A stretch of DNA of 54,270 nt from NCBI GenBank assembly GCA_910573755.1, contig CAJTBO010000016.1:1-54270 (forward strand). The letters run 5' to 3'. The notes under the pieces were generated by a model. That model saw only the letters and a program-made list of their open reading frames with translations. It searched no databases and was not told the DNA's origin. Shown piece after piece: positions 1-54,270 of this stretch. The first letter of the stretch is position 1. Each line of letters starts with the position of its first letter. The position numbers and the translations under genes are program-made. The DNA comes from Lachnospiraceae bacterium. GTDB taxonomy: Bacteria > Bacillota > Clostridia > Lachnospirales > Lachnospiraceae.

Positions 1-790
1 TTTTTTTCATAATAATTCTGTATTTTTGGGGATTTGCTTTTACTTCATTTGTCTGCTTTTTTGTGAGTGTAAGATTAACCCATTCGTCAAATTCATCACT
101 CTCTGGTAGCATTGTTAGTTTCGAAGCTATTCCATTACTTGTTACATCTTTGACGCGTATTAAGTAATACATTCCTTTATGTTCCGCATGAGCAAATATA
201 TTGTAGTTCTCATAGCCCCTGTCTGCGATAAAAACAGCAGGCTGGCCACGGTATCTGTCAATCAATTCACACATAGCACTATTTTCATTTTTCAATCGGG
301 CAGGTTGGATAATTGCATCTGTGTATCTTCTGCTGCATAAATCATAAAAAGCGTTTAAATGCAGCTGGTTGAAGCCTTTGCTGTCAGGAAGCGGTTGAAA
401 ATAGGTTGTTTCATCTTTAGGATTGCAGGCAATGCATAAATCCGAACCATCACAGGCAATTAATCTAAGTCCTTTATATGTAGCATTATCATTAAAAGAT
501 TTAGTGAATTCTTGAAATAAGAACTCAAATGCTTCTGGCAATATCTGTGCCCTGCGCCGGTTAAATGCTGAATCCGATGGCGTGGAACTGTCAAAATCAA
601 AATATTCCAACAATTCATCTCTTAATGCTTTGCCCTCCATTGTAAGCATAAACTTCATTATCTCTTCAAATGACCATTTCTTTTTACGTGAAAAATCCGT
701 TTCTGGATTCTTTGTAAACAACCAACGGTAAGAATCCATCTCTGTAATAATGGATAATAGTTTTTGCTTTACCTCTGTAGAATAATTCAT
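1..790 (-). CDS. IS4-like transposase, 3' part beyond window edge
   Basis: An open frame begins with ATG at 788-790 and runs without a stop to base 1 (263 codons), so only the N-terminal part of the protein is present. Reading it gives MNYSTEVKQKLLSIITEMDS at the start, a probable first catalytic Asp in LIACDGSDLC, and a second Asp in FIADRGYENYN. That order and spacing fit a DDE transposase of the IS4 superfamily. The catalytic Glu lies outside the window. A 17-bp inverted repeat sits just upstream of the start and may limit read-through into the gene. The far end of the element is not visible, so terminal repeats and target duplication cannot be tested. Family assignment is confident; subgroup is not. 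Confidence 0.85.
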   Translation of the reverse strand, partial: MNYSTEVKQKLLSIITEMDSYRWLFTKNPETDFSRKKKWSFEEIMKFMLTMEGKALRDELLEYFDFDSSTPSDSAFNRRRAQILPEAFEFLFQEFTKSFNDNATYKGLRLIACDGSDLCIACNPKDETTYFQPLPDSKGFNQLHLNAFYDLCSRRYTDAIIQPARLKNENSAMCELIDRYRGQPAVFIADRGYENYNIFAHAEHKGMYYLIRVKDVTSNGIASKLTMLPESDEFDEWVNLTLTKKQTNEVKANPQKYRIIMKK

Positions 791-833
791 TGTGTAATCC
801 TCCTTGCAACCGAGATGTTTTCTTGATTACAAG

Positions 834-875
834 GGCCGCTCTGACTATCTTTCTTTTTAGATAGTCAGAGCGGCC
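834..875. repeat. 17-bp perfect inverted repeat upstream of transposase
   Basis: Arms at 834-850 and 859-875 are exact reverse complements (ggccgctctgactatct) around an 8-nt T-rich loop. It lies between the transposase start and the probable end of the insertion sequence. In several IS families a hairpin here blocks translation of transcripts entering from outside; that role is inferred. Confidence 0.8.
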
Positions 876-917
876 ACACATTTAGTTTATCCTGTCAAGT
901 GATTTATGAAATTATAC

Positions 918-959
918 AAAAAAAGAACAGGGTACATATTTCTACATACACTGTTCTTT
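918..959 (-). terminator. Rho-independent terminator of the LacI-PfkB gene
   Basis: On the minus strand a 9-bp stem (AAAGAACAG / CTGTTCTTT, plus-strand 951-959 and 922-930) with a 20-nt loop is followed by a short T tract. It lies 57 bases after the stop codon of the minus-strand gene ending at 1017. Confidence 0.7.
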
Positions 960-1016
960 GTATCGTCCTTATCTAAATGACATTGGGCATTTTCTCCGGC
1001 TTTTTTCTTTTTATAC

Positions 1017-2903
1017 TTATGATATTGGGAAAATCCCTTTCTGACGTAGATAAAATTCCAAAGAATCTTTTTCGACCATAGCCGAGATCACCCCTTCTCG
1101 GGTGGTACACAGACCGGCTGCGCTCGCTGCAATCCTTATAGCATTCTCAAGCTCATACCCATATAACAAATACGATACGAACACACTGATAAACGCATCC
1201 CCTGCTCCGGTTGTATCTACAGATTCCATTCTCTCAACCGGAAACGCTTTTTCTATATCTCTGTTTTTTACATAGCATCCTTCCGCCCCCTGTGTAACGA
1301 TCACAGTCCCTACACCGGCATCAAGCAAATAGTCTATTTGTTCTGTCCACTTTTCAAATTGCGGGCATATATCTCTTAACTCATCCTTGTTAGGTACAAG
1401 ATAATCGATAAGCTTTAATAACGAAGGAGAAAGAGGCCCGCAGGCACATGGTTTTACAATTGTCGGTATATGCAGTTTTTTCGCAATTTTACAGGTAGCT
1501 TCTACAGTTTCCAAAGAAATTTCTGTCTGAACAAGGCAAAACTCTGCATGCTCGAAAAGCTCCTGCCTGTCCGTCAGCGCCTTAGGAGTCAGCGTACCTA
1601 CATTTCCTGATATTCTGACAATTTTAGAACTGCCGCTTTTATCCAGAAAAATATATGCTTTCCCTGTTTTTGATCCCAATTGCCGTACCACACCTTTGGG
1701 ATCAATGTTATACTGATTCAACACATTAAATATCATATCCGAGTCTGCATCATTTCCCATATTTCCAATCAGGACAGCCTTATGTCCCATCTTCGCTATT
1801 CCGACAGCCTGATTTAAACCTTTTCCACCGGGATGCTGATGAAGCATGGAATATGTTACAACGCCGCCTTTCTCAATCGGAGAATCCGTAAGCAGATAAT
1901 TGTCAATGCCAATACTTCCAACAACCAGCACCTTTTTCCCCAATGTCTTATAAGGAATTCCTACTGTCGCCATACTGCTGACCCGTATTTGCGGCTGAAA
2001 TATATCCTGCATATCCGCTTTTGTTTCCATTTTAGAAATCAGTTTTGTGCAGATATGTTTTCCAAAGCTGTACAAGGGGATTTCATATGCTGAAATATCC
2101 GGATATGTAGATGGCCCATGTGATTCATCCTGCAAAGATACCATAGAAAAATCATAAGGAAATGCATAGTGCAACGCTGTTAACACCTTATAAAGCTGCA
2201 ATGACATAATATAATCAGAACTAACCACAGCACTCATAAGACGGGAAGAAATTTTACTTAAAAGACTCTGACTGATGTCATAATAAATATTGTTATCATG
2301 ATAAGGAATACCGTGATCAAACAGGCAGCGTCTGTACCCCTGCAACACTTCTTTGGGCACATGTCCTTCTGTGAGCAGGCACCCGATTTCTTTATGCCCA
2401 TTTTCAATTAAAAGCTTTGTCGCCTGATATCCCAATGCCTGATAATCAATATTAACTGCATCAGGATGGTGAGAATCAAAAAGAAGATAAGGTACTTTTG
2501 CGTCATCAAACCCTTTAGCATGTTTCAGATTTTCATCGCTTACAAGTTCCCACAAAACACCATCTACCCTATTTTTCAACAAAGAGGAAATATGCTTGTA
2601 CTCCAAAGCCGCATCATTGTGGCTGACGCACAGCATAAGCGTATAGCCTGATTGCTGCGCCATATAAATAATTCCCTGCAATGTTCGATCAATATTTTGA
2701 AGTTCCCGAAGCATTACACCTATTACCAACGATTTGGAATTTCCGGAAAGCACAGAAGCATACGGTGTGTAATGGTACTCTTTGACAAGACGCAAAACCT
2801 TAATACGGGTTTCTTCACTGATACTGTCATCTTTCCCATTTACTATTTTTGACACGGTAGACACAGAAACATTCGCCATCTCCGCAAGTTCTTTAATTGT
2901 CAT
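1017..2903 (-). CDS. LacI-type regulator fused to PfkB-family sugar kinase
   Basis: One continuous frame encodes two proteins that are normally separate. Residues 1-50 form a LacI helix-turn-helix (MTIKELAEMANVSVSTVSKI), followed by a periplasmic-binding-like effector domain to about residue 325. The rest is a ribokinase-type PfkB kinase with HPGGKGLNQAVG and the catalytic signature DTTGAGDAF near residues 563-571. I chose the ATG at 2903 (628 aa), which has an AAGGGCGG stretch upstream and begins exactly where LacI proteins begin. A longer ATG at 3026 lacks a ribosome binding site and adds 41 non-LacI residues. A kinase that senses or depletes its own inducer is an attractive idea but is inference; the sugar is unknown. 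Confidence 0.88.
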   Translation of the reverse strand: MTIKELAEMANVSVSTVSKIVNGKDDSISEETRIKVLRLVKEYHYTPYASVLSGNSKSLVIGVMLRELQNIDRTLQGIIYMAQQSGYTLMLCVSHNDAALEYKHISSLLKNRVDGVLWELVSDENLKHAKGFDDAKVPYLLFDSHHPDAVNIDYQALGYQATKLLIENGHKEIGCLLTEGHVPKEVLQGYRRCLFDHGIPYHDNNIYYDISQSLLSKISSRLMSAVVSSDYIMSLQLYKVLTALHYAFPYDFSMVSLQDESHGPSTYPDISAYEIPLYSFGKHICTKLISKMETKADMQDIFQPQIRVSSMATVGIPYKTLGKKVLVVGSIGIDNYLLTDSPIEKGGVVTYSMLHQHPGGKGLNQAVGIAKMGHKAVLIGNMGNDADSDMIFNVLNQYNIDPKGVVRQLGSKTGKAYIFLDKSGSSKIVRISGNVGTLTPKALTDRQELFEHAEFCLVQTEISLETVEATCKIAKKLHIPTIVKPCACGPLSPSLLKLIDYLVPNKDELRDICPQFEKWTEQIDYLLDAGVGTVIVTQGAEGCYVKNRDIEKAFPVERMESVDTTGAGDAFISVFVSYLLYGYELENAIRIAASAAGLCTTREGVISAMVEKDSLEFYLRQKGIFPIS

Positions 2904-3349
2904 ATTTATATCCGCCCTTCTGTGAAGAACACCAACAGTTTCATAAAATAAACCACTGATAGACCTTCGCTTATTGCTTCTCTTTTCACTATACTGCCTC
3001 TGCAGATCACCGGCATTCTTCGGCATCCGAAAAATACATATCTGTCAAATTTACTATATATTATATTCTCCAAAGTATATCACAGATCATACATTTGTAT
3101 TCCGATCCAATATTTTATATTTCTCCTGCTTTCCTGCATAGTATATCAATTTTCCCCAAAATCATCAAGCATTGTACTTGATAAAGGCGCATGAAACAAT
3201 ACTATGATCCATGCACCCTTTGTTTTATATTAAGCCAGTTTGCACGTTCTGAATCCTTTCCCTGGAATGTCAAAGTGGTGACTTCCGGCTCCCTGTGGCT
3301 TGATTTCCTGTTTTTTGATGCACATAAAGGCGTCGGCATGCAGGCACTG
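2904..3349. other. Intergenic region between AraC gene and LacI-PfkB
   Basis: About 446 bases without a convincing gene. It is AT-rich in its first 280 bases and holds the promoter described at 3140-3168, leaving a leader of roughly 230 nt before the chosen LacI-PfkB start. An open plus-strand frame from 3191 overlaps the AraC gene and has no ribosome binding site, so I regard it as a shadow. Confidence 0.5.
3140..3168 (-). promoter_or_regulatory. Probable sigma-A promoter of LacI-PfkB
   Basis: On the minus strand TTGATG (plus 3163-3168) and TATACT (plus 3140-3145) are separated by exactly 17 bases. It points towards the LacI-PfkB gene. No clear LacI palindrome overlaps it. Confidence 0.6.
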
Positions 3350-4270
3350 TCAAACTTTGTTTTCTATCGTTTTTTCCTGTGCCGCTCTGCGGTACTGTTT
3401 CGGAGTACAGCCAATCATTTTAAAAAAACTTTTTCCGAAATAGCTGCTGGAACTGAATCCGCATTTCTCTGCAATCTCTGTTATACTGTCCTCCGTTCTC
3501 AGCAATAATGCCGCTGCTGTTCTTATTCTGTAATCATTCAAATAATTTCCCGGGGACATTCCTATTTTATTCTGAAAACACCTGTCACATTCCCGCACAC
3601 TGATATTCGCTGATTCCGCGATCATATTCATGGATATTTTTTCATGAAAATGTTCCTGAATATACTGCATCATCTTTAATATCCTTGCGGCATCAGGCTG
3701 ACTGCCCATCCTCTTCAGCGAAGTAACCGCAGTGACATCCCTATACAGGAAATACCATATTTCCGAAAGTAAAGAGCGTATTTCAAATTCATACCCTTCC
3801 TGCTTTAAATCATAAACATCTATTAACCGGAACATTTTTTCTATCAAACGAACCCTTACCGCATTATCCGGACGAATGATATATACTTGTATTCCGGGGT
3901 TTTCCAGAACAGGCATCACATATTTCCGCTCATAAATACTGTCAAACATACCGGAAATAAGATATTTGTCAAATAAATGTGCCAAAAGCCTGCTTCCTCT
4001 GCCCTTCGCGGTTACTGTATGAAGCGTATTGGAATTGATAAAGACTGCCTCTCCTTTATGTACCGTAAATGCGCCCTCCGGGATTCTGTATTCTATTTCC
4101 CCTTCCTCTATATAATCTATCTCCAACGCCGTATGCCAATGCCAGGCTATCTTTTTCCCGATACAATCATCCATATGGCGGAGCATACATACATAAGGAA
4201 ATTCTTCTGTATATCCCGGCAACACCTCTTCTTTATTACTTTTTAACTCCAAATAAGGCGTAGCAATCAT
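3350..4270 (-). CDS. AraC-family transcriptional regulator
   Basis: A 306-residue protein with a cupin-like sensor half, seen in WHWHTALEIDYIEEGEIEYR and FINSNTLHTV. The C-terminal double helix-turn-helix of AraC/XylS proteins follows (IQEHFHEKISMNMIAESANI, then ITEIAEKCGFSSSSYFGKSF). Length and domain order match sugar-responsive AraC activators. The gene is divergent from the small ORF at 4478 and upstream of LacI-PfkB on the same strand. Its target is unknown; the kinase fusion gene or the adjacent BMC locus are candidates by position only. Confidence 0.9.
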   Translation of the reverse strand: MIATPYLELKSNKEEVLPGYTEEFPYVCMLRHMDDCIGKKIAWHWHTALEIDYIEEGEIEYRIPEGAFTVHKGEAVFINSNTLHTVTAKGRGSRLLAHLFDKYLISGMFDSIYERKYVMPVLENPGIQVYIIRPDNAVRVRLIEKMFRLIDVYDLKQEGYEFEIRSLLSEIWYFLYRDVTAVTSLKRMGSQPDAARILKMMQYIQEHFHEKISMNMIAESANISVRECDRCFQNKIGMSPGNYLNDYRIRTAAALLLRTEDSITEIAEKCGFSSSSYFGKSFFKMIGCTPKQYRRAAQEKTIENKV

Positions 4271-4477
4271 TTATCTATCCCTTTTGCCTTTATATTTATA
4301 TTCAGTATACTGCGCCTCCTGTTTTTCCGCAAGTATTTGCGTTTTCAAATATGTCTGAATTTTACTATTATTATGCATAAAAAAGGCTTATTTATCATAA
4401 TATATGTCCATATCTGTGTTTTAATTATGCCGTTTTTTTTATAAAATAAAGAAAATAATAAAAATCGGAGCAAATCA

Positions 4478-4675
4478 ATGATCATCAAAAAATCACAGCA
4501 CACAAGACTACTTGCAGATATGATAGAAGATTCCCCGCATCCTGTTTATGTCATTCTGGATGACCAAAAAATAGAACTGACCGGCAACCGTAATCTTTTG
4601 AAATTATTCAGAAAATATTGGAATCTGGAAGATGTTACAGAAGTGAATATCGAAATTGCCTCTGAAAAAGAGTAA
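4478..4675 (+). CDS. Small hypothetical protein (65 aa)
   Basis: I do not recognise this family. The ATG is preceded by GGAG at 4467-4470 with a 7-base spacer, and the upstream 200 bases are strongly AT-rich as expected of a promoter region. The protein begins MIIKKSQHTRLLADMIEDSP and is charged, soluble-looking and free of membrane segments. It is the only plus-strand gene before 19 kb and lies between two regulators. Coding status is likely but unproven. Confidence 0.5.
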   Translation: MIIKKSQHTRLLADMIEDSPHPVYVILDDQKIELTGNRNLLKLFRKYWNLEDVTEVNIEIASEKE

Positions 4676-4720
4676 ATATACAACCGCAGCTGCGCGCTTT
4701 GCAGGCAGTCTTATACTAAT

Positions 4721-4747
4721 CAGAGGCTCTGAAATCCAAAGCCTCTG
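4721..4747. terminator. Hairpin after the BMC operon
   Basis: An 8-bp stem (cagaggct / agcctctg) with an 11-nt loop lies between the small plus-strand ORF and the end of the DeoR gene. Neither side carries a good T tract, so it may be a weak bidirectional terminator. Confidence 0.4.
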
Positions 4748-4779
4748 TAAATCCCAAAACACTATTCTGATATATGACG

Positions 4780-5547
4780 CTATCTCCCCGGGTAATAACA
4801 CTGCACTCCCATCTGTTTAAATCTCTCCAGCCATTCATCCCCCGGCTTTTCGTCCGTCACCACGATATCCATCTCCGACAAACCTGCGATCTGCGCAAAT
4901 GCCGTCTTTCCGAACTTCGTCTTGTCTACCGCAATGATCCTGTGCTTTGCCGACTTCATCATAATACGCTTTGGCTGCGCAAACTCTTCGTTACTGTCCG
5001 TCAGCCCCCGCTCCAGATCAAACCCTTTTCCGGAGACAATGGCGATCTCCACATTGTAGGTATCCAACGCCTCTATCGCCTTCGGCCCCACCAGCGCCAG
5101 ATACCCCTCCTTCAGCCTGCCGCCGGAAGAAATAATATCCCAGTCGCTGACATCCGCAAGTTCAATCACGATTTCAATCGAATTTGTAACAAGCGTGATC
5201 CTCTCTTTCTGCTTGATCGCCTTCGCAATAAAAACGCTGGTCGTCGATGCATCTATCGCAATATGGTCGCCGTCCTGAATCATCTCCGCGATCAGTTCCG
5301 CGATTTTCCGTTTCCCTGCCACATTTTTTTTCTTCCGGATATTAAACGGCATATCAATGCTGGTGTTCTCATTGATCACCGCGCCGCCGTAACTCTTCAC
5401 CGCCAGCCCGTCCTTATCCAGCTTATCCAGATCTCTGCGGATCGTCTCCTCGGACACCCCGTAAAGCTGACTTAACTCACTGACCACCACCCGCTTCTCT
5501 TCCTGCAGTTTTTCCAGTATCAAATTACGTCTTTCCAGTGCAAGCAT
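4780..5547 (-). CDS. DeoR/GlpR-family repressor of the BMC locus
   Basis: A 255-residue DeoR-family protein. Its N-terminal winged helix reads RRNLILEKLQEEKRVVVSEL and VSEETIRRDLDKLDKDGLA. A DeoRC sugar-phosphate sensor follows, with GDHIAIDASTTS, LVTNSI and IISSGGRLKEGYLALVGP. The start has AGGAGAGAGG upstream. It is the last gene of the aldolase-headed BMC unit. DeoR proteins usually sense a phosphorylated sugar; fuculose or rhamnulose 1-phosphate, or dihydroxyacetone phosphate, would suit the pathway (inference). The palindrome in the promoter at 14514-14542 is the obvious candidate operator. Confidence 0.9.
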   Translation of the reverse strand: MLALERRNLILEKLQEEKRVVVSELSQLYGVSEETIRRDLDKLDKDGLAVKSYGGAVINENTSIDMPFNIRKKKNVAGKRKIAELIAEMIQDGDHIAIDASTTSVFIAKAIKQKERITLVTNSIEIVIELADVSDWDIISSGGRLKEGYLALVGPKAIEALDTYNVEIAIVSGKGFDLERGLTDSNEEFAQPKRIMMKSAKHRIIAVDKTKFGKTAFAQIAGLSEMDIVVTDEKPGDEWLERFKQMGVQCYYPGR

Positions 5548-5633
5548 ACGGCCTCTCTCCTAAAAAATACTCCCTGCTACATTTAAGATAGTTCATCGCA
5601 TCCTGATATGGCACTTTTTCCGATACAACCCTG

Positions 5634-6191
5634 TTAAAGCACCGACTTACAAACCTGCTCATCCGGCTGCGCAATAACAGAAGAATCCAGATACATTCCC
5701 TTAGGTCCCACTTCCGCGATAGCCCTGTCGATGGCAGCTTCCACCGCCGCCACCTCGCCGGTCAGGAACATATAGGACTTTCCGCACATCCCCTTCGCAA
5801 TACGAAGTTCGATCAGATCCACAATAGCCGTCTTTGCCGCCACATCCGCCGCCTGAATGATTGCCGCCGCATCGAAAGTTTCCAGAATTCCCAGCGCTCT
5901 CACCTTCTCCAAATGTGTTGTGCCATAAATCGCCGGAAAAATAGACTCATGAGGATTTCCCAGCACAAAACTGTCGATCAGATTTTCCCCGCTCTGGGCG
6001 ATGGCATTGTTCACCGCCGCATCCACTGCGCTTAAATCTCCGGCAATGATCGCTATATACTTACCGGGGCAGACTGTTTCCGCCTCGATCAGTTCCACAT
6101 CCGAAGTCTTTACCATATGATCCGCAGCAACCACACCGGAAGAAACCGTTTTAAATTCTATCATTCCAATCGCTTTGCCCATCTTCTCCAT
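5634..6191 (-). CDS. pduT: BMC-T shell protein, PduT-like, Fe-S type
   Basis: This protein carries two tandem BMC domains (about residues 4-90 and 97-180), the pattern of trimeric pseudohexamer shell tiles. The motif ETVCPGKY holds a Cys at 41, or 38 if translation starts at the fourth codon. That is the position of the PduT cysteine that binds a [4Fe-4S] cluster at the trimer axis. It lies directly downstream of the PduS gene, which fits a shell-plus-flavoprotein electron conduit. GGAGG is 3 bases before the first ATG, so the second ATG (6182) is also possible. Confidence 0.92.
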   Translation of the reverse strand: MEKMGKAIGMIEFKTVSSGVVAADHMVKTSDVELIEAETVCPGKYIAIIAGDLSAVDAAVNNAIAQSGENLIDSFVLGNPHESIFPAIYGTTHLEKVRALGILETFDAAAIIQAADVAAKTAIVDLIELRIAKGMCGKSYMFLTGEVAAVEAAIDRAIAEVGPKGMYLDSSVIAQPDEQVCKSVL

Positions 6192-6244
6192 TATCCTCCA
6201 TACTGTCTCGGGTCTTACTCTCCGTCAGCCCCCGTAAGAGCCGG

Positions 6245-7579
6245 TTACTGTACTACCCTCTGAATCGTTACCGCATTTTTATCCGCTGCGACTACCTTCC
6301 CGTCTATCGATGCATGAACCGCAACGCTCAGGCCATTCCCCGGCATTCCGACCACGTCCCCTGTCTTTACCATATCCCCGACATTCACGGCAGGGGATGC
6401 CGGAGCCCCGATATGCTGGCTCATCTTCACCGTCACGTTCGGCATGGATACCGTCTCATCACGCAACGGCGCAGGTACATTATACCTGGAGAGCCCAAGC
6501 CGTGCCTCCAGCCGCATCTCCGGCACTTTCCGATACTCTCTGGACTTTTTCACCGGTGCCGCCTTCACATCCGCCGGCGGTCTGACACCAGCCTTCTTTA
6601 AGCCGTCCTTACACTCCGCGATCAGGTTCCTCGGCGCCAGCCCCTGCGGACAGGCATACATCTCACACACGCCGCAGGAACTGCAGAATGAGGTATTCAA
6701 AAATGCCTCAATATGCTGGAAATCCTGATTTGCAGCCGAGCGCATAAACAGATGGGGCTCAATGGGATGGCCCAGCGCATGCCTCGGGCAAAGGCTGGTA
6801 CAGGTCTCACACTGACAACAGGAAGACGCCGCCCGCTTTAATTCCAGTGAAGCCTTGCTCTTTTTCCGCTGTACGATCTGATGATCCTTCGGCAGTACGA
6901 TCACCGCATTGGTGGTTTTTGTCACCGGCATATCCTTTTCACCGATAAATCCCATCATCGGCCCGCCGATAAAATAGACCGGCTCCTTTGTCGTGACCTC
7001 TCCTGCCAGCGCCACCACATCTTCTATTCTGCATCCAACCGGAACCCTGACGGATACCGGATGTTCCACCTCTCCCACGACAGATACCACTTTATCTGTC
7101 ACCGGCGCGCTGAATTCCACTGCACGATATACATTATATATCGTCTCTACATTAAATACCGCCACTCCGGCTTCTATCGGCAGCCCGCCCGGCCTGATCA
7201 CCCTGCCGGTTGCCTCATAAATCAATACCACTTCATCGCCCATCGGATAAGCGCTGTCCAGAAGCTTTATGGAAAGCTTCGGAAACTCCCCGATATACTG
7301 CCTCAAAGCCTGTATTGTTTCCTTATATTCACCTTTAATACCGATTATACCGCTGCCCGCCCGAACAGTATCCGCAACCATGCTGAATGTTTTTAATATT
7401 TCGTAAGCATGCTCTTTCAAAAGCTGTCTGTGAAGCTTTAGCAAAGGCTCACACTCCGCACAGTTTAAAAGAATCGTCTCCGCACGCTCATCCAGTTTTG
7501 CATAAGTAGGAAACCCGGCTCCGCCGGCTCCCACGATACCGCTCTTTTGCAGCAGGTCCTTCAATTCCTGTAATTCCAT
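6245..7579 (-). CDS. pduS: PduS-like RnfC-type Fe-S flavoprotein
   Basis: A protein of about 444 residues related to RnfC/NqrF-entry proteins. The glycine-rich FMN/NAD region GIVGAGGAGFPTYAKL is at the N terminus. Two [4Fe-4S] motifs follow (CCQCETCTSLCP and CSSCGVCEMYACP), and an SLBB/biotinyl-like C-terminal domain ends the protein. The ATG at 7579 has TTGAGGA about 8 bases upstream and aligns with PduS length; a longer frame to 7633 lacks such support. In Pdu organelles PduS shuttles electrons and reduces cobalamin. This locus has a B12-independent dehydratase, so a more general redox role across the shell with PduT is more likely (inference). Confidence 0.92.
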   Translation of the reverse strand: MELQELKDLLQKSGIVGAGGAGFPTYAKLDERAETILLNCAECEPLLKLHRQLLKEHAYEILKTFSMVADTVRAGSGIIGIKGEYKETIQALRQYIGEFPKLSIKLLDSAYPMGDEVVLIYEATGRVIRPGGLPIEAGVAVFNVETIYNVYRAVEFSAPVTDKVVSVVGEVEHPVSVRVPVGCRIEDVVALAGEVTTKEPVYFIGGPMMGFIGEKDMPVTKTTNAVIVLPKDHQIVQRKKSKASLELKRAASSCCQCETCTSLCPRHALGHPIEPHLFMRSAANQDFQHIEAFLNTSFCSSCGVCEMYACPQGLAPRNLIAECKDGLKKAGVRPPADVKAAPVKKSREYRKVPEMRLEARLGLSRYNVPAPLRDETVSMPNVTVKMSQHIGAPASPAVNVGDMVKTGDVVGMPGNGLSVAVHASIDGKVVAADKNAVTIQRVVQ

Positions 7580-7663
7580 CGTTTTTTCCTCAATATCAAA
7601 CAGATCTATACGCATATCCGCCTGACTTCCCAATCAACTTTGGATATTTACCTCTTTTTCATC

Positions 7664-7930
7664 TTACTCCAGCCCGCCGGCATCGTCAATGATGCCAACG
7701 ATTGCCGCATCCACCGGCGCACTGTCCAGCCCGCAGCCGATCCTCGCCGCACTGCCCTGCGCGACCAGCACATACTCGCCAACTCCTGCGCCTATATTAT
7801 CAATAGCCACAAACTGATCTCCGTGCCCTTTCATGGCCCCCACCGGCTCCACGATCATGAACTTGTTCCCGATCAGATTTTCACTTTTTCTCGTAGAAAC
7901 GATACTTCCTACCACCTTAGCCGCTATCAT
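7664..7930 (-). CDS. eutN: EutN/CcmL-type BMC vertex pentamer
   Basis: An 88-residue single-domain BMC-P protein with MIAAKVVGSIVSTRKSENL, FMIVEPVG, FVAIDNIGAGVGEYVLVAQG and a C-terminal PVDAAIVGIIDD. These are the conserved features of the pentamers that close the twelve vertices of the shell. GGAG lies six bases before the ATG. It is the only vertex protein seen in the locus. Confidence 0.95.
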   Translation of the reverse strand: MIAAKVVGSIVSTRKSENLIGNKFMIVEPVGAMKGHGDQFVAIDNIGAGVGEYVLVAQGSAARIGCGLDSAPVDAAIVGIIDDAGGLE

Positions 7931-8081
7931 ATCCGACTCCTATCCCGCCTTTTCCGGTTCAACCTCCGCCTTTGGGCATCCTTCTCACCGGTAACCGCCG
8001 CCCATGGCAAAAATATCCCTGCACCGCCCCTGTCTGGCACAGGCTATTTCCGCCATGGCGTCCGGTTATCCGGCACTCTTA
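7931..8081 (-). other. Long structured gap between pduL and the vertex gene
   Basis: 151 bases inside the operon with no coding frame of note. It contains a 10-bp perfect palindrome (cgccatggcg) and short nested inverted repeats, so the transcript may be folded here. No T tract follows, so it is not a classic terminator. Confidence 0.4.
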
Positions 8082-8732
8082 TTATCTGATGATCCTCACC
8101 GTATCACCCTGCGCGATCTTACTCGCGTTCGCTTCATCCGTATCAATATGCATTTCCAGCGTAAAAGAATCATGCACACGGATCTTCACATGATTGAAAA
8201 CCGTTCCTCTTTCGTTATCTGCTATAACCGATACAATATCGCCGTCCTTACAGCCTGATGCCGACGCATCCGCCGGGGACATATGTATATGGCGCTGCGC
8301 CACGATACAGCCCTCATTCAGATATAAAACCCCTTTCGGGCCTACCAGTGCGACGGGCGCACTGCCCGCAACATTGCCGGATTCCCTGACAGGCGCCTTA
8401 ATGCCCAGTGTTCTTGCGTCCGTTGCGGAAATCTCCACCTGGCTCTTACTGCGGCAGGGCCCCAGAATCCTGACATTTTCAATGGCACGCAGTTTTAAAC
8501 CGACGATCGTTACCAGTTCATTCGATGCAAACTGTCCGCCCATCAGATCTTTCTTCTTTGTCAGATGATAGCCTTCCCCGAATAATGTCTCTACATGCTC
8601 CTGTGTTAAATGGACATGGCGGTTGGATACCCCTACAGGAACAAGATAACCTTTTTCGCTCTTCTCCGCTTCCTGCTTATTTAAGGCTTCAATCACTAAT
8701 TTTGTAATCAGTTCTATATTATTCGTATCCAA
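8082..8732 (-). CDS. pduL: PduL phosphate propanoyltransferase
   Basis: This enzyme converts propionyl-CoA and phosphate to propionyl phosphate inside the organelle, regenerating CoA. The zinc-binding and duplicated beta-barrel motifs VSNRHVHLT and QRHIHMSP are present. I prefer a TTG start at 8730-8732 because AGAGGTG lies just upstream; an ATG at 8777 would add 15 residues but has no good ribosome binding site. The N terminus (NNIELITKLVIEALNKQ) is an amphipathic helix typical of BMC encapsulation peptides. No propionate kinase gene accompanies it here. Confidence 0.92.
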   Translation of the reverse strand: MDTNNIELITKLVIEALNKQEAEKSEKGYLVPVGVSNRHVHLTQEHVETLFGEGYHLTKKKDLMGGQFASNELVTIVGLKLRAIENVRILGPCRSKSQVEISATDARTLGIKAPVRESGNVAGSAPVALVGPKGVLYLNEGCIVAQRHIHMSPADASASGCKDGDIVSVIADNERGTVFNHVKIRVHDSFTLEMHIDTDEANASKIAQGDTVRIIR

Positions 8733-8736
8733 ATTG

Positions 8737-8773
8737 ACACCTCTATTCCAGTCCCGCACAAACCCTGCCGCGC
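8737..8773 (-). repeat. Leader element copy B (upstream of pduL)
   Basis: About 37 bases that match the element at 11711-11747 at about 30 positions, with the same placement directly over the ribosome binding site. The shared core on the minus strand is GGCAGGG, then TGCGG, then ACTGGAAT, then GAGG. Confidence 0.5.
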
Positions 8774-8865
8774 ACATTGCCTGAAAGACGGCCTACGGCT
8801 GCTCTGCACCTGCAGATCGTCTTGTGCGCTGCATAGCCTGTGCTGTTTTCCATTCCGTTGTTGAT

Positions 8866-8935
8866 ACTCAGCCGCGCCTTTTCCAGCACACGCCTTCGGG
8901 CATTCCGTGCTGATTCATATTGCGCCCGGCTGAGT
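8866..8935 (-). promoter_or_regulatory. Large nested hairpin between BMC-H and pduL
   Basis: The outer arms actcagccg (8866-8874) and cggctgagt (8927-8935) enclose a second stem, cagcac/gtgctg (8884-8889, 8907-8912). That in turn encloses gcc-ttcg-ggc, a classical TTCG tetraloop. The structure lies in the transcript just after the most conserved shell gene. It could protect the upstream mRNA or lower expression of the downstream enzymes relative to shell protein; this is inference. Confidence 0.6.
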
Positions 8936-8952
8936 CATTATGCTGTACCGTC

Positions 8953-9231
8953 CTATTTTACCTTCGGTAAGATCATCTCAACATCGTTATGAGGACGAGG
9001 AATTACATGGGTAGCAATCAGCTCGCCTAATTTTGCCGCGCTGTTTGCGCCTGCTTCTACAGAAGACTTTACAGCCCCTACATCACCGCGTACCATAACA
9101 GTTACAAGTCCGCTGCCGATCTTTTCTGTGCCGATCAGTGTAACGTTAGCTGCTTTACACATAGCATCCGCCGCTTCGATAGATGCTACCAGACCTCTTG
9201 TTTCAACCATTCCTAATGCTTCCTGTGCCAT
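8953..9231 (-). CDS. BMC-H shell protein, PduA/EutM-like (1)
   Basis: A 92-residue single-domain hexameric shell protein beginning [20 protein letters not shown], with the canonical pore loop KIGSG and the edge motif [17 protein letters not shown] precedes the start. It is nearly the same as the paralogue at 9580-9855, with most differences in the C-terminal third, which suggests recent duplication. The KIGSG pore is the type that passes small polar substrates such as 1,2-propanediol. Confidence 0.95.
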
Positions 9232-9260
9232 AATGAATTTCCTCCTTCATTTTGTTTTAT

Positions 9261-9569
9261 TCACATTTTTTCCAGTGCTTCCGCATCCTTGAACCTGCTG
9301 GCGGATTTTCTCACCAGCCTCACGATCTCCGGATGAGGGTTTGCAATAACGCCCTGTACCGCCGGCTTCTTTATGCCGTTTTTTGCGGCTGTCTCAACGG
9401 CCTGTGTCACTGCTGACACATCCCCCTGTACGACCAGCGTCACCAGCCGTCCGCCGAGCTTGCGCTCCCAGGTTGCCAGCTCTACTTCCGCCGTTTTGCA
9501 CATGATGTCCAGTGCGGTCATTGCCGGTACGACACCCTGTATTTCAATAAAGCCGTATGCGTTTCCCAT
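9261..9569 (-). CDS. BMC-H shell protein with atypical pore (2)
   Basis: A 102-residue BMC-H protein (MGNAYGFIEIQGVVPAMTAL). The pore-loop segment reads ERKLGGRL rather than EKIGSGL, so Gly-Gly-Arg would line the central pore and give it a positive charge. The C terminus is extended by about ten residues beyond the usual fold. It sits between the two near-identical PduA-like genes. A pore selective for anionic metabolites or cofactors is possible (inference). Confidence 0.93.
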   Translation of the reverse strand: MGNAYGFIEIQGVVPAMTALDIMCKTAEVELATWERKLGGRLVTLVVQGDVSAVTQAVETAAKNGIKKPAVQGVIANPHPEIVRLVRKSASRFKDAEALEKM

Positions 9570-9579
9570 CAGTTACTCC

Positions 9580-9855
9580 TTAAACAGTCGGTAAAATCTT
9601 TTCCACATCATTGTGAGGACGGGGAATAACATGCTGTGCTACCAGTTCGCCAAGCCTGCTTGCCGCAGATGCGCCGGATTCCACTGCTGCCTTTACGGCC
9701 CCTACGTCACCGCGAACCATAACGGTTACAAGTCCGCTGCCGATCTTCTCTGTACCAACCAAAGATACTTCTGCCGCTTTGGTCATTGCATCTGCTGCCT
9801 CGATTGCAGCGGTAAGTCCTCTTGTTTCGATCATTCCTAAAGCTTCCTGTGCCAT
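9580..9855 (-). CDS. BMC-H shell protein, PduA/EutM-like (3)
   Basis: A 91-residue BMC-H protein beginning [20 protein letters not shown], with pore loop KIGSG and edge motif [12 protein letters not shown] chose the ATG at 9855, which has AGGAG eight bases upstream and matches the start of its paralogue at 8953-9231; a longer frame reaches 9882. The two were probably produced by duplication around the atypical BMC-H gene. Confidence 0.95.
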
Positions 9856-9940
9856 AATGAATTTCTCCTTTTTCGTTTTCACAAATTAATATGTTATTCG
9901 GGCTTCTCCGGAACTTCCTGCGAATCTCCAAAGTATCCCA

Positions 9941-10022
9941 GGAAACTTCGCAGTTTTTTACGAAAATCCCCAGATATTCCGGGAAACTTCGCAATTTTCT
10001 ACAAAAATTCCGAAGTATCTGA
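9941..10022. repeat. Two 41-bp imperfect tandem repeats
   Basis: Copies at 9941-9981 and 9982-10022 share the first twelve bases exactly (ggaaacttcgca), and I count roughly three quarters identity overall. A weaker, partial third copy appears at about 9910-9938. They fill the gap between two BMC-H genes. Confidence 0.6.
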
Positions 10023-10047
10023 AAATTACTCATTCTAAGTAATTTTC
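10021..10047 (-). promoter_or_regulatory. Hairpin at the stop codon of the fourth BMC-H gene
   Basis: A perfect 10-bp stem (gaaaattact / agtaattttc) with a 7-nt loop overlaps the TGA stop at 10046-10048. It is followed in the transcript by the 41-bp repeats rather than a T tract, so it is better read as an mRNA processing or stabilising structure than as a terminator. Confidence 0.55.
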
Positions 10048-10390
10048 ATCGTTTATCAAATGCGTTCAGTTTGAGCATTTTGCAGCAGTCCGGTGTGGGC
10101 CTCGGGATCACGTAGCTCTGCACGATCCCCGCGCCGCTTGCGGCCACCTCTTTTGCCGCCTCCATAGCTGCTTCCACGTCTGCCACTGTTCCGCGGAATT
10201 TGATGGTTACCAGCAGTGGAACCGGAAGTGCATCCGCATTTGCCGGTTTGTTCTTATCGAAGTTTTCCAGCGTTACATCGCCCGCCTTGCAGCCTGCGTC
10301 GGCTGCCAGAAAAGCTGTTGTAAGCCCGAATACCTCCAGAATACCCACGGCTCTTTCGTCTTTCACTTCCTCCAGTTTTTTTTCTTCCAT
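10046..10390 (-). CDS. BMC-H shell protein with pore-loop insertion (4)
   Basis: A 114-residue divergent BMC-H protein. After an N-terminal extension (MEEKKLEEVKDERAVGILEV) the BMC fold is recognisable in LTTAFLAADAGCKAGDVTLE and VADVEAAMEAAKEVA. The KIGSG pore loop is replaced by a longer stretch, NFDKNKPANADALPVP, near residues 43-58. A Cys pair (DCCKML) lies near the C terminus. It is the first shell gene of the transcript. It may form a hexamer with a blocked or specialised pore; membership of the BMC family is clear, the function of the insert is not. Confidence 0.88.
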   Translation of the reverse strand: MEEKKLEEVKDERAVGILEVFGLTTAFLAADAGCKAGDVTLENFDKNKPANADALPVPLLVTIKFRGTVADVEAAMEAAKEVAASGAGIVQSYVIPRPTPDCCKMLKLNAFDKR

Positions 10391-10481
10391 CGCCTATACT
10401 CCTTCGACTTAGTTCGAAGAAAATTGAAACACGCTTTTTGTTTCCATTTTTCTCCTGTCATAAATAAATGAGCGCTTATGC

Positions 10482-11702
10482 TTATTTATTTATGATCGCG
10501 ATCTTCAGTCCTGTCATTGCCAGATTCTTCTCCAGCGCTTCATTGATCTGCTCTAACGGATATCTGTCTGTGATCAGTTCCGACAACGGAAGACCGATCG
10601 CTTTTGCGCTCTTTAAGAAATCAAAGGTGGTCACATAATCTCTCAGGGTGTATACCCAGGAGCCTACCAGTGTGATCTCTTTGGAACAAAGGTCAAAGTG
10701 CGGATTGATCGTCGCGTCTCCGCCGTTGATGAAGAATCCCAGTTCGCAGAGGCCGCCGCCGTTCCTGATAAATTTATAGATATTGGCATGTGCCACCGGT
10801 GAGCCGGTACACTGGAACGCGAAATCCGCGGGATGTCCGCCGAAGGCTTCCTCCACGCCTTTTGTCAGATTTTCAATGCCTTTGTAGTTCATGAAGTTCA
10901 CGCTGCCTGCCGCGCCGAGACGTTTTGCAAACTCAAGCCTCTGTTCGTTGCCGTCCACAGCGATCACGTTCACCATGCCCATGGTCTTTAAGATCGCGAT
11001 ACAGATCAGACCAATGGGGCCGCAGCCCTGTACCACCACCCGGCTGTTAAACCGGAGAATGCCTGTTGTTTTCGCTCTCTCTACCGCATGGATCAGTACC
11101 GCGCAGGGCTCGATCAGGATACGGGAATCCAGATCCAGATCGCTCACATTGAAGAATGTGGAGCCTAACGCGCCTCTGATCAGAATGTACTCCGCAAACC
11201 AGCCGTTAAAGTTGGATGCGTCTTCCGCCAGTAAGCCGTATACGTCAGCGCCGCCGACATTCTGCTTGTTTAAATCATACATTGTAATATCCGGGTTGTC
11301 TTTGAAGATCATGCAGGTTACGATCTTGTCGCCGACTTTTACATCTTTTCCCGCGCTGTCCTTCTTTACGTTTTTACCCATTTTTACGATCTCACCGGTG
11401 CCTTCATGCCCAAGTGCTACAGGGATCAGGCTGAAAGGATCGTTTTTATATTCGTGGGCATCCGTACCGCATACGCCGCAGCCTTCCACTTTTACCAGCA
11501 TATCGTCATCGCCCACCTCGGGGATCGGATATTCCATAATATCAAAGTGTTTCAACTGTGTCAGCACTGCTACTTTTCCCGTTTTGGGGATACTGCCCGC
11601 CGCGGGAGCCGCCGCCGGCGCAGCGCTTCTGACACTGCCGTCAGTCATGCTGGCGAGTACCTGTCTGACGATCTGCTCCACGTCATTTGAATTTACTGCC
11701 AT
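10482..11702 (-). CDS. Zinc-type alcohol dehydrogenase with encapsulation peptide
   Basis: A medium-chain dehydrogenase (406 aa) with GCGVCGTDAHEY and GHEGTGE around the catalytic zinc, EPCAV, and the NAD site VVVQGCGPIGL. The usual four-Cys structural zinc lobe is absent; that region reads MIFKDNPDITMYDLNKQ. Residues 1-19 (SNDVEQIVRQVLASM) form an amphipathic helix followed by an Ala/Pro linker, a clear encapsulation signal. In GRM5-like organelles such an enzyme reduces lactaldehyde to 1,2-propanediol or propionaldehyde to propanol, recycling NADH formed by the aldehyde dehydrogenase. Which reaction dominates cannot be read from sequence. Confidence 0.9.
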   Translation of the reverse strand: MAVNSNDVEQIVRQVLASMTDGSVRSAAPAAAPAAGSIPKTGKVAVLTQLKHFDIMEYPIPEVGDDDMLVKVEGCGVCGTDAHEYKNDPFSLIPVALGHEGTGEIVKMGKNVKKDSAGKDVKVGDKIVTCMIFKDNPDITMYDLNKQNVGGADVYGLLAEDASNFNGWFAEYILIRGALGSTFFNVSDLDLDSRILIEPCAVLIHAVERAKTTGILRFNSRVVVQGCGPIGLICIAILKTMGMVNVIAVDGNEQRLEFAKRLGAAGSVNFMNYKGIENLTKGVEEAFGGHPADFAFQCTGSPVAHANIYKFIRNGGGLCELGFFINGGDATINPHFDLCSKEITLVGSWVYTLRDYVTTFDFLKSAKAIGLPLSELITDRYPLEQINEALEKNLAMTGLKIAIINK

Positions 11703-11710
11703 TTCTATCT

Positions 11711-11747
11711 ATACCTCCATTCCAGTTCCGCATCAGCCCTGCCGGGC
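11711..11747 (-). repeat. Leader element copy A (upstream of alcohol dehydrogenase)
   Basis: About 37 bases over the ribosome binding site of the alcohol dehydrogenase gene, with core GATGCGGAACTGGAAT on the minus strand. Related copies lie before pduL (8737-8773) and asnS (32061-32090). The 5' end forms a small hairpin, agccc/gggct. Confidence 0.5.
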
Positions 11748-11773
11748 TAATGGTATTTATTCCGAAAATCTTT

Positions 11774-13165
11774 TCACCTTATGCAAAGGTTATCCGTCAT
11801 CACACAGCGTCTTTTCTTCGTAAAACTCTTCGCGCTGGTCAGGCCTTCACCCGTCCTGCTGGCGATCGTGAATGTACAGATGCTCTCGCCGCCGAATCCC
11901 AGCGCCGCATAGGAAGGTCCGTTCTTTACAAGAATTGCCGTATCAATCGCTTTCGCATACTTCGTGATCCGGTCCACATTCTTGGAATGGATATGTGCGG
12001 AGTGACGGTTGCCATGCTCAAGCCATACAGCCTTTTCCACGGCATCGTCAAAATCCTTTGCCGGAACGATACCGAGGATCGGCATCATCAGCTCTTCCGT
12101 GATCAGCGGATGCTCCTTCTCGCCGACGAAGGTGATACAGCGGATATTATCCGGCACCTCCACGCCGATCATGGAAAGCAGTACTTTCGCGGAACGTCCC
12201 ACGCACTTTCTGTTCAGCGCCCCCTTCGGTGTGAGCACGGTAGCCGCCAGCTTATCCTGCTCCTCTTTGGAAGCCAGATAACAGCCCTGTTCATTTACCA
12301 TGTAATGCAGCAGTTCATCGATAATGCTCTCCACTGCCACGATCTCCTTTTCCGCGATACAGGGCAGGTTGTTATCGAAGGTACAGCCGTTTACCACATC
12401 CGCCGCCGCCTTTCTGATATCCGCCGTCTCGTCGATCAGTGCGGGCGGGTTGCCTGCCCCTGCGCCGATGCCCCGTCTGCCGGAGGAAAGTACCGCCGTC
12501 ACAACGCCCGGGCCGCCGGTTGCCGCAATCAGCTGGATCGCCGGATGGTGCATCATGATATCACTGGATGCCAGTGTCGGTTTTTCCACCGTACATGCCA
12601 CATTGTCCGGTCCTCCCGCTTCCAAAGAAGCCTCATTTACCAGATTGATGGCATACATTGATGTTTTGATTGCCTGGGGATGGGGGTTGAATACTACCGT
12701 ATTTCCGCCCGCGATCATTCCCATCGCATTACAGAGTACCGTCTCGGAAGGGTTGGTGCAGGGCGTAATGGCGCCGATCACACCAAAGGGTCCCATTTCC
12801 ACAAGGGTAAGCCCGCGGTCTCCCGTATATGCTTCTGTTGTAATATCTTCTGTGCCGGGTACCTTGTCTGCCACCAGATGGTGCTTTAAGATCTTGTGGG
12901 GTACATTTCCCATTCCTGTCTCATCCACGCCCATCCTTGCAAGGATCTCCGCACTTTCATGTGTCTTTTTACGGATATTGGAGATAATCTTTTCTCTCTG
13001 ATCCATGGACAGATTTCTGACGATCTTCTGTGCCTTCTTTGCCGCCTCGATAGCTTCATTCATATCTTTGAAGATACCGTGTTTGCCGGAAGGGTTGTCA
13101 GCGATCTGCATCTTTGCCATAACTTCTGATACAATATCCTGTACCATGCTTTCACTTATAGGCAC
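11774..13165 (-). CDS. pduP: CoA-acylating propionaldehyde dehydrogenase (PduP/EutE-like)
   Basis: A 463-residue aldehyde dehydrogenase that makes propionyl-CoA from propionaldehyde and NAD. The catalytic Cys is C269 in NNLPCIAEKE, and the cofactor loop reads ATGGPG with GAGAGNPP. The N-terminal 20 residues (ISESMVQDIVSEVMAKMQI) form the encapsulation helix, joined by a short linker to the catalytic domain. Its start overlaps the end of the upstream PduO-like gene by ten bases, implying translational coupling. Confidence 0.95.
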   Translation of the reverse strand: MPISESMVQDIVSEVMAKMQIADNPSGKHGIFKDMNEAIEAAKKAQKIVRNLSMDQREKIISNIRKKTHESAEILARMGVDETGMGNVPHKILKHHLVADKVPGTEDITTEAYTGDRGLTLVEMGPFGVIGAITPCTNPSETVLCNAMGMIAGGNTVVFNPHPQAIKTSMYAINLVNEASLEAGGPDNVACTVEKPTLASSDIMMHHPAIQLIAATGGPGVVTAVLSSGRRGIGAGAGNPPALIDETADIRKAAADVVNGCTFDNNLPCIAEKEIVAVESIIDELLHYMVNEQGCYLASKEEQDKLAATVLTPKGALNRKCVGRSAKVLLSMIGVEVPDNIRCITFVGEKEHPLITEELMMPILGIVPAKDFDDAVEKAVWLEHGNRHSAHIHSKNVDRITKYAKAIDTAILVKNGPSYAALGFGGESICTFTIASRTGEGLTSAKSFTKKRRCVMTDNLCIR

Positions 13166-13638
13166 GTTACTACCTCCTTCAAGATGTCCTTTCCATATGC
13201 CGCAAGAGCCGTATCCTGCTCTGCCGAGCCGCCGCTCACTCCTAATGCGCCTATCAGCCTGCCGCCCAGATAGAGCGGTTCCCCGCCGCCGAAGATCACG
13301 ATCTTTCCCTCGTTGGTGAACTGAATGCCGTAGAGGGATCCGCCCGGCTGTGCCAGCTTCCCGAGGGTTTCCGTAGACATTTTAAATGCCGCACAGGTGT
13401 AGGTTTTGTTCAGCGCCACATCGAAACTTCCGATATACGCGCCGTCCATGCACTGCACCGCCACCGGCCTGCCGGCCTTATCGGATACTGCCGCCACCAC
13501 AGGGATTCCCATTTCTCTTGCCTTTTCCTGCACTCTGCCGATCAGGGCATTGGCGGTTCTCAGATTCATATCCTGCAGTGTGCTCCCGCCGCTTAGAACG
13601 GACTCTATTGTCTGTTTAATAAGTTCTTCCTGATTCAT
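13156..13638 (-). CDS. PduO C-terminal/GlcG-like (heme-binding fold) BMC protein
   Basis: A 160-residue DUF336/GlcG domain protein, seen in VVAAVSDKAGRPVAVQCMDG, NKTYTCAAFKMST and GGEPLYLGGRLIGALGVSGG. The first 17 residues (MNQEELIKQTIESVLSG) resemble an encapsulation helix. In Salmonella this domain is fused to the PduO adenosyltransferase; here the domain stands alone and the dehydratase needs no B12. Related proteins bind heme or flavin-like ligands, but the role inside BMCs is not established. Confidence 0.88.
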   Translation of the reverse strand: MNQEELIKQTIESVLSGGSTLQDMNLRTANALIGRVQEKAREMGIPVVAAVSDKAGRPVAVQCMDGAYIGSFDVALNKTYTCAAFKMSTETLGKLAQPGGSLYGIQFTNEGKIVIFGGGEPLYLGGRLIGALGVSGGSAEQDTALAAYGKDILKEVVTCL

Positions 13639-13642
13639 ATGT

Positions 13643-14464
13643 TTACAGCCCTAACTGCTGCATTACTTTCTTTGTGATCTCAGCCACCACTTCAGGGCTT
13701 GCGGATTTTGCCACGGAAGATACGGAACCTGTGCCGTTATCACTGTGAGAATGGCAGCCGCAGTTATGGCAGTTCTTGGTATCCTTGTTCATGCAGAGAT
13801 TTGCAGGATGCTTTCCGGGAAGGCCCATCTGTCTTCTGATCTCGTACAGTTTTTCGATCGTGTTCTTATCAAATTCCTTCGGTCCGCCCAGCATTTTGGA
13901 CTTGTACAGAAGTTCCGCATAAAATTCTACGGATTCCATCTTATGATAAGCAGCAAGAAGGTCGGTGCTCCATGTCAGCGCGCCGTGGCTCTCAAGCAAA
14001 ACCGCATCATAATAAGGAAGATACTTTTCTACATTGTCAGGGATTTCCATTGTAGAAGGTGTGCCATACTCAGCGATGGGCACACAGCCAAGAGCGATAA
14101 CCGCCTCGGGCATGATCGGCTGTGTCAGCGGAATACCCGCGATTGCAAAAGAGGTTGCAAAAGTAGGATGCGCATGCACAACCGCCCCTACGTCCGGTCT
14201 CTTCGCATAGACTCTCATATGCATCTTGATCTCGGAAGAAGGCTTAAAACCTTTGTTTGCCTGAATCACATTACCGTTTTCGTCCACTTTGCAGATATAC
14301 TCGGGTGTCATAAAACCTTTGGAAACACCGGTAGGTGTGCACAGAAATTCATGGTCGTTCAGTTTTACGGAGATGTTGCCGTCGTTTGCCGCAACCATGT
14401 TTCTGTTGTAGATCCTCTTTCCGATGTCACAAATCTGTTTTTTGATTTCAAATTCGTTCTGCAT
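13643..14464 (-). CDS. fucA: L-fuculose-phosphate aldolase (class II) with C-terminal encapsulation peptide
   Basis: A class II aldolase that cleaves fuculose 1-phosphate (or rhamnulose 1-phosphate) into dihydroxyacetone phosphate and lactaldehyde. Zinc ligands H97, H99 and H160 and catalytic E78 fall at a constant +5 offset from E. coli FucA. A His/Cys-rich linker (NCHNCGCHSHSD) precedes a C-terminal helix, SPEVVAEITKKVMQQLGL, typical of encapsulation peptides. The normal aldolase ends about residue 215, so the last 55 residues are the BMC-specific addition. AAGGAGG is at 14475-14481. It heads the second BMC transcription unit and marks the organelle as a fucose/rhamnose type. Confidence 0.95.
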   Translation of the reverse strand: MQNEFEIKKQICDIGKRIYNRNMVAANDGNISVKLNDHEFLCTPTGVSKGFMTPEYICKVDENGNVIQANKGFKPSSEIKMHMRVYAKRPDVGAVVHAHPTFATSFAIAGIPLTQPIMPEAVIALGCVPIAEYGTPSTMEIPDNVEKYLPYYDAVLLESHGALTWSTDLLAAYHKMESVEFYAELLYKSKMLGGPKEFDKNTIEKLYEIRRQMGLPGKHPANLCMNKDTKNCHNCGCHSHSDNGTGSVSSVAKSASPEVVAEITKKVMQQLGL

Positions 14465-14513
14465 AAAAATCTTTCCTCCTTGATTTCAGTCGATTTTGTT
14501 GCTTTATATCCTT

Positions 14514-14542
14514 AGTATAAGGTTGTTGCACAACAAAGTCAA
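14514..14542 (-). promoter_or_regulatory. Consensus promoter with internal palindromic operator
   Basis: On the minus strand TTGACT (plus 14537-14542) and TATACT (plus 14514-14519) are spaced by 17 bases. The spacer contains the palindrome TTGTTGTGCAACAA (plus 14523-14536). A repressor bound there would occlude RNA polymerase. Further TTGTTG-like half sites lie upstream near 14552-14566. DeoR, encoded at the end of this unit, is the natural candidate. Confidence 0.8.
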
Positions 14543-14677
14543 CATGTTTTTGTGTTGTTTTTGTTGGTTTTATTCCCCATATGAATCCAAAACCTGAGAG
14601 CATGTCCAAAAGATCATTCTCCTGTGTGAGACTTGGATTTTCTTAGGCGGTGTATTTGGGCACCGCGGAAAATCTTC

Positions 14678-15130
14678 TCACATTTTCCACGGAAGGACAT
14701 CCCCCTCCTCTGCCAGATACTCCAGAATCTCCGGAATGCCTTCTCCCGTTTTGGAATCCACATAAAAAATCTTTTTACAGCCGGTCAACCGGAGCCATTT
14801 ATCCGCCCGTTCCACTCTCGCCTTCGGATCATTGATCTTTGTGACGATGCCCACTGTATCCCGGTTTGTCATACAGGTGATGCAGGGGGGATACAGGGAG
14901 TAGGGCTCGGTTGCCGCAAGCAGCAGTCCCACCACCTGCGCCTCGTATGTGTAGAGCGCCAGCGCTCTTCCGAGATGCGCTGTCTGGGCATATTCGCCGG
15001 GGGTATCGATGATCACGTCAAAATAATTGACATACTGTGTTTTATGATACTGTATCTTCTCCCCTCTCAGCGCCTGCGTCAAGGTGGTCTTTCCCGCTTC
15101 GCTTCTTCCAACCAATATTATTTTTTTCAT
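14678..15130 (-). CDS. eutP: PduV/EutP-like small GTPase
   Basis: A 150-residue P-loop GTPase with Walker A GRSEAGKTTL, DTPGEY (G3) and TKIND (G4 position). EutP/PduV proteins associate with the outside of microcompartments and may influence their movement or act as small kinases. Its start overlaps the end of the EutS-like shell gene by four bases (ATGA type). It is the last gene of the glycyl radical enzyme unit. Confidence 0.9.
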   Translation of the reverse strand: MKKIILVGRSEAGKTTLTQALRGEKIQYHKTQYVNYFDVIIDTPGEYAQTAHLGRALALYTYEAQVVGLLLAATEPYSLYPPCITCMTNRDTVGIVTKINDPKARVERADKWLRLTGCKKIFYVDSKTGEGIPEILEYLAEEGDVLPWKM

Positions 15131-15504
15131 GTCCGTGTAATCCCGCAGATCGTATAGTGCAGCGTCTCGTCCGCATACTCCAAAATAGCCTGTACCGATG
15201 CCTCCACCTCGGATACCGTGCCTGTGATAATGAGTGAGCCGCTGAAGCGGTCCACAAAGCCCAGTTCAATACCGGATGCCTTCATCGCGATATCCGCAAT
15301 GATAATGGCTGTTTCCGCCGGCGATACCGTCAGCACGCCGATGGCTGATTTCGCGTAATCCACCGCCGGGTCCAATCCCAGTTTTTCATATAAGATCCGG
15401 TCCGGATTGGCGATGATGTGCGCCAGCGTGATCTGCTTGCCCGGCACCAGTTCCTGCACAATGCGCTGCTTTGTTTCCGGGCTTAAATTATCTGTATATC
15501 CCAC
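15127..15504 (-). CDS. EutS/PduU-like circularly permuted BMC-H shell protein
   Basis: A 125-residue BMC protein in which an N-terminal extension (LSPETKQRIVQELVPGKQIT) precedes LAHIIANP and the core AIGVLTVSPAETAIIIADIA. The extension forms the beta-barrel that caps the pore in EutS and PduU. It sits between the activase and GTPase genes, two bases after the activase stop. Confidence 0.92.
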   Translation of the reverse strand: MGYTDNLSPETKQRIVQELVPGKQITLAHIIANPDRILYEKLGLDPAVDYAKSAIGVLTVSPAETAIIIADIAMKASGIELGFVDRFSGSLIITGTVSEVEASVQAILEYADETLHYTICGITRT

Positions 15505-15505
15505 A

Positions 15506-16357
15506 CTAACCTCCGATCTGACAATACAGGGAAGAATTCTGCCGTACCACCTGTTTCAGCATCTCCATGTAAGTATTGTCCGGCGGCAGTATGCCGTCCA
15601 TTTCATATTTCCTGCCGAGTCCGTCGTACTTATCCTGTCCCAGTCTGTGATACGGGAGCAGGTGGATCTTCTTTACCCCCGGCAGTTTATCCGCGAACTG
15701 TGCGATCGCCCTGATCTCTTCCGGCTTATCGTTGAAGGTCGGTATCACCGGCACCCGGATATCCAGTTTTGTCTTTCCGGACTCCGCCACTTTTCTGGCA
15801 TTTTCCAACATCAGCTCATTCCCTCTTCCGGTAAACCGCTTATGTTTTTCGGAATCGATATGCTTGATATCCATCAGGTAATGATCCAGATAGGGCAAAA
15901 GCATCTCGATCTTCTCATAAGGCAGGCCCGCCATGCTTTCCATTGCCGTATTCATGCCCCGCGCCTTCGCCGCCCGGAGCAGGTCTCTGGCAAATTCCGC
16001 CTGACAGAGGCTCTCGCCGCCGGAAAGGGTAAGCCCGCCGCCGGAACGCCGGTAATAGGGTTCGTCCTTTATGACGGTCTCCATCACTTCCTCCACCGTG
16101 ACATCCCGGCCGATGGTCTTTGGCTTTCCCTGCACCGTCATCGTCTGGATCTGATACTCCTGAGATTCCGGATTGCAGCACCATTTGCACCGGAGCACAC
16201 AGCCCTTTAAAAATACAATGGTCCGGATGCCTTTTCCGTCATGGATGGAATACCGCTGAATATCAAAGATCCTTCCTTTTGTATGAAGGTACGCCTTATC
16301 GGATGCAGTATCAGCAGATGGGGCCTTTGCGGCAGTGGTATTTCTGACATTTTCCAT
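15506..16357 (-). CDS. Glycyl radical enzyme activase (radical SAM)
   Basis: A radical-SAM protein that installs the glycyl radical on the dehydratase encoded next door. The cluster motif CVLRCKWC gives C53, C57 and C60. The SAM-binding GGGLTLSGGE and a further YHRLGQDKY motif are present. The segment after the cluster motif has no further cysteines, so the two-cluster ferredoxin insert of many glycyl radical activases is missing. In this it resembles pyruvate formate-lyase activase. About 25 N-terminal residues precede the usual start of the fold. Confidence 0.95.
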   Translation of the reverse strand: MENVRNTTAAKAPSADTASDKAYLHTKGRIFDIQRYSIHDGKGIRTIVFLKGCVLRCKWCCNPESQEYQIQTMTVQGKPKTIGRDVTVEEVMETVIKDEPYYRRSGGGLTLSGGESLCQAEFARDLLRAAKARGMNTAMESMAGLPYEKIEMLLPYLDHYLMDIKHIDSEKHKRFTGRGNELMLENARKVAESGKTKLDIRVPVIPTFNDKPEEIRAIAQFADKLPGVKKIHLLPYHRLGQDKYDGLGRKYEMDGILPPDNTYMEMLKQVVRQNSSLYCQIGG

Positions 16358-16368
16358 AAGCTGTCTCC

Positions 16369-18891
16369 TTAAAAGCCCTGTTCCGTCCTGGCGATAATAT
16401 CATCCTGCAGGGATCTTGACAGTGTGGTAAACAGCGCGCTGTACCCTGCCACTCTGACTACAAGATGTTTATAATTTTCCGGATGCTGCTGCGCATCCAG
16501 CAGTGTCTCCCTCGATACCACATTAAACTGCATGTGCATCCCCTTCTGATCAAAGTAGGAACGGATCAGGCTGACAAAATTGTTCAGTCCTTCTTCACCG
16601 CTCAATGCGGAAGGATGGAATTTCTGGTTAAACAGCGTACCGTTGCTGGCAATGCCGTGATCCAGCTTTGCAACGGAGTTTGCCGCCGCCGTCGGCCCGT
16701 GCACATCCTTGCCGGAAGACGGGGAAACGCCGTCCGCCACCGGCCTGTGCGCCAACCTGCCGTCCGGTGTGGCGCCGGTCTGTCCGCCCAGCGGCACATT
16801 CGCCGATACCGGATATACGCCCGCCTGGAACATGCCGCCTCTGGGATTTTTGTACTTCTCCACTGGTTTTGTGTAGGTATATGCCGCATCCCTCGCCAGA
16901 GCGTCCACATCCTCGATATCATTGCCGAACTTCGGCAGATCGTCTATCATATCGTACAGGTTATCACACATCGCCTGATCCGCATCGGAGAGTTTTGTAT
17001 CCATGATAGTCTTTGCTATCACAGCGATATCCTCGTCCGAAACACTTCTTCCTGCCTGCTTCAGTTCCTGCACAATCTGCGCCGTCATCTCCGCCACCGT
17101 GATCTCGTCAAAGCCCTTTCCGTAGTTTAACGCCAGCGCCCGCTTGAAGTCTCCCAATGTCGCCTTATGCTCATCGAATACCAGCGTTTTGATCGCGTAC
17201 AGGGAATCCGCCACATTGGCAATACCAAAGCCCTGAGGCCCTGTAAAGTTGTAGATAGCTCCGCCTTCCTGCAAAGACATCCCTCTTGCCATACAGTCGT
17301 CCACCATACAGGATTCAAAAGGCAGCGGGCATCTTTCCATATGCGCCTGATCGATGGCATTATCCGCATTGACTAACAGTGAGATCTGATAATCCATCTG
17401 TTTCTTATAGGCATCATAGAACTCGTCAAATGTCCTGAAGTTCTCCACATCGCCGGTCTGGATACTCGCAAGTTCACCCTTGTCATAACCGTTTGTGAAT
17501 ACAAATTCCAGCGGACGGCACATATTAAAGAACGCCGCGTCATGCCAGCCTTCCGTTTTTCCGGCTTTCTGCGGTTCCACACAGCCGATGATGTTGTAAG
17601 TTCTGGCATCTTCGAGCGTCAGCCCTCTGCTCATCAGCGCCGGGATGATCACTTCGTCATTATAGTAAGCCGGCAGTCCGATACCGGTCCTTGTCAGCTC
17701 CGCCGCATGGATCAGCAGATCCTGCGGAGAACCGTTCCATACCCTGATGGACAAGGACGGCTGCGGCAGAAAGACATGCATGGAACAGGTAATACACATA
17801 AAGGACAGATCGTTTGTCACATCCTGTCCGTTTTCGTCCTGTCCGCCTACGATCAGATTCTGGAACAGGCTGTATCCTGCAAATCCCTCAGCACTTGCTG
17901 CATCACGGCACTTATTCAGGTCGTTTAATTTCACCCAGATACAGTCCATCAGTTCCTGCGCAAACTCTCTGGTGATTGCCCCTTTGTCCAGATCCTTCTT
18001 AAAATAAGGATACATATACTGGTCAAACCGCCCCGGCGAGATGGAATGCCCGCTGGACTCGAGCTGCAAAAGCTGCTGCACAAACCAGAAACTCTGGCAG
18101 GCTTCGTGGAAGCTCTCCGCCCCCTTTGCCGGCACCCTCGCGCAGTTTGCGGATATCTTTAACAGTTCCGCCCTCCTTGCCGGATCGCCGCATCTTCCCG
18201 CCATCTCTGCAGCCAGTTTCGCATAGCGCTCCGCATAACGGATCACCGCCTTACAGCTTATGATCACAGCCTGCAGGAAACGGGAACGTCTCGCGTAATC
18301 TCCGTCGCCGACCTTGCACTCTGCGAGATGTTCTTCGGCGATCTTTATAATCCCCTCGAAACCGATCGCCAGCACCTGCTCATATTTTACGGTGATATGG
18401 CCTACGCCGTTATAGAAATAATTTCCCGGCGTAAATACGTTGTGCGCCATCGCCGTCAGCGTTTCCGGCGCCATATAAGCCGTCGCAAGCTCGCTGGTCG
18501 TCTTTCCCTTCCAATACCGGTTCGCCTCATGCAGCTTTTTCTTTGTCTCGTCCGAAATATAGAACGGATCTGCCGCCCTTGTCTCCACCGTCTCAAATTC
18601 AGCCTCCAGCCATTCCCAGGAAAACTCCGGATAAGTCTGGCAGCCTCTTGGTGCGATCGTTGTAGAACCCACGATCAACTCCTCATCCCGAATGATGATC
18701 GGGATATTGTCCAGAATATGCTCAAACGCTTTTGCGCGCCTGATGACCATCGGTTCGTTTTCCGTCTGCTGATAGGACTCTGTGATCAACACGGCTCTCG
18801 AAGCTTCAATTTCCGGCATTTTAGCGTAGAGATGCTCCACCAGTCTGGTGATCCGCTCGCTCTTCGGAATTGCCTTCGAATAATACTTCAT
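16369..18891 (-). CDS. B12-independent glycyl radical propanediol dehydratase
   Basis: An 840-residue glycyl radical enzyme that dehydrates 1,2-propanediol to propionaldehyde. The thiyl Cys and general base are C437 and E439 in IIGCVEPQ. H165, H282 and D451 stand where glycerol/propanediol dehydratases have their substrate ligands. The glycyl site is G816 in VRVAGYSA. No encapsulation helix is visible at either end, unlike the other cargo enzymes, so it may be recruited by partners. The start has GGAGG upstream and a consensus promoter at 18962-18990. Pyruvate formate-lyase and choline lyase are less likely because the ligand set matches the diol dehydratase pattern. Confidence 0.94.
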   Translation of the reverse strand: MKYYSKAIPKSERITRLVEHLYAKMPEIEASRAVLITESYQQTENEPMVIRRAKAFEHILDNIPIIIRDEELIVGSTTIAPRGCQTYPEFSWEWLEAEFETVETRAADPFYISDETKKKLHEANRYWKGKTTSELATAYMAPETLTAMAHNVFTPGNYFYNGVGHITVKYEQVLAIGFEGIIKIAEEHLAECKVGDGDYARRSRFLQAVIISCKAVIRYAERYAKLAAEMAGRCGDPARRAELLKISANCARVPAKGAESFHEACQSFWFVQQLLQLESSGHSISPGRFDQYMYPYFKKDLDKGAITREFAQELMDCIWVKLNDLNKCRDAASAEGFAGYSLFQNLIVGGQDENGQDVTNDLSFMCITCSMHVFLPQPSLSIRVWNGSPQDLLIHAAELTRTGIGLPAYYNDEVIIPALMSRGLTLEDARTYNIIGCVEPQKAGKTEGWHDAAFFNMCRPLEFVFTNGYDKGELASIQTGDVENFRTFDEFYDAYKKQMDYQISLLVNADNAIDQAHMERCPLPFESCMVDDCMARGMSLQEGGAIYNFTGPQGFGIANVADSLYAIKTLVFDEHKATLGDFKRALALNYGKGFDEITVAEMTAQIVQELKQAGRSVSDEDIAVIAKTIMDTKLSDADQAMCDNLYDMIDDLPKFGNDIEDVDALARDAAYTYTKPVEKYKNPRGGMFQAGVYPVSANVPLGGQTGATPDGRLAHRPVADGVSPSSGKDVHGPTAAANSVAKLDHGIASNGTLFNQKFHPSALSGEEGLNNFVSLIRSYFDQKGMHMQFNVVSRETLLDAQQHPENYKHLVVRVAGYSALFTTLSRSLQDDIIARTEQGF

Positions 18892-18961
18892 TTTCTGCTC
18901 CCTCCTTCTCTCAGATTTTTATCAAGATTAATATCAAGTATAAAACCTCATGCTTGTTCCC

Positions 18962-18990
18962 ATTATACGCTCCCCGTTATATGAAGTCAA
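18962..18990 (-). promoter_or_regulatory. Consensus sigma-A promoter of the dehydratase unit
   Basis: On the minus strand TTGACT (plus 18985-18990), a 17-base spacer and a perfect TATAAT (plus 18962-18967). Upstream lie two A-rich imperfect direct repeats built on AAACCA. Downstream is the pair of CTTGATA repeats before the ribosome binding site. The FucA-type palindrome is not present here. Confidence 0.8.
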
Positions 18991-19061
18991 TAAAATAGTC
19001 ATATTTTTTTGAATGTTTTTTTGGTTTTCTAAATATTTTTTGTGGTTTTTTGTTTTTTTCA

Positions 19062-19090
19062 TTGACAAACCACAGGTTCGGGCGCATACT
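19062..19090 (+). promoter_or_regulatory. Promoter of the PHP phosphoesterase gene
   Basis: TTGACA (19062-19067) and CATACT (19085-19090) with exactly 17 bases between, pointing away from the BMC dehydratase promoter. The two genes are divergent and share about 280 bases of control region. Confidence 0.65.
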
Positions 19091-19175
19091 GTTATCAGGG
19101 AGCATGTTTTCCGGACTGCAGGACACCTTGTCCGGGCAGTCCACGGCATCATCCCCCGGCAGTGAGGTGATCATC

Positions 19176-19916
19176 ATGATCCAACTTGATGTACATACCC
19201 ATTCTATTTCCAGCGGACACGGCACCGCCTGCACCATAGCGGATATGGCAAAGGCTGCAAAAAAGCAGGGGCTTTCCCTGCTCGGCATCTCGGACCACGG
19301 TCCCGCCACACTTTGCGCGGGAACCCCTTCTTATTTTAAGAATCTGCAGATGGCGCCGAAAATGCGCTGCGGAATACGGATGCTTTATGGCGTGGAACTG
19401 AATATTCTGGATTATTCCGGCAGAGTCGATTTAGAGCAGGGCATTTTAAGCGGCATGGACTATGCCGTGATCAGCATGCACACAAAAAATATAAAACCCG
19501 GCAATATGCTGGAAAATACCAATGCCTACATCGGCGCTATGGATCAGCCGAAGGTTCGCATTGTCGGCCACTGTGACGATGTGAAGTTTCCTGTGGATTA
19601 TAAGGCGCTGGCGGAAGCCGCAGCCGCCCATCATGTGATGCTGGAGATCAACAACTCCTCCATTATGCCCGGCGGCTACCGGGGCAATACGATCGAGAAT
19701 AATATTCAAATGCTGTATCAGTGTATGCGCTACGAAGTGCCCGTGCTGCTCTCGAGCGACAGCCACGGTCCGAAAAATGTGGGAAATGTCAAAGGTTCCG
19801 AGATTCTGCTGAACGCCTGCCGGGAAGTGTTCGGTTTTCCGGACCGGCTTGTGATGAGTTATGATATAGATCGGTTTTTGGACTATATCAGAATAGATAG
19901 ATTTGACAGATCATAA
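19176..19916 (+). CDS. PHP-domain phosphoesterase (YcdX-like)
   Basis: A metal-dependent PHP-fold hydrolase of about 246 residues. N-terminal motif MIQLDVHTHSISSGHG and further ligands ISDHGPA, VELN, ISMHTKN, GHCDD and SSDSHGP fit the trinuclear site of the YcdX family. I chose the ATG at 19176 with GAGGTGA six bases upstream; an earlier frame from 19050 begins before the promoter's -10 box. The gene is divergent from the dehydratase. A link to sugar-phosphate metabolism is possible but unproven. Confidence 0.9.
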   Translation: MIQLDVHTHSISSGHGTACTIADMAKAAKKQGLSLLGISDHGPATLCAGTPSYFKNLQMAPKMRCGIRMLYGVELNILDYSGRVDLEQGILSGMDYAVISMHTKNIKPGNMLENTNAYIGAMDQPKVRIVGHCDDVKFPVDYKALAEAAAAHHVMLEINNSSIMPGGYRGNTIENNIQMLYQCMRYEVPVLLSSDSHGPKNVGNVKGSEILLNACREVFGFPDRLVMSYDIDRFLDYIRIDRFDRS

Positions 19917-19954
19917 AAGAGCAGGTACTTCACGGTAAACGCAAGCTTTTTATT

Positions 19955-19990
19955 TAGGTAGACATATCACTTACATGATATGTCTACCTA
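19955..19990. terminator. Hairpin near the left end of the insertion sequence
   Basis: A perfect 15-bp stem (taggtagacatatca / tgatatgtctaccta) with a 6-nt loop lies between the transposase stop and the left terminal repeat. It would end transposase transcripts or block outside transcription. Confidence 0.7.
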
Positions 19991-20024
19991 ATCATTTTTA
20001 TAAATGTGGCGCCGCTATGAGCTT

Positions 20025-21191
20025 TTATTTCATACCCGTGTTCAGCCCGCTTAGAACTTTATATAGATATTTCTGGTCATAGCCACATTTTTTCCGTTTG
20101 CTTGCTATTCCCATTCGACAGCTTTTTTCCTGCTTCAGCAGATTTGTTCCTATGTGCCGCAGCACATTTACATTTTCTGCTGCATTCCCCGCTCGTATCC
20201 GGCTCTCGTCTTCTCGGAATCCAATGTCCAGCACCCAGTGCAGGCTGTTCTCGATTCCCCAGTGGGCTCTTTTGCCCTTCCCATATTCTTCCGCTTTCAT
20301 CTCTTCTTGGCTGTAGATCGAATATGATAACGCTGTCGTTGTCTTACCGTTTTCCGTTACAGTTGCCACACAGGCTCCCATTCCACTCAGACCTTTCCAG
20401 CCGGGGTGGTTCTCCCTGAGCCATTCTACTTCATTTTCCACATAATATTCCCGGATTTCTATTCTCCCATGGTCAAAGTCCTTTTCTTTCCAGTACCGGC
20501 CTTCTTTTTCCAGTTCCTTCTTGGGACGATCGAAAACCTCATCTTTAAAATACAGGGATATATCTTCCAGTAATGTTTCCTGGTTCCCTTTTACCTGCAG
20601 GATATAGTCCGCTTCTTTGTCTATGATTTTTTCGGCAATCTCTTTCTGGGTTCCCATGGCATCGATGGTTACCACACACCCTTTCAGACACAGGATCTCC
20701 AACAGCTCCGGAATCGCTTTGATCTCATTTGTCTTTTCGTCCACCCGTAACTGCCCTAAAACAAGGGATGTATCGCAGGCCCATGCGCTCACCACATGGG
20801 AGGGACGATTTCCTTTGCTTTCATCCTTACTGCGGCGGATGGTTTTCCCGTCAATGGCAATAATTCCTTCGATTTTCCCCGCAACTGCACTGGTCCACCG
20901 AAAAAAGGCATCATGAAACTGATCCGGATCGATCATCTGGAATACCCGGTTGATCGTATCATGGGAGGGAATCCCGCCGGGAAGTTCCAGAAATGTTTCC
21001 AGCCATTCTTTTTTTGAGTATGCCCAGTCCTCAATCTCATTCCAGGTATCCATTCCGCAGAGGATTGCGGTGACGGCAATGATGATAATATCAAGAAATT
21101 TGTGTCTCTGGTTGTACGGGGCTCTTGGATCCGGAACCTCCTTCATACATCCGACCAGTGAAAGTTCATTTCCCATTTCTGTCATAATCAT
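20025..21191 (-). CDS. ISAs1-family transposase
   Basis: A 388-residue transposase. It has the N-terminal DDE_Tnp_1-associated region (VPDPRAPYNQRHKFLDIIII). The DDE domain carries AIDGKTIRRS (first Asp), VVTIDAMGTQ (second Asp) and HWGIENSLHWVLDIGFREDE (Glu region). All are typical of ISAs1/H-repeat transposases. No frameshift is seen, so the protein is probably active. AAAGGAAATC precedes the start. Confidence 0.95.
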   Translation of the reverse strand: MIMTEMGNELSLVGCMKEVPDPRAPYNQRHKFLDIIIIAVTAILCGMDTWNEIEDWAYSKKEWLETFLELPGGIPSHDTINRVFQMIDPDQFHDAFFRWTSAVAGKIEGIIAIDGKTIRRSKDESKGNRPSHVVSAWACDTSLVLGQLRVDEKTNEIKAIPELLEILCLKGCVVTIDAMGTQKEIAEKIIDKEADYILQVKGNQETLLEDISLYFKDEVFDRPKKELEKEGRYWKEKDFDHGRIEIREYYVENEVEWLRENHPGWKGLSGMGACVATVTENGKTTTALSYSIYSQEEMKAEEYGKGKRAHWGIENSLHWVLDIGFREDESRIRAGNAAENVNVLRHIGTNLLKQEKSCRMGIASKRKKCGYDQKYLYKVLSGLNTGMK

Positions 21192-21402
21192 GATTTCCTT
21201 TCAAGAAGTTATGGAAATCATTGTACACGATTGTGTGGAGATTGTCAGTCATTAAATACAATATAGCAGATTTTCTCCCTGATGCAAAGATATCAAATCA
21301 TGCGTTTACCGTGGCAGGTACTTATTTACCACTTAAGTACCCGCTCTTTTCTAATTACCATAACACCTTGCCAGGCATACGACTAAAATCCTCCTGCACA
21401 AT

Positions 21403-22149
21403 CTATCGCACAATATAATCTATGATATTTTTGAACAGTCGATCATAGCCTTCCCAATCGCAAAACTCCTTCGGCGCCCAATGCGGAGAGCAGTCACTGG
21501 AAAATACGCCCGTTCTTCCTTTCCCATAGTTTCCGAATGCAATAAACGGATCTCCGCAAATAGCTGCCACAAGTTCCGCCCCCTCTTTCAAAGTACTCTT
21601 ATTGTACCCCAGCACAGGCGGCCACTCTCCCTGTATTCCCTTTAAAACAGGATGATCGTTATTCACGGATTCCGCCGAAACACCTTCACAGTGCTCCATT
21701 CTGTCATCACAGGTAAGCAGCTGCACGGGCAAAACATCCTGCACAGGCGTTGCCCACCACTTCCCCTGACCTCCTATGCCGTTGAAAGTCATATAACCTC
21801 CGATCATCAGCAGGCCGCCTCCCTGAAGCACATAATCTTTCAGAAGCTGGCAGCGATTCGGAAATCTTTTGCCCGCCGAAAATGTCTCTGTCGGTATCAG
21901 AAGTGTATCCGCACCGATATCGGACAGCACAACACACGCATATTCTTTCAGTTCTTCCATCGTATAGGGAAAATGATCCGCCGCTATATGGTTCGGCATA
22001 TAGACAAACTCATATCCCGCCTTCTCAATTGCTTTATCAATCCATCCCAGACCGGTTTCATATTTTGATGCCGAAAAAGCATTAAAGCCTTTCACCTCTG
22101 TCACCGTTGCCGTCCAGGACTCCCCTGCAAATAGTACTTTTTTCGCCAT
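21403..22149 (-). CDS. GATase1-like protein (PF07090-type), nucleophile absent
   Basis: A 248-residue protein resembling the 'putative glutamine amidotransferase' family found in sugar-utilisation operons (KVLFAGESWTATVTEVKGFN, VVLSDIGADTLL, LLMIGGYMTFNGIGG). At the position where class I amidotransferases have the nucleophile elbow GxCxG, this one reads IGGYMTF with no Cys, so amidotransferase chemistry is unlikely. It is the last gene of the sugar ABC operon. A sugar-binding or structural role is possible; function unknown. Confidence 0.75.
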   Translation of the reverse strand: MAKKVLFAGESWTATVTEVKGFNAFSASKYETGLGWIDKAIEKAGYEFVYMPNHIAADHFPYTMEELKEYACVVLSDIGADTLLIPTETFSAGKRFPNRCQLLKDYVLQGGGLLMIGGYMTFNGIGGQGKWWATPVQDVLPVQLLTCDDRMEHCEGVSAESVNNDHPVLKGIQGEWPPVLGYNKSTLKEGAELVAAICGDPFIAFGNYGKGRTGVFSSDCSPHWAPKEFCDWEGYDRLFKNIIDYIVR

Positions 22150-22166
22150 AGCACTTTAACCCCTCA

Positions 22167-22742
22167 TCATACATTTGGATTATCCATCAACTCTAATGGA
22201 TAATCTCCCAGATGTTTCACTTTAAAGCCGTTTGCCTTATATTCCTCATAATCAAAAGCATTGAGTTCGTCAACCGCCAGTTTATGGAACTCATAAAAAT
22301 TCGGCCACCATTCATAGGTATCACCCAGATCGTGTGTCAGATAAGCGTCCGCAATATCCTTGCCCATCTGAGGCGCCACATAAAATGCTCCCATAGCAAG
22401 TACGTTCACACCGTTACCGGTAATAGCCCGCAGCGCTGCGGGAACACTCTCCACCACACCTGCATGCACGCCGGGACATTTACTCGCCGCAATATGAATC
22501 CCCATACCTGTGCCGCAGAAAATCAATGCTCTTTCAAACTCTCCTTCACTGATCATGCTGCCGACCCGCAGGCCGATACGATGAAACATCAAATCCGTAT
22601 CATTTTCATCGCTGTCTGCCCTGACTCCTATATCTGTCACAGTCCAGCCCTTTTTCTTTAAATGTTCCACTACTGCTTCCTTTAAAGGATAGCCCGCAAA
22701 ATCAGCACCCACTAAAATTTGTTTGTCTTTTATAGTTTTCAT
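22167..22742 (-). CDS. RpiB/LacAB-family sugar-phosphate isomerase
   Basis: A 191-residue RpiB-fold isomerase. ILVGADFAGYPLKEAVVEHL is the N-terminal phosphate-site region, FCGTGMGIHIAASKCPG carries the catalytic Cys, and ITGNGVNVLAMGAF completes the active site. It is about 40 residues longer than ribose-5-phosphate isomerase B, with a C-terminal tail resembling the longer erythrulose-phosphate-isomerase-like members. It probably interconverts an aldose and ketose phosphate derived from the sugar imported by the operon. Confidence 0.85.
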   Translation of the reverse strand: MKTIKDKQILVGADFAGYPLKEAVVEHLKKKGWTVTDIGVRADSDENDTDLMFHRIGLRVGSMISEGEFERALIFCGTGMGIHIAASKCPGVHAGVVESVPAALRAITGNGVNVLAMGAFYVAPQMGKDIADAYLTHDLGDTYEWWPNFYEFHKLAVDELNAFDYEEYKANGFKVKHLGDYPLELMDNPNV

Positions 22743-22753
22743 TCTTTTCTCCC

Positions 22754-23083
22754 TTACGCCATATAAAATATAGTTTCCATATCCTCATAAAACGCTTCTG
22801 CACTGTCCGCATTATATTTCTCAAAGCATGGCCTTGTATATCCCCACCATTTCTGCGTCGTCTCGTCTGCGGCCATCTTTTTCATATCAGCATCATAATT
22901 CTCACCGGTGTACTCAAAATAAGAAAATACCAGATCATCCCTGATAAAAATAGAGTAATTCTGCAAATTACATTCCGTGATCATCTTCTTGACATCCGGC
23001 CAGACATCCGCATGAAGCTTTACATATTCGTCTATCTTCTCTTTTTTCAGCCGGCCAATCTGCCCAAATCTTCTATTTACCAT
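22754..23083 (-). CDS. rhaM: L-rhamnose mutarotase-like protein (1)
   Basis: A RhaM-family protein of about 109 residues that would interconvert sugar anomers (RRFGQIGRLKKEKIDEYVKL, HADVWPDVKKMI, YSIFIRDDLVFSYFEY, WWGYTRPCFEK). GGAGG lies six bases before the ATG at 23083, so I prefer it over the ATG at 23089. A second copy is at 47073-47384. The family acts on rhamnose and related deoxy- or C5/C6 sugars. Confidence 0.88.
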   Translation of the reverse strand: MVNRRFGQIGRLKKEKIDEYVKLHADVWPDVKKMITECNLQNYSIFIRDDLVFSYFEYTGENYDADMKKMAADETTQKWWGYTRPCFEKYNADSAEAFYEDMETIFYMA

Positions 23084-23096
23084 TACCATCCTCCGT

Positions 23097-24107
23097 TTAT
23101 AATGCCGCTTTCTTTTTAAATAGTTTAATATGGTTATCTGTAAAATAGTTCATTACCATAACCAGCAGGAGAACTGCCCCCCAAACTAACGAAATATAGT
23201 AACTGCTGATCTGTGGGAAGCGATTGATACCGGTTTCCAATGCGCGTACCAGGAAAATAGCCAGCAGAACGCCGCTGATCTTTCCCTTTCCGCCATTCGG
23301 GCTTACACCGCCGAGCACTACGATCATAATACACTGAAGTGTATAATTTGAACCATAATCCGCTCTGGCAGAGTTATAGTTTGCCAGCATGATCATACCG
23401 CCCAAAGCAGAACATATTCCTGAAATCAGATACGTCTTAATCAATATCCAATCCACCTTCAGACCGCTGTATTTCGCTACATTCTGACTGCTTCCCATAA
23501 GAATGATCTTTTTACCGTATGTAGTCTTTTTCATTAAAAACCACACTCCGGCTGCTCCCACTGCAAAAATCAAAAACTGTACAGGAATCCCTGCTACCCG
23601 GTTGTTCACAATGAATGCGTAGGTCTTGGGAAAATCACTGATAGCACTGCCGTTTGTCAAAACGATTCCGATTCCGGTAAGCAGCTCGCTCATGCCAAGC
23701 GTTGCCAGAATCGGCGGTATTTTACATTTAGCGACCAGAATACCATTTAGCGTGCCCGCAACAGCGCCCATCATAATTGCCAGCAGGAATATAACAGGAA
23801 TAAAGCCCACTGCAAGTTCCCCGCTTTCATTTCCGAGGTTTCTCATAAGAAGCGCCATTGTAATAGATGTCACATTCGCGACACCCACCGTCGACAAGTC
23901 GATTCCGCCTGTGATCATACATACCATTACGCCCAGGGACATCAGGCCGAATTCGGGAAACTGGGCAAACATGGTCTGAAAGTTTACTACAGAATAAAAC
24001 TTGGAACCCTTTGTAATTCCTATGAAAACAAACCATATCAGCATAATCACAACAAGCCGCCAGATATGAACATCTTGTTTCATAGATCTTTTTATCTTTT
24101 CTGCCAT
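23097..24107 (-). CDS. Sugar ABC transporter permease (1)
   Basis: A 336-residue integral membrane protein of the RbsC/YjfF family with about eight to ten hydrophobic segments. The family signature appears as GLMSLGVMVCMITGGIDLSTVGVA (positions about 54-77), followed by ATLGMSELLTGIGIVL. Its start codon overlaps the stop of the preceding permease (TAATG). With the second permease it would form the heterodimeric channel of a CUT2-type sugar importer. Confidence 0.92.
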   Translation of the reverse strand: MAEKIKRSMKQDVHIWRLVVIMLIWFVFIGITKGSKFYSVVNFQTMFAQFPEFGLMSLGVMVCMITGGIDLSTVGVANVTSITMALLMRNLGNESGELAVGFIPVIFLLAIMMGAVAGTLNGILVAKCKIPPILATLGMSELLTGIGIVLTNGSAISDFPKTYAFIVNNRVAGIPVQFLIFAVGAAGVWFLMKKTTYGKKIILMGSSQNVAKYSGLKVDWILIKTYLISGICSALGGMIMLANYNSARADYGSNYTLQCIMIVVLGGVSPNGGKGKISGVLLAIFLVRALETGINRFPQISSYYISLVWGAVLLLVMVMNYFTDNHIKLFKKKAAL

Positions 24108-25135
24108 TATGCCGTCTCCTCCTTTTTCTTATGATTCCCTTTGCCCGCACCGGAATGCTCCGACTGATATGCGCTGATAATCGTTCCTATCACAATAAGC
24201 AGGCCAACAAACACATTCTTCCAGACTACCGGTACACCGATCAGGATCATCGAATTTTCTACCAGCACGATTAATAACGTTCCCAGAATACATCCTGTCA
24301 TGGTTCCCTTGCCGCCTACAATGGCTGTTCCGCCGAGCACCACGCCGGCAATAATATTCATTTCCATTCCCAGCATATTCGTAGGATGACATTGCTGCAT
24401 CATACACACTCTGATGATCCCTGCAATACTTGCCACGATCCCGGCAAATACATACAGCAAAAATTTTGTCCATTTCACGCGAAAACCTGCGTTATAAGCC
24501 GCTGATTCATTTCCGCCGATGGCATAGATTCCTCTGCCGAACATCGTATATTTCAATATAAAGAAAGCAATGATGATCACCGCAACAAACATTAAAAATG
24601 CTATCGGCAGCCGGGATGAGAGGCCGCTCTGTGAGTTTGTCGCCGTATAGAGGGCCACTGTTCCAAAATTTTTCATTCCTGTCGGAATCACCGCCAGTTG
24701 TTTTGATTCCAGCGTCCCCTGCATAAAGCCTTTAAATACACTGGCAGTTCCCAGTGTAACGATCATTGCCGGAAGATTCAGATACCCTACGAAAAATCCG
24801 TTAATAGCCCCTAAAACCGCTCCAATCAGAATCGCCACAACAAGCGGCAAAAATACACTGCCTTCATATCCCATATCCAAAAACATTTTTGTCGTCGCAT
24901 AGGCCGTCAGAGACGCAAGCGCCGGGAAAGACACATCGATACCGCCCGAAAGAATAACAAGGAACTCTCCTATGGCAAACAAACCGGGCACAATCATAGC
25001 CGACATGATATCCACGATATTGTTGGATGTATAAAACTGTCCCGACCGTATCTGAATCAAAAATGACAGAGCCAGAATAATCAGAAATATGTAGGTTTCG
25101 TTCTGCTTTAACAGCTTATTTGTTTTTACTCGCAT
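24107..25135 (-). CDS. Sugar ABC transporter permease (2)
   Basis: A 342-residue RbsC-like permease. The signature LFAIGEFLVILSGGIDVSFP and the cytoplasmic loop GRGIYAIGGNESAAYNAG mark the CUT2 family. Membrane segments span nearly the whole length and the C terminus ends in a basic tail. It lies directly downstream of the ATPase gene with a 12-base gap. Confidence 0.92.
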   Translation of the reverse strand: MRVKTNKLLKQNETYIFLIILALSFLIQIRSGQFYTSNNIVDIMSAMIVPGLFAIGEFLVILSGGIDVSFPALASLTAYATTKMFLDMGYEGSVFLPLVVAILIGAVLGAINGFFVGYLNLPAMIVTLGTASVFKGFMQGTLESKQLAVIPTGMKNFGTVALYTATNSQSGLSSRLPIAFLMFVAVIIIAFFILKYTMFGRGIYAIGGNESAAYNAGFRVKWTKFLLYVFAGIVASIAGIIRVCMMQQCHPTNMLGMEMNIIAGVVLGGTAIVGGKGTMTGCILGTLLIVLVENSMILIGVPVVWKNVFVGLLIVIGTIISAYQSEHSGAGKGNHKKKEETA

Positions 25136-25147
25136 TCTTCCGCCCTC

Positions 25148-26629
25148 CTACATCATTTTGTCCAGAATCAGTTTTTCAGTTGCCTCGGCAGCTGAAAATT
25201 CCCCGGACATTTTTCCATCTCTCAAAATCATGATCCTGGAACAGTTCTCCAGAATTTCCGGCAGGTCATCTGAAATGATGATAACCGCCATCCCCTTCTC
25301 CGCCAGCGACTGCAGAATCGCATGAATATCATGTTTTGAACCGATATCCACCCCGACTGTCGGACCATTCAGAATCAGGAGCTTCGGCTCACAGGCCAGC
25401 CACTTTGCAAGTACGATACGCTGCTGATTTCCACCCGATAACGTAGAAGCCGCATTGTTTGCATCCGGCGTTGCGATGGAAAGTTCTTTTACCCACCGCT
25501 CTATTTCTTCTTCTGTCTTCTTTTTATCTACCAGCTTCCCTTTTGTCAGATTATCTATTTCTGAAATGATAATATTGTCCCCGATACTCTGTGACAAAAA
25601 CAGCCCCTCGCTCAAACGATCCTCTGGTACAAAGCCGATTCCCTTTTCGATCGCATCCTGTGGACTTTTCAGTTCCGCCTCTTCTCCATGAATGAGAATC
25701 TTTCCGCTGTCCGCCGGCCTCATGCCAAACAACGACAGGGCAAGTTCTGTTCTTCCTGAATCCAACAGTCCTGTAATCCCCAGAATCTCTCCGCCTTTTA
25801 TAGAAAAATCAATATCACTGTAATGTCCTTCCAGACACAGCTTCTTTACTTCCAGTACCGGATTTTCGTCTATCTTCTTCGGTTCAAATATTTTCTGCTC
25901 AAACTCCCTGCCCGTCATATAATAAGTGAATTTCTTATCATCCAGATCAGCCGTATTACCCGAAGCTATCAGCTTTCCGCTTCTAAATACCGTAAAACGC
26001 TCCGATATTTCAAAGACCTCATCCAGTTTGTGGCTTACAAAAAGAATGGAAATATTCTGTGCTTTCAACTGCAATATTACTTTGAAAAGAGCCTTTACTT
26101 CCTTCTTTGTCAAAGCCGTTGTGGGTTCATCCATAATGATCAGTTTGGCATTGAACATTAAAGCCCTGCAGATTGCCACCATCTGTTTTTCCGCTACGGA
26201 AAGATCCCCAAGGCGGGCATCCAGATCCACCTGAAAGCCGATTCTCGCCACGGCTTCCTCGGCAATCTTTCTCATATCCTTCCAGTTCACCAATTTCTTT
26301 TTTGCTACAAGCTGACTGTTGATAGCCAGATTCTCCATCACGCTCAGATTCGGAAAAATAGAAAAATCCTGATAAATCACCTGAATTCCATTTTCGATCG
26401 CAGAGAGTGGCGTGATCTTCTGCAGTTCTTTCCCCTCAAACTCTATGGTGCCGGAATCTCTTTGATATACGCCGGAAATAATCTTGATCAGCGTGGACTT
26501 TCCACAGCCGTTCTCACCGGCAAGACAATGGATCTCACCCGGCTTGATTTCCAGAGTAACACCGTCCAAAGCCTTTACGCCGGCAAAATATTTTCGTATA
26601 TCAACAGCCCGGAATAAATATTCCGCCAT
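25148..26629 (-). CDS. Sugar ABC transporter ATPase, RbsA-like
   Basis: A 493-residue duplicated ATPase typical of CUT2 importers. The first cassette has Walker A GENGCGKST, a degenerate signature LSVAEKQMV, and Walker B with IIMDEPTT. The second cassette has LSGGNQQRI, but its Walker A region (GLLDSGRTELAL) is degenerate, as is usual in RbsA. It energises the two permeases encoded downstream. Confidence 0.95.
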   Translation of the reverse strand: MAEYLFRAVDIRKYFAGVKALDGVTLEIKPGEIHCLAGENGCGKSTLIKIISGVYQRDSGTIEFEGKELQKITPLSAIENGIQVIYQDFSIFPNLSVMENLAINSQLVAKKKLVNWKDMRKIAEEAVARIGFQVDLDARLGDLSVAEKQMVAICRALMFNAKLIIMDEPTTALTKKEVKALFKVILQLKAQNISILFVSHKLDEVFEISERFTVFRSGKLIASGNTADLDDKKFTYYMTGREFEQKIFEPKKIDENPVLEVKKLCLEGHYSDIDFSIKGGEILGITGLLDSGRTELALSLFGMRPADSGKILIHGEEAELKSPQDAIEKGIGFVPEDRLSEGLFLSQSIGDNIIISEIDNLTKGKLVDKKKTEEEIERWVKELSIATPDANNAASTLSGGNQQRIVLAKWLACEPKLLILNGPTVGVDIGSKHDIHAILQSLAEKGMAVIIISDDLPEILENCSRIMILRDGKMSGEFSAAEATEKLILDKMM

Positions 26630-26718
26630 AAATTGCCTCCTTCTCCTTGCCTTTTATCAATATTGTGCCGGTCGAAAATTTCGCCCGGCACAAACTATTC
26701 ATGATCGAACTGCAAAGT

Positions 26719-27828
26719 TTAGAATCCGAATGAATCAACATTATCACCATCGATAACGATCCAGCCTTCTCCTTCAAGGACTGTACTGCTGCCCTCACGG
26801 AATGTCATAGCCTCATAACCTTCTACGCCAAGGTCTACCGGTGCGCCGATCTCTTCGCCATTCAATACCTTAACCGCCAGACTGATCATTGCTTTTCCTG
26901 CAATAGCCGGATCCCAGAGAGTCAGAGATTTTACCGTACCGCTCTTTAACAGTTCTGCGTTATCGCCAGGCATACCTGTTCCTGATGTGAAAGCCTTATC
27001 TACCAGGCCAAGTTCGTCAATAGCACGCGCAACGCCCGGTGCGTCAAAGGAAGAAGTTCCCATAATGCCCTTTAAATCAGGATACTTTTTAAATAACTCT
27101 TTTGCCACATTATACGCTGTATCACCATTATCATGAGATTCTACTCTCGGTTCTTCCTCCAGAAGCGTCATATTCGGATAATGTTCTTTCTGCCATTCTA
27201 CACCTGCGTCTGCCCACTCATTATGAGAAGCGTTCGTTACATCCGCAACCATAGTTGTATAAACACCTTCTTCTCCCATTGCTTCTGCCAGATTATCCAT
27301 AATAAATGCGCCGTAACCGGAGTTGGAGAATGCTTCAATATCATAATTTACATTTTCAAGGCTTGCACCCTCATGCGCGATCACCACGATCCCTGCATCC
27401 ATCGCCTGTTTCAGAACCGGCTCAAGAGATTCCGGATCTACCGGTACAACACAAATCGCATCTACGCCCTGTGCAATCAAATCCTGCACAAGCTGTGCCT
27501 GCTTTGTTGCATCAATCTCATCTGTACCCTTCTGGTATACATTCAGGCCTGTCTCTTCTGCATATTCTTTTACGCCGGTATCCATACGAACAAACCACGG
27601 ATTAGAAGAGTCTTTGGGTACTACCACAATTTCATAATCCCCTGCTGCTGCGGGCGCACTATCCTCCGCTGCCGGTGTCTCTTCTGAAGATGCACTTTCC
27701 TCGGCTGCGGGCGCTGCCTCTTCTGCTGCCGGAGCGCTTTCCTCTGCGCTGTTACCGCATGCAACTATCCCACCAAGAATCATTGCTGTTGCCATAAATA
27801 AGGCTGCAAACTTTTTCATATTCTTCAT
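26719..27828 (-). CDS. Sugar-binding lipoprotein of the ABC importer
   Basis: A solute-binding protein of about 369 residues. The signal peptide ends in a lipobox, GGIVACGN. A long Ala/Glu/Pro-rich linker follows and then a periplasmic-binding fold (YEIVVVPKDSSNPWF, AICVVPVDPESLEPVLKQA, GIMGTSSFDAPGVARAIDEL), close to RhaS/AI-2-type binders. GGAGG lies five bases before the ATG at 27828. It is the first structural gene of the operon, with LacI operators upstream. Confidence 0.93.
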   Translation of the reverse strand: MKNMKKFAALFMATAMILGGIVACGNSAEESAPAAEEAAPAAEESASSEETPAAEDSAPAAAGDYEIVVVPKDSSNPWFVRMDTGVKEYAEETGLNVYQKGTDEIDATKQAQLVQDLIAQGVDAICVVPVDPESLEPVLKQAMDAGIVVIAHEGASLENVNYDIEAFSNSGYGAFIMDNLAEAMGEEGVYTTMVADVTNASHNEWADAGVEWQKEHYPNMTLLEEEPRVESHDNGDTAYNVAKELFKKYPDLKGIMGTSSFDAPGVARAIDELGLVDKAFTSGTGMPGDNAELLKSGTVKSLTLWDPAIAGKAMISLAVKVLNGEEIGAPVDLGVEGYEAMTFREGSSTVLEGEGWIVIDGDNVDSFGF

Positions 27829-27858
27829 AACTACCTCCATTCATGATTGCTTTATTAC

Positions 27859-27893
27859 ATTATATGTTATCCTTTTTATTAAATCGTTTTAAT
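27859..27893 (-). promoter_or_regulatory. Promoter -10 and overlapping LacI operator of the sugar operon
   Basis: A TATAAT-type -10 (plus 27859-27864) lies just downstream of the near-palindrome ATTAAATCGTTTTAAT (27878-27893, one mismatch), which covers the -35 zone. Binding there should block transcription of the importer operon. Confidence 0.75.
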
Positions 27894-27945
27894 CCCGCAA
27901 AAACCTCCTTTCACTTTATTTACAATTTTATTTTTCCCTGCGGAT

Positions 27946-27963
27946 TATTAAAACGTTTTAATA
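27946..27963. promoter_or_regulatory. Perfect 18-bp LacI operator
   Basis: TATTAAAACGTTTTAATA is an exact palindrome with the central CG typical of LacI-family sites. It is about 60-70 bases upstream of the operator at 27878-27893, allowing looping, and lies at the 3' end of the LacI gene. Confidence 0.85.
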
Positions 27964-27973
27964 CTTAAAAATT

Positions 27974-29005
27974 TTAACAGGAATTCCGGATTACCAATTC
28001 CTGCTCCAACATGGTATTTAGTACCGGACTTCCGGTACGATAAGCCGTCACCTGCTTCCATAACTCTTGGGCAAGCCGCATCTGGTCCTGCTTAATGGTG
28101 GTAAGCGAAGGCTGAAGGTAGGCGGAAATTTCCAGATTATCACAGCCCACAATGCCGAAATCCTCTGGTATCTTATAGCCGGCCTCCATAATCGCTTTGA
28201 TCACACCGATCGCCAACATATCCGAAGAAACCATGAACACCTCCGGCAGCTCTTCCTTTTTATGGCGTTTAAGAAGTTCCTTCACATAAGAATACCCGTT
28301 TCTTGCATGACCGTGACGGAATTTTTCCGAAATATGTACATACTCTTCCTGATAAGAATAGCCATATTTTTCCAGTCCTGCTTTATATCCTATAAAACGA
28401 TCCCACAGATTATTCAGCGCCAGCGGTTCTGAAATAAATCCGATACTCCCATACCCTTTCTCTTTTAAAAAACCTACGATTCTCTCCGCCGTCGCTACAT
28501 TATTATAAGCCACATAGGAAATTCCTTTTTCATCACTTCTCCGGTCTGCCAGAATCACATGGACACCCTGCCTTACCAGTTCCCGGATATACTCTTCATC
28601 ATCATGGCCATTCACAATAATAATGGTCTCCACATTATTCTGTAACAGATTGTACAGTTCCTTCCGTTCCTGCTCCAAAGAATACTCATAACCGCATATC
28701 ATCATTGTATAATGTTCCTGATCCGCTTCATTCATGATCGCGTTAGCCATCTCCGAGTAAAACATATTTGTCAGCTTCGGAACCAGAAGGCCAAGCTGAC
28801 GGTTCTCCTTACGCCGCATATTCTGTGCCGCTGCATTCGGTATATAATTTAGTTTTTCAATCGCCTCTTTTACTCTGGCTGTAGTTGCTGCGGATATGGA
28901 TGCCGTTCCATTAATAACATGGGAAACCGTCCCTATTGTCACGCCAGCCATCTGCGCAACATCTTCCATCGTGCTTCTCTTTTTTACCCTTTTTGCATTA
29001 TTCAT
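27974..29005 (-). CDS. LacI-family repressor of the sugar ABC operon
   Basis: A LacI-type protein with helix-turn-helix STMEDVAQMAGVTIGTVSHV, the hinge region TTARVKEAIEKLNYIPNAAA and a ligand domain (LGLLVPKLTNMFYSEMANAI). I favour the ATG at 29005, preceded by AGGG, over the one at 29026, which has no ribosome binding site. An operator lies 24 bases before that start, so the gene is probably autoregulated. The next gene downstream is the sugar-binding lipoprotein. Confidence 0.92.
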   Translation of the reverse strand: MNNAKRVKKRSTMEDVAQMAGVTIGTVSHVINGTASISAATTARVKEAIEKLNYIPNAAAQNMRRKENRQLGLLVPKLTNMFYSEMANAIMNEADQEHYTMMICGYEYSLEQERKELYNLLQNNVETIIIVNGHDDEEYIRELVRQGVHVILADRRSDEKGISYVAYNNVATAERIVGFLKEKGYGSIGFISEPLALNNLWDRFIGYKAGLEKYGYSYQEEYVHISEKFRHGHARNGYSYVKELLKRHKKEELPEVFMVSSDMLAIGVIKAIMEAGYKIPEDFGIVGCDNLEISAYLQPSLTTIKQDQMRLAQELWKQVTAYRTGSPVLNTMLEQELVIRNSC

Positions 29006-29028
29006 GGAACTGTCCCTGTCATTCACTA

Positions 29029-29040
29029 AAACGTTTTAAT
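29029..29040. promoter_or_regulatory. LacI operator upstream of its own gene
   Basis: TAAAACGTTTTA is a perfect 12-bp palindrome matching the core of the two operators near 27.9 kb. Its position before the repressor start implies autoregulation. Confidence 0.8.
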
Positions 29041-29237
29041 TCTATTATTATAGTATTTAAAAATCCACTCGTCAACAGATTTTTGTTTTTTCCACTATTT
29101 TCCTAATTGCAATTGTGCAAATTGTACAATATTTTGAGCATTGAAATTGAAGAGAGTTTTCTAAATAACCACATTCCTTACATCTATGTCCATATCCTAT
29201 ATTTAATATTTACAAAAATTCCTTCCTGCACAAAAGA

Positions 29238-29281
29238 AGGCAGAAAATAATACAGCCTTCCGCTCTTCTTATTTTCTGCCT
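29238..29281 (-). terminator. Terminator of the NlpC/P60 gene
   Basis: A 13-bp perfect stem (aggcagaaaataa 29238-29250 / ttattttctgcct 29269-29281) with an 18-nt loop, followed on the minus strand by TTCTTTTG, directly after the stop codon at 29284. Confidence 0.8.
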
Positions 29282-29283
29282 CT

Positions 29284-30513
29284 CTACATTACCCTTCTCA
29301 CCGCCAGAATCGGCCGGTACTGTGCATTACTGACCTTGATACCGGTTTTTGCCGTACTTGCGTGGACGATCATGCCGCCGCCGATATACATCCCCACATG
29401 CCCTTCATAACAGATAATATCACCGGGCTGTGCCTCCGAATAGGAAACACCGGTGCCTACGCTCCGAAGCTGGGAAGATGTCCGGGGGACCCGGTATCCG
29501 TAATCCGCATACAGCCGGTAAATGAAACCGGAGCAGTCCGCCCCGTTTGTCAGGCTGGTGCCGCCGGACACATAAGGATTTCCGATAAACTGACAGGCAT
29601 AATTTGCAATGGACTTTCCGTTGCCGCTGCCGCTCGACTGCGCCACGATCCCCTGCGCCGCCGCTATGGTATTTGCCGCGTTGGGATTTGAAGCAGTGGT
29701 CTTTGTACCGCTGCTGTTCTGCGCCGCCAGTCTTTTGCGCTCCTCCTCCTGAATCTGCTGGATTTGTTTGGTGTCCGCCGCGATCTGCTGCTTAAACTGT
29801 GCCGCGCGGCTCTTCGCCTCCGCGATCTCCGCATCATAGTTGGCGCTTATCGCTTTTTTCTGTGCCAGAATGCCGTTCAAGTAACTCTGCTGCTCTGCCA
29901 GGGAGGCTTTATCCGCCTCCAGCGCTTCCTTCTCTTCCACCAGCACTTCCCTGTCCGCCTCCAGCTTCGCCTTCATATCAGCCACTTTCTGTTTGATCGC
30001 CTGATACTCCGCCAGCATTTTATCGTCATATGCTGCAACTTCTTCGATGAATTCCGCCCGGTTTAACAGTTCGCTGAAGCTTCCGCTGGACAACAGCAGT
30101 TCAATATAGGAACTCTCACCCTGTTCATAAGTAAAACGGATTCTCTCCTTCATCGCCTCATACTGGCGTCTCTCCTCCGCTTCCGCCGCCTCGAACTCTT
30201 CCTGCGCCACTTCGATCTCCGCTTCTTTTTCCGCGATCTTCCCTTCCTGTTCCAGAATCTGATCCTCCAGCACGCTGATCTCCGTATACAGATTTACCAG
30301 TTCCGCATCCAGATCACTGATCTCCTCGTCGATCAGATCCTGCTCATCCTGCAAGCCGGAGATCACTTCATTTTCACTATTCAGTTGATTCTGGCTCTCC
30401 TCTATCTGCTTCCTGAGTTCCTCGATCGTCACAGCCTGAACGCTCCCGCTGCTTTCCAATAACAGCAGCAGACACACCAGCAGGCATATTGTATTTCTGA
30501 TTCTTTTCTTCAT
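29284..30513 (-). CDS. Secreted NlpC/P60 peptidoglycan endopeptidase with coiled coil
   Basis: A 409-residue exported protein. It has an N-terminal signal peptide (KKRIRNTICLLVCLLLLLES), then about 210 residues of heptad-rich coiled coil (VTIEELRKQIEESQNQLNSE onward), then a Ser/Ala-rich linker. The C-terminal NlpC/P60 domain has catalytic Cys in GADCSGFIYRLY and His in EGHVGMYIGGG. The layout is that of CwlO/PcsB-type hydrolases whose coiled coil is controlled by FtsEX. It would cleave cell-wall peptide bonds during growth or division. Confidence 0.93.
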   Translation of the reverse strand: MKKRIRNTICLLVCLLLLLESSGSVQAVTIEELRKQIEESQNQLNSENEVISGLQDEQDLIDEEISDLDAELVNLYTEISVLEDQILEQEGKIAEKEAEIEVAQEEFEAAEAEERRQYEAMKERIRFTYEQGESSYIELLLSSGSFSELLNRAEFIEEVAAYDDKMLAEYQAIKQKVADMKAKLEADREVLVEEKEALEADKASLAEQQSYLNGILAQKKAISANYDAEIAEAKSRAAQFKQQIAADTKQIQQIQEEERKRLAAQNSSGTKTTASNPNAANTIAAAQGIVAQSSGSGNGKSIANYACQFIGNPYVSGGTSLTNGADCSGFIYRLYADYGYRVPRTSSQLRSVGTGVSYSEAQPGDIICYEGHVGMYIGGGMIVHASTAKTGIKVSNAQYRPILAVRRVM

Positions 30514-30661
30514 TTACTTTCCTGTCTTTTCCGTTTTTCCTGAAAGTTATGCTCTTGCTGCCCCGAAAGGCAATATCCTCCGGTTAAAACCACAGTCAGC
30601 CGATAGGGAAAATGTCCGGGGCAAGGTAATTTATTTCTATCCTTCCTCCGCTTTCTTCAGC

Positions 30662-32053
30662 CTACAGTTCACAATTCTTAACCGTTCTCGGGAACGGCAG
30701 TACATCACGGATATTCGCCATCCCGGTCAGATACATTACGCAGCGCTCAAAGCCAAGCCCGAAACCTGCGTGGCGGACAGAGCCATATCTGCGAAGATCC
30801 AGATAAAAATCATAATCCTCTTTTTTCAGCCCCATCTCTTCCATCCTTCTCTCTAAGGTCCCCAGATCATCCTCCCTCTGAGACCCGCCGATGATCTCAC
30901 CGATACCGGGTACAAGGCAGTCCATCGCCGCCACCGTCTTTCCATCCTCATTCAGTTTCATATAGAAAGCCTTGATCTCCTTCGGATAATCCGTCACGAA
31001 AACAGGGCGCTTAAATTCTTTTTCCGTCAGATAGCGCTCATGCTCCGTCTGCAGATCACAGCCCCAGGAAACCTTGTAATCAAATTCATCATTGTGCTTT
31101 TCCAGGATGGAGATCGCTTCCGTATAGGTCACATGGGCAAAATCGGAATTTGCCACATGCTCAAGGCGCTCGATCAGCCCCTTGTCCACAAAACTGTTAA
31201 AGAACTTCATTTCCTCCGGCGCGTTTTCCAGCACATAGCGGATGATAAATTTGATCATGGACTCCGCCAGAACCATATCATCCTTCAGATCCGCAAAGGC
31301 GATCTCCGGCTCGATCATCCAGAACTCCGCCGCATGGCGTGTGGTGTTGGAATTTTCCGCCCGGAAAGTCGGACCGAAAGTATATACATTCTTAAAAGCA
31401 AAGGCGTAAGTCTCCACATTCAGCTGACCGGAAACCGTAAGGTTTGCCTGCTTCCCGAAAAAGTCCCCGTCATAGTCTATGCTGCCGTCATCCCTCTTCG
31501 GCAGGTTTTCCATATCCAGCGTTGTCACCTGAAACATTTCACCCGCGCCCTCACAGTCCGAACCGGTGATGATCGGCGTATGCACATAGACAAACCCCCT
31601 CTCCATAAAGAAGGTATGGATCGCATAAGCGATCAGTGAACGCACCCTGAACACAGCCTGAAAAGTATTGGTTCTGGCTCGCAGATGGGGGATCGTCCTT
31701 AAATATTCAAAGCTGTGGCGCTTTTTCTGCAACGGGTATTCCGGTACCGACGCCCCTTCCACCAAAACCTCTTCCGCCTGTATCTCAAAGGGCTGTTTCG
31801 CCTGCGGCGTTGCCACCAGCGTACCTGTCACGACAACGGCAGCCCCCACATTCAGCCTGCTGATCTCCTCAAAATTAGCCAGCTTATCGCCGTAAACGAT
31901 CTGCAGAGGTTCAAAAAAGGTTCCGTCATTTACCACGATAAACCCGAAGGTCTTCGAATCCCTGATGCTTCTGATCCAGCCGCCCACCGTTATTTTCTTT
32001 CCGATATATTCTTCCCTGTTTCTGTATAACTCCCGGATTTCCGTTAATTCCAT
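30662..32053 (-). CDS. asnS: Asparaginyl-tRNA synthetase
   Basis: A 463-residue class II synthetase with an N-terminal OB anticodon-binding domain ([20 protein letters not shown]). Class II motif 2 is [20 protein letters not shown], and motif 3 is [15 protein letters not shown] near the C terminus. Length and motifs fit AsnS rather than AspRS. GGAGG lies shortly before the start, overlapped by the repeated leader element at 32061-32090. Confidence 0.96.
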
Positions 32054-32060
32054 GTCCTTG

Positions 32061-32120
32061 TCCTCCTATTCCAGTTCCGCATCTGTCGGACATATGCCGT
32101 TTTCCGGTTCCGCATCTGTC
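32061..32120 (-). repeat. Leader element copy C before asnS, with a second partial copy
   Basis: On the minus strand GATGCGGAACTGGAAT directly precedes the asnS ribosome binding site (32061-32090). A related GATGCGGAACCGGAAA lies about 34 bases further upstream (32101-32120). The first is identical over 16 bases to the element before the alcohol dehydrogenase gene. Confidence 0.5.
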
Positions 32121-32149
32121 CTACCGATACTCTTACCTAACCCTTACTT

Positions 32150-33181
32150 CTATGCGCTATAAATGTCCGTCAGAAACTCGTACACCTTATCATACAAAAG
32201 ATTCACCCGCACATTCTCCTTCTCCGGTTCCTCTCCAGTATCCCCCGCAGCAGATGTATATTCCGCAATCGCCGCATCAAGTTCTTCATCCGTCACGGAA
32301 ATTCCCTCCTGGTCTGCGATCGCCTGCAGCGCAAGCCCTTCTTTGGCACACCGCTCCGCGATCTTTCCCAGTTCATCCTCCAGCGAATCCGCGGAAATAT
32401 AGTACGTATTTGCCATATATTCTTCCAGGCTCACGCCTGCCGCTGCTGCCGCATTTTCAAAATCCGTTTTTAAACTGCTCTTATAATCCTCCACCAGGGA
32501 CTCCGGTATTTCCTGATAAGTGCTTTCGGCGATCAGATTTGATGCAATACCGTTTTCCAGTTCCCTCTCATACTGATACTCCGTAAATTCTATCAGCATA
32601 TTTTTGGCATCTTCCCGGTAGGCATCCGCGTTCTGATAACCCGGGTCCACCAGATTTACATTCTCGTCTGTCAGTTCCGATAAAATATAATTGATCTTTA
32701 CCGCAAAAACACAGTCTTTTCCTGCCACTTCCGCACCGTCATAGTTATCCGGAAACTTCAGGGAAAGCTGCTTTGTCTCTCCCACGCTTGCGCCGATCAG
32801 TCCGTCCTCAAACCCTTCTATAAAACCGCCGGAACCTATCTCCAGCAGCTGGCCCTGGGCGGTTCCTCCCTGAAATGCCGTTCCGTCGATCGTGCCCGCA
32901 TAATCAATGTTCACCACATCCCCGCTCTCCACGGTACCTGTCAGTTCGCGCAGATCGCTCACCGCGTCGATCCGGCTGCTGATATAACTTTTTACATAGG
33001 CATCCGTTATTTCCACTTTTTCCGGCTGCGTCACCGGCAGATTCTTATAGTCCGGAAGCGTCACATATTTTTCCACCTCCACATCCTTCAGATCCGCGAT
33101 CTTAACGTTGTTTTTCCCGCATCCTGTCACTATGCCGATCATGCAAAGCAGCATCAGAGCCGCCATCATCTTTTTCTTCAT
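32150..33181 (-). CDS. Exported trigger-factor-like FKBP lipoprotein
   Basis: A lipoprotein of about 343 residues with lipobox IVTGCGKN. It combines an FKBP-type prolyl isomerase domain (GDVVNIDYAGTIDGTAFQGG, FIEGFEDGLIG) with a helical C-terminal region like that of trigger factor. The ribosome-binding N-terminal domain of trigger factor is absent. I use the ATG at 33181, with AAGGAA upstream; a longer frame starts with TTG. It would act as a folding catalyst on the outer face of the membrane, comparable in place to PrsA. Confidence 0.88.
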   Translation of the reverse strand: MKKKMMAALMLLCMIGIVTGCGKNNVKIADLKDVEVEKYVTLPDYKNLPVTQPEKVEITDAYVKSYISSRIDAVSDLRELTGTVESGDVVNIDYAGTIDGTAFQGGTAQGQLLEIGSGGFIEGFEDGLIGASVGETKQLSLKFPDNYDGAEVAGKDCVFAVKINYILSELTDENVNLVDPGYQNADAYREDAKNMLIEFTEYQYERELENGIASNLIAESTYQEIPESLVEDYKSSLKTDFENAAAAAGVSLEEYMANTYYISADSLEDELGKIAERCAKEGLALQAIADQEGISVTDEELDAAIAEYTSAAGDTGEEPEKENVRVNLLYDKVYEFLTDIYSA

Positions 33182-33230
33182 ACCATATGATTCCTTTCCC
33201 AAATAATAATTAGATAAAACATGTTTTTTA

Positions 33231-33259
33231 TTTTATCACAACTTATCCGTTCTTACAAA
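33231..33259 (-). promoter_or_regulatory. Probable promoter of the FKBP lipoprotein gene
   Basis: On the minus strand TTGTAA (plus 33254-33259) and TAAAAT (plus 33231-33236) with a 17-base spacer, in the divergent region shared with the plus-strand gene at 33361. Confidence 0.55.
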
Positions 33260-33360
33260 GTATTTCCCAAAAATCTCTCCTGAAATCTTGCCATCATACA
33301 GAATAAATGCTAAAATACTTTTATTGCGTACACGCAGGGTACGCGCAAGGAGGAGATTTC

Positions 33361-33840
33361 ATGAGCACAGGAACCATTGTACTGATCGTCATACTCGTTA
33401 TTTTAGTCGCGGCTATCGTTGTCTTATATTTTCTCGGAAAAAAAGCACAGAAGAAACAAGCGGAACAGCAGGCGCAGATTGAAGCATACAAACAAAACGT
33501 GAGTATGCTGATCATAGACAAAAAGCGGATGAAGCTGACCGAATCCGGTCTGCCTCAGGCAGTTATCGACCAGACGCCGAAACTGATGCGCCGCTCCAAG
33601 CTTCCTATCGTAAAAGCAAAGGTCGGTCCTCAGATCGTTTCCCTTGTTGCGGACGAAAAGATTTTTGATGATATTCCGGTTAAAAAGGAGGTAAAAGCCG
33701 TTGTCAGCGGTATCTACATCACCTCTGTGAAAGGTATGCACGGCAGGAACACCACGCCTCAGAACACCAAAAAGAAAAGCAGATTCAAACAGCTTCTTGA
33801 AAAAGCACAGGAAAAAGCCGGTGTCGGTCAGGTAAAATAA
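33361..33840 (+). CDS. Membrane-anchored protein of unknown function
   Basis: A 159-residue protein. One N-terminal membrane helix (TIVLIVILVILVAAIVVLYF) is followed by a basic, coiled-coil-prone stretch (KKAQKKQAEQQAQIEAYKQN), then a compact domain with KLPIVKAKVGPQIVSLVADE and a basic tail. AAGGAGGAG precedes the ATG at 33361; the frame extends upstream to 33307 without a better start. I do not recognise a named family. The polar part should face the cytoplasm if the positive-inside rule holds. Confidence 0.8.
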   Translation: MSTGTIVLIVILVILVAAIVVLYFLGKKAQKKQAEQQAQIEAYKQNVSMLIIDKKRMKLTESGLPQAVIDQTPKLMRRSKLPIVKAKVGPQIVSLVADEKIFDDIPVKKEVKAVVSGIYITSVKGMHGRNTTPQNTKKKSRFKQLLEKAQEKAGVGQVK

Positions 33841-33853
33841 ATCCTGCCGGGTT

Positions 33854-34285
33854 TTATCGGATCATTATTTCCAGTCTGCAGTCCGCCTGTTTTTCCCCCT
33901 GTATAAAAAGGGTATAAACAAGCTGCAGACTGGTTTTTTCTTCCTTTTTTTCTGCCTTTACCTCTTTTGTTTCAGCCCCGATCTCCAATGTGCCATAGGG
34001 TGTCTGATATTCTGATTTTTCATATTTTCCCTGCTCAAAGACCATTTTCCAGGAAACCGCACCGGATTTTTTCAGGCTGGCACGGAGAAGTTCTTTTTCT
34101 ATTTTCAGCAGATTTTTTACAACTTCTCCCTCTTCTGTCTTTTCCTCATAAAGCACATAAAGGACGCCCTCTCTCTCGGAAAGCCGCCCCTTATTCTCTG
34201 TCTTCATAACCTGCTTCTCGCCCTCTGTGTTTACCTGATGTGAGGTAACCCATACCCGGCATTCTCTGCTTTTTTCTTTTATCAT
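33854..34285 (-). CDS. DUF1934/YwiB-like beta-barrel protein
   Basis: A 143-residue protein with the DUF1934 pattern: VWVTSHQVNTEGEK, a central LYVLYEEKTEEGE, a YQTPYGTLEIGAETKEV core and a final LVYTLFIQG with CRLEI. YwiB-like proteins form small lipocalin-like barrels of unknown ligand. It follows murI by six bases and is probably cotranscribed with it. Confidence 0.82.
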   Translation of the reverse strand: MIKEKSRECRVWVTSHQVNTEGEKQVMKTENKGRLSEREGVLYVLYEEKTEEGEVVKNLLKIEKELLRASLKKSGAVSWKMVFEQGKYEKSEYQTPYGTLEIGAETKEVKAEKKEEKTSLQLVYTLFIQGEKQADCRLEIMIR

Positions 34286-34291
34286 AACTGT

Positions 34292-35116
34292 CTAATATTC
34301 CTCGATATGGATAACTTTCGCGGACAGGATGCCGTATTTTAAAATAGAATTCGCAAAAATCTGAAACCGTTCCGCCGCATCACTGACAAAAAACCGATGC
34401 ATATTCGTGCCCAGCCCCGGCGCCTGTGCATTCAGGATCTCATGTTCTCCAAGCAGCTTTTTCAACTCCCTCGCCGTCTCATAGGCGGGATTGATGAGCC
34501 GCACCTTTTCCCCCATGACCCGCTGCACGGTCTTTCGTATCATCGGATAATGGGTACAGCCTAAAATCAATGTATCGATATCCACATCGATCAGATCCGT
34601 CAGGTAGCGCTTTGCGATCTCCTCCGTCACCGGGTCTTCCCAGAGCCCTTCCTCCACCAGATGCACAAACAGCGGGCACTCTTTTCCGATCACCTCCACA
34701 CCCGGATTCAACTGTCTGATATATGTAGTATAGGTTTCACTGCCGATCGTCCCCCGGGTGCCGATCACGCCGATCTTTCCGTTCTTTGTGGCCTCCACCG
34801 CCATTTTTGCCCCCGGCTTCACTACACCGATGACCGGCACATCCGCCGCCTGTTCTATCTCATCCAGGGCATAGGCACTTGCCGTGTTGCATGCCACCAC
34901 AATCGCCTTTACATGCTGTGTCTTCAGAAAACGCACGATCTGAAGTGCATATTTTGTGACGGTTTCTTTTGTTTTATTGCCATAGGGCACCCTCGCCGTA
35001 TCCCCGAAATAGATCACCTTTTCATTCGGTATCTGATACATAATCTCCTTTACCACCGTCAGTCCACCTACACCGGAATCAAATACACCGATCGGCGCTT
35101 CCTTCCTGTTGTCCAT
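34292..35116 (-). CDS. murI: Glutamate racemase
   Basis: A 274-residue racemase that makes D-glutamate for peptidoglycan. It has the N-terminal IGVFDSGVGGLTVVKEI, the first catalytic Cys in IVVACNTASAYAL and the second in LILGCTHYPMIRK. Length and motifs are standard. It is upstream of ywiB and downstream of a small membrane protein gene on the same strand. Confidence 0.96.
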   Translation of the reverse strand: MDNRKEAPIGVFDSGVGGLTVVKEIMYQIPNEKVIYFGDTARVPYGNKTKETVTKYALQIVRFLKTQHVKAIVVACNTASAYALDEIEQAADVPVIGVVKPGAKMAVEATKNGKIGVIGTRGTIGSETYTTYIRQLNPGVEVIGKECPLFVHLVEEGLWEDPVTEEIAKRYLTDLIDVDIDTLILGCTHYPMIRKTVQRVMGEKVRLINPAYETARELKKLLGEHEILNAQAPGLGTNMHRFFVSDAAERFQIFANSILKYGILSAKVIHIEEY

Positions 35117-35173
35117 TGCTGTACTATATCCTTTCTTTATCCGCCGTGTCTTTCTGCGGATGTTCTACACGCT

Positions 35174-35431
35174 TTATCTTTTTGCCCATTCCAGAATACT
35201 TATCCTGACTTCAATCTGTTCCGGTCCGGCTTCGCTGATCTCACTGTAGAGATTTTTATCATCCTCCGTCTCTTCCGTGACATCCTGTCCCTCTTCATTT
35301 ACTACCCTGACGCAATCCCCCGTAAAAAGGTACTGTGGAAAAACAATCCCCCAAAACCCCAGAGAAAGCAGTAAGCCTCCCAGTACCGCCGCTGCCTGCA
35401 TAAAAAGTTTTTCATTTTGTCGCTCTATCAT
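35174..35431 (-). CDS. Small membrane-anchored hypothetical protein
   Basis: A protein of about 85 residues. After a short polar N terminus (MIERQNEKLFM) there is one hydrophobic helix (QAAAVLGGLLLSLGFWGIVF), then an acidic extracytoplasmic segment of about 50 residues. I prefer the ATG at 35431, ten bases after AGGAG. The family is not recognised. Its ribosome binding site is part of a 7-bp inverted repeat (35438-35444 / 35463-35469), which may control translation. Confidence 0.65.
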   Translation of the reverse strand: MIERQNEKLFMQAAAVLGGLLLSLGFWGIVFPQYLFTGDCVRVVNEEGQDVTEETEDDKNLYSEISEAGPEQIEVRISILEWAKR

Positions 35432-35484
35432 ATAAACCATACTCCTTTTGATCTCTCTAAGAAGTATGGCCGTTTTTTTTGTCT

Positions 35485-36168
35485 TTAATCAGTGTTCCAG
35501 TTGTGGAGCTGGCTCATGATCGCCGATTCCTGATTGTCAATATGTTCCTTCGCAAGGCGCGCCGCCGTTTTCCCTTCCCGCCTCACAATGCTCTCATAGA
35601 TCCCCTGATGCTCTTTTATCAGCGTTTTGTATCTGCTGTCATCCTTCAGATATTTTACGCGATAGCGGTACATCTGCTCAGAGAGGTTCCCGACCAGATG
35701 CTGCAGCACATTATTCCCGCTGGCTTCTACAATAATATTATGCAACTCAACATCTTTCTGTGCGATTTCGCGCAGATCCCCTGTCCTGATCGCCTCCTCA
35801 AAATCGCGGCAGGCTTTTTCCAGAGCCTTCTTCCCCTCCTCGTCCATCCGCTCACAGGCAAGTTCCGCACTAAGCATATCCAGCACCCGCCGCACTTCCA
35901 GCACATTTTTCAGGCTCTTTTCCGTGATCTCCGCCACAATAGTCCCCCGTCTGGGTATCATGATCACAAGCCCTTCCAGTTCCAGCTTGCGGATCGCTTC
36001 ACGGATCGGCGTACGGCTGACCCCCAGCTTGTCCGCCAGATGGATCTCCGTCAGCCTTTCCCCCGCCTTCAATTCCTCCAGCAGGATCGCTCTCCGCAAT
36101 TTTTTATAAACTACATCCCTAAGAGGCAAAAGTTCATCAACCTTTGCGTCAAATTCATGGTACGCCAT
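35485..36168 (-). CDS. GntR-family regulator, FadR/FCD subgroup
   Basis: A regulator of about 227 residues with a winged helix (VYKKLRRAILLEELKAGERL, HLADKLGVSRTPIREAIRKL). The all-helical FCD effector domain reads VLEVRRVLDMLSAELACERM, with His in ELHNIIVEASGN and later RTHD-like positions. The ATG at 36168 is preceded by AGAGAGGG; an extended frame to 36222 is less likely. It lies right after ispE. Its effector is unknown. Confidence 0.9.
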   Translation of the reverse strand: MAYHEFDAKVDELLPLRDVVYKKLRRAILLEELKAGERLTEIHLADKLGVSRTPIREAIRKLELEGLVIMIPRRGTIVAEITEKSLKNVLEVRRVLDMLSAELACERMDEEGKKALEKACRDFEEAIRTGDLREIAQKDVELHNIIVEASGNNVLQHLVGNLSEQMYRYRVKYLKDDSRYKTLIKEHQGIYESIVRREGKTAARLAKEHIDNQESAIMSQLHNWNTD

Positions 36169-36224
36169 GCAACATCCCTCTCTTTTTTCCTTCTCACATG
36201 CAGACTGTTTATTCCACTGCACAT

Positions 36225-37106
36225 TTATTGAAACGCTGAAAGAAACACTTCCTTCGCCAGATTTCGTTCCCTAATCCCGGCCATCGCAGTTTCAGCGGCT
36301 TTTGTACCCTTAAAAATTCCAAACACGGTAGGCCCGCTGCCGCTCATGACCGCTGCGGGCGCTCCGGCGTCTTTCATTATCTTTTCGATTTCTCCGATCA
36401 CCGGATATTCTTTTCCGGTCACACTCTCCAATACATTTTCAAGCTTTCCGCACAGCTTTTCCAGATTTCCCTCTTCTATATCCTGCATCATACCATCAAT
36501 ATCGGGATGCCTTTCCAGCGTATCCAGTTTCAGATGTTCATATACATATTTCGTAGAAACGTCTATATCCGGTTTTGCCAGTAAAACAGTGCAGGCCGGA
36601 GGGGTTTTTAATGCTGTCAGCACCTCCCCGATCCCTTCCGAAAGAGCACACCCTCCCATCAGGCAATACGGCACATCCGCTCCCAGCTTTACGCCGGTCT
36701 TCTGCATATCCTCCAGCGTCAGCCCCAATCCGAACAATTCATTCATTCCCTTCAGCACAGCCGCACAGTCTGCGGAACCGCCCGCCATTCCCGCCGCCAT
36801 CGGAATATGTTTCTCCAGAAAAATCTCCACTCCATCCTGAACAGAATACTTTTCCTTCATCAGCTTCGCTGCCTTGTAAGCAAGATTTCTTTCATCACAG
36901 GGGAGATTTTCCTGATCGGTCCTGACCACGATCTTATCCTCCGAAATCCGCTTTATTGTGACGATATCCGCCAGTTTCACAGACTGCATGATCATACGCA
37001 CTTCATGATATCCGTTCTCAAGCCGTCTTACCACATCCAGTCCCAGATTAATCTTTCCGTATGCCTTAAAGACCAGTTCCTGTCCCATATCTTCCGTTCC
37101 GACCAT
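36225..37106 (-). CDS. ispE: 4-diphosphocytidyl-2-C-methyl-D-erythritol kinase
   Basis: A 293-residue GHMP kinase of the MEP isoprenoid pathway. Motif 1 is AYGKINLGLDVV, the ATP loop is PMAAGMAGGSADCAAVL and motif 3 is AVMSGSGPTVFGIF. Two ATG codons (37106 and 37088) are possible starts; neither has an ideally spaced ribosome binding site. Confidence 0.95.
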   Translation of the reverse strand: MVGTEDMGQELVFKAYGKINLGLDVVRRLENGYHEVRMIMQSVKLADIVTIKRISEDKIVVRTDQENLPCDERNLAYKAAKLMKEKYSVQDGVEIFLEKHIPMAAGMAGGSADCAAVLKGMNELFGLGLTLEDMQKTGVKLGADVPYCLMGGCALSEGIGEVLTALKTPPACTVLLAKPDIDVSTKYVYEHLKLDTLERHPDIDGMMQDIEEGNLEKLCGKLENVLESVTGKEYPVIGEIEKIMKDAGAPAAVMSGSGPTVFGIFKGTKAAETAMAGIRERNLAKEVFLSAFQ

Positions 37107-37260
37107 AATTCCTTATATAATCTTTCTGTTTTATTTTTATCAATATTGTATTTAATTATATACAATCTGCCCTTTCTAGTCAACTTATCTGCTCATATTG
37201 ATCCTATTAATATATTAAAATATATTTCCGGCCTCCCCGAAACAATCCATTATGACAAAA

Positions 37261-37307
37261 CGCAGCCGGCAGATTATAAATCTCCCGCTTATAATCTGCC
37301 GGCTGCG
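37261..37307 (-). terminator. Very strong hairpin terminator after the SPOCS/LysM gene
   Basis: Perfect arms of 18-19 bases (cgcagccggcagattata at 37261-37278 and its complement at 37290-37307) with a loop of about 9 nt. On the minus strand it is followed by TTTTG. It ends transcription of the gene whose stop is at 37338. Confidence 0.85.
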
Positions 37308-37337
37308 CACATTTCCTTTACATATCCCCTTCTTAAA

Positions 37338-38882
37338 CTAACGTATGATCAATATTTTTTCTCCTGCACAGACTTCATCCTTTGTCAGATGATTCATCTC
37401 CTTCAGGTTATCCAGCGAAACCATATACCGCTTCCCGATATCCCAGAGGCTGTCTCCGGATTTCACCACATAACCTACCATTCCCGGCGTCCTCTTGTAC
37501 TTCTCCGCATCCGGCTCGCACAGTTCGATCTCCCGGATCATCTCTTCTTTTCCTCTCTGGAAAACAGCCACCTCAAAGCTCAATATCCCTTTCACTTCCC
37601 AGACATCCCCTGCCGCCGCCACCGTCAGGTTTTCCAGACATATCTTCAGGTTGCCGAAATCCGCCGTTCCCCCCGATGTTTCCAGCAGATACTTAAACGG
37701 AATCCCCGCATGCAGCCTGTAAAACTTTTTATCTCCTTCGTCCTGTAATAAAAAGTCTGCTTCCACGGCCCCGAGAATCTCTATGCCCTCTCCGGTCTGC
37801 GTCTGTCCTTCCTTCTGAACCGACGCCTGATAATGCAAAAGCTTCACGCTGCCGGGCACTCCCTCGACAGGCACCTCTTCCGCCAGCCTGTATTTTCCGC
37901 CGCAGCGCAGCATCTTCGTTCTGTACTCGGTCTCCTGCCTCTCCAGCCTGACTTCCTTCTGCAGCCCATAGCAATCCGAAAGTATTTCCGTTTTTTCTTC
38001 TTTATATAGTTTAATATACAGATCAAGAACCATTTCCAGCGAGATGACCCGCCTCTCCCCGTCGAAATCCTCCTGAATCTCGATATCCTGCTGGCTGATC
38101 TGATAACGGATATCCGTGATCAAATCCTCCATACATCCCTGACACTCCACAGAACCGGATATCGGGATCGCGGTGCTGAACACCTGTACATTCCCGTCCT
38201 CACCCTGGGGTACATAAAGGAAAAACGCTTTCGCTTCCCCCTTAACAATGATCTTCTCCTCCACCGCCTTAAATTCCAGATTCGATAACTCTATATCCTC
38301 CCAGATCAGGCTTCCGATATTCGGGCAGCTCTGGGGCAGTTCCATCTCTTCGCGAATCCGGAAGATATCTTTTTTCAGGACACTGATCCCTGCCATATCC
38401 AACACTTTTTTCCGGCATTCGATCCCGGTACCGGCAGGCACCTCCATCAGTTCCACCGGTACCTGTTCCTCATACAATTCTTCCACAAAAAGTTCGAAGC
38501 ATGCTACCGCCTGAACACTCAGCTTGCGGGAATTGATCATACCGATCGTCATATCATCCAGTTCCCACCTTGCCTGTACCAGTTCTTCCGTACCGATACC
38601 CTCCATATGTACCTGCTCCTCAAAAGGAATGCTTCCTTCCACAGAGCAGATCTCCCGTTCCTCATCCGACTGATAGAGCACTTTATAGTGCAGTTTGCCC
38701 CGCATCGTCACATGGTCTGCCGCGGGCTTCAGTTCCTCCAGACGTATATAGCCTTTCTGCCCTAAGATGCGGGCAATATCCGGTTTATTGTCCTGCAGAT
38801 TCCGGTCATCCTCCAGCGCGATCTGCGTCCCCGCCTTGTATTTCATGCGGTCCATATAAATTGTTCTCTTCTCCAGCTCCAT
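37338..38882 (-). CDS. SPOCS (DUF3794) repeat protein with C-terminal LysM
   Basis: A protein of about 514 residues. Successive SPOCS domains can be seen (DNKPDIARILGQKGYIRLEE; VLDMAGISVLKKDIFRIREE; the VQVFSTAIPISGSVECQG region). A LysM motif ends the protein (VVKSGDSLWDIGKRYMVSLD). The start MELEKRTIYMDRMKYKAGTQ matches the usual beginning of this family, so I prefer 38882 over the ATG at 38915 and a longer frame to 39101. These proteins are linked to the spore coat or envelope in Clostridia; here that role is by family only. Confidence 0.88.
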   Translation of the reverse strand: MELEKRTIYMDRMKYKAGTQIALEDDRNLQDNKPDIARILGQKGYIRLEELKPAADHVTMRGKLHYKVLYQSDEEREICSVEGSIPFEEQVHMEGIGTEELVQARWELDDMTIGMINSRKLSVQAVACFELFVEELYEEQVPVELMEVPAGTGIECRKKVLDMAGISVLKKDIFRIREEMELPQSCPNIGSLIWEDIELSNLEFKAVEEKIIVKGEAKAFFLYVPQGEDGNVQVFSTAIPISGSVECQGCMEDLITDIRYQISQQDIEIQEDFDGERRVISLEMVLDLYIKLYKEEKTEILSDCYGLQKEVRLERQETEYRTKMLRCGGKYRLAEEVPVEGVPGSVKLLHYQASVQKEGQTQTGEGIEILGAVEADFLLQDEGDKKFYRLHAGIPFKYLLETSGGTADFGNLKICLENLTVAAAGDVWEVKGILSFEVAVFQRGKEEMIREIELCEPDAEKYKRTPGMVGYVVKSGDSLWDIGKRYMVSLDNLKEMNHLTKDEVCAGEKILIIR

Positions 38883-39115
38883 TTTTCCCACGAAAACCTC
38901 CCATTCCTTTGCCATAACTGCCTTGCCGGCAGAATATGTCCTCTCCGAGAGACGCAGGCCTCCCCCTGCGCTCTTTCTTTTATATATAAGTATGAGAGTG
39001 GTGGAGTATTTATGACGCCGGATGCCGGTATGACAATAAAATCCTCCGCCGGCATGCTCCCGCTCCAAATAACGCAGCGGGATCCGGGTTCGAAAATACA
39101 AGTGAAAACAGGAAC

Positions 39116-40018
39116 TTATGAGACAGCCCCGATCAGTTCCGTTACCCTTTCCACATGATGCCGCTCCATATATTCTTCGATCCCCCGCACAATCTCAACC
39201 GTTGTATACGGATTGATAAAGTTTGCCGCGCCTACCGCCACAGCAGATGCGCCGGCAAGGATAAATTCCAGCGCGTCTGCCGCCGTCATGATACCCCCCA
39301 TTCCGATCACGGGAATCTTTACGGCATGAGCCGCCTGATAAACCATACGCACCGCCACAGGCTTTATTGCCGGTCCGGATAATCCCCCTGTTTTATTTGC
39401 AAGCACAAAACGCCGGCTCTCCGCATCAATCTTCATACCGGTCAGCGTATTGATCAGAGAAATACAATCGGCACCGCCGGCTTCCGCCGCCTTTGCCATC
39501 TCCGTAATATCTGTGACGTTCGGGCTGAGCTTCATGATCACCGGCTGCTTTGCCGCCTTTTTCACTGCCTGTGTGATCTGATATAATGCCTCCGCCTTCT
39601 GCCCGAAAGCGATCGCCCCCTCCTTTACATTGGGACAGGATACATTTATCTCCAGCATATCGATCTTTTCACCGCCGCATCTCTCCACCACTTCCAGATA
39701 GTCCTCCACCGTCTTTCCGCAGACATTAACGATGATCTTTGTGTCAAACTGCTGTAAAAAGGGGATATCCCTCTCCAAAAATACATCGATCCCCGGATTC
39801 TGCAGGCCAATGGCATTCAGCATCCCGCCGTAGGTTTCCGCCACTCTGGGCGTGGGATTTCCGGGCCAGGGAACATTCGCCACTCCCTTTGTTACCACCG
39901 CGCCCAATTGATCCAGATCCACAAACTCGCTATATTCCATGCCGGAACCGAAAGTTCCTGACGCCGTCATTACCGGATTTTTTAAAGTAACACCTGCTAT
40001 CTTTACCTCTGTATTCAT
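39116..40018 (-). CDS. pyrD: Dihydroorotate dehydrogenase B, catalytic subunit
   Basis: A 300-residue class 1B enzyme for the fourth step of pyrimidine synthesis. The catalytic Cys is in INVSCPNVKEG, and the FMN phosphate site reads VIGMGGIMTAADALEFILAG. It pairs with PyrK encoded 233 bases upstream. AAGGAG is six bases before the ATG. Confidence 0.96.
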   Translation of the reverse strand: MNTEVKIAGVTLKNPVMTASGTFGSGMEYSEFVDLDQLGAVVTKGVANVPWPGNPTPRVAETYGGMLNAIGLQNPGIDVFLERDIPFLQQFDTKIIVNVCGKTVEDYLEVVERCGGEKIDMLEINVSCPNVKEGAIAFGQKAEALYQITQAVKKAAKQPVIMKLSPNVTDITEMAKAAEAGGADCISLINTLTGMKIDAESRRFVLANKTGGLSGPAIKPVAVRMVYQAAHAVKIPVIGMGGIMTAADALEFILAGASAVAVGAANFINPYTTVEIVRGIEEYMERHHVERVTELIGAVS

Positions 40019-40157
40019 CTCCTGCTCCTTTTCATTCTTTCCGTAACAGACCTTATTTTCTGCATGCTGACCGTTTGCTTTATTTTGCCGCCGATTCTTT
40101 ATCCGCCAGTTATTTCATTTTTCCTCTGCACCGTCTGATCAGCTGCTTTGACTCACC

Positions 40158-40183
40158 TGTCGATTTATCTTGTCGATTTATCT
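40158..40183. repeat. Perfect 13-bp tandem repeat in the pyrK-pyrD gap
   Basis: tgtcgatttatct occurs twice head to tail. The surrounding 233-base gap is otherwise without a gene and is long for subunits of one complex. Confidence 0.75.
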
Positions 40184-40251
40184 GTTCAAATATTTTCTTT
40201 TTCCGTCAGTTCCTTCGTCCGGATGTTCCGGCTGCCTGCCGGCTTCCCCGT

Positions 40252-41037
40252 TCAGATATCCACATCCTCCGCCGGAAATACCGGTCCGTCCGTACAGATC
40301 CGCGCATTGTGCACATGGGAATGCGCATCCTCCTTCACCGTCTTACAGACACACCCCAGACAGGCTCCCACACCGCATGCCATCCGCTCCTCTAAAGAAA
40401 TCCATGCGGGAATTCCCGTTTCCGCCGCATATCTTTTAATCGCCCTGAGCATCGGCATAGGGCCGCAGGAATAGATCAGATCAGCCTTCAGTTTATGTTC
40501 CCGCACCGCATCCAGTACATTTCCTTTCACCCCTGCGCTTCCGTCTTCCGCAGCGATAAAAACTTCTCCGAATTCCATGAAATCCCGCTTCAGGAAAAGA
40601 TCTCCGTCCCGATAACCCAGAACAATCTGTACGTTGCACGGAATCTCCCTCAGTTCTTTTGCCAGCTCCAGAAGCGGCGGAATGCCGATACCGCCCCCCA
40701 TCAGCAACGCTGTCTTTCCCTCCGCCTCCTTCAGCGGATAACCGTTTCCGAGAACACCCAGCATTTCCGCCGTATCCCCCTTCCGGTAGGTCGAAAACTC
40801 TTTTGTTCCCTCCCCCGCCACCCGGTATACAATGCGCAGCGCCCCTCTCTCCGCATCTCTCTCACAGATACTGATCGGTCTCGGCAGAAGCGTCGCCTTG
40901 TTTTTCGGATAGAGAGCAATAAAACGGCCCGCCCCTCTTTCCTGTGCCATGTCTGTTTTCAGCCACATTTCGTATATGCCTTCCGCCAGTTTTGCTGTTG
41001 ATAACACCTGTACTTTTTCCTTTTTTTTCGATAACAT
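40252..41037 (-). CDS. pyrK: Dihydroorotate dehydrogenase B, electron transfer subunit
   Basis: A 261-residue PyrK with an FAD domain (LLPRPISICERD), an NAD-binding LLMGGGIGIPPLLELAKEL, and the C-terminal [2Fe-2S] motif CGVGACLGCVC with a further Cys in ARICTDG. It passes electrons from dihydroorotate oxidation to NAD. AAAGGAG precedes the start. The order pyrC-pyrK-pyrD on one strand suggests a common transcript. Confidence 0.95.
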   Translation of the reverse strand: MLSKKKEKVQVLSTAKLAEGIYEMWLKTDMAQERGAGRFIALYPKNKATLLPRPISICERDAERGALRIVYRVAGEGTKEFSTYRKGDTAEMLGVLGNGYPLKEAEGKTALLMGGGIGIPPLLELAKELREIPCNVQIVLGYRDGDLFLKRDFMEFGEVFIAAEDGSAGVKGNVLDAVREHKLKADLIYSCGPMPMLRAIKRYAAETGIPAWISLEERMACGVGACLGCVCKTVKEDAHSHVHNARICTDGPVFPAEDVDI

Positions 41038-41105
41038 TCGTTATTTCTCCTTTTTCCTCTTCCTTCAAATGCCGGCTTTCCCGCTGTCTCAAACGCGGCA
41101 TATCA

Positions 41106-42422
41106 TCAGTCATCCAGTGCGGACATACTCATGTTCCTGATATATGCCACCTTCCCCGCGCAGATCGTATATTCAATCTCCGACCGGCAGGTTCTGCCGG
41201 CAAAGGGGCTGTTGGATGCCCTGGATAAAAATTTCCAGAAAGTCTGGCTGCAATCCGGATCAAAGATCACCAGATCCGCCGGTCCCCCTTCTGCCAGATA
41301 GCCCGCATCAATACCGTAAAGCTTTGCCGGGTTCCACGACATTTTACAGAGCAGCTCATCCATTGTCAGCTTCTTTTTCTCTACCAGTTCCGTGATCCCC
41401 AGCGCCAGCGCCGTTTCCAGTCCGATGATCCCGCTGGGCGCCTCCGTAAAGGTTTTTCCCTTCTCCTCTTTTGTATGGGGCGCATGGTCCGTGGCGATCA
41501 GATCAATGGTCCCGTCCTGCAGCCCTTCTATGATTGCCTCCCTGTCCTCCTCGGTCCGCAGAGGCGGGTTCATCTTTGCAAGGGTTCCATACTTTTCCAC
41601 CGCTTTTTCTGTCAGGGTGAAATGGTGAGGCGTTGCCTCCGCATGGATATCCGCCCCTTCCGCCTTTGCCCTCCGTACCAGATCCACGCCTTCCCTTGTG
41701 CTGATATGCTGGATGTTCACGCAGGCTCCGGTCTGCATTGCCAGTCTGATGTCCCGCTCTATCAGGCTGATCTCCGCCTGCCGGTCCGCCCCCGTCAGCC
41801 CCATTGCCGCCGCCGCTTCTCCCGCGTTCACGCCGCTTTCCTTAATATAAGCCGGATCTTCCTCGTGAAAGCTGATGGGTACACCAAGTTCTTTACATTT
41901 TTCCATCGCCCGTTTCACAAGTTCCTCATCCATCAGAGGTTTCCCGTCGTCCGTAAAACCTATAGCCCCCGCCTCCCTCAGAGCCTCCATATCTGTCAGT
42001 TCCTTCCCTTCCAGATTCTTCGTCACCGCACCGCAGGTATATACGTGGATCAGCGTATCCTTCCCCTTTTCCAGCATATAACGCAGCGTATCCGCCCTGT
42101 CTGCCGCCGGTTTCGTGTTCGCCATCATCACAACGCCGGTAAACCCGCCGGCTGCCGCTGCTGCTGCCCCTGTCAGGATATCCTCCTTTTTTGTAAATCC
42201 CGGATCTCTGAAGTGTACATGCACATCCACCAGCCCCGGCGCCACAATATACCCTTCCGCATCAATCGTCTGGATTTCATGCCGCGGAAGCTTTCTGAAT
42301 TCTTCCGTTCCTTCCAAACCTTCCCCTATTCTTAAAATTCTGTCTCCTTGTGTTAAAATGTCACAGACTTTCTGCATTCCTGTTTTCGGGTCGATACATA
42401 AACCGTTTTTGATATAGAGCAT
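41106..42422 (-). CDS. pyrC: Dihydroorotase
   Basis: A 438-residue class I dihydroorotase. Metal ligands are in GLVDVHVHFRDPG, with further sites in ISFHEEDP, NIQHIS and LIATDHAPH. The start LYIKNGLCIDPKTG is characteristic. It is the first of three pyrimidine genes on this strand. The other pyr genes are not in the window. Confidence 0.95.
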   Translation of the reverse strand: MLYIKNGLCIDPKTGMQKVCDILTQGDRILRIGEGLEGTEEFRKLPRHEIQTIDAEGYIVAPGLVDVHVHFRDPGFTKKEDILTGAAAAAAGGFTGVVMMANTKPAADRADTLRYMLEKGKDTLIHVYTCGAVTKNLEGKELTDMEALREAGAIGFTDDGKPLMDEELVKRAMEKCKELGVPISFHEEDPAYIKESGVNAGEAAAAMGLTGADRQAEISLIERDIRLAMQTGACVNIQHISTREGVDLVRRAKAEGADIHAEATPHHFTLTEKAVEKYGTLAKMNPPLRTEEDREAIIEGLQDGTIDLIATDHAPHTKEEKGKTFTEAPSGIIGLETALALGITELVEKKKLTMDELLCKMSWNPAKLYGIDAGYLAEGGPADLVIFDPDCSQTFWKFLSRASNSPFAGRTCRSEIEYTICAGKVAYIRNMSMSALDD

Positions 42423-42530
42423 TGGATTTTCTGTCCCTTCTGATAGATTTCTTTTTTGTCAAATTTTCTTACAGATAGTTTACTATTATATGCCCCTTTA
42501 TTTCAATAAAAAATTAGAGCATAACACAAA

Positions 42531-42554
42531 GAAGCCACCTGATACGGTGACTTC
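42531..42554 (-). terminator. Hairpin upstream of pyrC
   Basis: Nine-base arms gaagccacc (42531-42539) and ggtgacttc (42546-42554) with one mismatch. On the minus strand it is followed by TTTGTG. It may insulate pyrC from the decayed segment. Confidence 0.5.
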
Positions 42555-42736
42555 TCTGATATAGGGTTCGTTGCCGACTGTACTTTTCTCCATACTTAGC
42601 TTTTGGCTATTCCAATGATTATCTCCTGTGCGGACACAGAAACGTAATTGGCATCTCCCAATCCCTATACCAATCTTAGTATATGCTGACAGGTTTGTCA
42701 ATATTCTTTTTTCATTTCCTACGTGTATTTCATCAT

Positions 42737-42997
42737 CTATGGCATATATTTTACGCCAAATCTATCCGCCTGCCCAGTACCACCATCATACCGATGGTAT
42801 TTTAAGGTCCCAAAAATATTGGGTTTACACTGTTTAATCCCAGCATGGTCTCTCGCAAAACAGTTTGGAACAAAATCAGCAATCTGAAGTCCTTCAATAT
42901 TGTCATTTTTATCTACAAAATCTAACCCTAAGAGTCTGGCTTCTGCGGTTGCTTTCGCCATTATCGGCCGACAAACAATGCGCTTTGCAAACCGCCA
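42737..42997 (-). pseudogene. Truncated DUF3800 gene, C-terminal remnant
   Basis: The frame from 42997 to the TAG at 42737-42739 reads RFAKRIV before MAKATAEARLLGLDFVDKND and then EGLQIADFVPNCFARDH and IFGTLKYHRYDG. It ends RFGVKYMP. That is the C-terminal third of a DUF3800 protein, a family common on phages and other mobile DNA. A stop lies immediately upstream at 42998-43000 and the N-terminal two thirds, with the catalytic-like acidic residues, are gone. No ribosome binding site is seen at the internal ATG. Confidence 0.7.
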
Positions 42998-43005
42998 TTA
43001 TGAAA

Positions 43006-43035
43006 ACAGCTCTCCGGCATTTACCGGAGAGCTGT
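43006..43035 (-). terminator. Terminator of the fucose/arabinose isomerase-like gene
   Basis: A perfect 12-bp stem (acagctctccgg 43006-43017 / ccggagagctgt 43024-43035) with a 6-nt loop, followed on the minus strand by TTTTC. It lies about 25 bases after the stop codon. Confidence 0.85.
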
Positions 43036-43059
43036 CCCCTATTACCTACTCTATCGCAT

Positions 43060-44559
43060 TCATTTATTCAATGTCACACAGGGTATATCCAGCAAGTCAA
43101 ATACCTTTTCAAACAGCCTGCCATTATGCCCTACACTCATAGCAAAATGGTGTGTCGGTGCTTCGGCAAACCATTCATCCATATAAGAATCCGGATCTTT
43201 TTTGAATTTTACATGTGTCTGTGTGTTGCCGATCGTCATGATCTGCGCATCTGTGGCTTCCGCCTCCGTAATGATAAATTTCAGTCTGCCATCCACAGTC
43301 TGCGTACACCCCAGATTGGTTATTTCCCCGGTACGTACCTTCGCCTCCACGGAAACTCCGGTTCCCTGCTTTCCATGATACACTCCAAGACCGCGAAGAA
43401 GCGGTTTTCCCTGCGCAATAGCAAGATGGAACGGTCCGTCATGCCCGAGCAGAATCGTCCCTTCTATATAATCCGTCGCAACAATCTCACAGAATGAGCC
43501 GCCTTTTCCCGCAATATCGCAGATCTTCATTGCCAGAGCCGTCTTTAAATCCCCTTCGCCCGCACAGGGAATTCCTTTCGCCGTCAACAGAGAATGCCCC
43601 ACGATAAAACCGGACTGCAGTTTTTCGTAGTCCCCGCCCGGTGCACCATGATAATAATAGGCGAGCCCGTCCAGATCATATTCTTTAACCATCTTCTCCT
43701 GCGCTGCCGCCACTCTCGCCGACCACTCAAGCTGCTCCGGCGTAGGCTTTTTTGCCAGCGGATCTGCAGAGACATCATCGCTGATCACAAAGAATTCCTC
43801 GATCTCCCTCTTTTTTTCCTCTGCCTCTTCCTCTGTTACAGCCTCCAGCATCCTGTTTAAATCGCACATCTCCAGCACTTCTATATGGATGCCCGTCTGT
43901 GCCTGCAGCATCGTATAATCGGAATACAGATCCAGCATGCCGCTGTAATTATTGCCCAGAAATCCAAACCGGCAATACCGCAGAGCCGCCTTTACGGAAG
44001 CCGCCTGTACCCATTCCCCTATTTCTTTCCATGCCTTTTTCGCCTCCGGCCGATCTGCTGTATTTTCATCCGTCACGGAAATTTCCGGTGTATAATCAAG
44101 CCCCAGCAGGCCGTTGATGCAACGATAGATAATTCCCGCCCGGTTAAAAGCATTTGCCAATTCCGGAACCGGACAGGCGCCGCAATGAGCAAGCCATTCT
44201 CCCGTGGATGTCTTCAGATAATTGATCTGCGCCGTCGGCTGCAGGTTCAGTATCACAACCGGCGCACTGCAGATCTGGTGTACCGGCAGAACCGAATCGC
44301 TGGTTACATAAGTCCCCGCATGGGCAAAAATCAGATCGACTCCTTTGCCGTTAAAATATTCTCCGCATTTTCTTCCCTCTTCCTCGCAGTCTACCAACCC
44401 GTAAAAAAAGACTTCCACATCCATCTTTTCGATTTTTTCCGCAATAAAGTTTCCGTATTCCATCATTCTTTCATGCAGTCCTGCAAACTGTGCCCAGTAT
44501 GCCTTCAGACCCATCGTGTAAATTCCTATTTTTGCTTTTTTTGTCTCTTTTAGTTTCAT
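43060..44559 (-). CDS. L-fucose/L-arabinose isomerase-family protein
   Basis: A protein of about 499 residues with the N-terminal KIGIYTMGLKAYWAQFAGLH, FAHAGTYVTSDSVLP in the central domain, and EGDLKTALAMKICD with GHDGPFHLAI in the C-terminal domain. These features belong to the fucose/arabinose isomerase fold and its metal site. It would convert an aldose to a ketose. I use the ATG at 44559 (AAGGGTG upstream); one at 44595 has a ribosome binding site that is too close. The substrate is not fixed by sequence; a deoxyhexose would feed the fuculose aldolase of the BMC (inference). Confidence 0.85.
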   Translation of the reverse strand: MKLKETKKAKIGIYTMGLKAYWAQFAGLHERMMEYGNFIAEKIEKMDVEVFFYGLVDCEEEGRKCGEYFNGKGVDLIFAHAGTYVTSDSVLPVHQICSAPVVILNLQPTAQINYLKTSTGEWLAHCGACPVPELANAFNRAGIIYRCINGLLGLDYTPEISVTDENTADRPEAKKAWKEIGEWVQAASVKAALRYCRFGFLGNNYSGMLDLYSDYTMLQAQTGIHIEVLEMCDLNRMLEAVTEEEAEEKKREIEEFFVISDDVSADPLAKKPTPEQLEWSARVAAAQEKMVKEYDLDGLAYYYHGAPGGDYEKLQSGFIVGHSLLTAKGIPCAGEGDLKTALAMKICDIAGKGGSFCEIVATDYIEGTILLGHDGPFHLAIAQGKPLLRGLGVYHGKQGTGVSVEAKVRTGEITNLGCTQTVDGRLKFIITEAEATDAQIMTIGNTQTHVKFKKDPDSYMDEWFAEAPTHHFAMSVGHNGRLFEKVFDLLDIPCVTLNK

Positions 44560-44723
44560 TTCCGCTTCACCCTTCTCGCACTGTTTCACTTTCATCCTTC
44601 TACTGTCTTCTTTTATTCTTGACTGCCACGATATGCCTCTTTTATAATGATTAAAAATAACAGATTATTGCACCGGCATTTCCCTGTCCGGAACACACAT
44701 TGTATACCTGATCGGAGGCTGTC

Positions 44724-45596
44724 ATGGCAAAATTTCTGGAACGGGCGTCTTTTGACTGGTCGGAAGATTCCATACGTTTTATCAATACCCCCAGCCCAAA
44801 GGCAAAATCCACATTCTTTTATATGCAGGAAGCCGGTTATTTTAAAACTACGCCGCCTTATTTTACGGAGCGTGCCGGCCTGCCCTCTTTTCTTATTGTA
44901 TATACCCTGTCCGGAAAAGGCATTCTCCACTATGGAGACGATGAATACACGCTGTCAAACGGTCAGTGTTTCTTTATCAACTGCATGAATCATCATGATT
45001 ACGAAACGCCTCCCGCCGAAAGCTGGGAGTTTCTCTGGGTACATTTTTACGGTTCTTCCTCCATCGGCTATTATCAGGAATTTGAGCGTAACGGCTTCAG
45101 CATTCTGGACATCCGGAACAAATCCCGCTTTGAAGAAATGCTTTGGCAGATCATCAGCATCAATCAGAAAAAACTGGTTTCCCGCGAACTTCTGACCTCC
45201 CATCTTATTCTCGGCCTGCTGACAGAACTTTTACTGCTCCGTTCCGAAGGTTTATATGACAACTCCATACTTCCGGATTATGTAAGCGGCTGTATGAAAT
45301 ATATCGACACCCATTTTCAGGAGGAACTTTCCCTCTCTTTTCTGGCTGACACCCAGCATGTCAGCAAATATTACCTTTCCCGGGAATTCAAACATTATGT
45401 CGGCATCACTTTGCAGGACTATCTGATCAATACGCGCATTACCTATGCCAAGGAACAGCTTAAATATACGAACGCATCCGTCAACGATATCGCTTTTTCC
45501 TGCGGTATACCGAATGTCAGCCACTTTATCCGGCTTTTCAAAACCCGTGAGAACCTTACACCTCTGGCATGGCGGAAACAGTGGCATGTACAATAA
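44724..45596 (+). CDS. AraC-family regulator of the second sugar island
   Basis: A 290-residue AraC protein with a cupin sensor (LIVYTLSGKGILHYGDDEYT, FFINCMNHHDYETPP). A double helix-turn-helix is at the C terminus (YIDTHFQEELSLSFLADTQH; VNDIAFSCGIPNVSHFIRLF). GGAGG lies five bases before the ATG. It is divergent from the isomerase gene and convergent with the binding-protein gene, so it could activate both. Confidence 0.92.
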   Translation: MAKFLERASFDWSEDSIRFINTPSPKAKSTFFYMQEAGYFKTTPPYFTERAGLPSFLIVYTLSGKGILHYGDDEYTLSNGQCFFINCMNHHDYETPPAESWEFLWVHFYGSSSIGYYQEFERNGFSILDIRNKSRFEEMLWQIISINQKKLVSRELLTSHLILGLLTELLLLRSEGLYDNSILPDYVSGCMKYIDTHFQEELSLSFLADTQHVSKYYLSREFKHYVGITLQDYLINTRITYAKEQLKYTNASVNDIAFSCGIPNVSHFIRLFKTRENLTPLAWRKQWHVQ

Positions 45597-45612
45597 CTCC
45601 TTTTTGGAAATA

Positions 45613-45642
45613 CCCGGTCTGTATACTTCTGTACAGGCCGGG
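45613..45642. terminator. Bidirectional hairpin between AraC and binding-protein genes
   Basis: Arms cccggtctgta (45613-45623) and tacaggccggg (45632-45642) pair with one wobble around an 8-nt loop, between convergent genes. T tracts are weak on both sides. Confidence 0.55.
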
Positions 45643-45680
45643 CATTCCGAAACTATTAACAAATATTTAAGGGATTTTTC

Positions 45681-46802
45681 TTAATATACCGTTTTCCATT
45701 CTTCGATATTTGAAGGATCAAATCTGTATGGAGGTCCAAGTATCACTTCCGTACCGCCATCTCCGGCTTCCACGATCGTATAGTCTCCCAGATCGCCCGC
45801 AGTAAATGTATCGCCTGCCGCTCCCCCGATCTCACCGTTTGCCAGCGCGATGGATGTATAAGCGCCCAGACGTCCGATGTCAATAGGATTCCACAGGAAC
45901 ATATACGGACAGGAGTGTGCATCGTCATCACCGATATACTCAGCCATTTCTGACGGAAGTCCAAGACCTGTCAGTTTAACGGATGAACCCTGATCCTGCA
46001 GTACCTTTGCCGCTGCCGCGATCCCTACAGTAGTAGGCGCACAGATTACCTTAAGATCCGGATAATTCGCCAGCAGAGCCTGTGTCTGGTCAGTAGATTT
46101 CTGAGGTTCGTCATCACCGTATGCCACTTCTACAAGTTCCAGATCCGCATACTTGTCATCCTCCTCCATGATCGTCTTCATCGCATCGATCCACGCATTT
46201 TGATTGGCAGCCTGGGAAGTTGCGGACAAAATTGCCCACTGGCCTTCACCGCCTGCAATATCATAAACCGCATCCATCAGGCACTGACCGATCTCCATAG
46301 TACCCGCCTGATTGACATGGGTAAGACGGCTTTCCGGATTTACGCCGGAATCGATAGAACATACTTTAATGCCTGCTGCCGCTGCCTCTTCCAGTGCTGC
46401 CTGCAGCGCGTTTATATCATTTCCCGCTATTGCGATACTGTCACCCCCCTGAGAGATCAGAGACTGGATAACCGATATCTGTGCATCAGCAGTTGCCGCC
46501 TCCGGATGCTGTACGATCGCCGTGCCTCCCATCTCTTCGACAGCCTGTGCAAAACCTTCCGCCTCCTTCTCATTATACGGATTACCTGCTGCCTTTGTGA
46601 TAATGGCATATGTACCGCTTCCGCCCTCTGTTGTCTCGGGGGCTTCTTCCTCTGTTCCGGCTGTGGATGCCTCCTCTTCTGCTGCAGGCGCTTCCTCTGC
46701 CGTCTCAGGAGCAGCCGTTTCCTGTGCCGCATCACCGCAGCCGGCTAAAAGAACTGCCGTCATCGCTGTGCTCAGAAGTATACTTATAACTTTTTTCTTC
46801 AT
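45681..46802 (-). CDS. Orphan sugar-binding lipoprotein (RhaS-like)
   Basis: A 373-residue binding protein with lipobox VLLAGCGD, a long acidic Ala/Glu/Thr linker and a periplasmic-binding fold (TYAIITKAAGNPYNEKEAEG, SIAIAGNDINALQAALEEAA, VCSIDSGVNPESRL). These features resemble rhamnose and AI-2 binders. AAAGGAGG precedes the start. No permease or ATPase gene is nearby, so it may share the importer at 23097-26629 or act in sensing. Confidence 0.9.
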   Translation of the reverse strand: MKKKVISILLSTAMTAVLLAGCGDAAQETAAPETAEEAPAAEEEASTAGTEEEAPETTEGGSGTYAIITKAAGNPYNEKEAEGFAQAVEEMGGTAIVQHPEAATADAQISVIQSLISQGGDSIAIAGNDINALQAALEEAAAAGIKVCSIDSGVNPESRLTHVNQAGTMEIGQCLMDAVYDIAGGEGQWAILSATSQAANQNAWIDAMKTIMEEDDKYADLELVEVAYGDDEPQKSTDQTQALLANYPDLKVICAPTTVGIAAAAKVLQDQGSSVKLTGLGLPSEMAEYIGDDDAHSCPYMFLWNPIDIGRLGAYTSIALANGEIGGAAGDTFTAGDLGDYTIVEAGDGGTEVILGPPYRFDPSNIEEWKTVY

Positions 46803-47015
46803 TTTGTCCTCCTTTTCGATAAACGCTTTTGTCTTCTGATGTCCACATTATACTCCCGCTTTTCTCAGAATACATCAAAGATAATTGTCCCAAAATAACA
46901 CTTTGTTGCGCTTTCCGTTTTGAAACCGGCGGCACATATAATCCATGAAGCTATAGAATTTCCTAATCTGTGTACTTTTCAGGCTCAGAAATCTTCTCCA
47001 CATTTTACCGCTGAC

Positions 47016-47051
47016 AAAAAACTCCCTGCCGGTTTTCAGGCAGGGAGTTTT
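47016..47051 (-). terminator. Strong terminator of the second rhaM gene
   Basis: A 13-bp stem (aaaactccctgcc 47018-47030 / ggcagggagtttt 47039-47051) with an 8-nt loop, followed on the minus strand by a T run. It separates rhaM from the binding-protein gene, which therefore needs its own promoter; a TATAAT occurs near 46850 without a good -35, as in activator-dependent promoters. Confidence 0.85.
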
Positions 47052-47072
47052 CATCGGTTATCTTTTTATCCG

Positions 47073-47384
47073 TCAATCCAAATGGAACAATACTCTTAAA
47101 TCTTTACATACAGGGCTGTTATCCGGATTGGTATCCATAATGTCAGCCATAAAGTCCCACCACTTCCGGTTGATCGCCGTATCGGCGCCCTTGTTCCACA
47201 GTTCTTCGTCCTCAATTTCGATATAGCCGTACAGCACTAATGTCTCCGCGTCCAGCGCGATCGTATAGTTTTTTCCGCCGTGTTCATGGATCATATCGAT
47301 CATTTCCGGCCAGAGCTGATTATGCCTCTTTTCATACTCCTCCTCCATTCCCGGATACAGTTTCATCTTAAATGTTTTGATCAT
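47073..47384 (-). CDS. rhaM: L-rhamnose mutarotase-like protein (2)
   Basis: A RhaM protein of about 103 residues (MIKTFKMKLYPGMEEEYEKR, HNQLWPEMIDMIHEHGGKNY, LVLYGYIEIEDEELWNKGAD, WWDFMADIMDTNPDNSP). It is closer to canonical RhaM than the copy at 22754. The ATG at 47384 has GGAGG upstream; the frame extends to 47414. It lies at the far edge of the second sugar island. Confidence 0.9.
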   Translation of the reverse strand: MIKTFKMKLYPGMEEEYEKRHNQLWPEMIDMIHEHGGKNYTIALDAETLVLYGYIEIEDEELWNKGADTAINRKWWDFMADIMDTNPDNSPVCKDLRVLFHLD

Positions 47385-47673
47385 AGCTTCCTCCATACTC
47401 CTGTAAGATTTCATAATTTGAATAGCACCTAGTATAGCACCTCATATTTTTTTTAACCATCGTACTTTTTTCAGATTCTGGGTAAAATTATTTCTTTTTC
47501 ATTGTTCAACTCTCTTTCCGACTGATTCCTGATAAGTTTTACTTGTCCTTACCGCTTATTATATAGTAAACTATGTTATGGGTCAGCAGGCGGATACTAA
47601 CCCGTCATTCATCTTCACTTACATTCAGCCTGATGTCTCAACAATAAATTTTAGGTTAAGGGGATCTTCAGAT

Positions 47674-48405
47674 ATGCGCACTGTTTTAGTTGTTTTATTT
47701 GTTTTCTTTTTTCTTGTATTGACGATTCCGGTCATGTTTGTCGAATGGATCATCGGAAAGTTTAACCCGGATGTAAAAGACAGAAGTTCTATAAAAATCG
47801 TGCAATGGGCCTTTCGCTGTGTTCTTTTTCTAAGCGGCACCAAGATCACTGTGATCGGTGAGGAAAATGTTCCGAAGGACGAACCTGTTCTTTATATCGG
47901 AAACCATAGAAGTTACTTTGATGTAGTGATCACCTACGCCAGAACCCCCGGACTGTGCGGCTATATTTCCAAAAAAGAAATTGAGCGTATCCCGCTTCTC
48001 AATATCTGGATGAGATATCTTCACTGCCTTTTTCTCGACAGGGATAATATAAAAGAAGGGCTTGCCGTTATTCTGGCCGCTGTCAATAAAGTAAAAAACG
48101 GCATCTCCATCTGCATTTTTCCGGAAGGCACCCGAAATGATACAGAGGAGGATTTTCTGCCTTTCCACAGCGGCAGCCTGAAAATCGCGGAAAAAGGGGG
48201 ATGTGCCATCGTTCCCATGGCGTTAAACCACACGGAAGATATTTTTGAGGCACACATCCCCTGGATTCATAAAACCCATATCATTTTAGAATACTGTAAA
48301 CCCATCTATCCGAAAGACCTTCCGAAGGAAGACCGAAAAAATTTATCAAATATGGTAGAAAAGGTGATCAAAGATACTTATTATAAAAATCAGGAACTGG
48401 TTTGA
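47674..48405 (+). CDS. plsC: 1-acyl-sn-glycerol-3-phosphate acyltransferase
   Basis: A membrane-associated acyltransferase of about 243 residues with an N-terminal hydrophobic helix (TVLVVLFVFFFLVLTIPVMF). The catalytic motif is NHRSYFD and the glycerol-phosphate motif is FPEGTR. It makes phosphatidic acid for membrane lipids. AAGGGG lies ten bases before the ATG at 47674; the frame reaches back to 47578 without a better start. Confidence 0.93.
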   Translation: MRTVLVVLFVFFFLVLTIPVMFVEWIIGKFNPDVKDRSSIKIVQWAFRCVLFLSGTKITVIGEENVPKDEPVLYIGNHRSYFDVVITYARTPGLCGYISKKEIERIPLLNIWMRYLHCLFLDRDNIKEGLAVILAAVNKVKNGISICIFPEGTRNDTEEDFLPFHSGSLKIAEKGGCAIVPMALNHTEDIFEAHIPWIHKTHIILEYCKPIYPKDLPKEDRKNLSNMVEKVIKDTYYKNQELV

Positions 48406-48418
48406 CCCGGTTCCTGAT
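48389..48418. terminator. Bidirectional terminator between plsC and the aldo-keto reductase
   Basis: Twelve-base arms (48389-48400 and 48407-48418) pair with one wobble around tttgac and are flanked by T tracts on both strands. It begins inside the plsC reading frame and serves both convergent genes. Confidence 0.85.
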
Positions 48419-48430
48419 CTTTTTATCCTA

Positions 48431-49387
48431 TCATTCAAAATCCGCTTTTTCAAAAGGAATCGCAAAGGCTTCCGCCGCTTCCCTGATCCGCTCCGGCTTC
48501 CCCGTCCCGTACAACGGCACGCACGGGAAATCCTGCACGGTAAAGAATCCCAACAGGATCTGTGTTGTATTTGCGCTATATTTCTCTTTCAGCATTTCAA
48601 GCCGCCCGGCCGCCTGCAGGTTCTTCTCTGTATAATAAGGGCTTTCTTTTACCGCCTCTTCCCCCTTCTTTTCATAACTGTGGAAAAATCCGCTGCATAT
48701 CCCCATATAGGGCATAACCAGATTTCTTCTGTTTTCATCATGGTATCGGTATACCTCATCATCCATGATGCAAAGCGTATCATCCGCCATCGCTTTCATA
48801 TATCGGCTGCCGTAATTAAATAACATCTGATCTGCAATAAAGCCTCTGTATCCCTTTTCCCTGCAGTACCGGTCCGCTTCCTTCATCCGCTTCGGTGTCC
48901 AGTTAGAACAGCCATAGTACCGGATCTTTCCCTGCTTTACAAAATCCTCCATCACTTCTATCGTCTCTTCCACCGGAATCCTCACATCATCCCTGTGATA
49001 AAAATAAAGATCGATATGATCCGTGCGCAGCTTCATCAGGGAACTGTCCAGATCTTTTACCATGTCATCCCGTCCCATGCGGCTCTGGTGCATGTCCGGT
49101 TTTTCTCCCAGCATACTGGGATGGCCTCCCTTTGTCACCAGCACGATCTCATTTCTTTTCTTTGTTTTTGTAAGCCAGTCTCCGATCACCCGCTCGCTTC
49201 TTGCGGTCTCAGGAGGGATCCAGTCCGAATACACATGGGCCGTATCGATCAGATTTCCGCCCGATTCCAGATATGTTCCGAAAATGCGGTCCGCATCCTC
49301 CTCCTTCCATGCCACCCCTGCATCCGCCGTTCCCAGCCCGAACGGGGAAACCCAAAGTTCCGTGTCCTGAATCTGTCTTTTTTCCAT
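48431..49387 (-). CDS. Aldo/keto reductase
   Basis: A 318-residue NADPH-dependent reductase of the AKR family. It has Asp and Tyr in LIDTAHVYSDW, Lys in LVTKGGHPS, His in YFYHRDDV, and the phosphate-binding VPLYGTGKPERI near the C terminus. AAGGAGG is eight bases before the ATG. Its substrate cannot be told from sequence. The nearby sugar islands make a sugar or aldehyde plausible. Confidence 0.9.
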   Translation of the reverse strand: MEKRQIQDTELWVSPFGLGTADAGVAWKEEDADRIFGTYLESGGNLIDTAHVYSDWIPPETARSERVIGDWLTKTKKRNEIVLVTKGGHPSMLGEKPDMHQSRMGRDDMVKDLDSSLMKLRTDHIDLYFYHRDDVRIPVEETIEVMEDFVKQGKIRYYGCSNWTPKRMKEADRYCREKGYRGFIADQMLFNYGSRYMKAMADDTLCIMDDEVYRYHDENRRNLVMPYMGICSGFFHSYEKKGEEAVKESPYYTEKNLQAAGRLEMLKEKYSANTTQILLGFFTVQDFPCVPLYGTGKPERIREAAEAFAIPFEKADFE

Positions 49388-49457
49388 CGCCTTGTCCTCC
49401 TTATATAAGTTCCGTCATGCTGTTACAAATTCCACATCATTTCCTGTACCGCACATT

Positions 49458-50840
49458 TCACGCCTGCTTTAAATTCTCCACAATTTCCGCAAAACCCATT
49501 CCGTGGGAAGCCTTCACAAGTATCGTATCCTCCGGCTTTATGATATGCTGAAGTTCCCGCAACAGGTCTTCCTTCGCCGGGAAATAATAAATCTTACTTT
49601 TTCCGGTGTCTGCAGCTTTTGCTTCCTTCGCCATCACCGAAGAGATCTCTCCCACACAGATGACCACATCCAGCGCCAGCAAAGCAGCATGCCGTCCTAC
49701 GTCTCCGTGAAGCTTTTCCGCATTTTCTCCCAGTTCAAACATATCCCCGAGGATCGCCACTTTTCTGGTGTCCGCCTGCGCCAGCAGATCCAGTGCCGCG
49801 CACATGGAAACCGGATTGGCATTATAACAGTCATCTATGACTACTTTATCCCCGCATTTCATCAGATTGCTTCTGCCCTCTGTCGGCTTTACAGCCGAGA
49901 TACCGGCTGCGATCTCCTCGCCGGAAAGTCCCAGTACCTCCCCGACCGCAGCCGCCGTCAGCGCATTGTATACCATATGTTCTCCCGGCAGGGGTATCTC
50001 CGCCTGAAAACTTCCCGAAGGCAAATGAATCCGGGCACTACTTCCCGATAACCCTTTTGACCGGATATCCGTTGCATAACAGGTGTTATTCTCATTTTTC
50101 CCAAACGTAACAGGTGTATGTTTATGTACTTCCTTTATCGTTGACAGCATATCATCATCGCCGTTTATAACAACCGTTCCGTTTTCTTTCATAAAATCAA
50201 AAATTTCGGATTTTGCTTTCAGAATTCCCTCCCTGGAGCCCAAAGCCTCCAGATGACAGTCCCCGATATTCGTCATCACCACAATGTCCGGCGCCACCAT
50301 GCGGCTTAATCTGCGCATCTCTCCGAAGTGGTTGATTCCCATTTCCACTACCGCCGCTTCATGTTCCCCGCGGATTCGCAGCAATGTCAGCGGCACGCCG
50401 ATCTCATTATTATAATTCCCCTGTGTCTTCAGCACCCTGTATTTTTCTTCCAGAACCGAGGCGATACACTCTTTTGTACTGGTTTTTCCCACGCTTCCCG
50501 TGATACCTATGACCGGTATCTCCAGTCCGTTCCGATAGAAAGCCGCAATATCCTGCATCGCCTTTTTCACGTCTTCCACCAGAATATAAGATCCTACTGC
50601 TTTTCCTGCATCTTCCGTTTCCGGCAGTTTCTCACAGACTGCGCATGCCGCCCCTTTTTCCAACACCTGCGGAATAAACCGATGTCCGTCCACCCGCTCT
50701 CCCTTAATGGCAAAAAACAGAAAATCCTTTTCGATCTCGCGGGAATCCATCACCGCCCCCGCTATCTCCAGATCTTCCCTGCCGCCAAACAGCTTTCCGC
50801 CGCAGGCCTTTGCAATATTTTTTAATGTCATATTTTTCAT
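49458..50840 (-). CDS. murF: UDP-MurNAc-tripeptide D-alanyl-D-alanine ligase
   Basis: A 460-residue Mur ligase that adds D-Ala-D-Ala to the cell-wall precursor. P-loop GITGSVGKTSTKE, carbamoyl-lysine region and ADTRKVAILGDMFELGENAE are all typical. The N-terminal MurF domain reads KNIAKACGGKLFGGREDLEI. It is downstream of ddl on the same strand, so the two consecutive steps are co-located. GGAG is six bases before the start. Confidence 0.96.
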   Translation of the reverse strand: MKNMTLKNIAKACGGKLFGGREDLEIAGAVMDSREIEKDFLFFAIKGERVDGHRFIPQVLEKGAACAVCEKLPETEDAGKAVGSYILVEDVKKAMQDIAAFYRNGLEIPVIGITGSVGKTSTKECIASVLEEKYRVLKTQGNYNNEIGVPLTLLRIRGEHEAAVVEMGINHFGEMRRLSRMVAPDIVVMTNIGDCHLEALGSREGILKAKSEIFDFMKENGTVVINGDDDMLSTIKEVHKHTPVTFGKNENNTCYATDIRSKGLSGSSARIHLPSGSFQAEIPLPGEHMVYNALTAAAVGEVLGLSGEEIAAGISAVKPTEGRSNLMKCGDKVVIDDCYNANPVSMCAALDLLAQADTRKVAILGDMFELGENAEKLHGDVGRHAALLALDVVICVGEISSVMAKEAKAADTGKSKIYYFPAKEDLLRELQHIIKPEDTILVKASHGMGFAEIVENLKQA

Positions 50841-50958
50841 ATCCGTCTCCTGTATCCTGTCAGCCGCCTATACTTTCGCCGTATCCCCGAAGTTCTTCCT
50901 GCCATATTTCCGCCGGTTCACCACCGGCCGGGCCCCGGACGCCGCCGCCTGTGCCCGC

Positions 50959-51022
50959 TTCATTCTCTGCCGCGCAACGCCGCTATTAAGCCGGTCTCAC
51001 TCCCTGCCGCGCAGCGCCGCTT
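50959..51022. repeat. Direct repeat duplicating the 3' end of ddl
   Basis: tctctgccgcgcaacgccgc in the intergenic part (about 50963-50982) is repeated as tccctgccgcgcagcgccgc (51003-51022) at the end of ddl, with two mismatches over 20 bases. The extra copy lies 40 bases downstream of the gene end in the transcript. Confidence 0.6.
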
Positions 51023-52085
51023 CTATGATCTTCTCACACAGATCACCATATTCCACTCCCGCTGCCGCCGCTTCCTGAGGCAACAGGGAGGTCGGCGTCA
51101 TCCCGGGCAGCGTATTTGCCTCAAGGCAGAACATCTCACCCTCCTCATTCATCATAAAATCCATACGTGCATAATTTTTCAGCCGCAGTACCTGAAATGC
51201 CTTTTCAGCCCATTTCTGCATTTCCTTTGTCTTATCCACCGAAATTTCAGCCGGACAAGTCTCCACTGTACTCCCCGCCTGGTATTTATTTCTGTAATCA
51301 TAAAATCCCTGCAGCGGCGCGATCTCAATGACCGGAAGCGCCTTTCCTTCCATAACGCCTACAGAAAACTCTCTCCCTTTTATGTACTGCTCGACAATAA
51401 CCTCTTCATCATATCGGAACGCATCCCGCAGCGCCTTTTCATATTCCTCTTCCTGCTTCACCATGTAGACCCCTACACTGGAACCGCCGCAGCATGCCTT
51501 CACGACAAGGGGAAACCGGATCGCCCCGCCCTCTTCCGAAGGAACCTCTTTGCCGGCATTTTGCTTTCTTTTCTGAATATATTCCTCTAATCCGCTTTTT
51601 TTCAGCCTGAACCCGCAAGGCGTAGGAATCCCGTGGCAGACAAACAGTTCCTTCGCCAGCCCTTTATCCATACAAAGCGCGGAACTGACATAATCCGTCC
51701 CTGTATAACAGATTCCCATCAGGTCAAAAAATGCCTGTATTCTGCCGTTTTCACCGTTTTCACCATGAAGCCCCATAAACACCACATCCGCTGCCTGACA
51801 GAGCGTGATCACGTTCGGACCGAAAAAATTCTTTTTCCAGTCCGGCCTCAGCGCCTTGATCTGCTCAATATCAGGATTTTCCTCCGAAATGTGCCCCACA
51901 TCAGCCGCCCAGTCCTTGTTTTTTTCAAAGATCTCTTCGATATCGTCCCCTTCATATCCCAAAAAAACATCCAGCAATACCGCCTGATGCCCGCGTGATC
52001 TCAGCGCCTTATAAATCAGGCTTCCTGAACTTAAGGATACATCCCTTTCACTGCTGATCCCGCCTGCCAATACTACAATTTTCAT
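50997..52085 (-). CDS. ddl: D-alanine-D-alanine ligase
   Basis: An ATP-grasp ligase of about 362 residues. The N terminus MKIVVLAGGISSERDVSLSS, MGLHGENGENGRIQ, VVKACCGGSSVGVYMV and the C-terminal CLEANTLPGMTPTSLLPQ are conserved. I use the ATG at 52085 with GAGGAA upstream; it starts one base after the stop of the upstream lipoprotein gene, suggesting coupling. A longer frame to 52100 would overlap that gene. Confidence 0.95.
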   Translation of the reverse strand: MKIVVLAGGISSERDVSLSSGSLIYKALRSRGHQAVLLDVFLGYEGDDIEEIFEKNKDWAADVGHISEENPDIEQIKALRPDWKKNFFGPNVITLCQAADVVFMGLHGENGENGRIQAFFDLMGICYTGTDYVSSALCMDKGLAKELFVCHGIPTPCGFRLKKSGLEEYIQKRKQNAGKEVPSEEGGAIRFPLVVKACCGGSSVGVYMVKQEEEYEKALRDAFRYDEEVIVEQYIKGREFSVGVMEGKALPVIEIAPLQGFYDYRNKYQAGSTVETCPAEISVDKTKEMQKWAEKAFQVLRLKNYARMDFMMNEEGEMFCLEANTLPGMTPTSLLPQEAAAAGVEYGDLCEKIIEAALRGRE

Positions 52086-52086
52086 C

Positions 52087-53571
52087 TTATTCTTCCTCAC
52101 TTTCCGCCGCTTCCACTATTTCCTGCTCTGCCTCTATCACACTCAGCAAAAGCAGCATGCCTGCCGCTTCCCTGCCTTCAGGGTTTTCCGCCAAAAATTC
52201 CGCCTCTCTGTTTCTTCCCATCAGATAATGTACATGATCTTCGATCACTGTCACATATTCCTGATTCATGATCGCATAATTTGCCAGCGCCATAACCGAC
52301 ATATTCCACAAAACAGCATCCGTCTCTTCCTCATCCACCAAAAACAGCCCCTCTTTCGCCTCTGCCGTTATACGCTCCGCCGATTCCATCAATCCGCCGA
52401 TCATCTTTCCGCACAAAACAGGATCCACCTTTCTTCTGGCAGACAGATAAGTGATCTTCGCCATCAACAGGTAGATATCCTCTTTCTGATCCAGCATCCA
52501 TTCCTGATTCTGTAAAATATAATTATGATATACCACCTCATTTGATGCACGATAAAGTTCCGAAGCCGCATAAAACATACCGGTTGCCGCACTTACCCCC
52601 GCAGATATGCTATCCTCCGCGCTCTGTTCCGCTCCGCTCTGCCGGCTGCTCAGATACCTCCACGCCTTTGCCGCCGCTTTCAGACAGATATTCGCATAGT
52701 CCCTGTCATACTGCTGATACAGATAGCCGTACTTCGCCATAGTCCCCGCAAAGGCGGCTGTTGCCTCGTCACTGATTTTTGCGTTGTTACTCTGACCGCT
52801 CTCTTCCGTCAGCGAACGCGCCTCCATGCTTTTGTAAATTCCGCCGTTTTTTTCATCCTGCAGGGCCAGAAGCCTGTCGGTGCTCTCCCTGATCATCCGA
52901 AAGAAATCTTCTCCGACTACTTCCGGCGTCTCGCTGCCTGTACCGGCAGGTTCCCATATTTCGGCTAAAAGTTCCGGATACAACTCGTAAGTCACCAGAA
53001 GGTAACTGATCATCGCGCAGACATCCACCGCTTCATCTTCATTTTCCGCCTGCCCGTTCTGCGCCGTCCCCTCCGGCATCTCCTCTATCACTTTTATCAG
53101 TCCCCGCGCCGTTTCCTGATATACCGTCCTTCCGATATCAAAATAATAGGAACAGCCTATTTTATCACATTGGATATAATAACTGCCTTCCGCTTTTATA
53201 CCCGTGAAGTTTCCATATCCCGTCAGAATATCACCGGCAGCCCCCTCTTTCCGGCGCACCTCTCCCTCATACACGCACTTTCCCGATTCTTTTTCTATCA
53301 CCTGGAAGCTTTCCGGCAGTTCTTTCCCCTGAAAAAATGCAACCTTTGTACTTTCTGGCAGATATCCCAGTCTGTTCACCTGAACATTTGGGATCTCCAC
53401 CTGTCTCTCATATGAAAAATCCGGCTCCAGCCCAAGTGTCTCCACCGTATATCCTGTTTCCTTAGACACCTTTTCTTCTTTATCCGTAAAAGGAATATTC
53501 CCGGCACACCCTGACAAAAACAGACTTATCGCCATTATCAGCGCAATCCGGGAAAAACGCTTTTTATCCAT
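52087..53571 (-). CDS. GH9-like lipoprotein without the usual catalytic motif
   Basis: A protein of about 494 residues with lipobox LFLSGCAG. An Ig-like cellulase N-terminal domain follows (VQVNRLGYLPESTKVAFFQG, KAEGSYYIQCDK). A helical (alpha/alpha)6 region resembling glycoside hydrolase family 9 comes next (SAGVSAATGMFYAASELYRA, VHYLMGRNREAEFLAENP). The DAGDYGK-type catalytic Asp motif of GH9 is not found, so it may be a non-catalytic binder. Its stop is one base from ddl and upstream of murF, implying an envelope role. The start at 53571 fits the signal peptide; frames to 53586 or 53592 are possible. Confidence 0.72.
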   Translation of the reverse strand: MDKKRFSRIALIMAISLFLSGCAGNIPFTDKEEKVSKETGYTVETLGLEPDFSYERQVEIPNVQVNRLGYLPESTKVAFFQGKELPESFQVIEKESGKCVYEGEVRRKEGAAGDILTGYGNFTGIKAEGSYYIQCDKIGCSYYFDIGRTVYQETARGLIKVIEEMPEGTAQNGQAENEDEAVDVCAMISYLLVTYELYPELLAEIWEPAGTGSETPEVVGEDFFRMIRESTDRLLALQDEKNGGIYKSMEARSLTEESGQSNNAKISDEATAAFAGTMAKYGYLYQQYDRDYANICLKAAAKAWRYLSSRQSGAEQSAEDSISAGVSAATGMFYAASELYRASNEVVYHNYILQNQEWMLDQKEDIYLLMAKITYLSARRKVDPVLCGKMIGGLMESAERITAEAKEGLFLVDEEETDAVLWNMSVMALANYAIMNQEYVTVIEDHVHYLMGRNREAEFLAENPEGREAAGMLLLLSVIEAEQEIVEAAESEEE

Positions 53572-53644
53572 ATCATGCCGCTCCACTATCATGTCTCCTG
53601 TAAAAACCGGACTTCTTTTTTTCTGTCCATACTATAATAATAAG

Positions 53645-53680
53645 AAAAGAATCCTGCTTTGGCAAGAGCAAGATTCTTTT
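53645..53680 (-). terminator. Terminator of the FGGY kinase gene
   Basis: Fourteen-base arms (53645-53658 and 53667-53680) with one mismatch and an 8-nt loop, T-rich on both sides. It follows the stop codon at 53719. Confidence 0.8.
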
Positions 53681-53718
53681 TCTTTTATCTCTGTTTTTTT
53701 ATAGTTATTCCAAACTTT

Positions 53719-54270
53719 TTACTTCATCATCACCATCCGGACCGCATCTTTCCAGCCTGCATAAAGACCTTCGCATTGTTCTTTGTCTAATTCATTTTTA
53801 TAACTTGTTCTGCCCATTTTGTCAAATATTTTCTCATCATAAATGCCAAGAGACAGTCCCGCCGCATATGCCGCGCCGATGCCGGAAAGTTCCTCCGCCT
53901 CCGGGATCCTTACCGGTATGCCCAGCATATCGCTCTGGAACTGCATCAGGTAAGCGTTCCTCGTCGGCCCCCCGTCTACCCGCAGTTCCCCGATCTCTAT
54001 CCCGCTGGCCTCCTGCATCGCCCTCACGATATCCGTGATCTGGTACACGATGCTGTCCAGCGCCGCCTTTACAACCTCCGCCCTCCCCGTGGTCCTTGTG
54101 ATTCCGCAGATCACGGCCTTTGCCCCGGAATCCCAGTAGGGCGCCCCCAGGCCTGAAAAAGCCGGCACCAGGTATGTCCCATCCCCCTTTCTGGCCTGCC
54201 GCGCCAGTTCTTCACTCTCGGCCGCCGAAGAGATCAGGCCCACTTCGTCTTTCAGCCATGTGACCACGGC
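53719..54270 (-). CDS. FGGY-family kinase, glycerol-kinase-like, 5' end beyond window
   Basis: The C-terminal 184 or so residues of an FGGY carbohydrate kinase; the frame continues through the window edge. FSGLGAPYWDSGAKAVICGI, LRVDGGPTRNAYLMQFQSDM and GIGAAYAAGLSLGIYD match the ATP-binding half of glycerol kinase. The segment VRIPEAEELSGIGAAY departs from the usual ERPxxxExTAxGAA of GlpK, so another polyol or ketose substrate cannot be excluded. Confidence 0.88.
   Translation of the reverse strand, partial: AVVTWLKDEVGLISSAAESEELARQARKGDGTYLVPAFSGLGAPYWDSGAKAVICGITRTTGRAEVVKAALDSIVYQITDIVRAMQEASGIEIGELRVDGGPTRNAYLMQFQSDMLGIPVRIPEAEELSGIGAAYAAGLSLGIYDEKIFDKMGRTSYKNELDKEQCEGLYAGWKDAVRMVMMK

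Follow-up and report, generated by a model that had tools for sequence, protein, structure and literature searches.

The window, that is, the whole stretch of DNA analysed here (54,270 nucleotides), contains near its beginning an uninterrupted open reading frame (ORF) on the minus strand (1017–2903, ATG at 2903) that encodes a LacI–PfkB fusion protein of 628 amino acids. A Pfam domain search, which matched eight families in total, bears out for this ORF the original prediction that a LacI regulator and a complete kinase are joined in one chain. The LacI-type helix–turn–helix (HTH) domain covers residues 2–47 (2763–2900, minus strand; PF00356, 47.1 bits, cut-off 27), the LacI core of periplasmic-binding-protein fold approximately residues 55–305 (1989–2741, minus strand; PF13377, Peripla_BP_3, 44.7 bits, cut-off 26.5) and the PfkB/ribokinase domain residues 323–608 (1080–1937, minus strand; PF00294, 182.3 bits). 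An alternative in-frame ATG at 3026 would give 669 amino acids; this long start is disfavoured, and ATG 2903 preferred, because the starts of homologues align there. The top NCBIfam match of the kinase half is the ribokinase model TIGR02152 (219 bits, below the cut-off of 299.65) and that of the regulator half the RbsR model NF047341 (117.4 bits, below the cut-off of 382), a second RbsR model, NF007743, reaching 70.3 bits (below its cut-off of 531); the scores of both halves thus stay below the equivalog cut-offs. Among solved structures, the kinase half is closest to ribokinases and the LacI half to CcpA. A single-sequence AlphaFold2 model of the fusion protein has a mean pLDDT of 38.7, too low for use.

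The neighbours of the fusion gene are a transposase fragment (2–790), genes for an AraC regulator (3350–4270) and a DeoR regulator (4780–5547), and a microcompartment operon; no transporter or isomerase gene lies beside the fusion in the window, in agreement with what had been remarked of this locus. The microcompartment operon is of the glycyl-radical type (5634–18891) and comprises genes for PduT-like and EutM-like shell proteins, an RnfC-like protein, phosphate propanoyltransferase, an aldehyde dehydrogenase, a fuculose-phosphate-aldolase-like protein, EutP/PduV, a radical-SAM activase and a glycyl radical enzyme. A tie between the fusion and this operon was considered and rejected: no evidence speaks for it, and the operon has DeoR and AraC neighbours of its own. 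DDE transposase genes (2–790, truncated by the contig end, and 20025–21191) flank the fusion together with the microcompartment operon. Further along (23097–29026) are found the genes of an RbsABC-type sugar ABC transporter and a separate, ordinary LacI regulator that has kept the pocket Arg and Asp.

The fusion as a single ORF was found in 47 distinct genomes, all of the same class and with copies 28–45% identical to that of the window; this number includes one member with an altered kinase end (L070) and one known from a search row only and left unaligned (G423). A frameshift or an assembly error joining two genes, against which the original prediction had to be checked, is ruled out by the recurrence of the same layout in independent assemblies, including the single-contig assemblies G046, G085, G271, G323, G417, G438 and G632. 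Of 397 genomes of the same family, 33 have a match of 1e-60 or better; the gene is one ORF in 32 of them and split by a frameshift in the other (G119). At the level of the order, 22 of 392 genomes match at 1e-50, 18 with one ORF (5 of them already counted in the family sample) and 4 with separate neighbouring genes. For the class, 7 of 391 genomes match (3 fused, the window's own included, and 4 separate), and for the phylum 5 of 398 (4 separate, with the fusion only in the window's own); in the genus, 1 of 9 genomes has the fusion. A search for kin in named genomes returned one match, an unrelated LacI. LacI and kinase are separate neighbouring genes in the distant relatives (L110–L117), so that the notion of homologues that are always two proteins is contradicted by near relatives and borne out by distant ones. 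When 44 fused rows and 8 relatives with separate genes are placed in one tree, the 8 group together with a support of 100/100, and the long-branched fused row L069 falls beside them; L069 notwithstanding, this topology fits one fusion event between neighbouring rbsR–rbsK-like genes. Mean pairwise identity within the fused family amounts to 64% in the HTH, 43% in the kinase and 28%, the lowest value, in the LacI core. Two members found late (L177 and L178) are described only and stand outside the alignment counts. Fused genes interrupted by frameshifts occur in two relatives (L071, 6114–8083; L051, 4615–6553); the kinase piece of L071 has GGKC instead of GGKG, and a second copy in L051 has GAAD.

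The textbook example of sugar sensing through a periplasmic-binding-protein fold is provided by the LacI-family repressors, and hallmarks of the LacI/GalR family are the hinge motif PN..AR.L and classical operators with a central CG. In the window protein, V186 (2346–2348, minus strand) is aligned with R197 of LacI and Q258 (2130–2132, minus strand) with D274, residues that we take, by name and role, to be effector-pocket contacts; no paper on these two residues of LacI came up in a literature search. Arg at the first position is seen in 0 of 44 fused rows, which have hydrophobic or small residues instead, and Asp at the second likewise in 0 of 44, against 31 of 33 stand-alone LacI rows in each case, a set that includes one row (L113, 2487–3428) more like a solute-binding protein than LacI. 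As judged from the alignment, the effector domain of the window protein is therefore present as a fold with two signature contacts changed. The claim of a full LacI effector domain stands for the fold and falls for the pocket, and the idea that free sugar occupies this pocket finds no support, Arg and Asp being absent from the whole fused set. The hinge is replaced as well, the residue that follows Pro being Tyr in 41 of 44 fused rows and Asn in 29 of 33 stand-alone ones.

The kinase half has a different record. Its whole domain aligns with E. coli RbsK (1gqt/1rkd), and the equivalents of D16, G42, K43, N46, E143 and D255 are present in the window copy (numbering of E. coli ribokinase taken from the 1gqt alignment). 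The motif GSIGID (1902–1919, minus strand) contains D334, equivalent to D16 and conserved as Asp throughout the 44 fused rows, and the sugar-binding motif PGGKGLN (1812–1832, minus strand) contains K361 and N364, equivalent to K43 and N46 and likewise kept in 44 of 44. Altogether, the counterparts of D16, G42, K43, N46, E143, N187 and E190, presumably ribose or ATP contacts, are identical in all 44 fused rows, and these seven positions are all among the 23 invariant ones of 318 columns (43 fused rows). At the position of N14, where 39 of 43 fused rows have Asn, the window copy has Gly. The GAGD motif is intact in the window copy, as stated from the outset: VDTTGAGD (1197–1220, minus strand) provides the anion-hole G568 and the catalytic D569. 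Apart from being fused to a repressor, the kinases of most fused relatives differ from E. coli RbsK in lacking the anion-hole Gly. This residue (Gly254), which precedes the catalytic Asp, is found in 6 of 43 fused rows and in all 44 stand-alone kinases (Fisher p 1e-18, relatedness ignored), the fused count leaving out L070 with its altered kinase end (43 rows, not 44) and the stand-alone set being a mixture of PfkB proteins, ribokinases and others, from which the split-gene kinase piece of L071 was removed (44 of an original 45). The six members with Gly are the window copy, L040, L044, L047, L098 and L099. The catalytic Asp itself is replaced by Asn (D255N) in 2 of 43 fused rows (L062 and L065); among the late finds, L177 has GADD together with Asp at the E143 position, and L178 has GAAD.

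In PMC5405513, the PfkB family motif is given as G/AXGD, with Asp as the base. The window copy has both the di-Gly and the G/AXGD motifs, and the latter is missing from 37 of 43 fused relatives. According to PMC2651755, the GAGD of ketohexokinase forms an anion hole and binds the γ-phosphate, the N of this Gly making the contact; because the contact runs through the backbone, replacement of Gly by Ala, Ser or Cys need not end catalysis. With the separate-gene relatives as root of the tree, the distribution of the Gly takes 5 changes if regain is allowed and 12 if it is not, and the medians over 200 bootstrap trees are again 5 and 12. Because parsimony needs fewer changes in the former case, it appears more likely that the GAGD of the window copy was regained than that it was kept, many parallel losses being the less likely alternative. 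Retention of GAGD has no clear link with a missing neighbour kinase: another kinase is near in 2 of 6 loci with GAGD and in 21 of 39 others.

What the fused regulators may control is indicated by their upstream regions and neighbours. An EM search of the regions upstream of fused genes yielded a conserved 20-bp palindrome, TTAGGAAAATATTTTCCTAA, and an exact palindrome scan of the upstream regions found no common site. The EM score is 226.5, versus 33.3–41.6 in 8 dinucleotide shuffles. Sites scoring at least 8 occur in 34 of 45 upstream regions (shuffle mean 0.5, maximum 2), the other 11 being without such a site; at a score of at least 12, the upstream regions (14,264 bases in all) contain 28 positions and the remainder of these loci (606,942 bases) 4, with the qualification that the position weight matrix (PWM) was trained on the same upstream regions that were later counted and that the sites come from related rows and hence are not independent. 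Of these 4 non-upstream sites, 3 just precede the first gene, encoding a kinase or a BMP protein, of a facing operon (L060, L061 and L101), and the remaining one is in L109. The central dinucleotide is TA, TG, CA, CT or TT in 34 of 34 sites of at least 8 and CG in none. Among the separate-gene relatives, 1 of 8 has a site of at least 8 (L114, 10.2). Gene context was surveyed within 8 kb of 45 fused loci (44 intact and the split L071), with neighbour profiles derived from the same loci and each named from one representative. A nucleoside hydrolase is found in 21 of 45 loci and another PfkB kinase in 23, one or the other in 33 and both in 11; a BMP/PnrA-type nucleoside-binding protein is found in 16 and a sugar-ABC ATPase in 31. 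None of the neighbour profiles matches in 6 of 45 loci, among them the window and three loci cut by contig ends. For scale, the window's own genome holds 6 nucleoside-hydrolase matches in 4.88 Mb.

For the window copy, no operator was found within 320 nt upstream. A candidate operator (3420–3439; PWM 12.2), suggestive only, is located 517 nt upstream of ATG 2903, within the 3′-terminal part of the AraC ORF; the next best score in the window is 6.7. It is the sole site of at least 12 in the 237,679 own-genome bases scanned, and few sites turned up when 28 kinase/LacI stretches and 6 nucleoside loci from this genome were scanned. Genome-wide searches add little: a simple-pattern search gave 35 matches versus 27 in the reversed control, that is, background, and a sequence-model search gave a best E-value of 0.49, that is, chance level, with 3420–3439 not among its matches. 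When six model matches were rescored by PWM, the one at position 666 of contig C22 came out on top (13.9), followed by those on C2 (12.6), C3 (12.4), C32 (11.4), C12 (9.5) and C8 (8.9); the model's own first match, on C2, is located within an ORF. The C22 site (666–698; L191, G000:C22) consists of overlapping palindromes scoring 13.9 at 666 and 11.9 at 679, placed 66 and 53 nt ahead of an operon and beside a promoter-like stretch. This operon encodes a Peripla_BP_4 sugar-binding protein, RbsA-type and RbsC-type proteins, two PNP_UDP_1 phosphorylases and two PfkB kinases, and also SIS, ADP-ribosylglycohydrolase and ureidoglycolate-lyase ORFs. With moderate confidence, this putative nucleoside-salvage operon is proposed as the likeliest target in trans; the link is weakened because the best matches of its transporter, among the loci compared, adjoin separate LacI–kinase pairs and not fused genes. 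Two further LacI-then-kinase neighbour pairs, as separate ORFs, are present in the same genome (L129, G000:C31; L138, G000:C2).

The observed architecture, the residues lost and kept, the neighbour genes of the relatives and the motif suggest that the fusion is, on balance probably, the regulator of a regulon for nucleoside/ribose salvage, with inducer sensing shifted from the LacI core to the kinase domain. Loss of the LacI pocket, strict conservation of the kinase contacts and frequent loss of the Gly are what would be expected if the kinase were the receptor. Concerning the mechanism, we infer DNA binding, allostery, the sign of control, the nature of the sugar and the regulon in the window's own genome from sequence. 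The protein would act as a repressor, an activator being less likely; its HTH would bind a palindrome near TTAGGAAAATATTTTCCTAA, and the LacI core would remain to hold the dimer together and to pass on the signal. Binding of ribose or a closely related compound, probably together with ATP, would close the kinase domain and thereby alter DNA binding. In most members, the kinase is probably impaired in catalysis and would serve as receptor; in the window's clade, where the Gly is present and probably regained, the copy may turn the inducer over slowly. Against this reading stand the GAGD of the window copy, its lack of a near operator, its altered N14 position and the absence of salvage genes nearby. 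A more specific version is put forward only tentatively, namely a Gal3-type switch in one chain, in which the pocket would have died after fusion to ribokinase, the kinase, for the most part disarmed at its anion hole, would have become the inducer receptor, and the window's clade would have regained the Gly, so that the sensor consumes its signal.

The original suggestion was that the fusion could work as a self-limiting switch, in which a fully active kinase destroys the inducing sugar so that induction ends by itself. The window copy, with GAGD and all tested substrate residues intact, would allow this, and the parsimony-favoured regain of the Gly would suggest selection for catalysis in its clade. 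However, 37 of 43 fused relatives have lost the Gly, the catalytic Asp is Asn in two, the pocket meant to read free sugar is without Arg and Asp in 44 of 44, and 23 of 45 loci have a separate PfkB kinase no farther than 8 kb away, so that a second enzyme is often at hand. Inducer removal by the kinase thus fails as a property of the family, while the window copy, from its motif, may still phosphorylate its own inducer; the switch as such is unlikely, and possible as a special case feasible only for GAGD-bearing members, the window's clade included. It is equally improbable that the window copy is a transferred or drifting one whose regulon has been lost. The adjoining transposase fragment, the presence of the fusion in 1 of 9 genus genomes, a GC content of 0.408 versus 0.477 for the window, a long end branch (0.9) and the changed N14 position would fit such a history, but the ORF is intact, the HTH, sugar contacts and GAGD are kept, and both the 12.2 site upstream and the strong site pair before the nucleoside-salvage operon in trans speak against it.

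Two other readings would leave the kinase its metabolic role. RbsR and RbsK could have been fused simply as neighbours, each half keeping its old job, as the adjacent LacI and kinase genes of the distant relatives would allow, and PMC3146418 places rbsUDK of L. sakei in one operon with rbsR. This we hold to be quite unlikely, because the halves have changed in opposite ways after fusion (pocket lost, anion hole mostly lost, sugar contacts kept). Alternatively, the LacI core could answer a protein partner such as HPr-Ser-P, in the manner of CcpA, the kinase having a separate metabolic function. Among solved structures, CcpA chains do match the LacI half best, and an interaction of B. subtilis RbsR with P-Ser-HPr is reported in PMC3146418; yet conservation in the family is lowest in the core (28%), a pattern that does not point to one conserved protein interface, and this explanation is very doubtful.

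Compared with RbsR encoded beside RbsK, the fusion shares the LacI HTH and core, the ribose/nucleoside theme and, in the distant relatives, the two-gene layout; it differs in being one chain, in the loss of the pocket Arg and Asp, in the replaced hinge and in an operator without central CG. E. coli YeiI-type proteins join an HTH to a PfkB domain without a LacI core; HTH and PfkB are common to both, and the LacI core is found only in the fusion. Yeast Gal3p is a non-catalytic binder of ATP and galactose (PMC3409070). The likeness to it is one of proposed principle: a protein of sugar-kinase fold controls transcription through the binding of sugar and ATP, with no catalysis; unlike the fusion, Gal3p is eukaryotic, has a galactokinase fold and targets a distinct inhibitor protein, Gal80p. 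ROK repressors of the NagC, Mlc and XylR type likewise combine a sugar-kinase fold with an N-terminal HTH, and are described in PMC4856308 and PMC12696579 as carbohydrate-responsive kinase folds that gained the HTH; their fold is unrelated to PfkB, they have no LacI core, and the fusion has no PF00480 match. Fold and lineage thus differ from Gal3p and ROK, the principle that appears by analogy to be shared being sensing by a kinase fold. Plant FLN1 and FLN2 are also PfkB-type proteins attached to a transcription machine, but as subunits of plastid RNA polymerase complexes (again PMC3409070), and not as repressors. No paper describing the regulator type of this fusion was found among the open-licence papers searched. 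If the proposal is true, the family would be a natural record of receptor replacement inside a transcription factor, for which a candidate operator and a putative regulon (nucleoside/ribose salvage) are now proposed from sequence. The occurrence of GAGD, GAAD and GAAN members in one family would make catalysis and sensing separable using natural proteins; the two GAAN members (L062 and L065) are natural candidates for a dead-kinase receptor.
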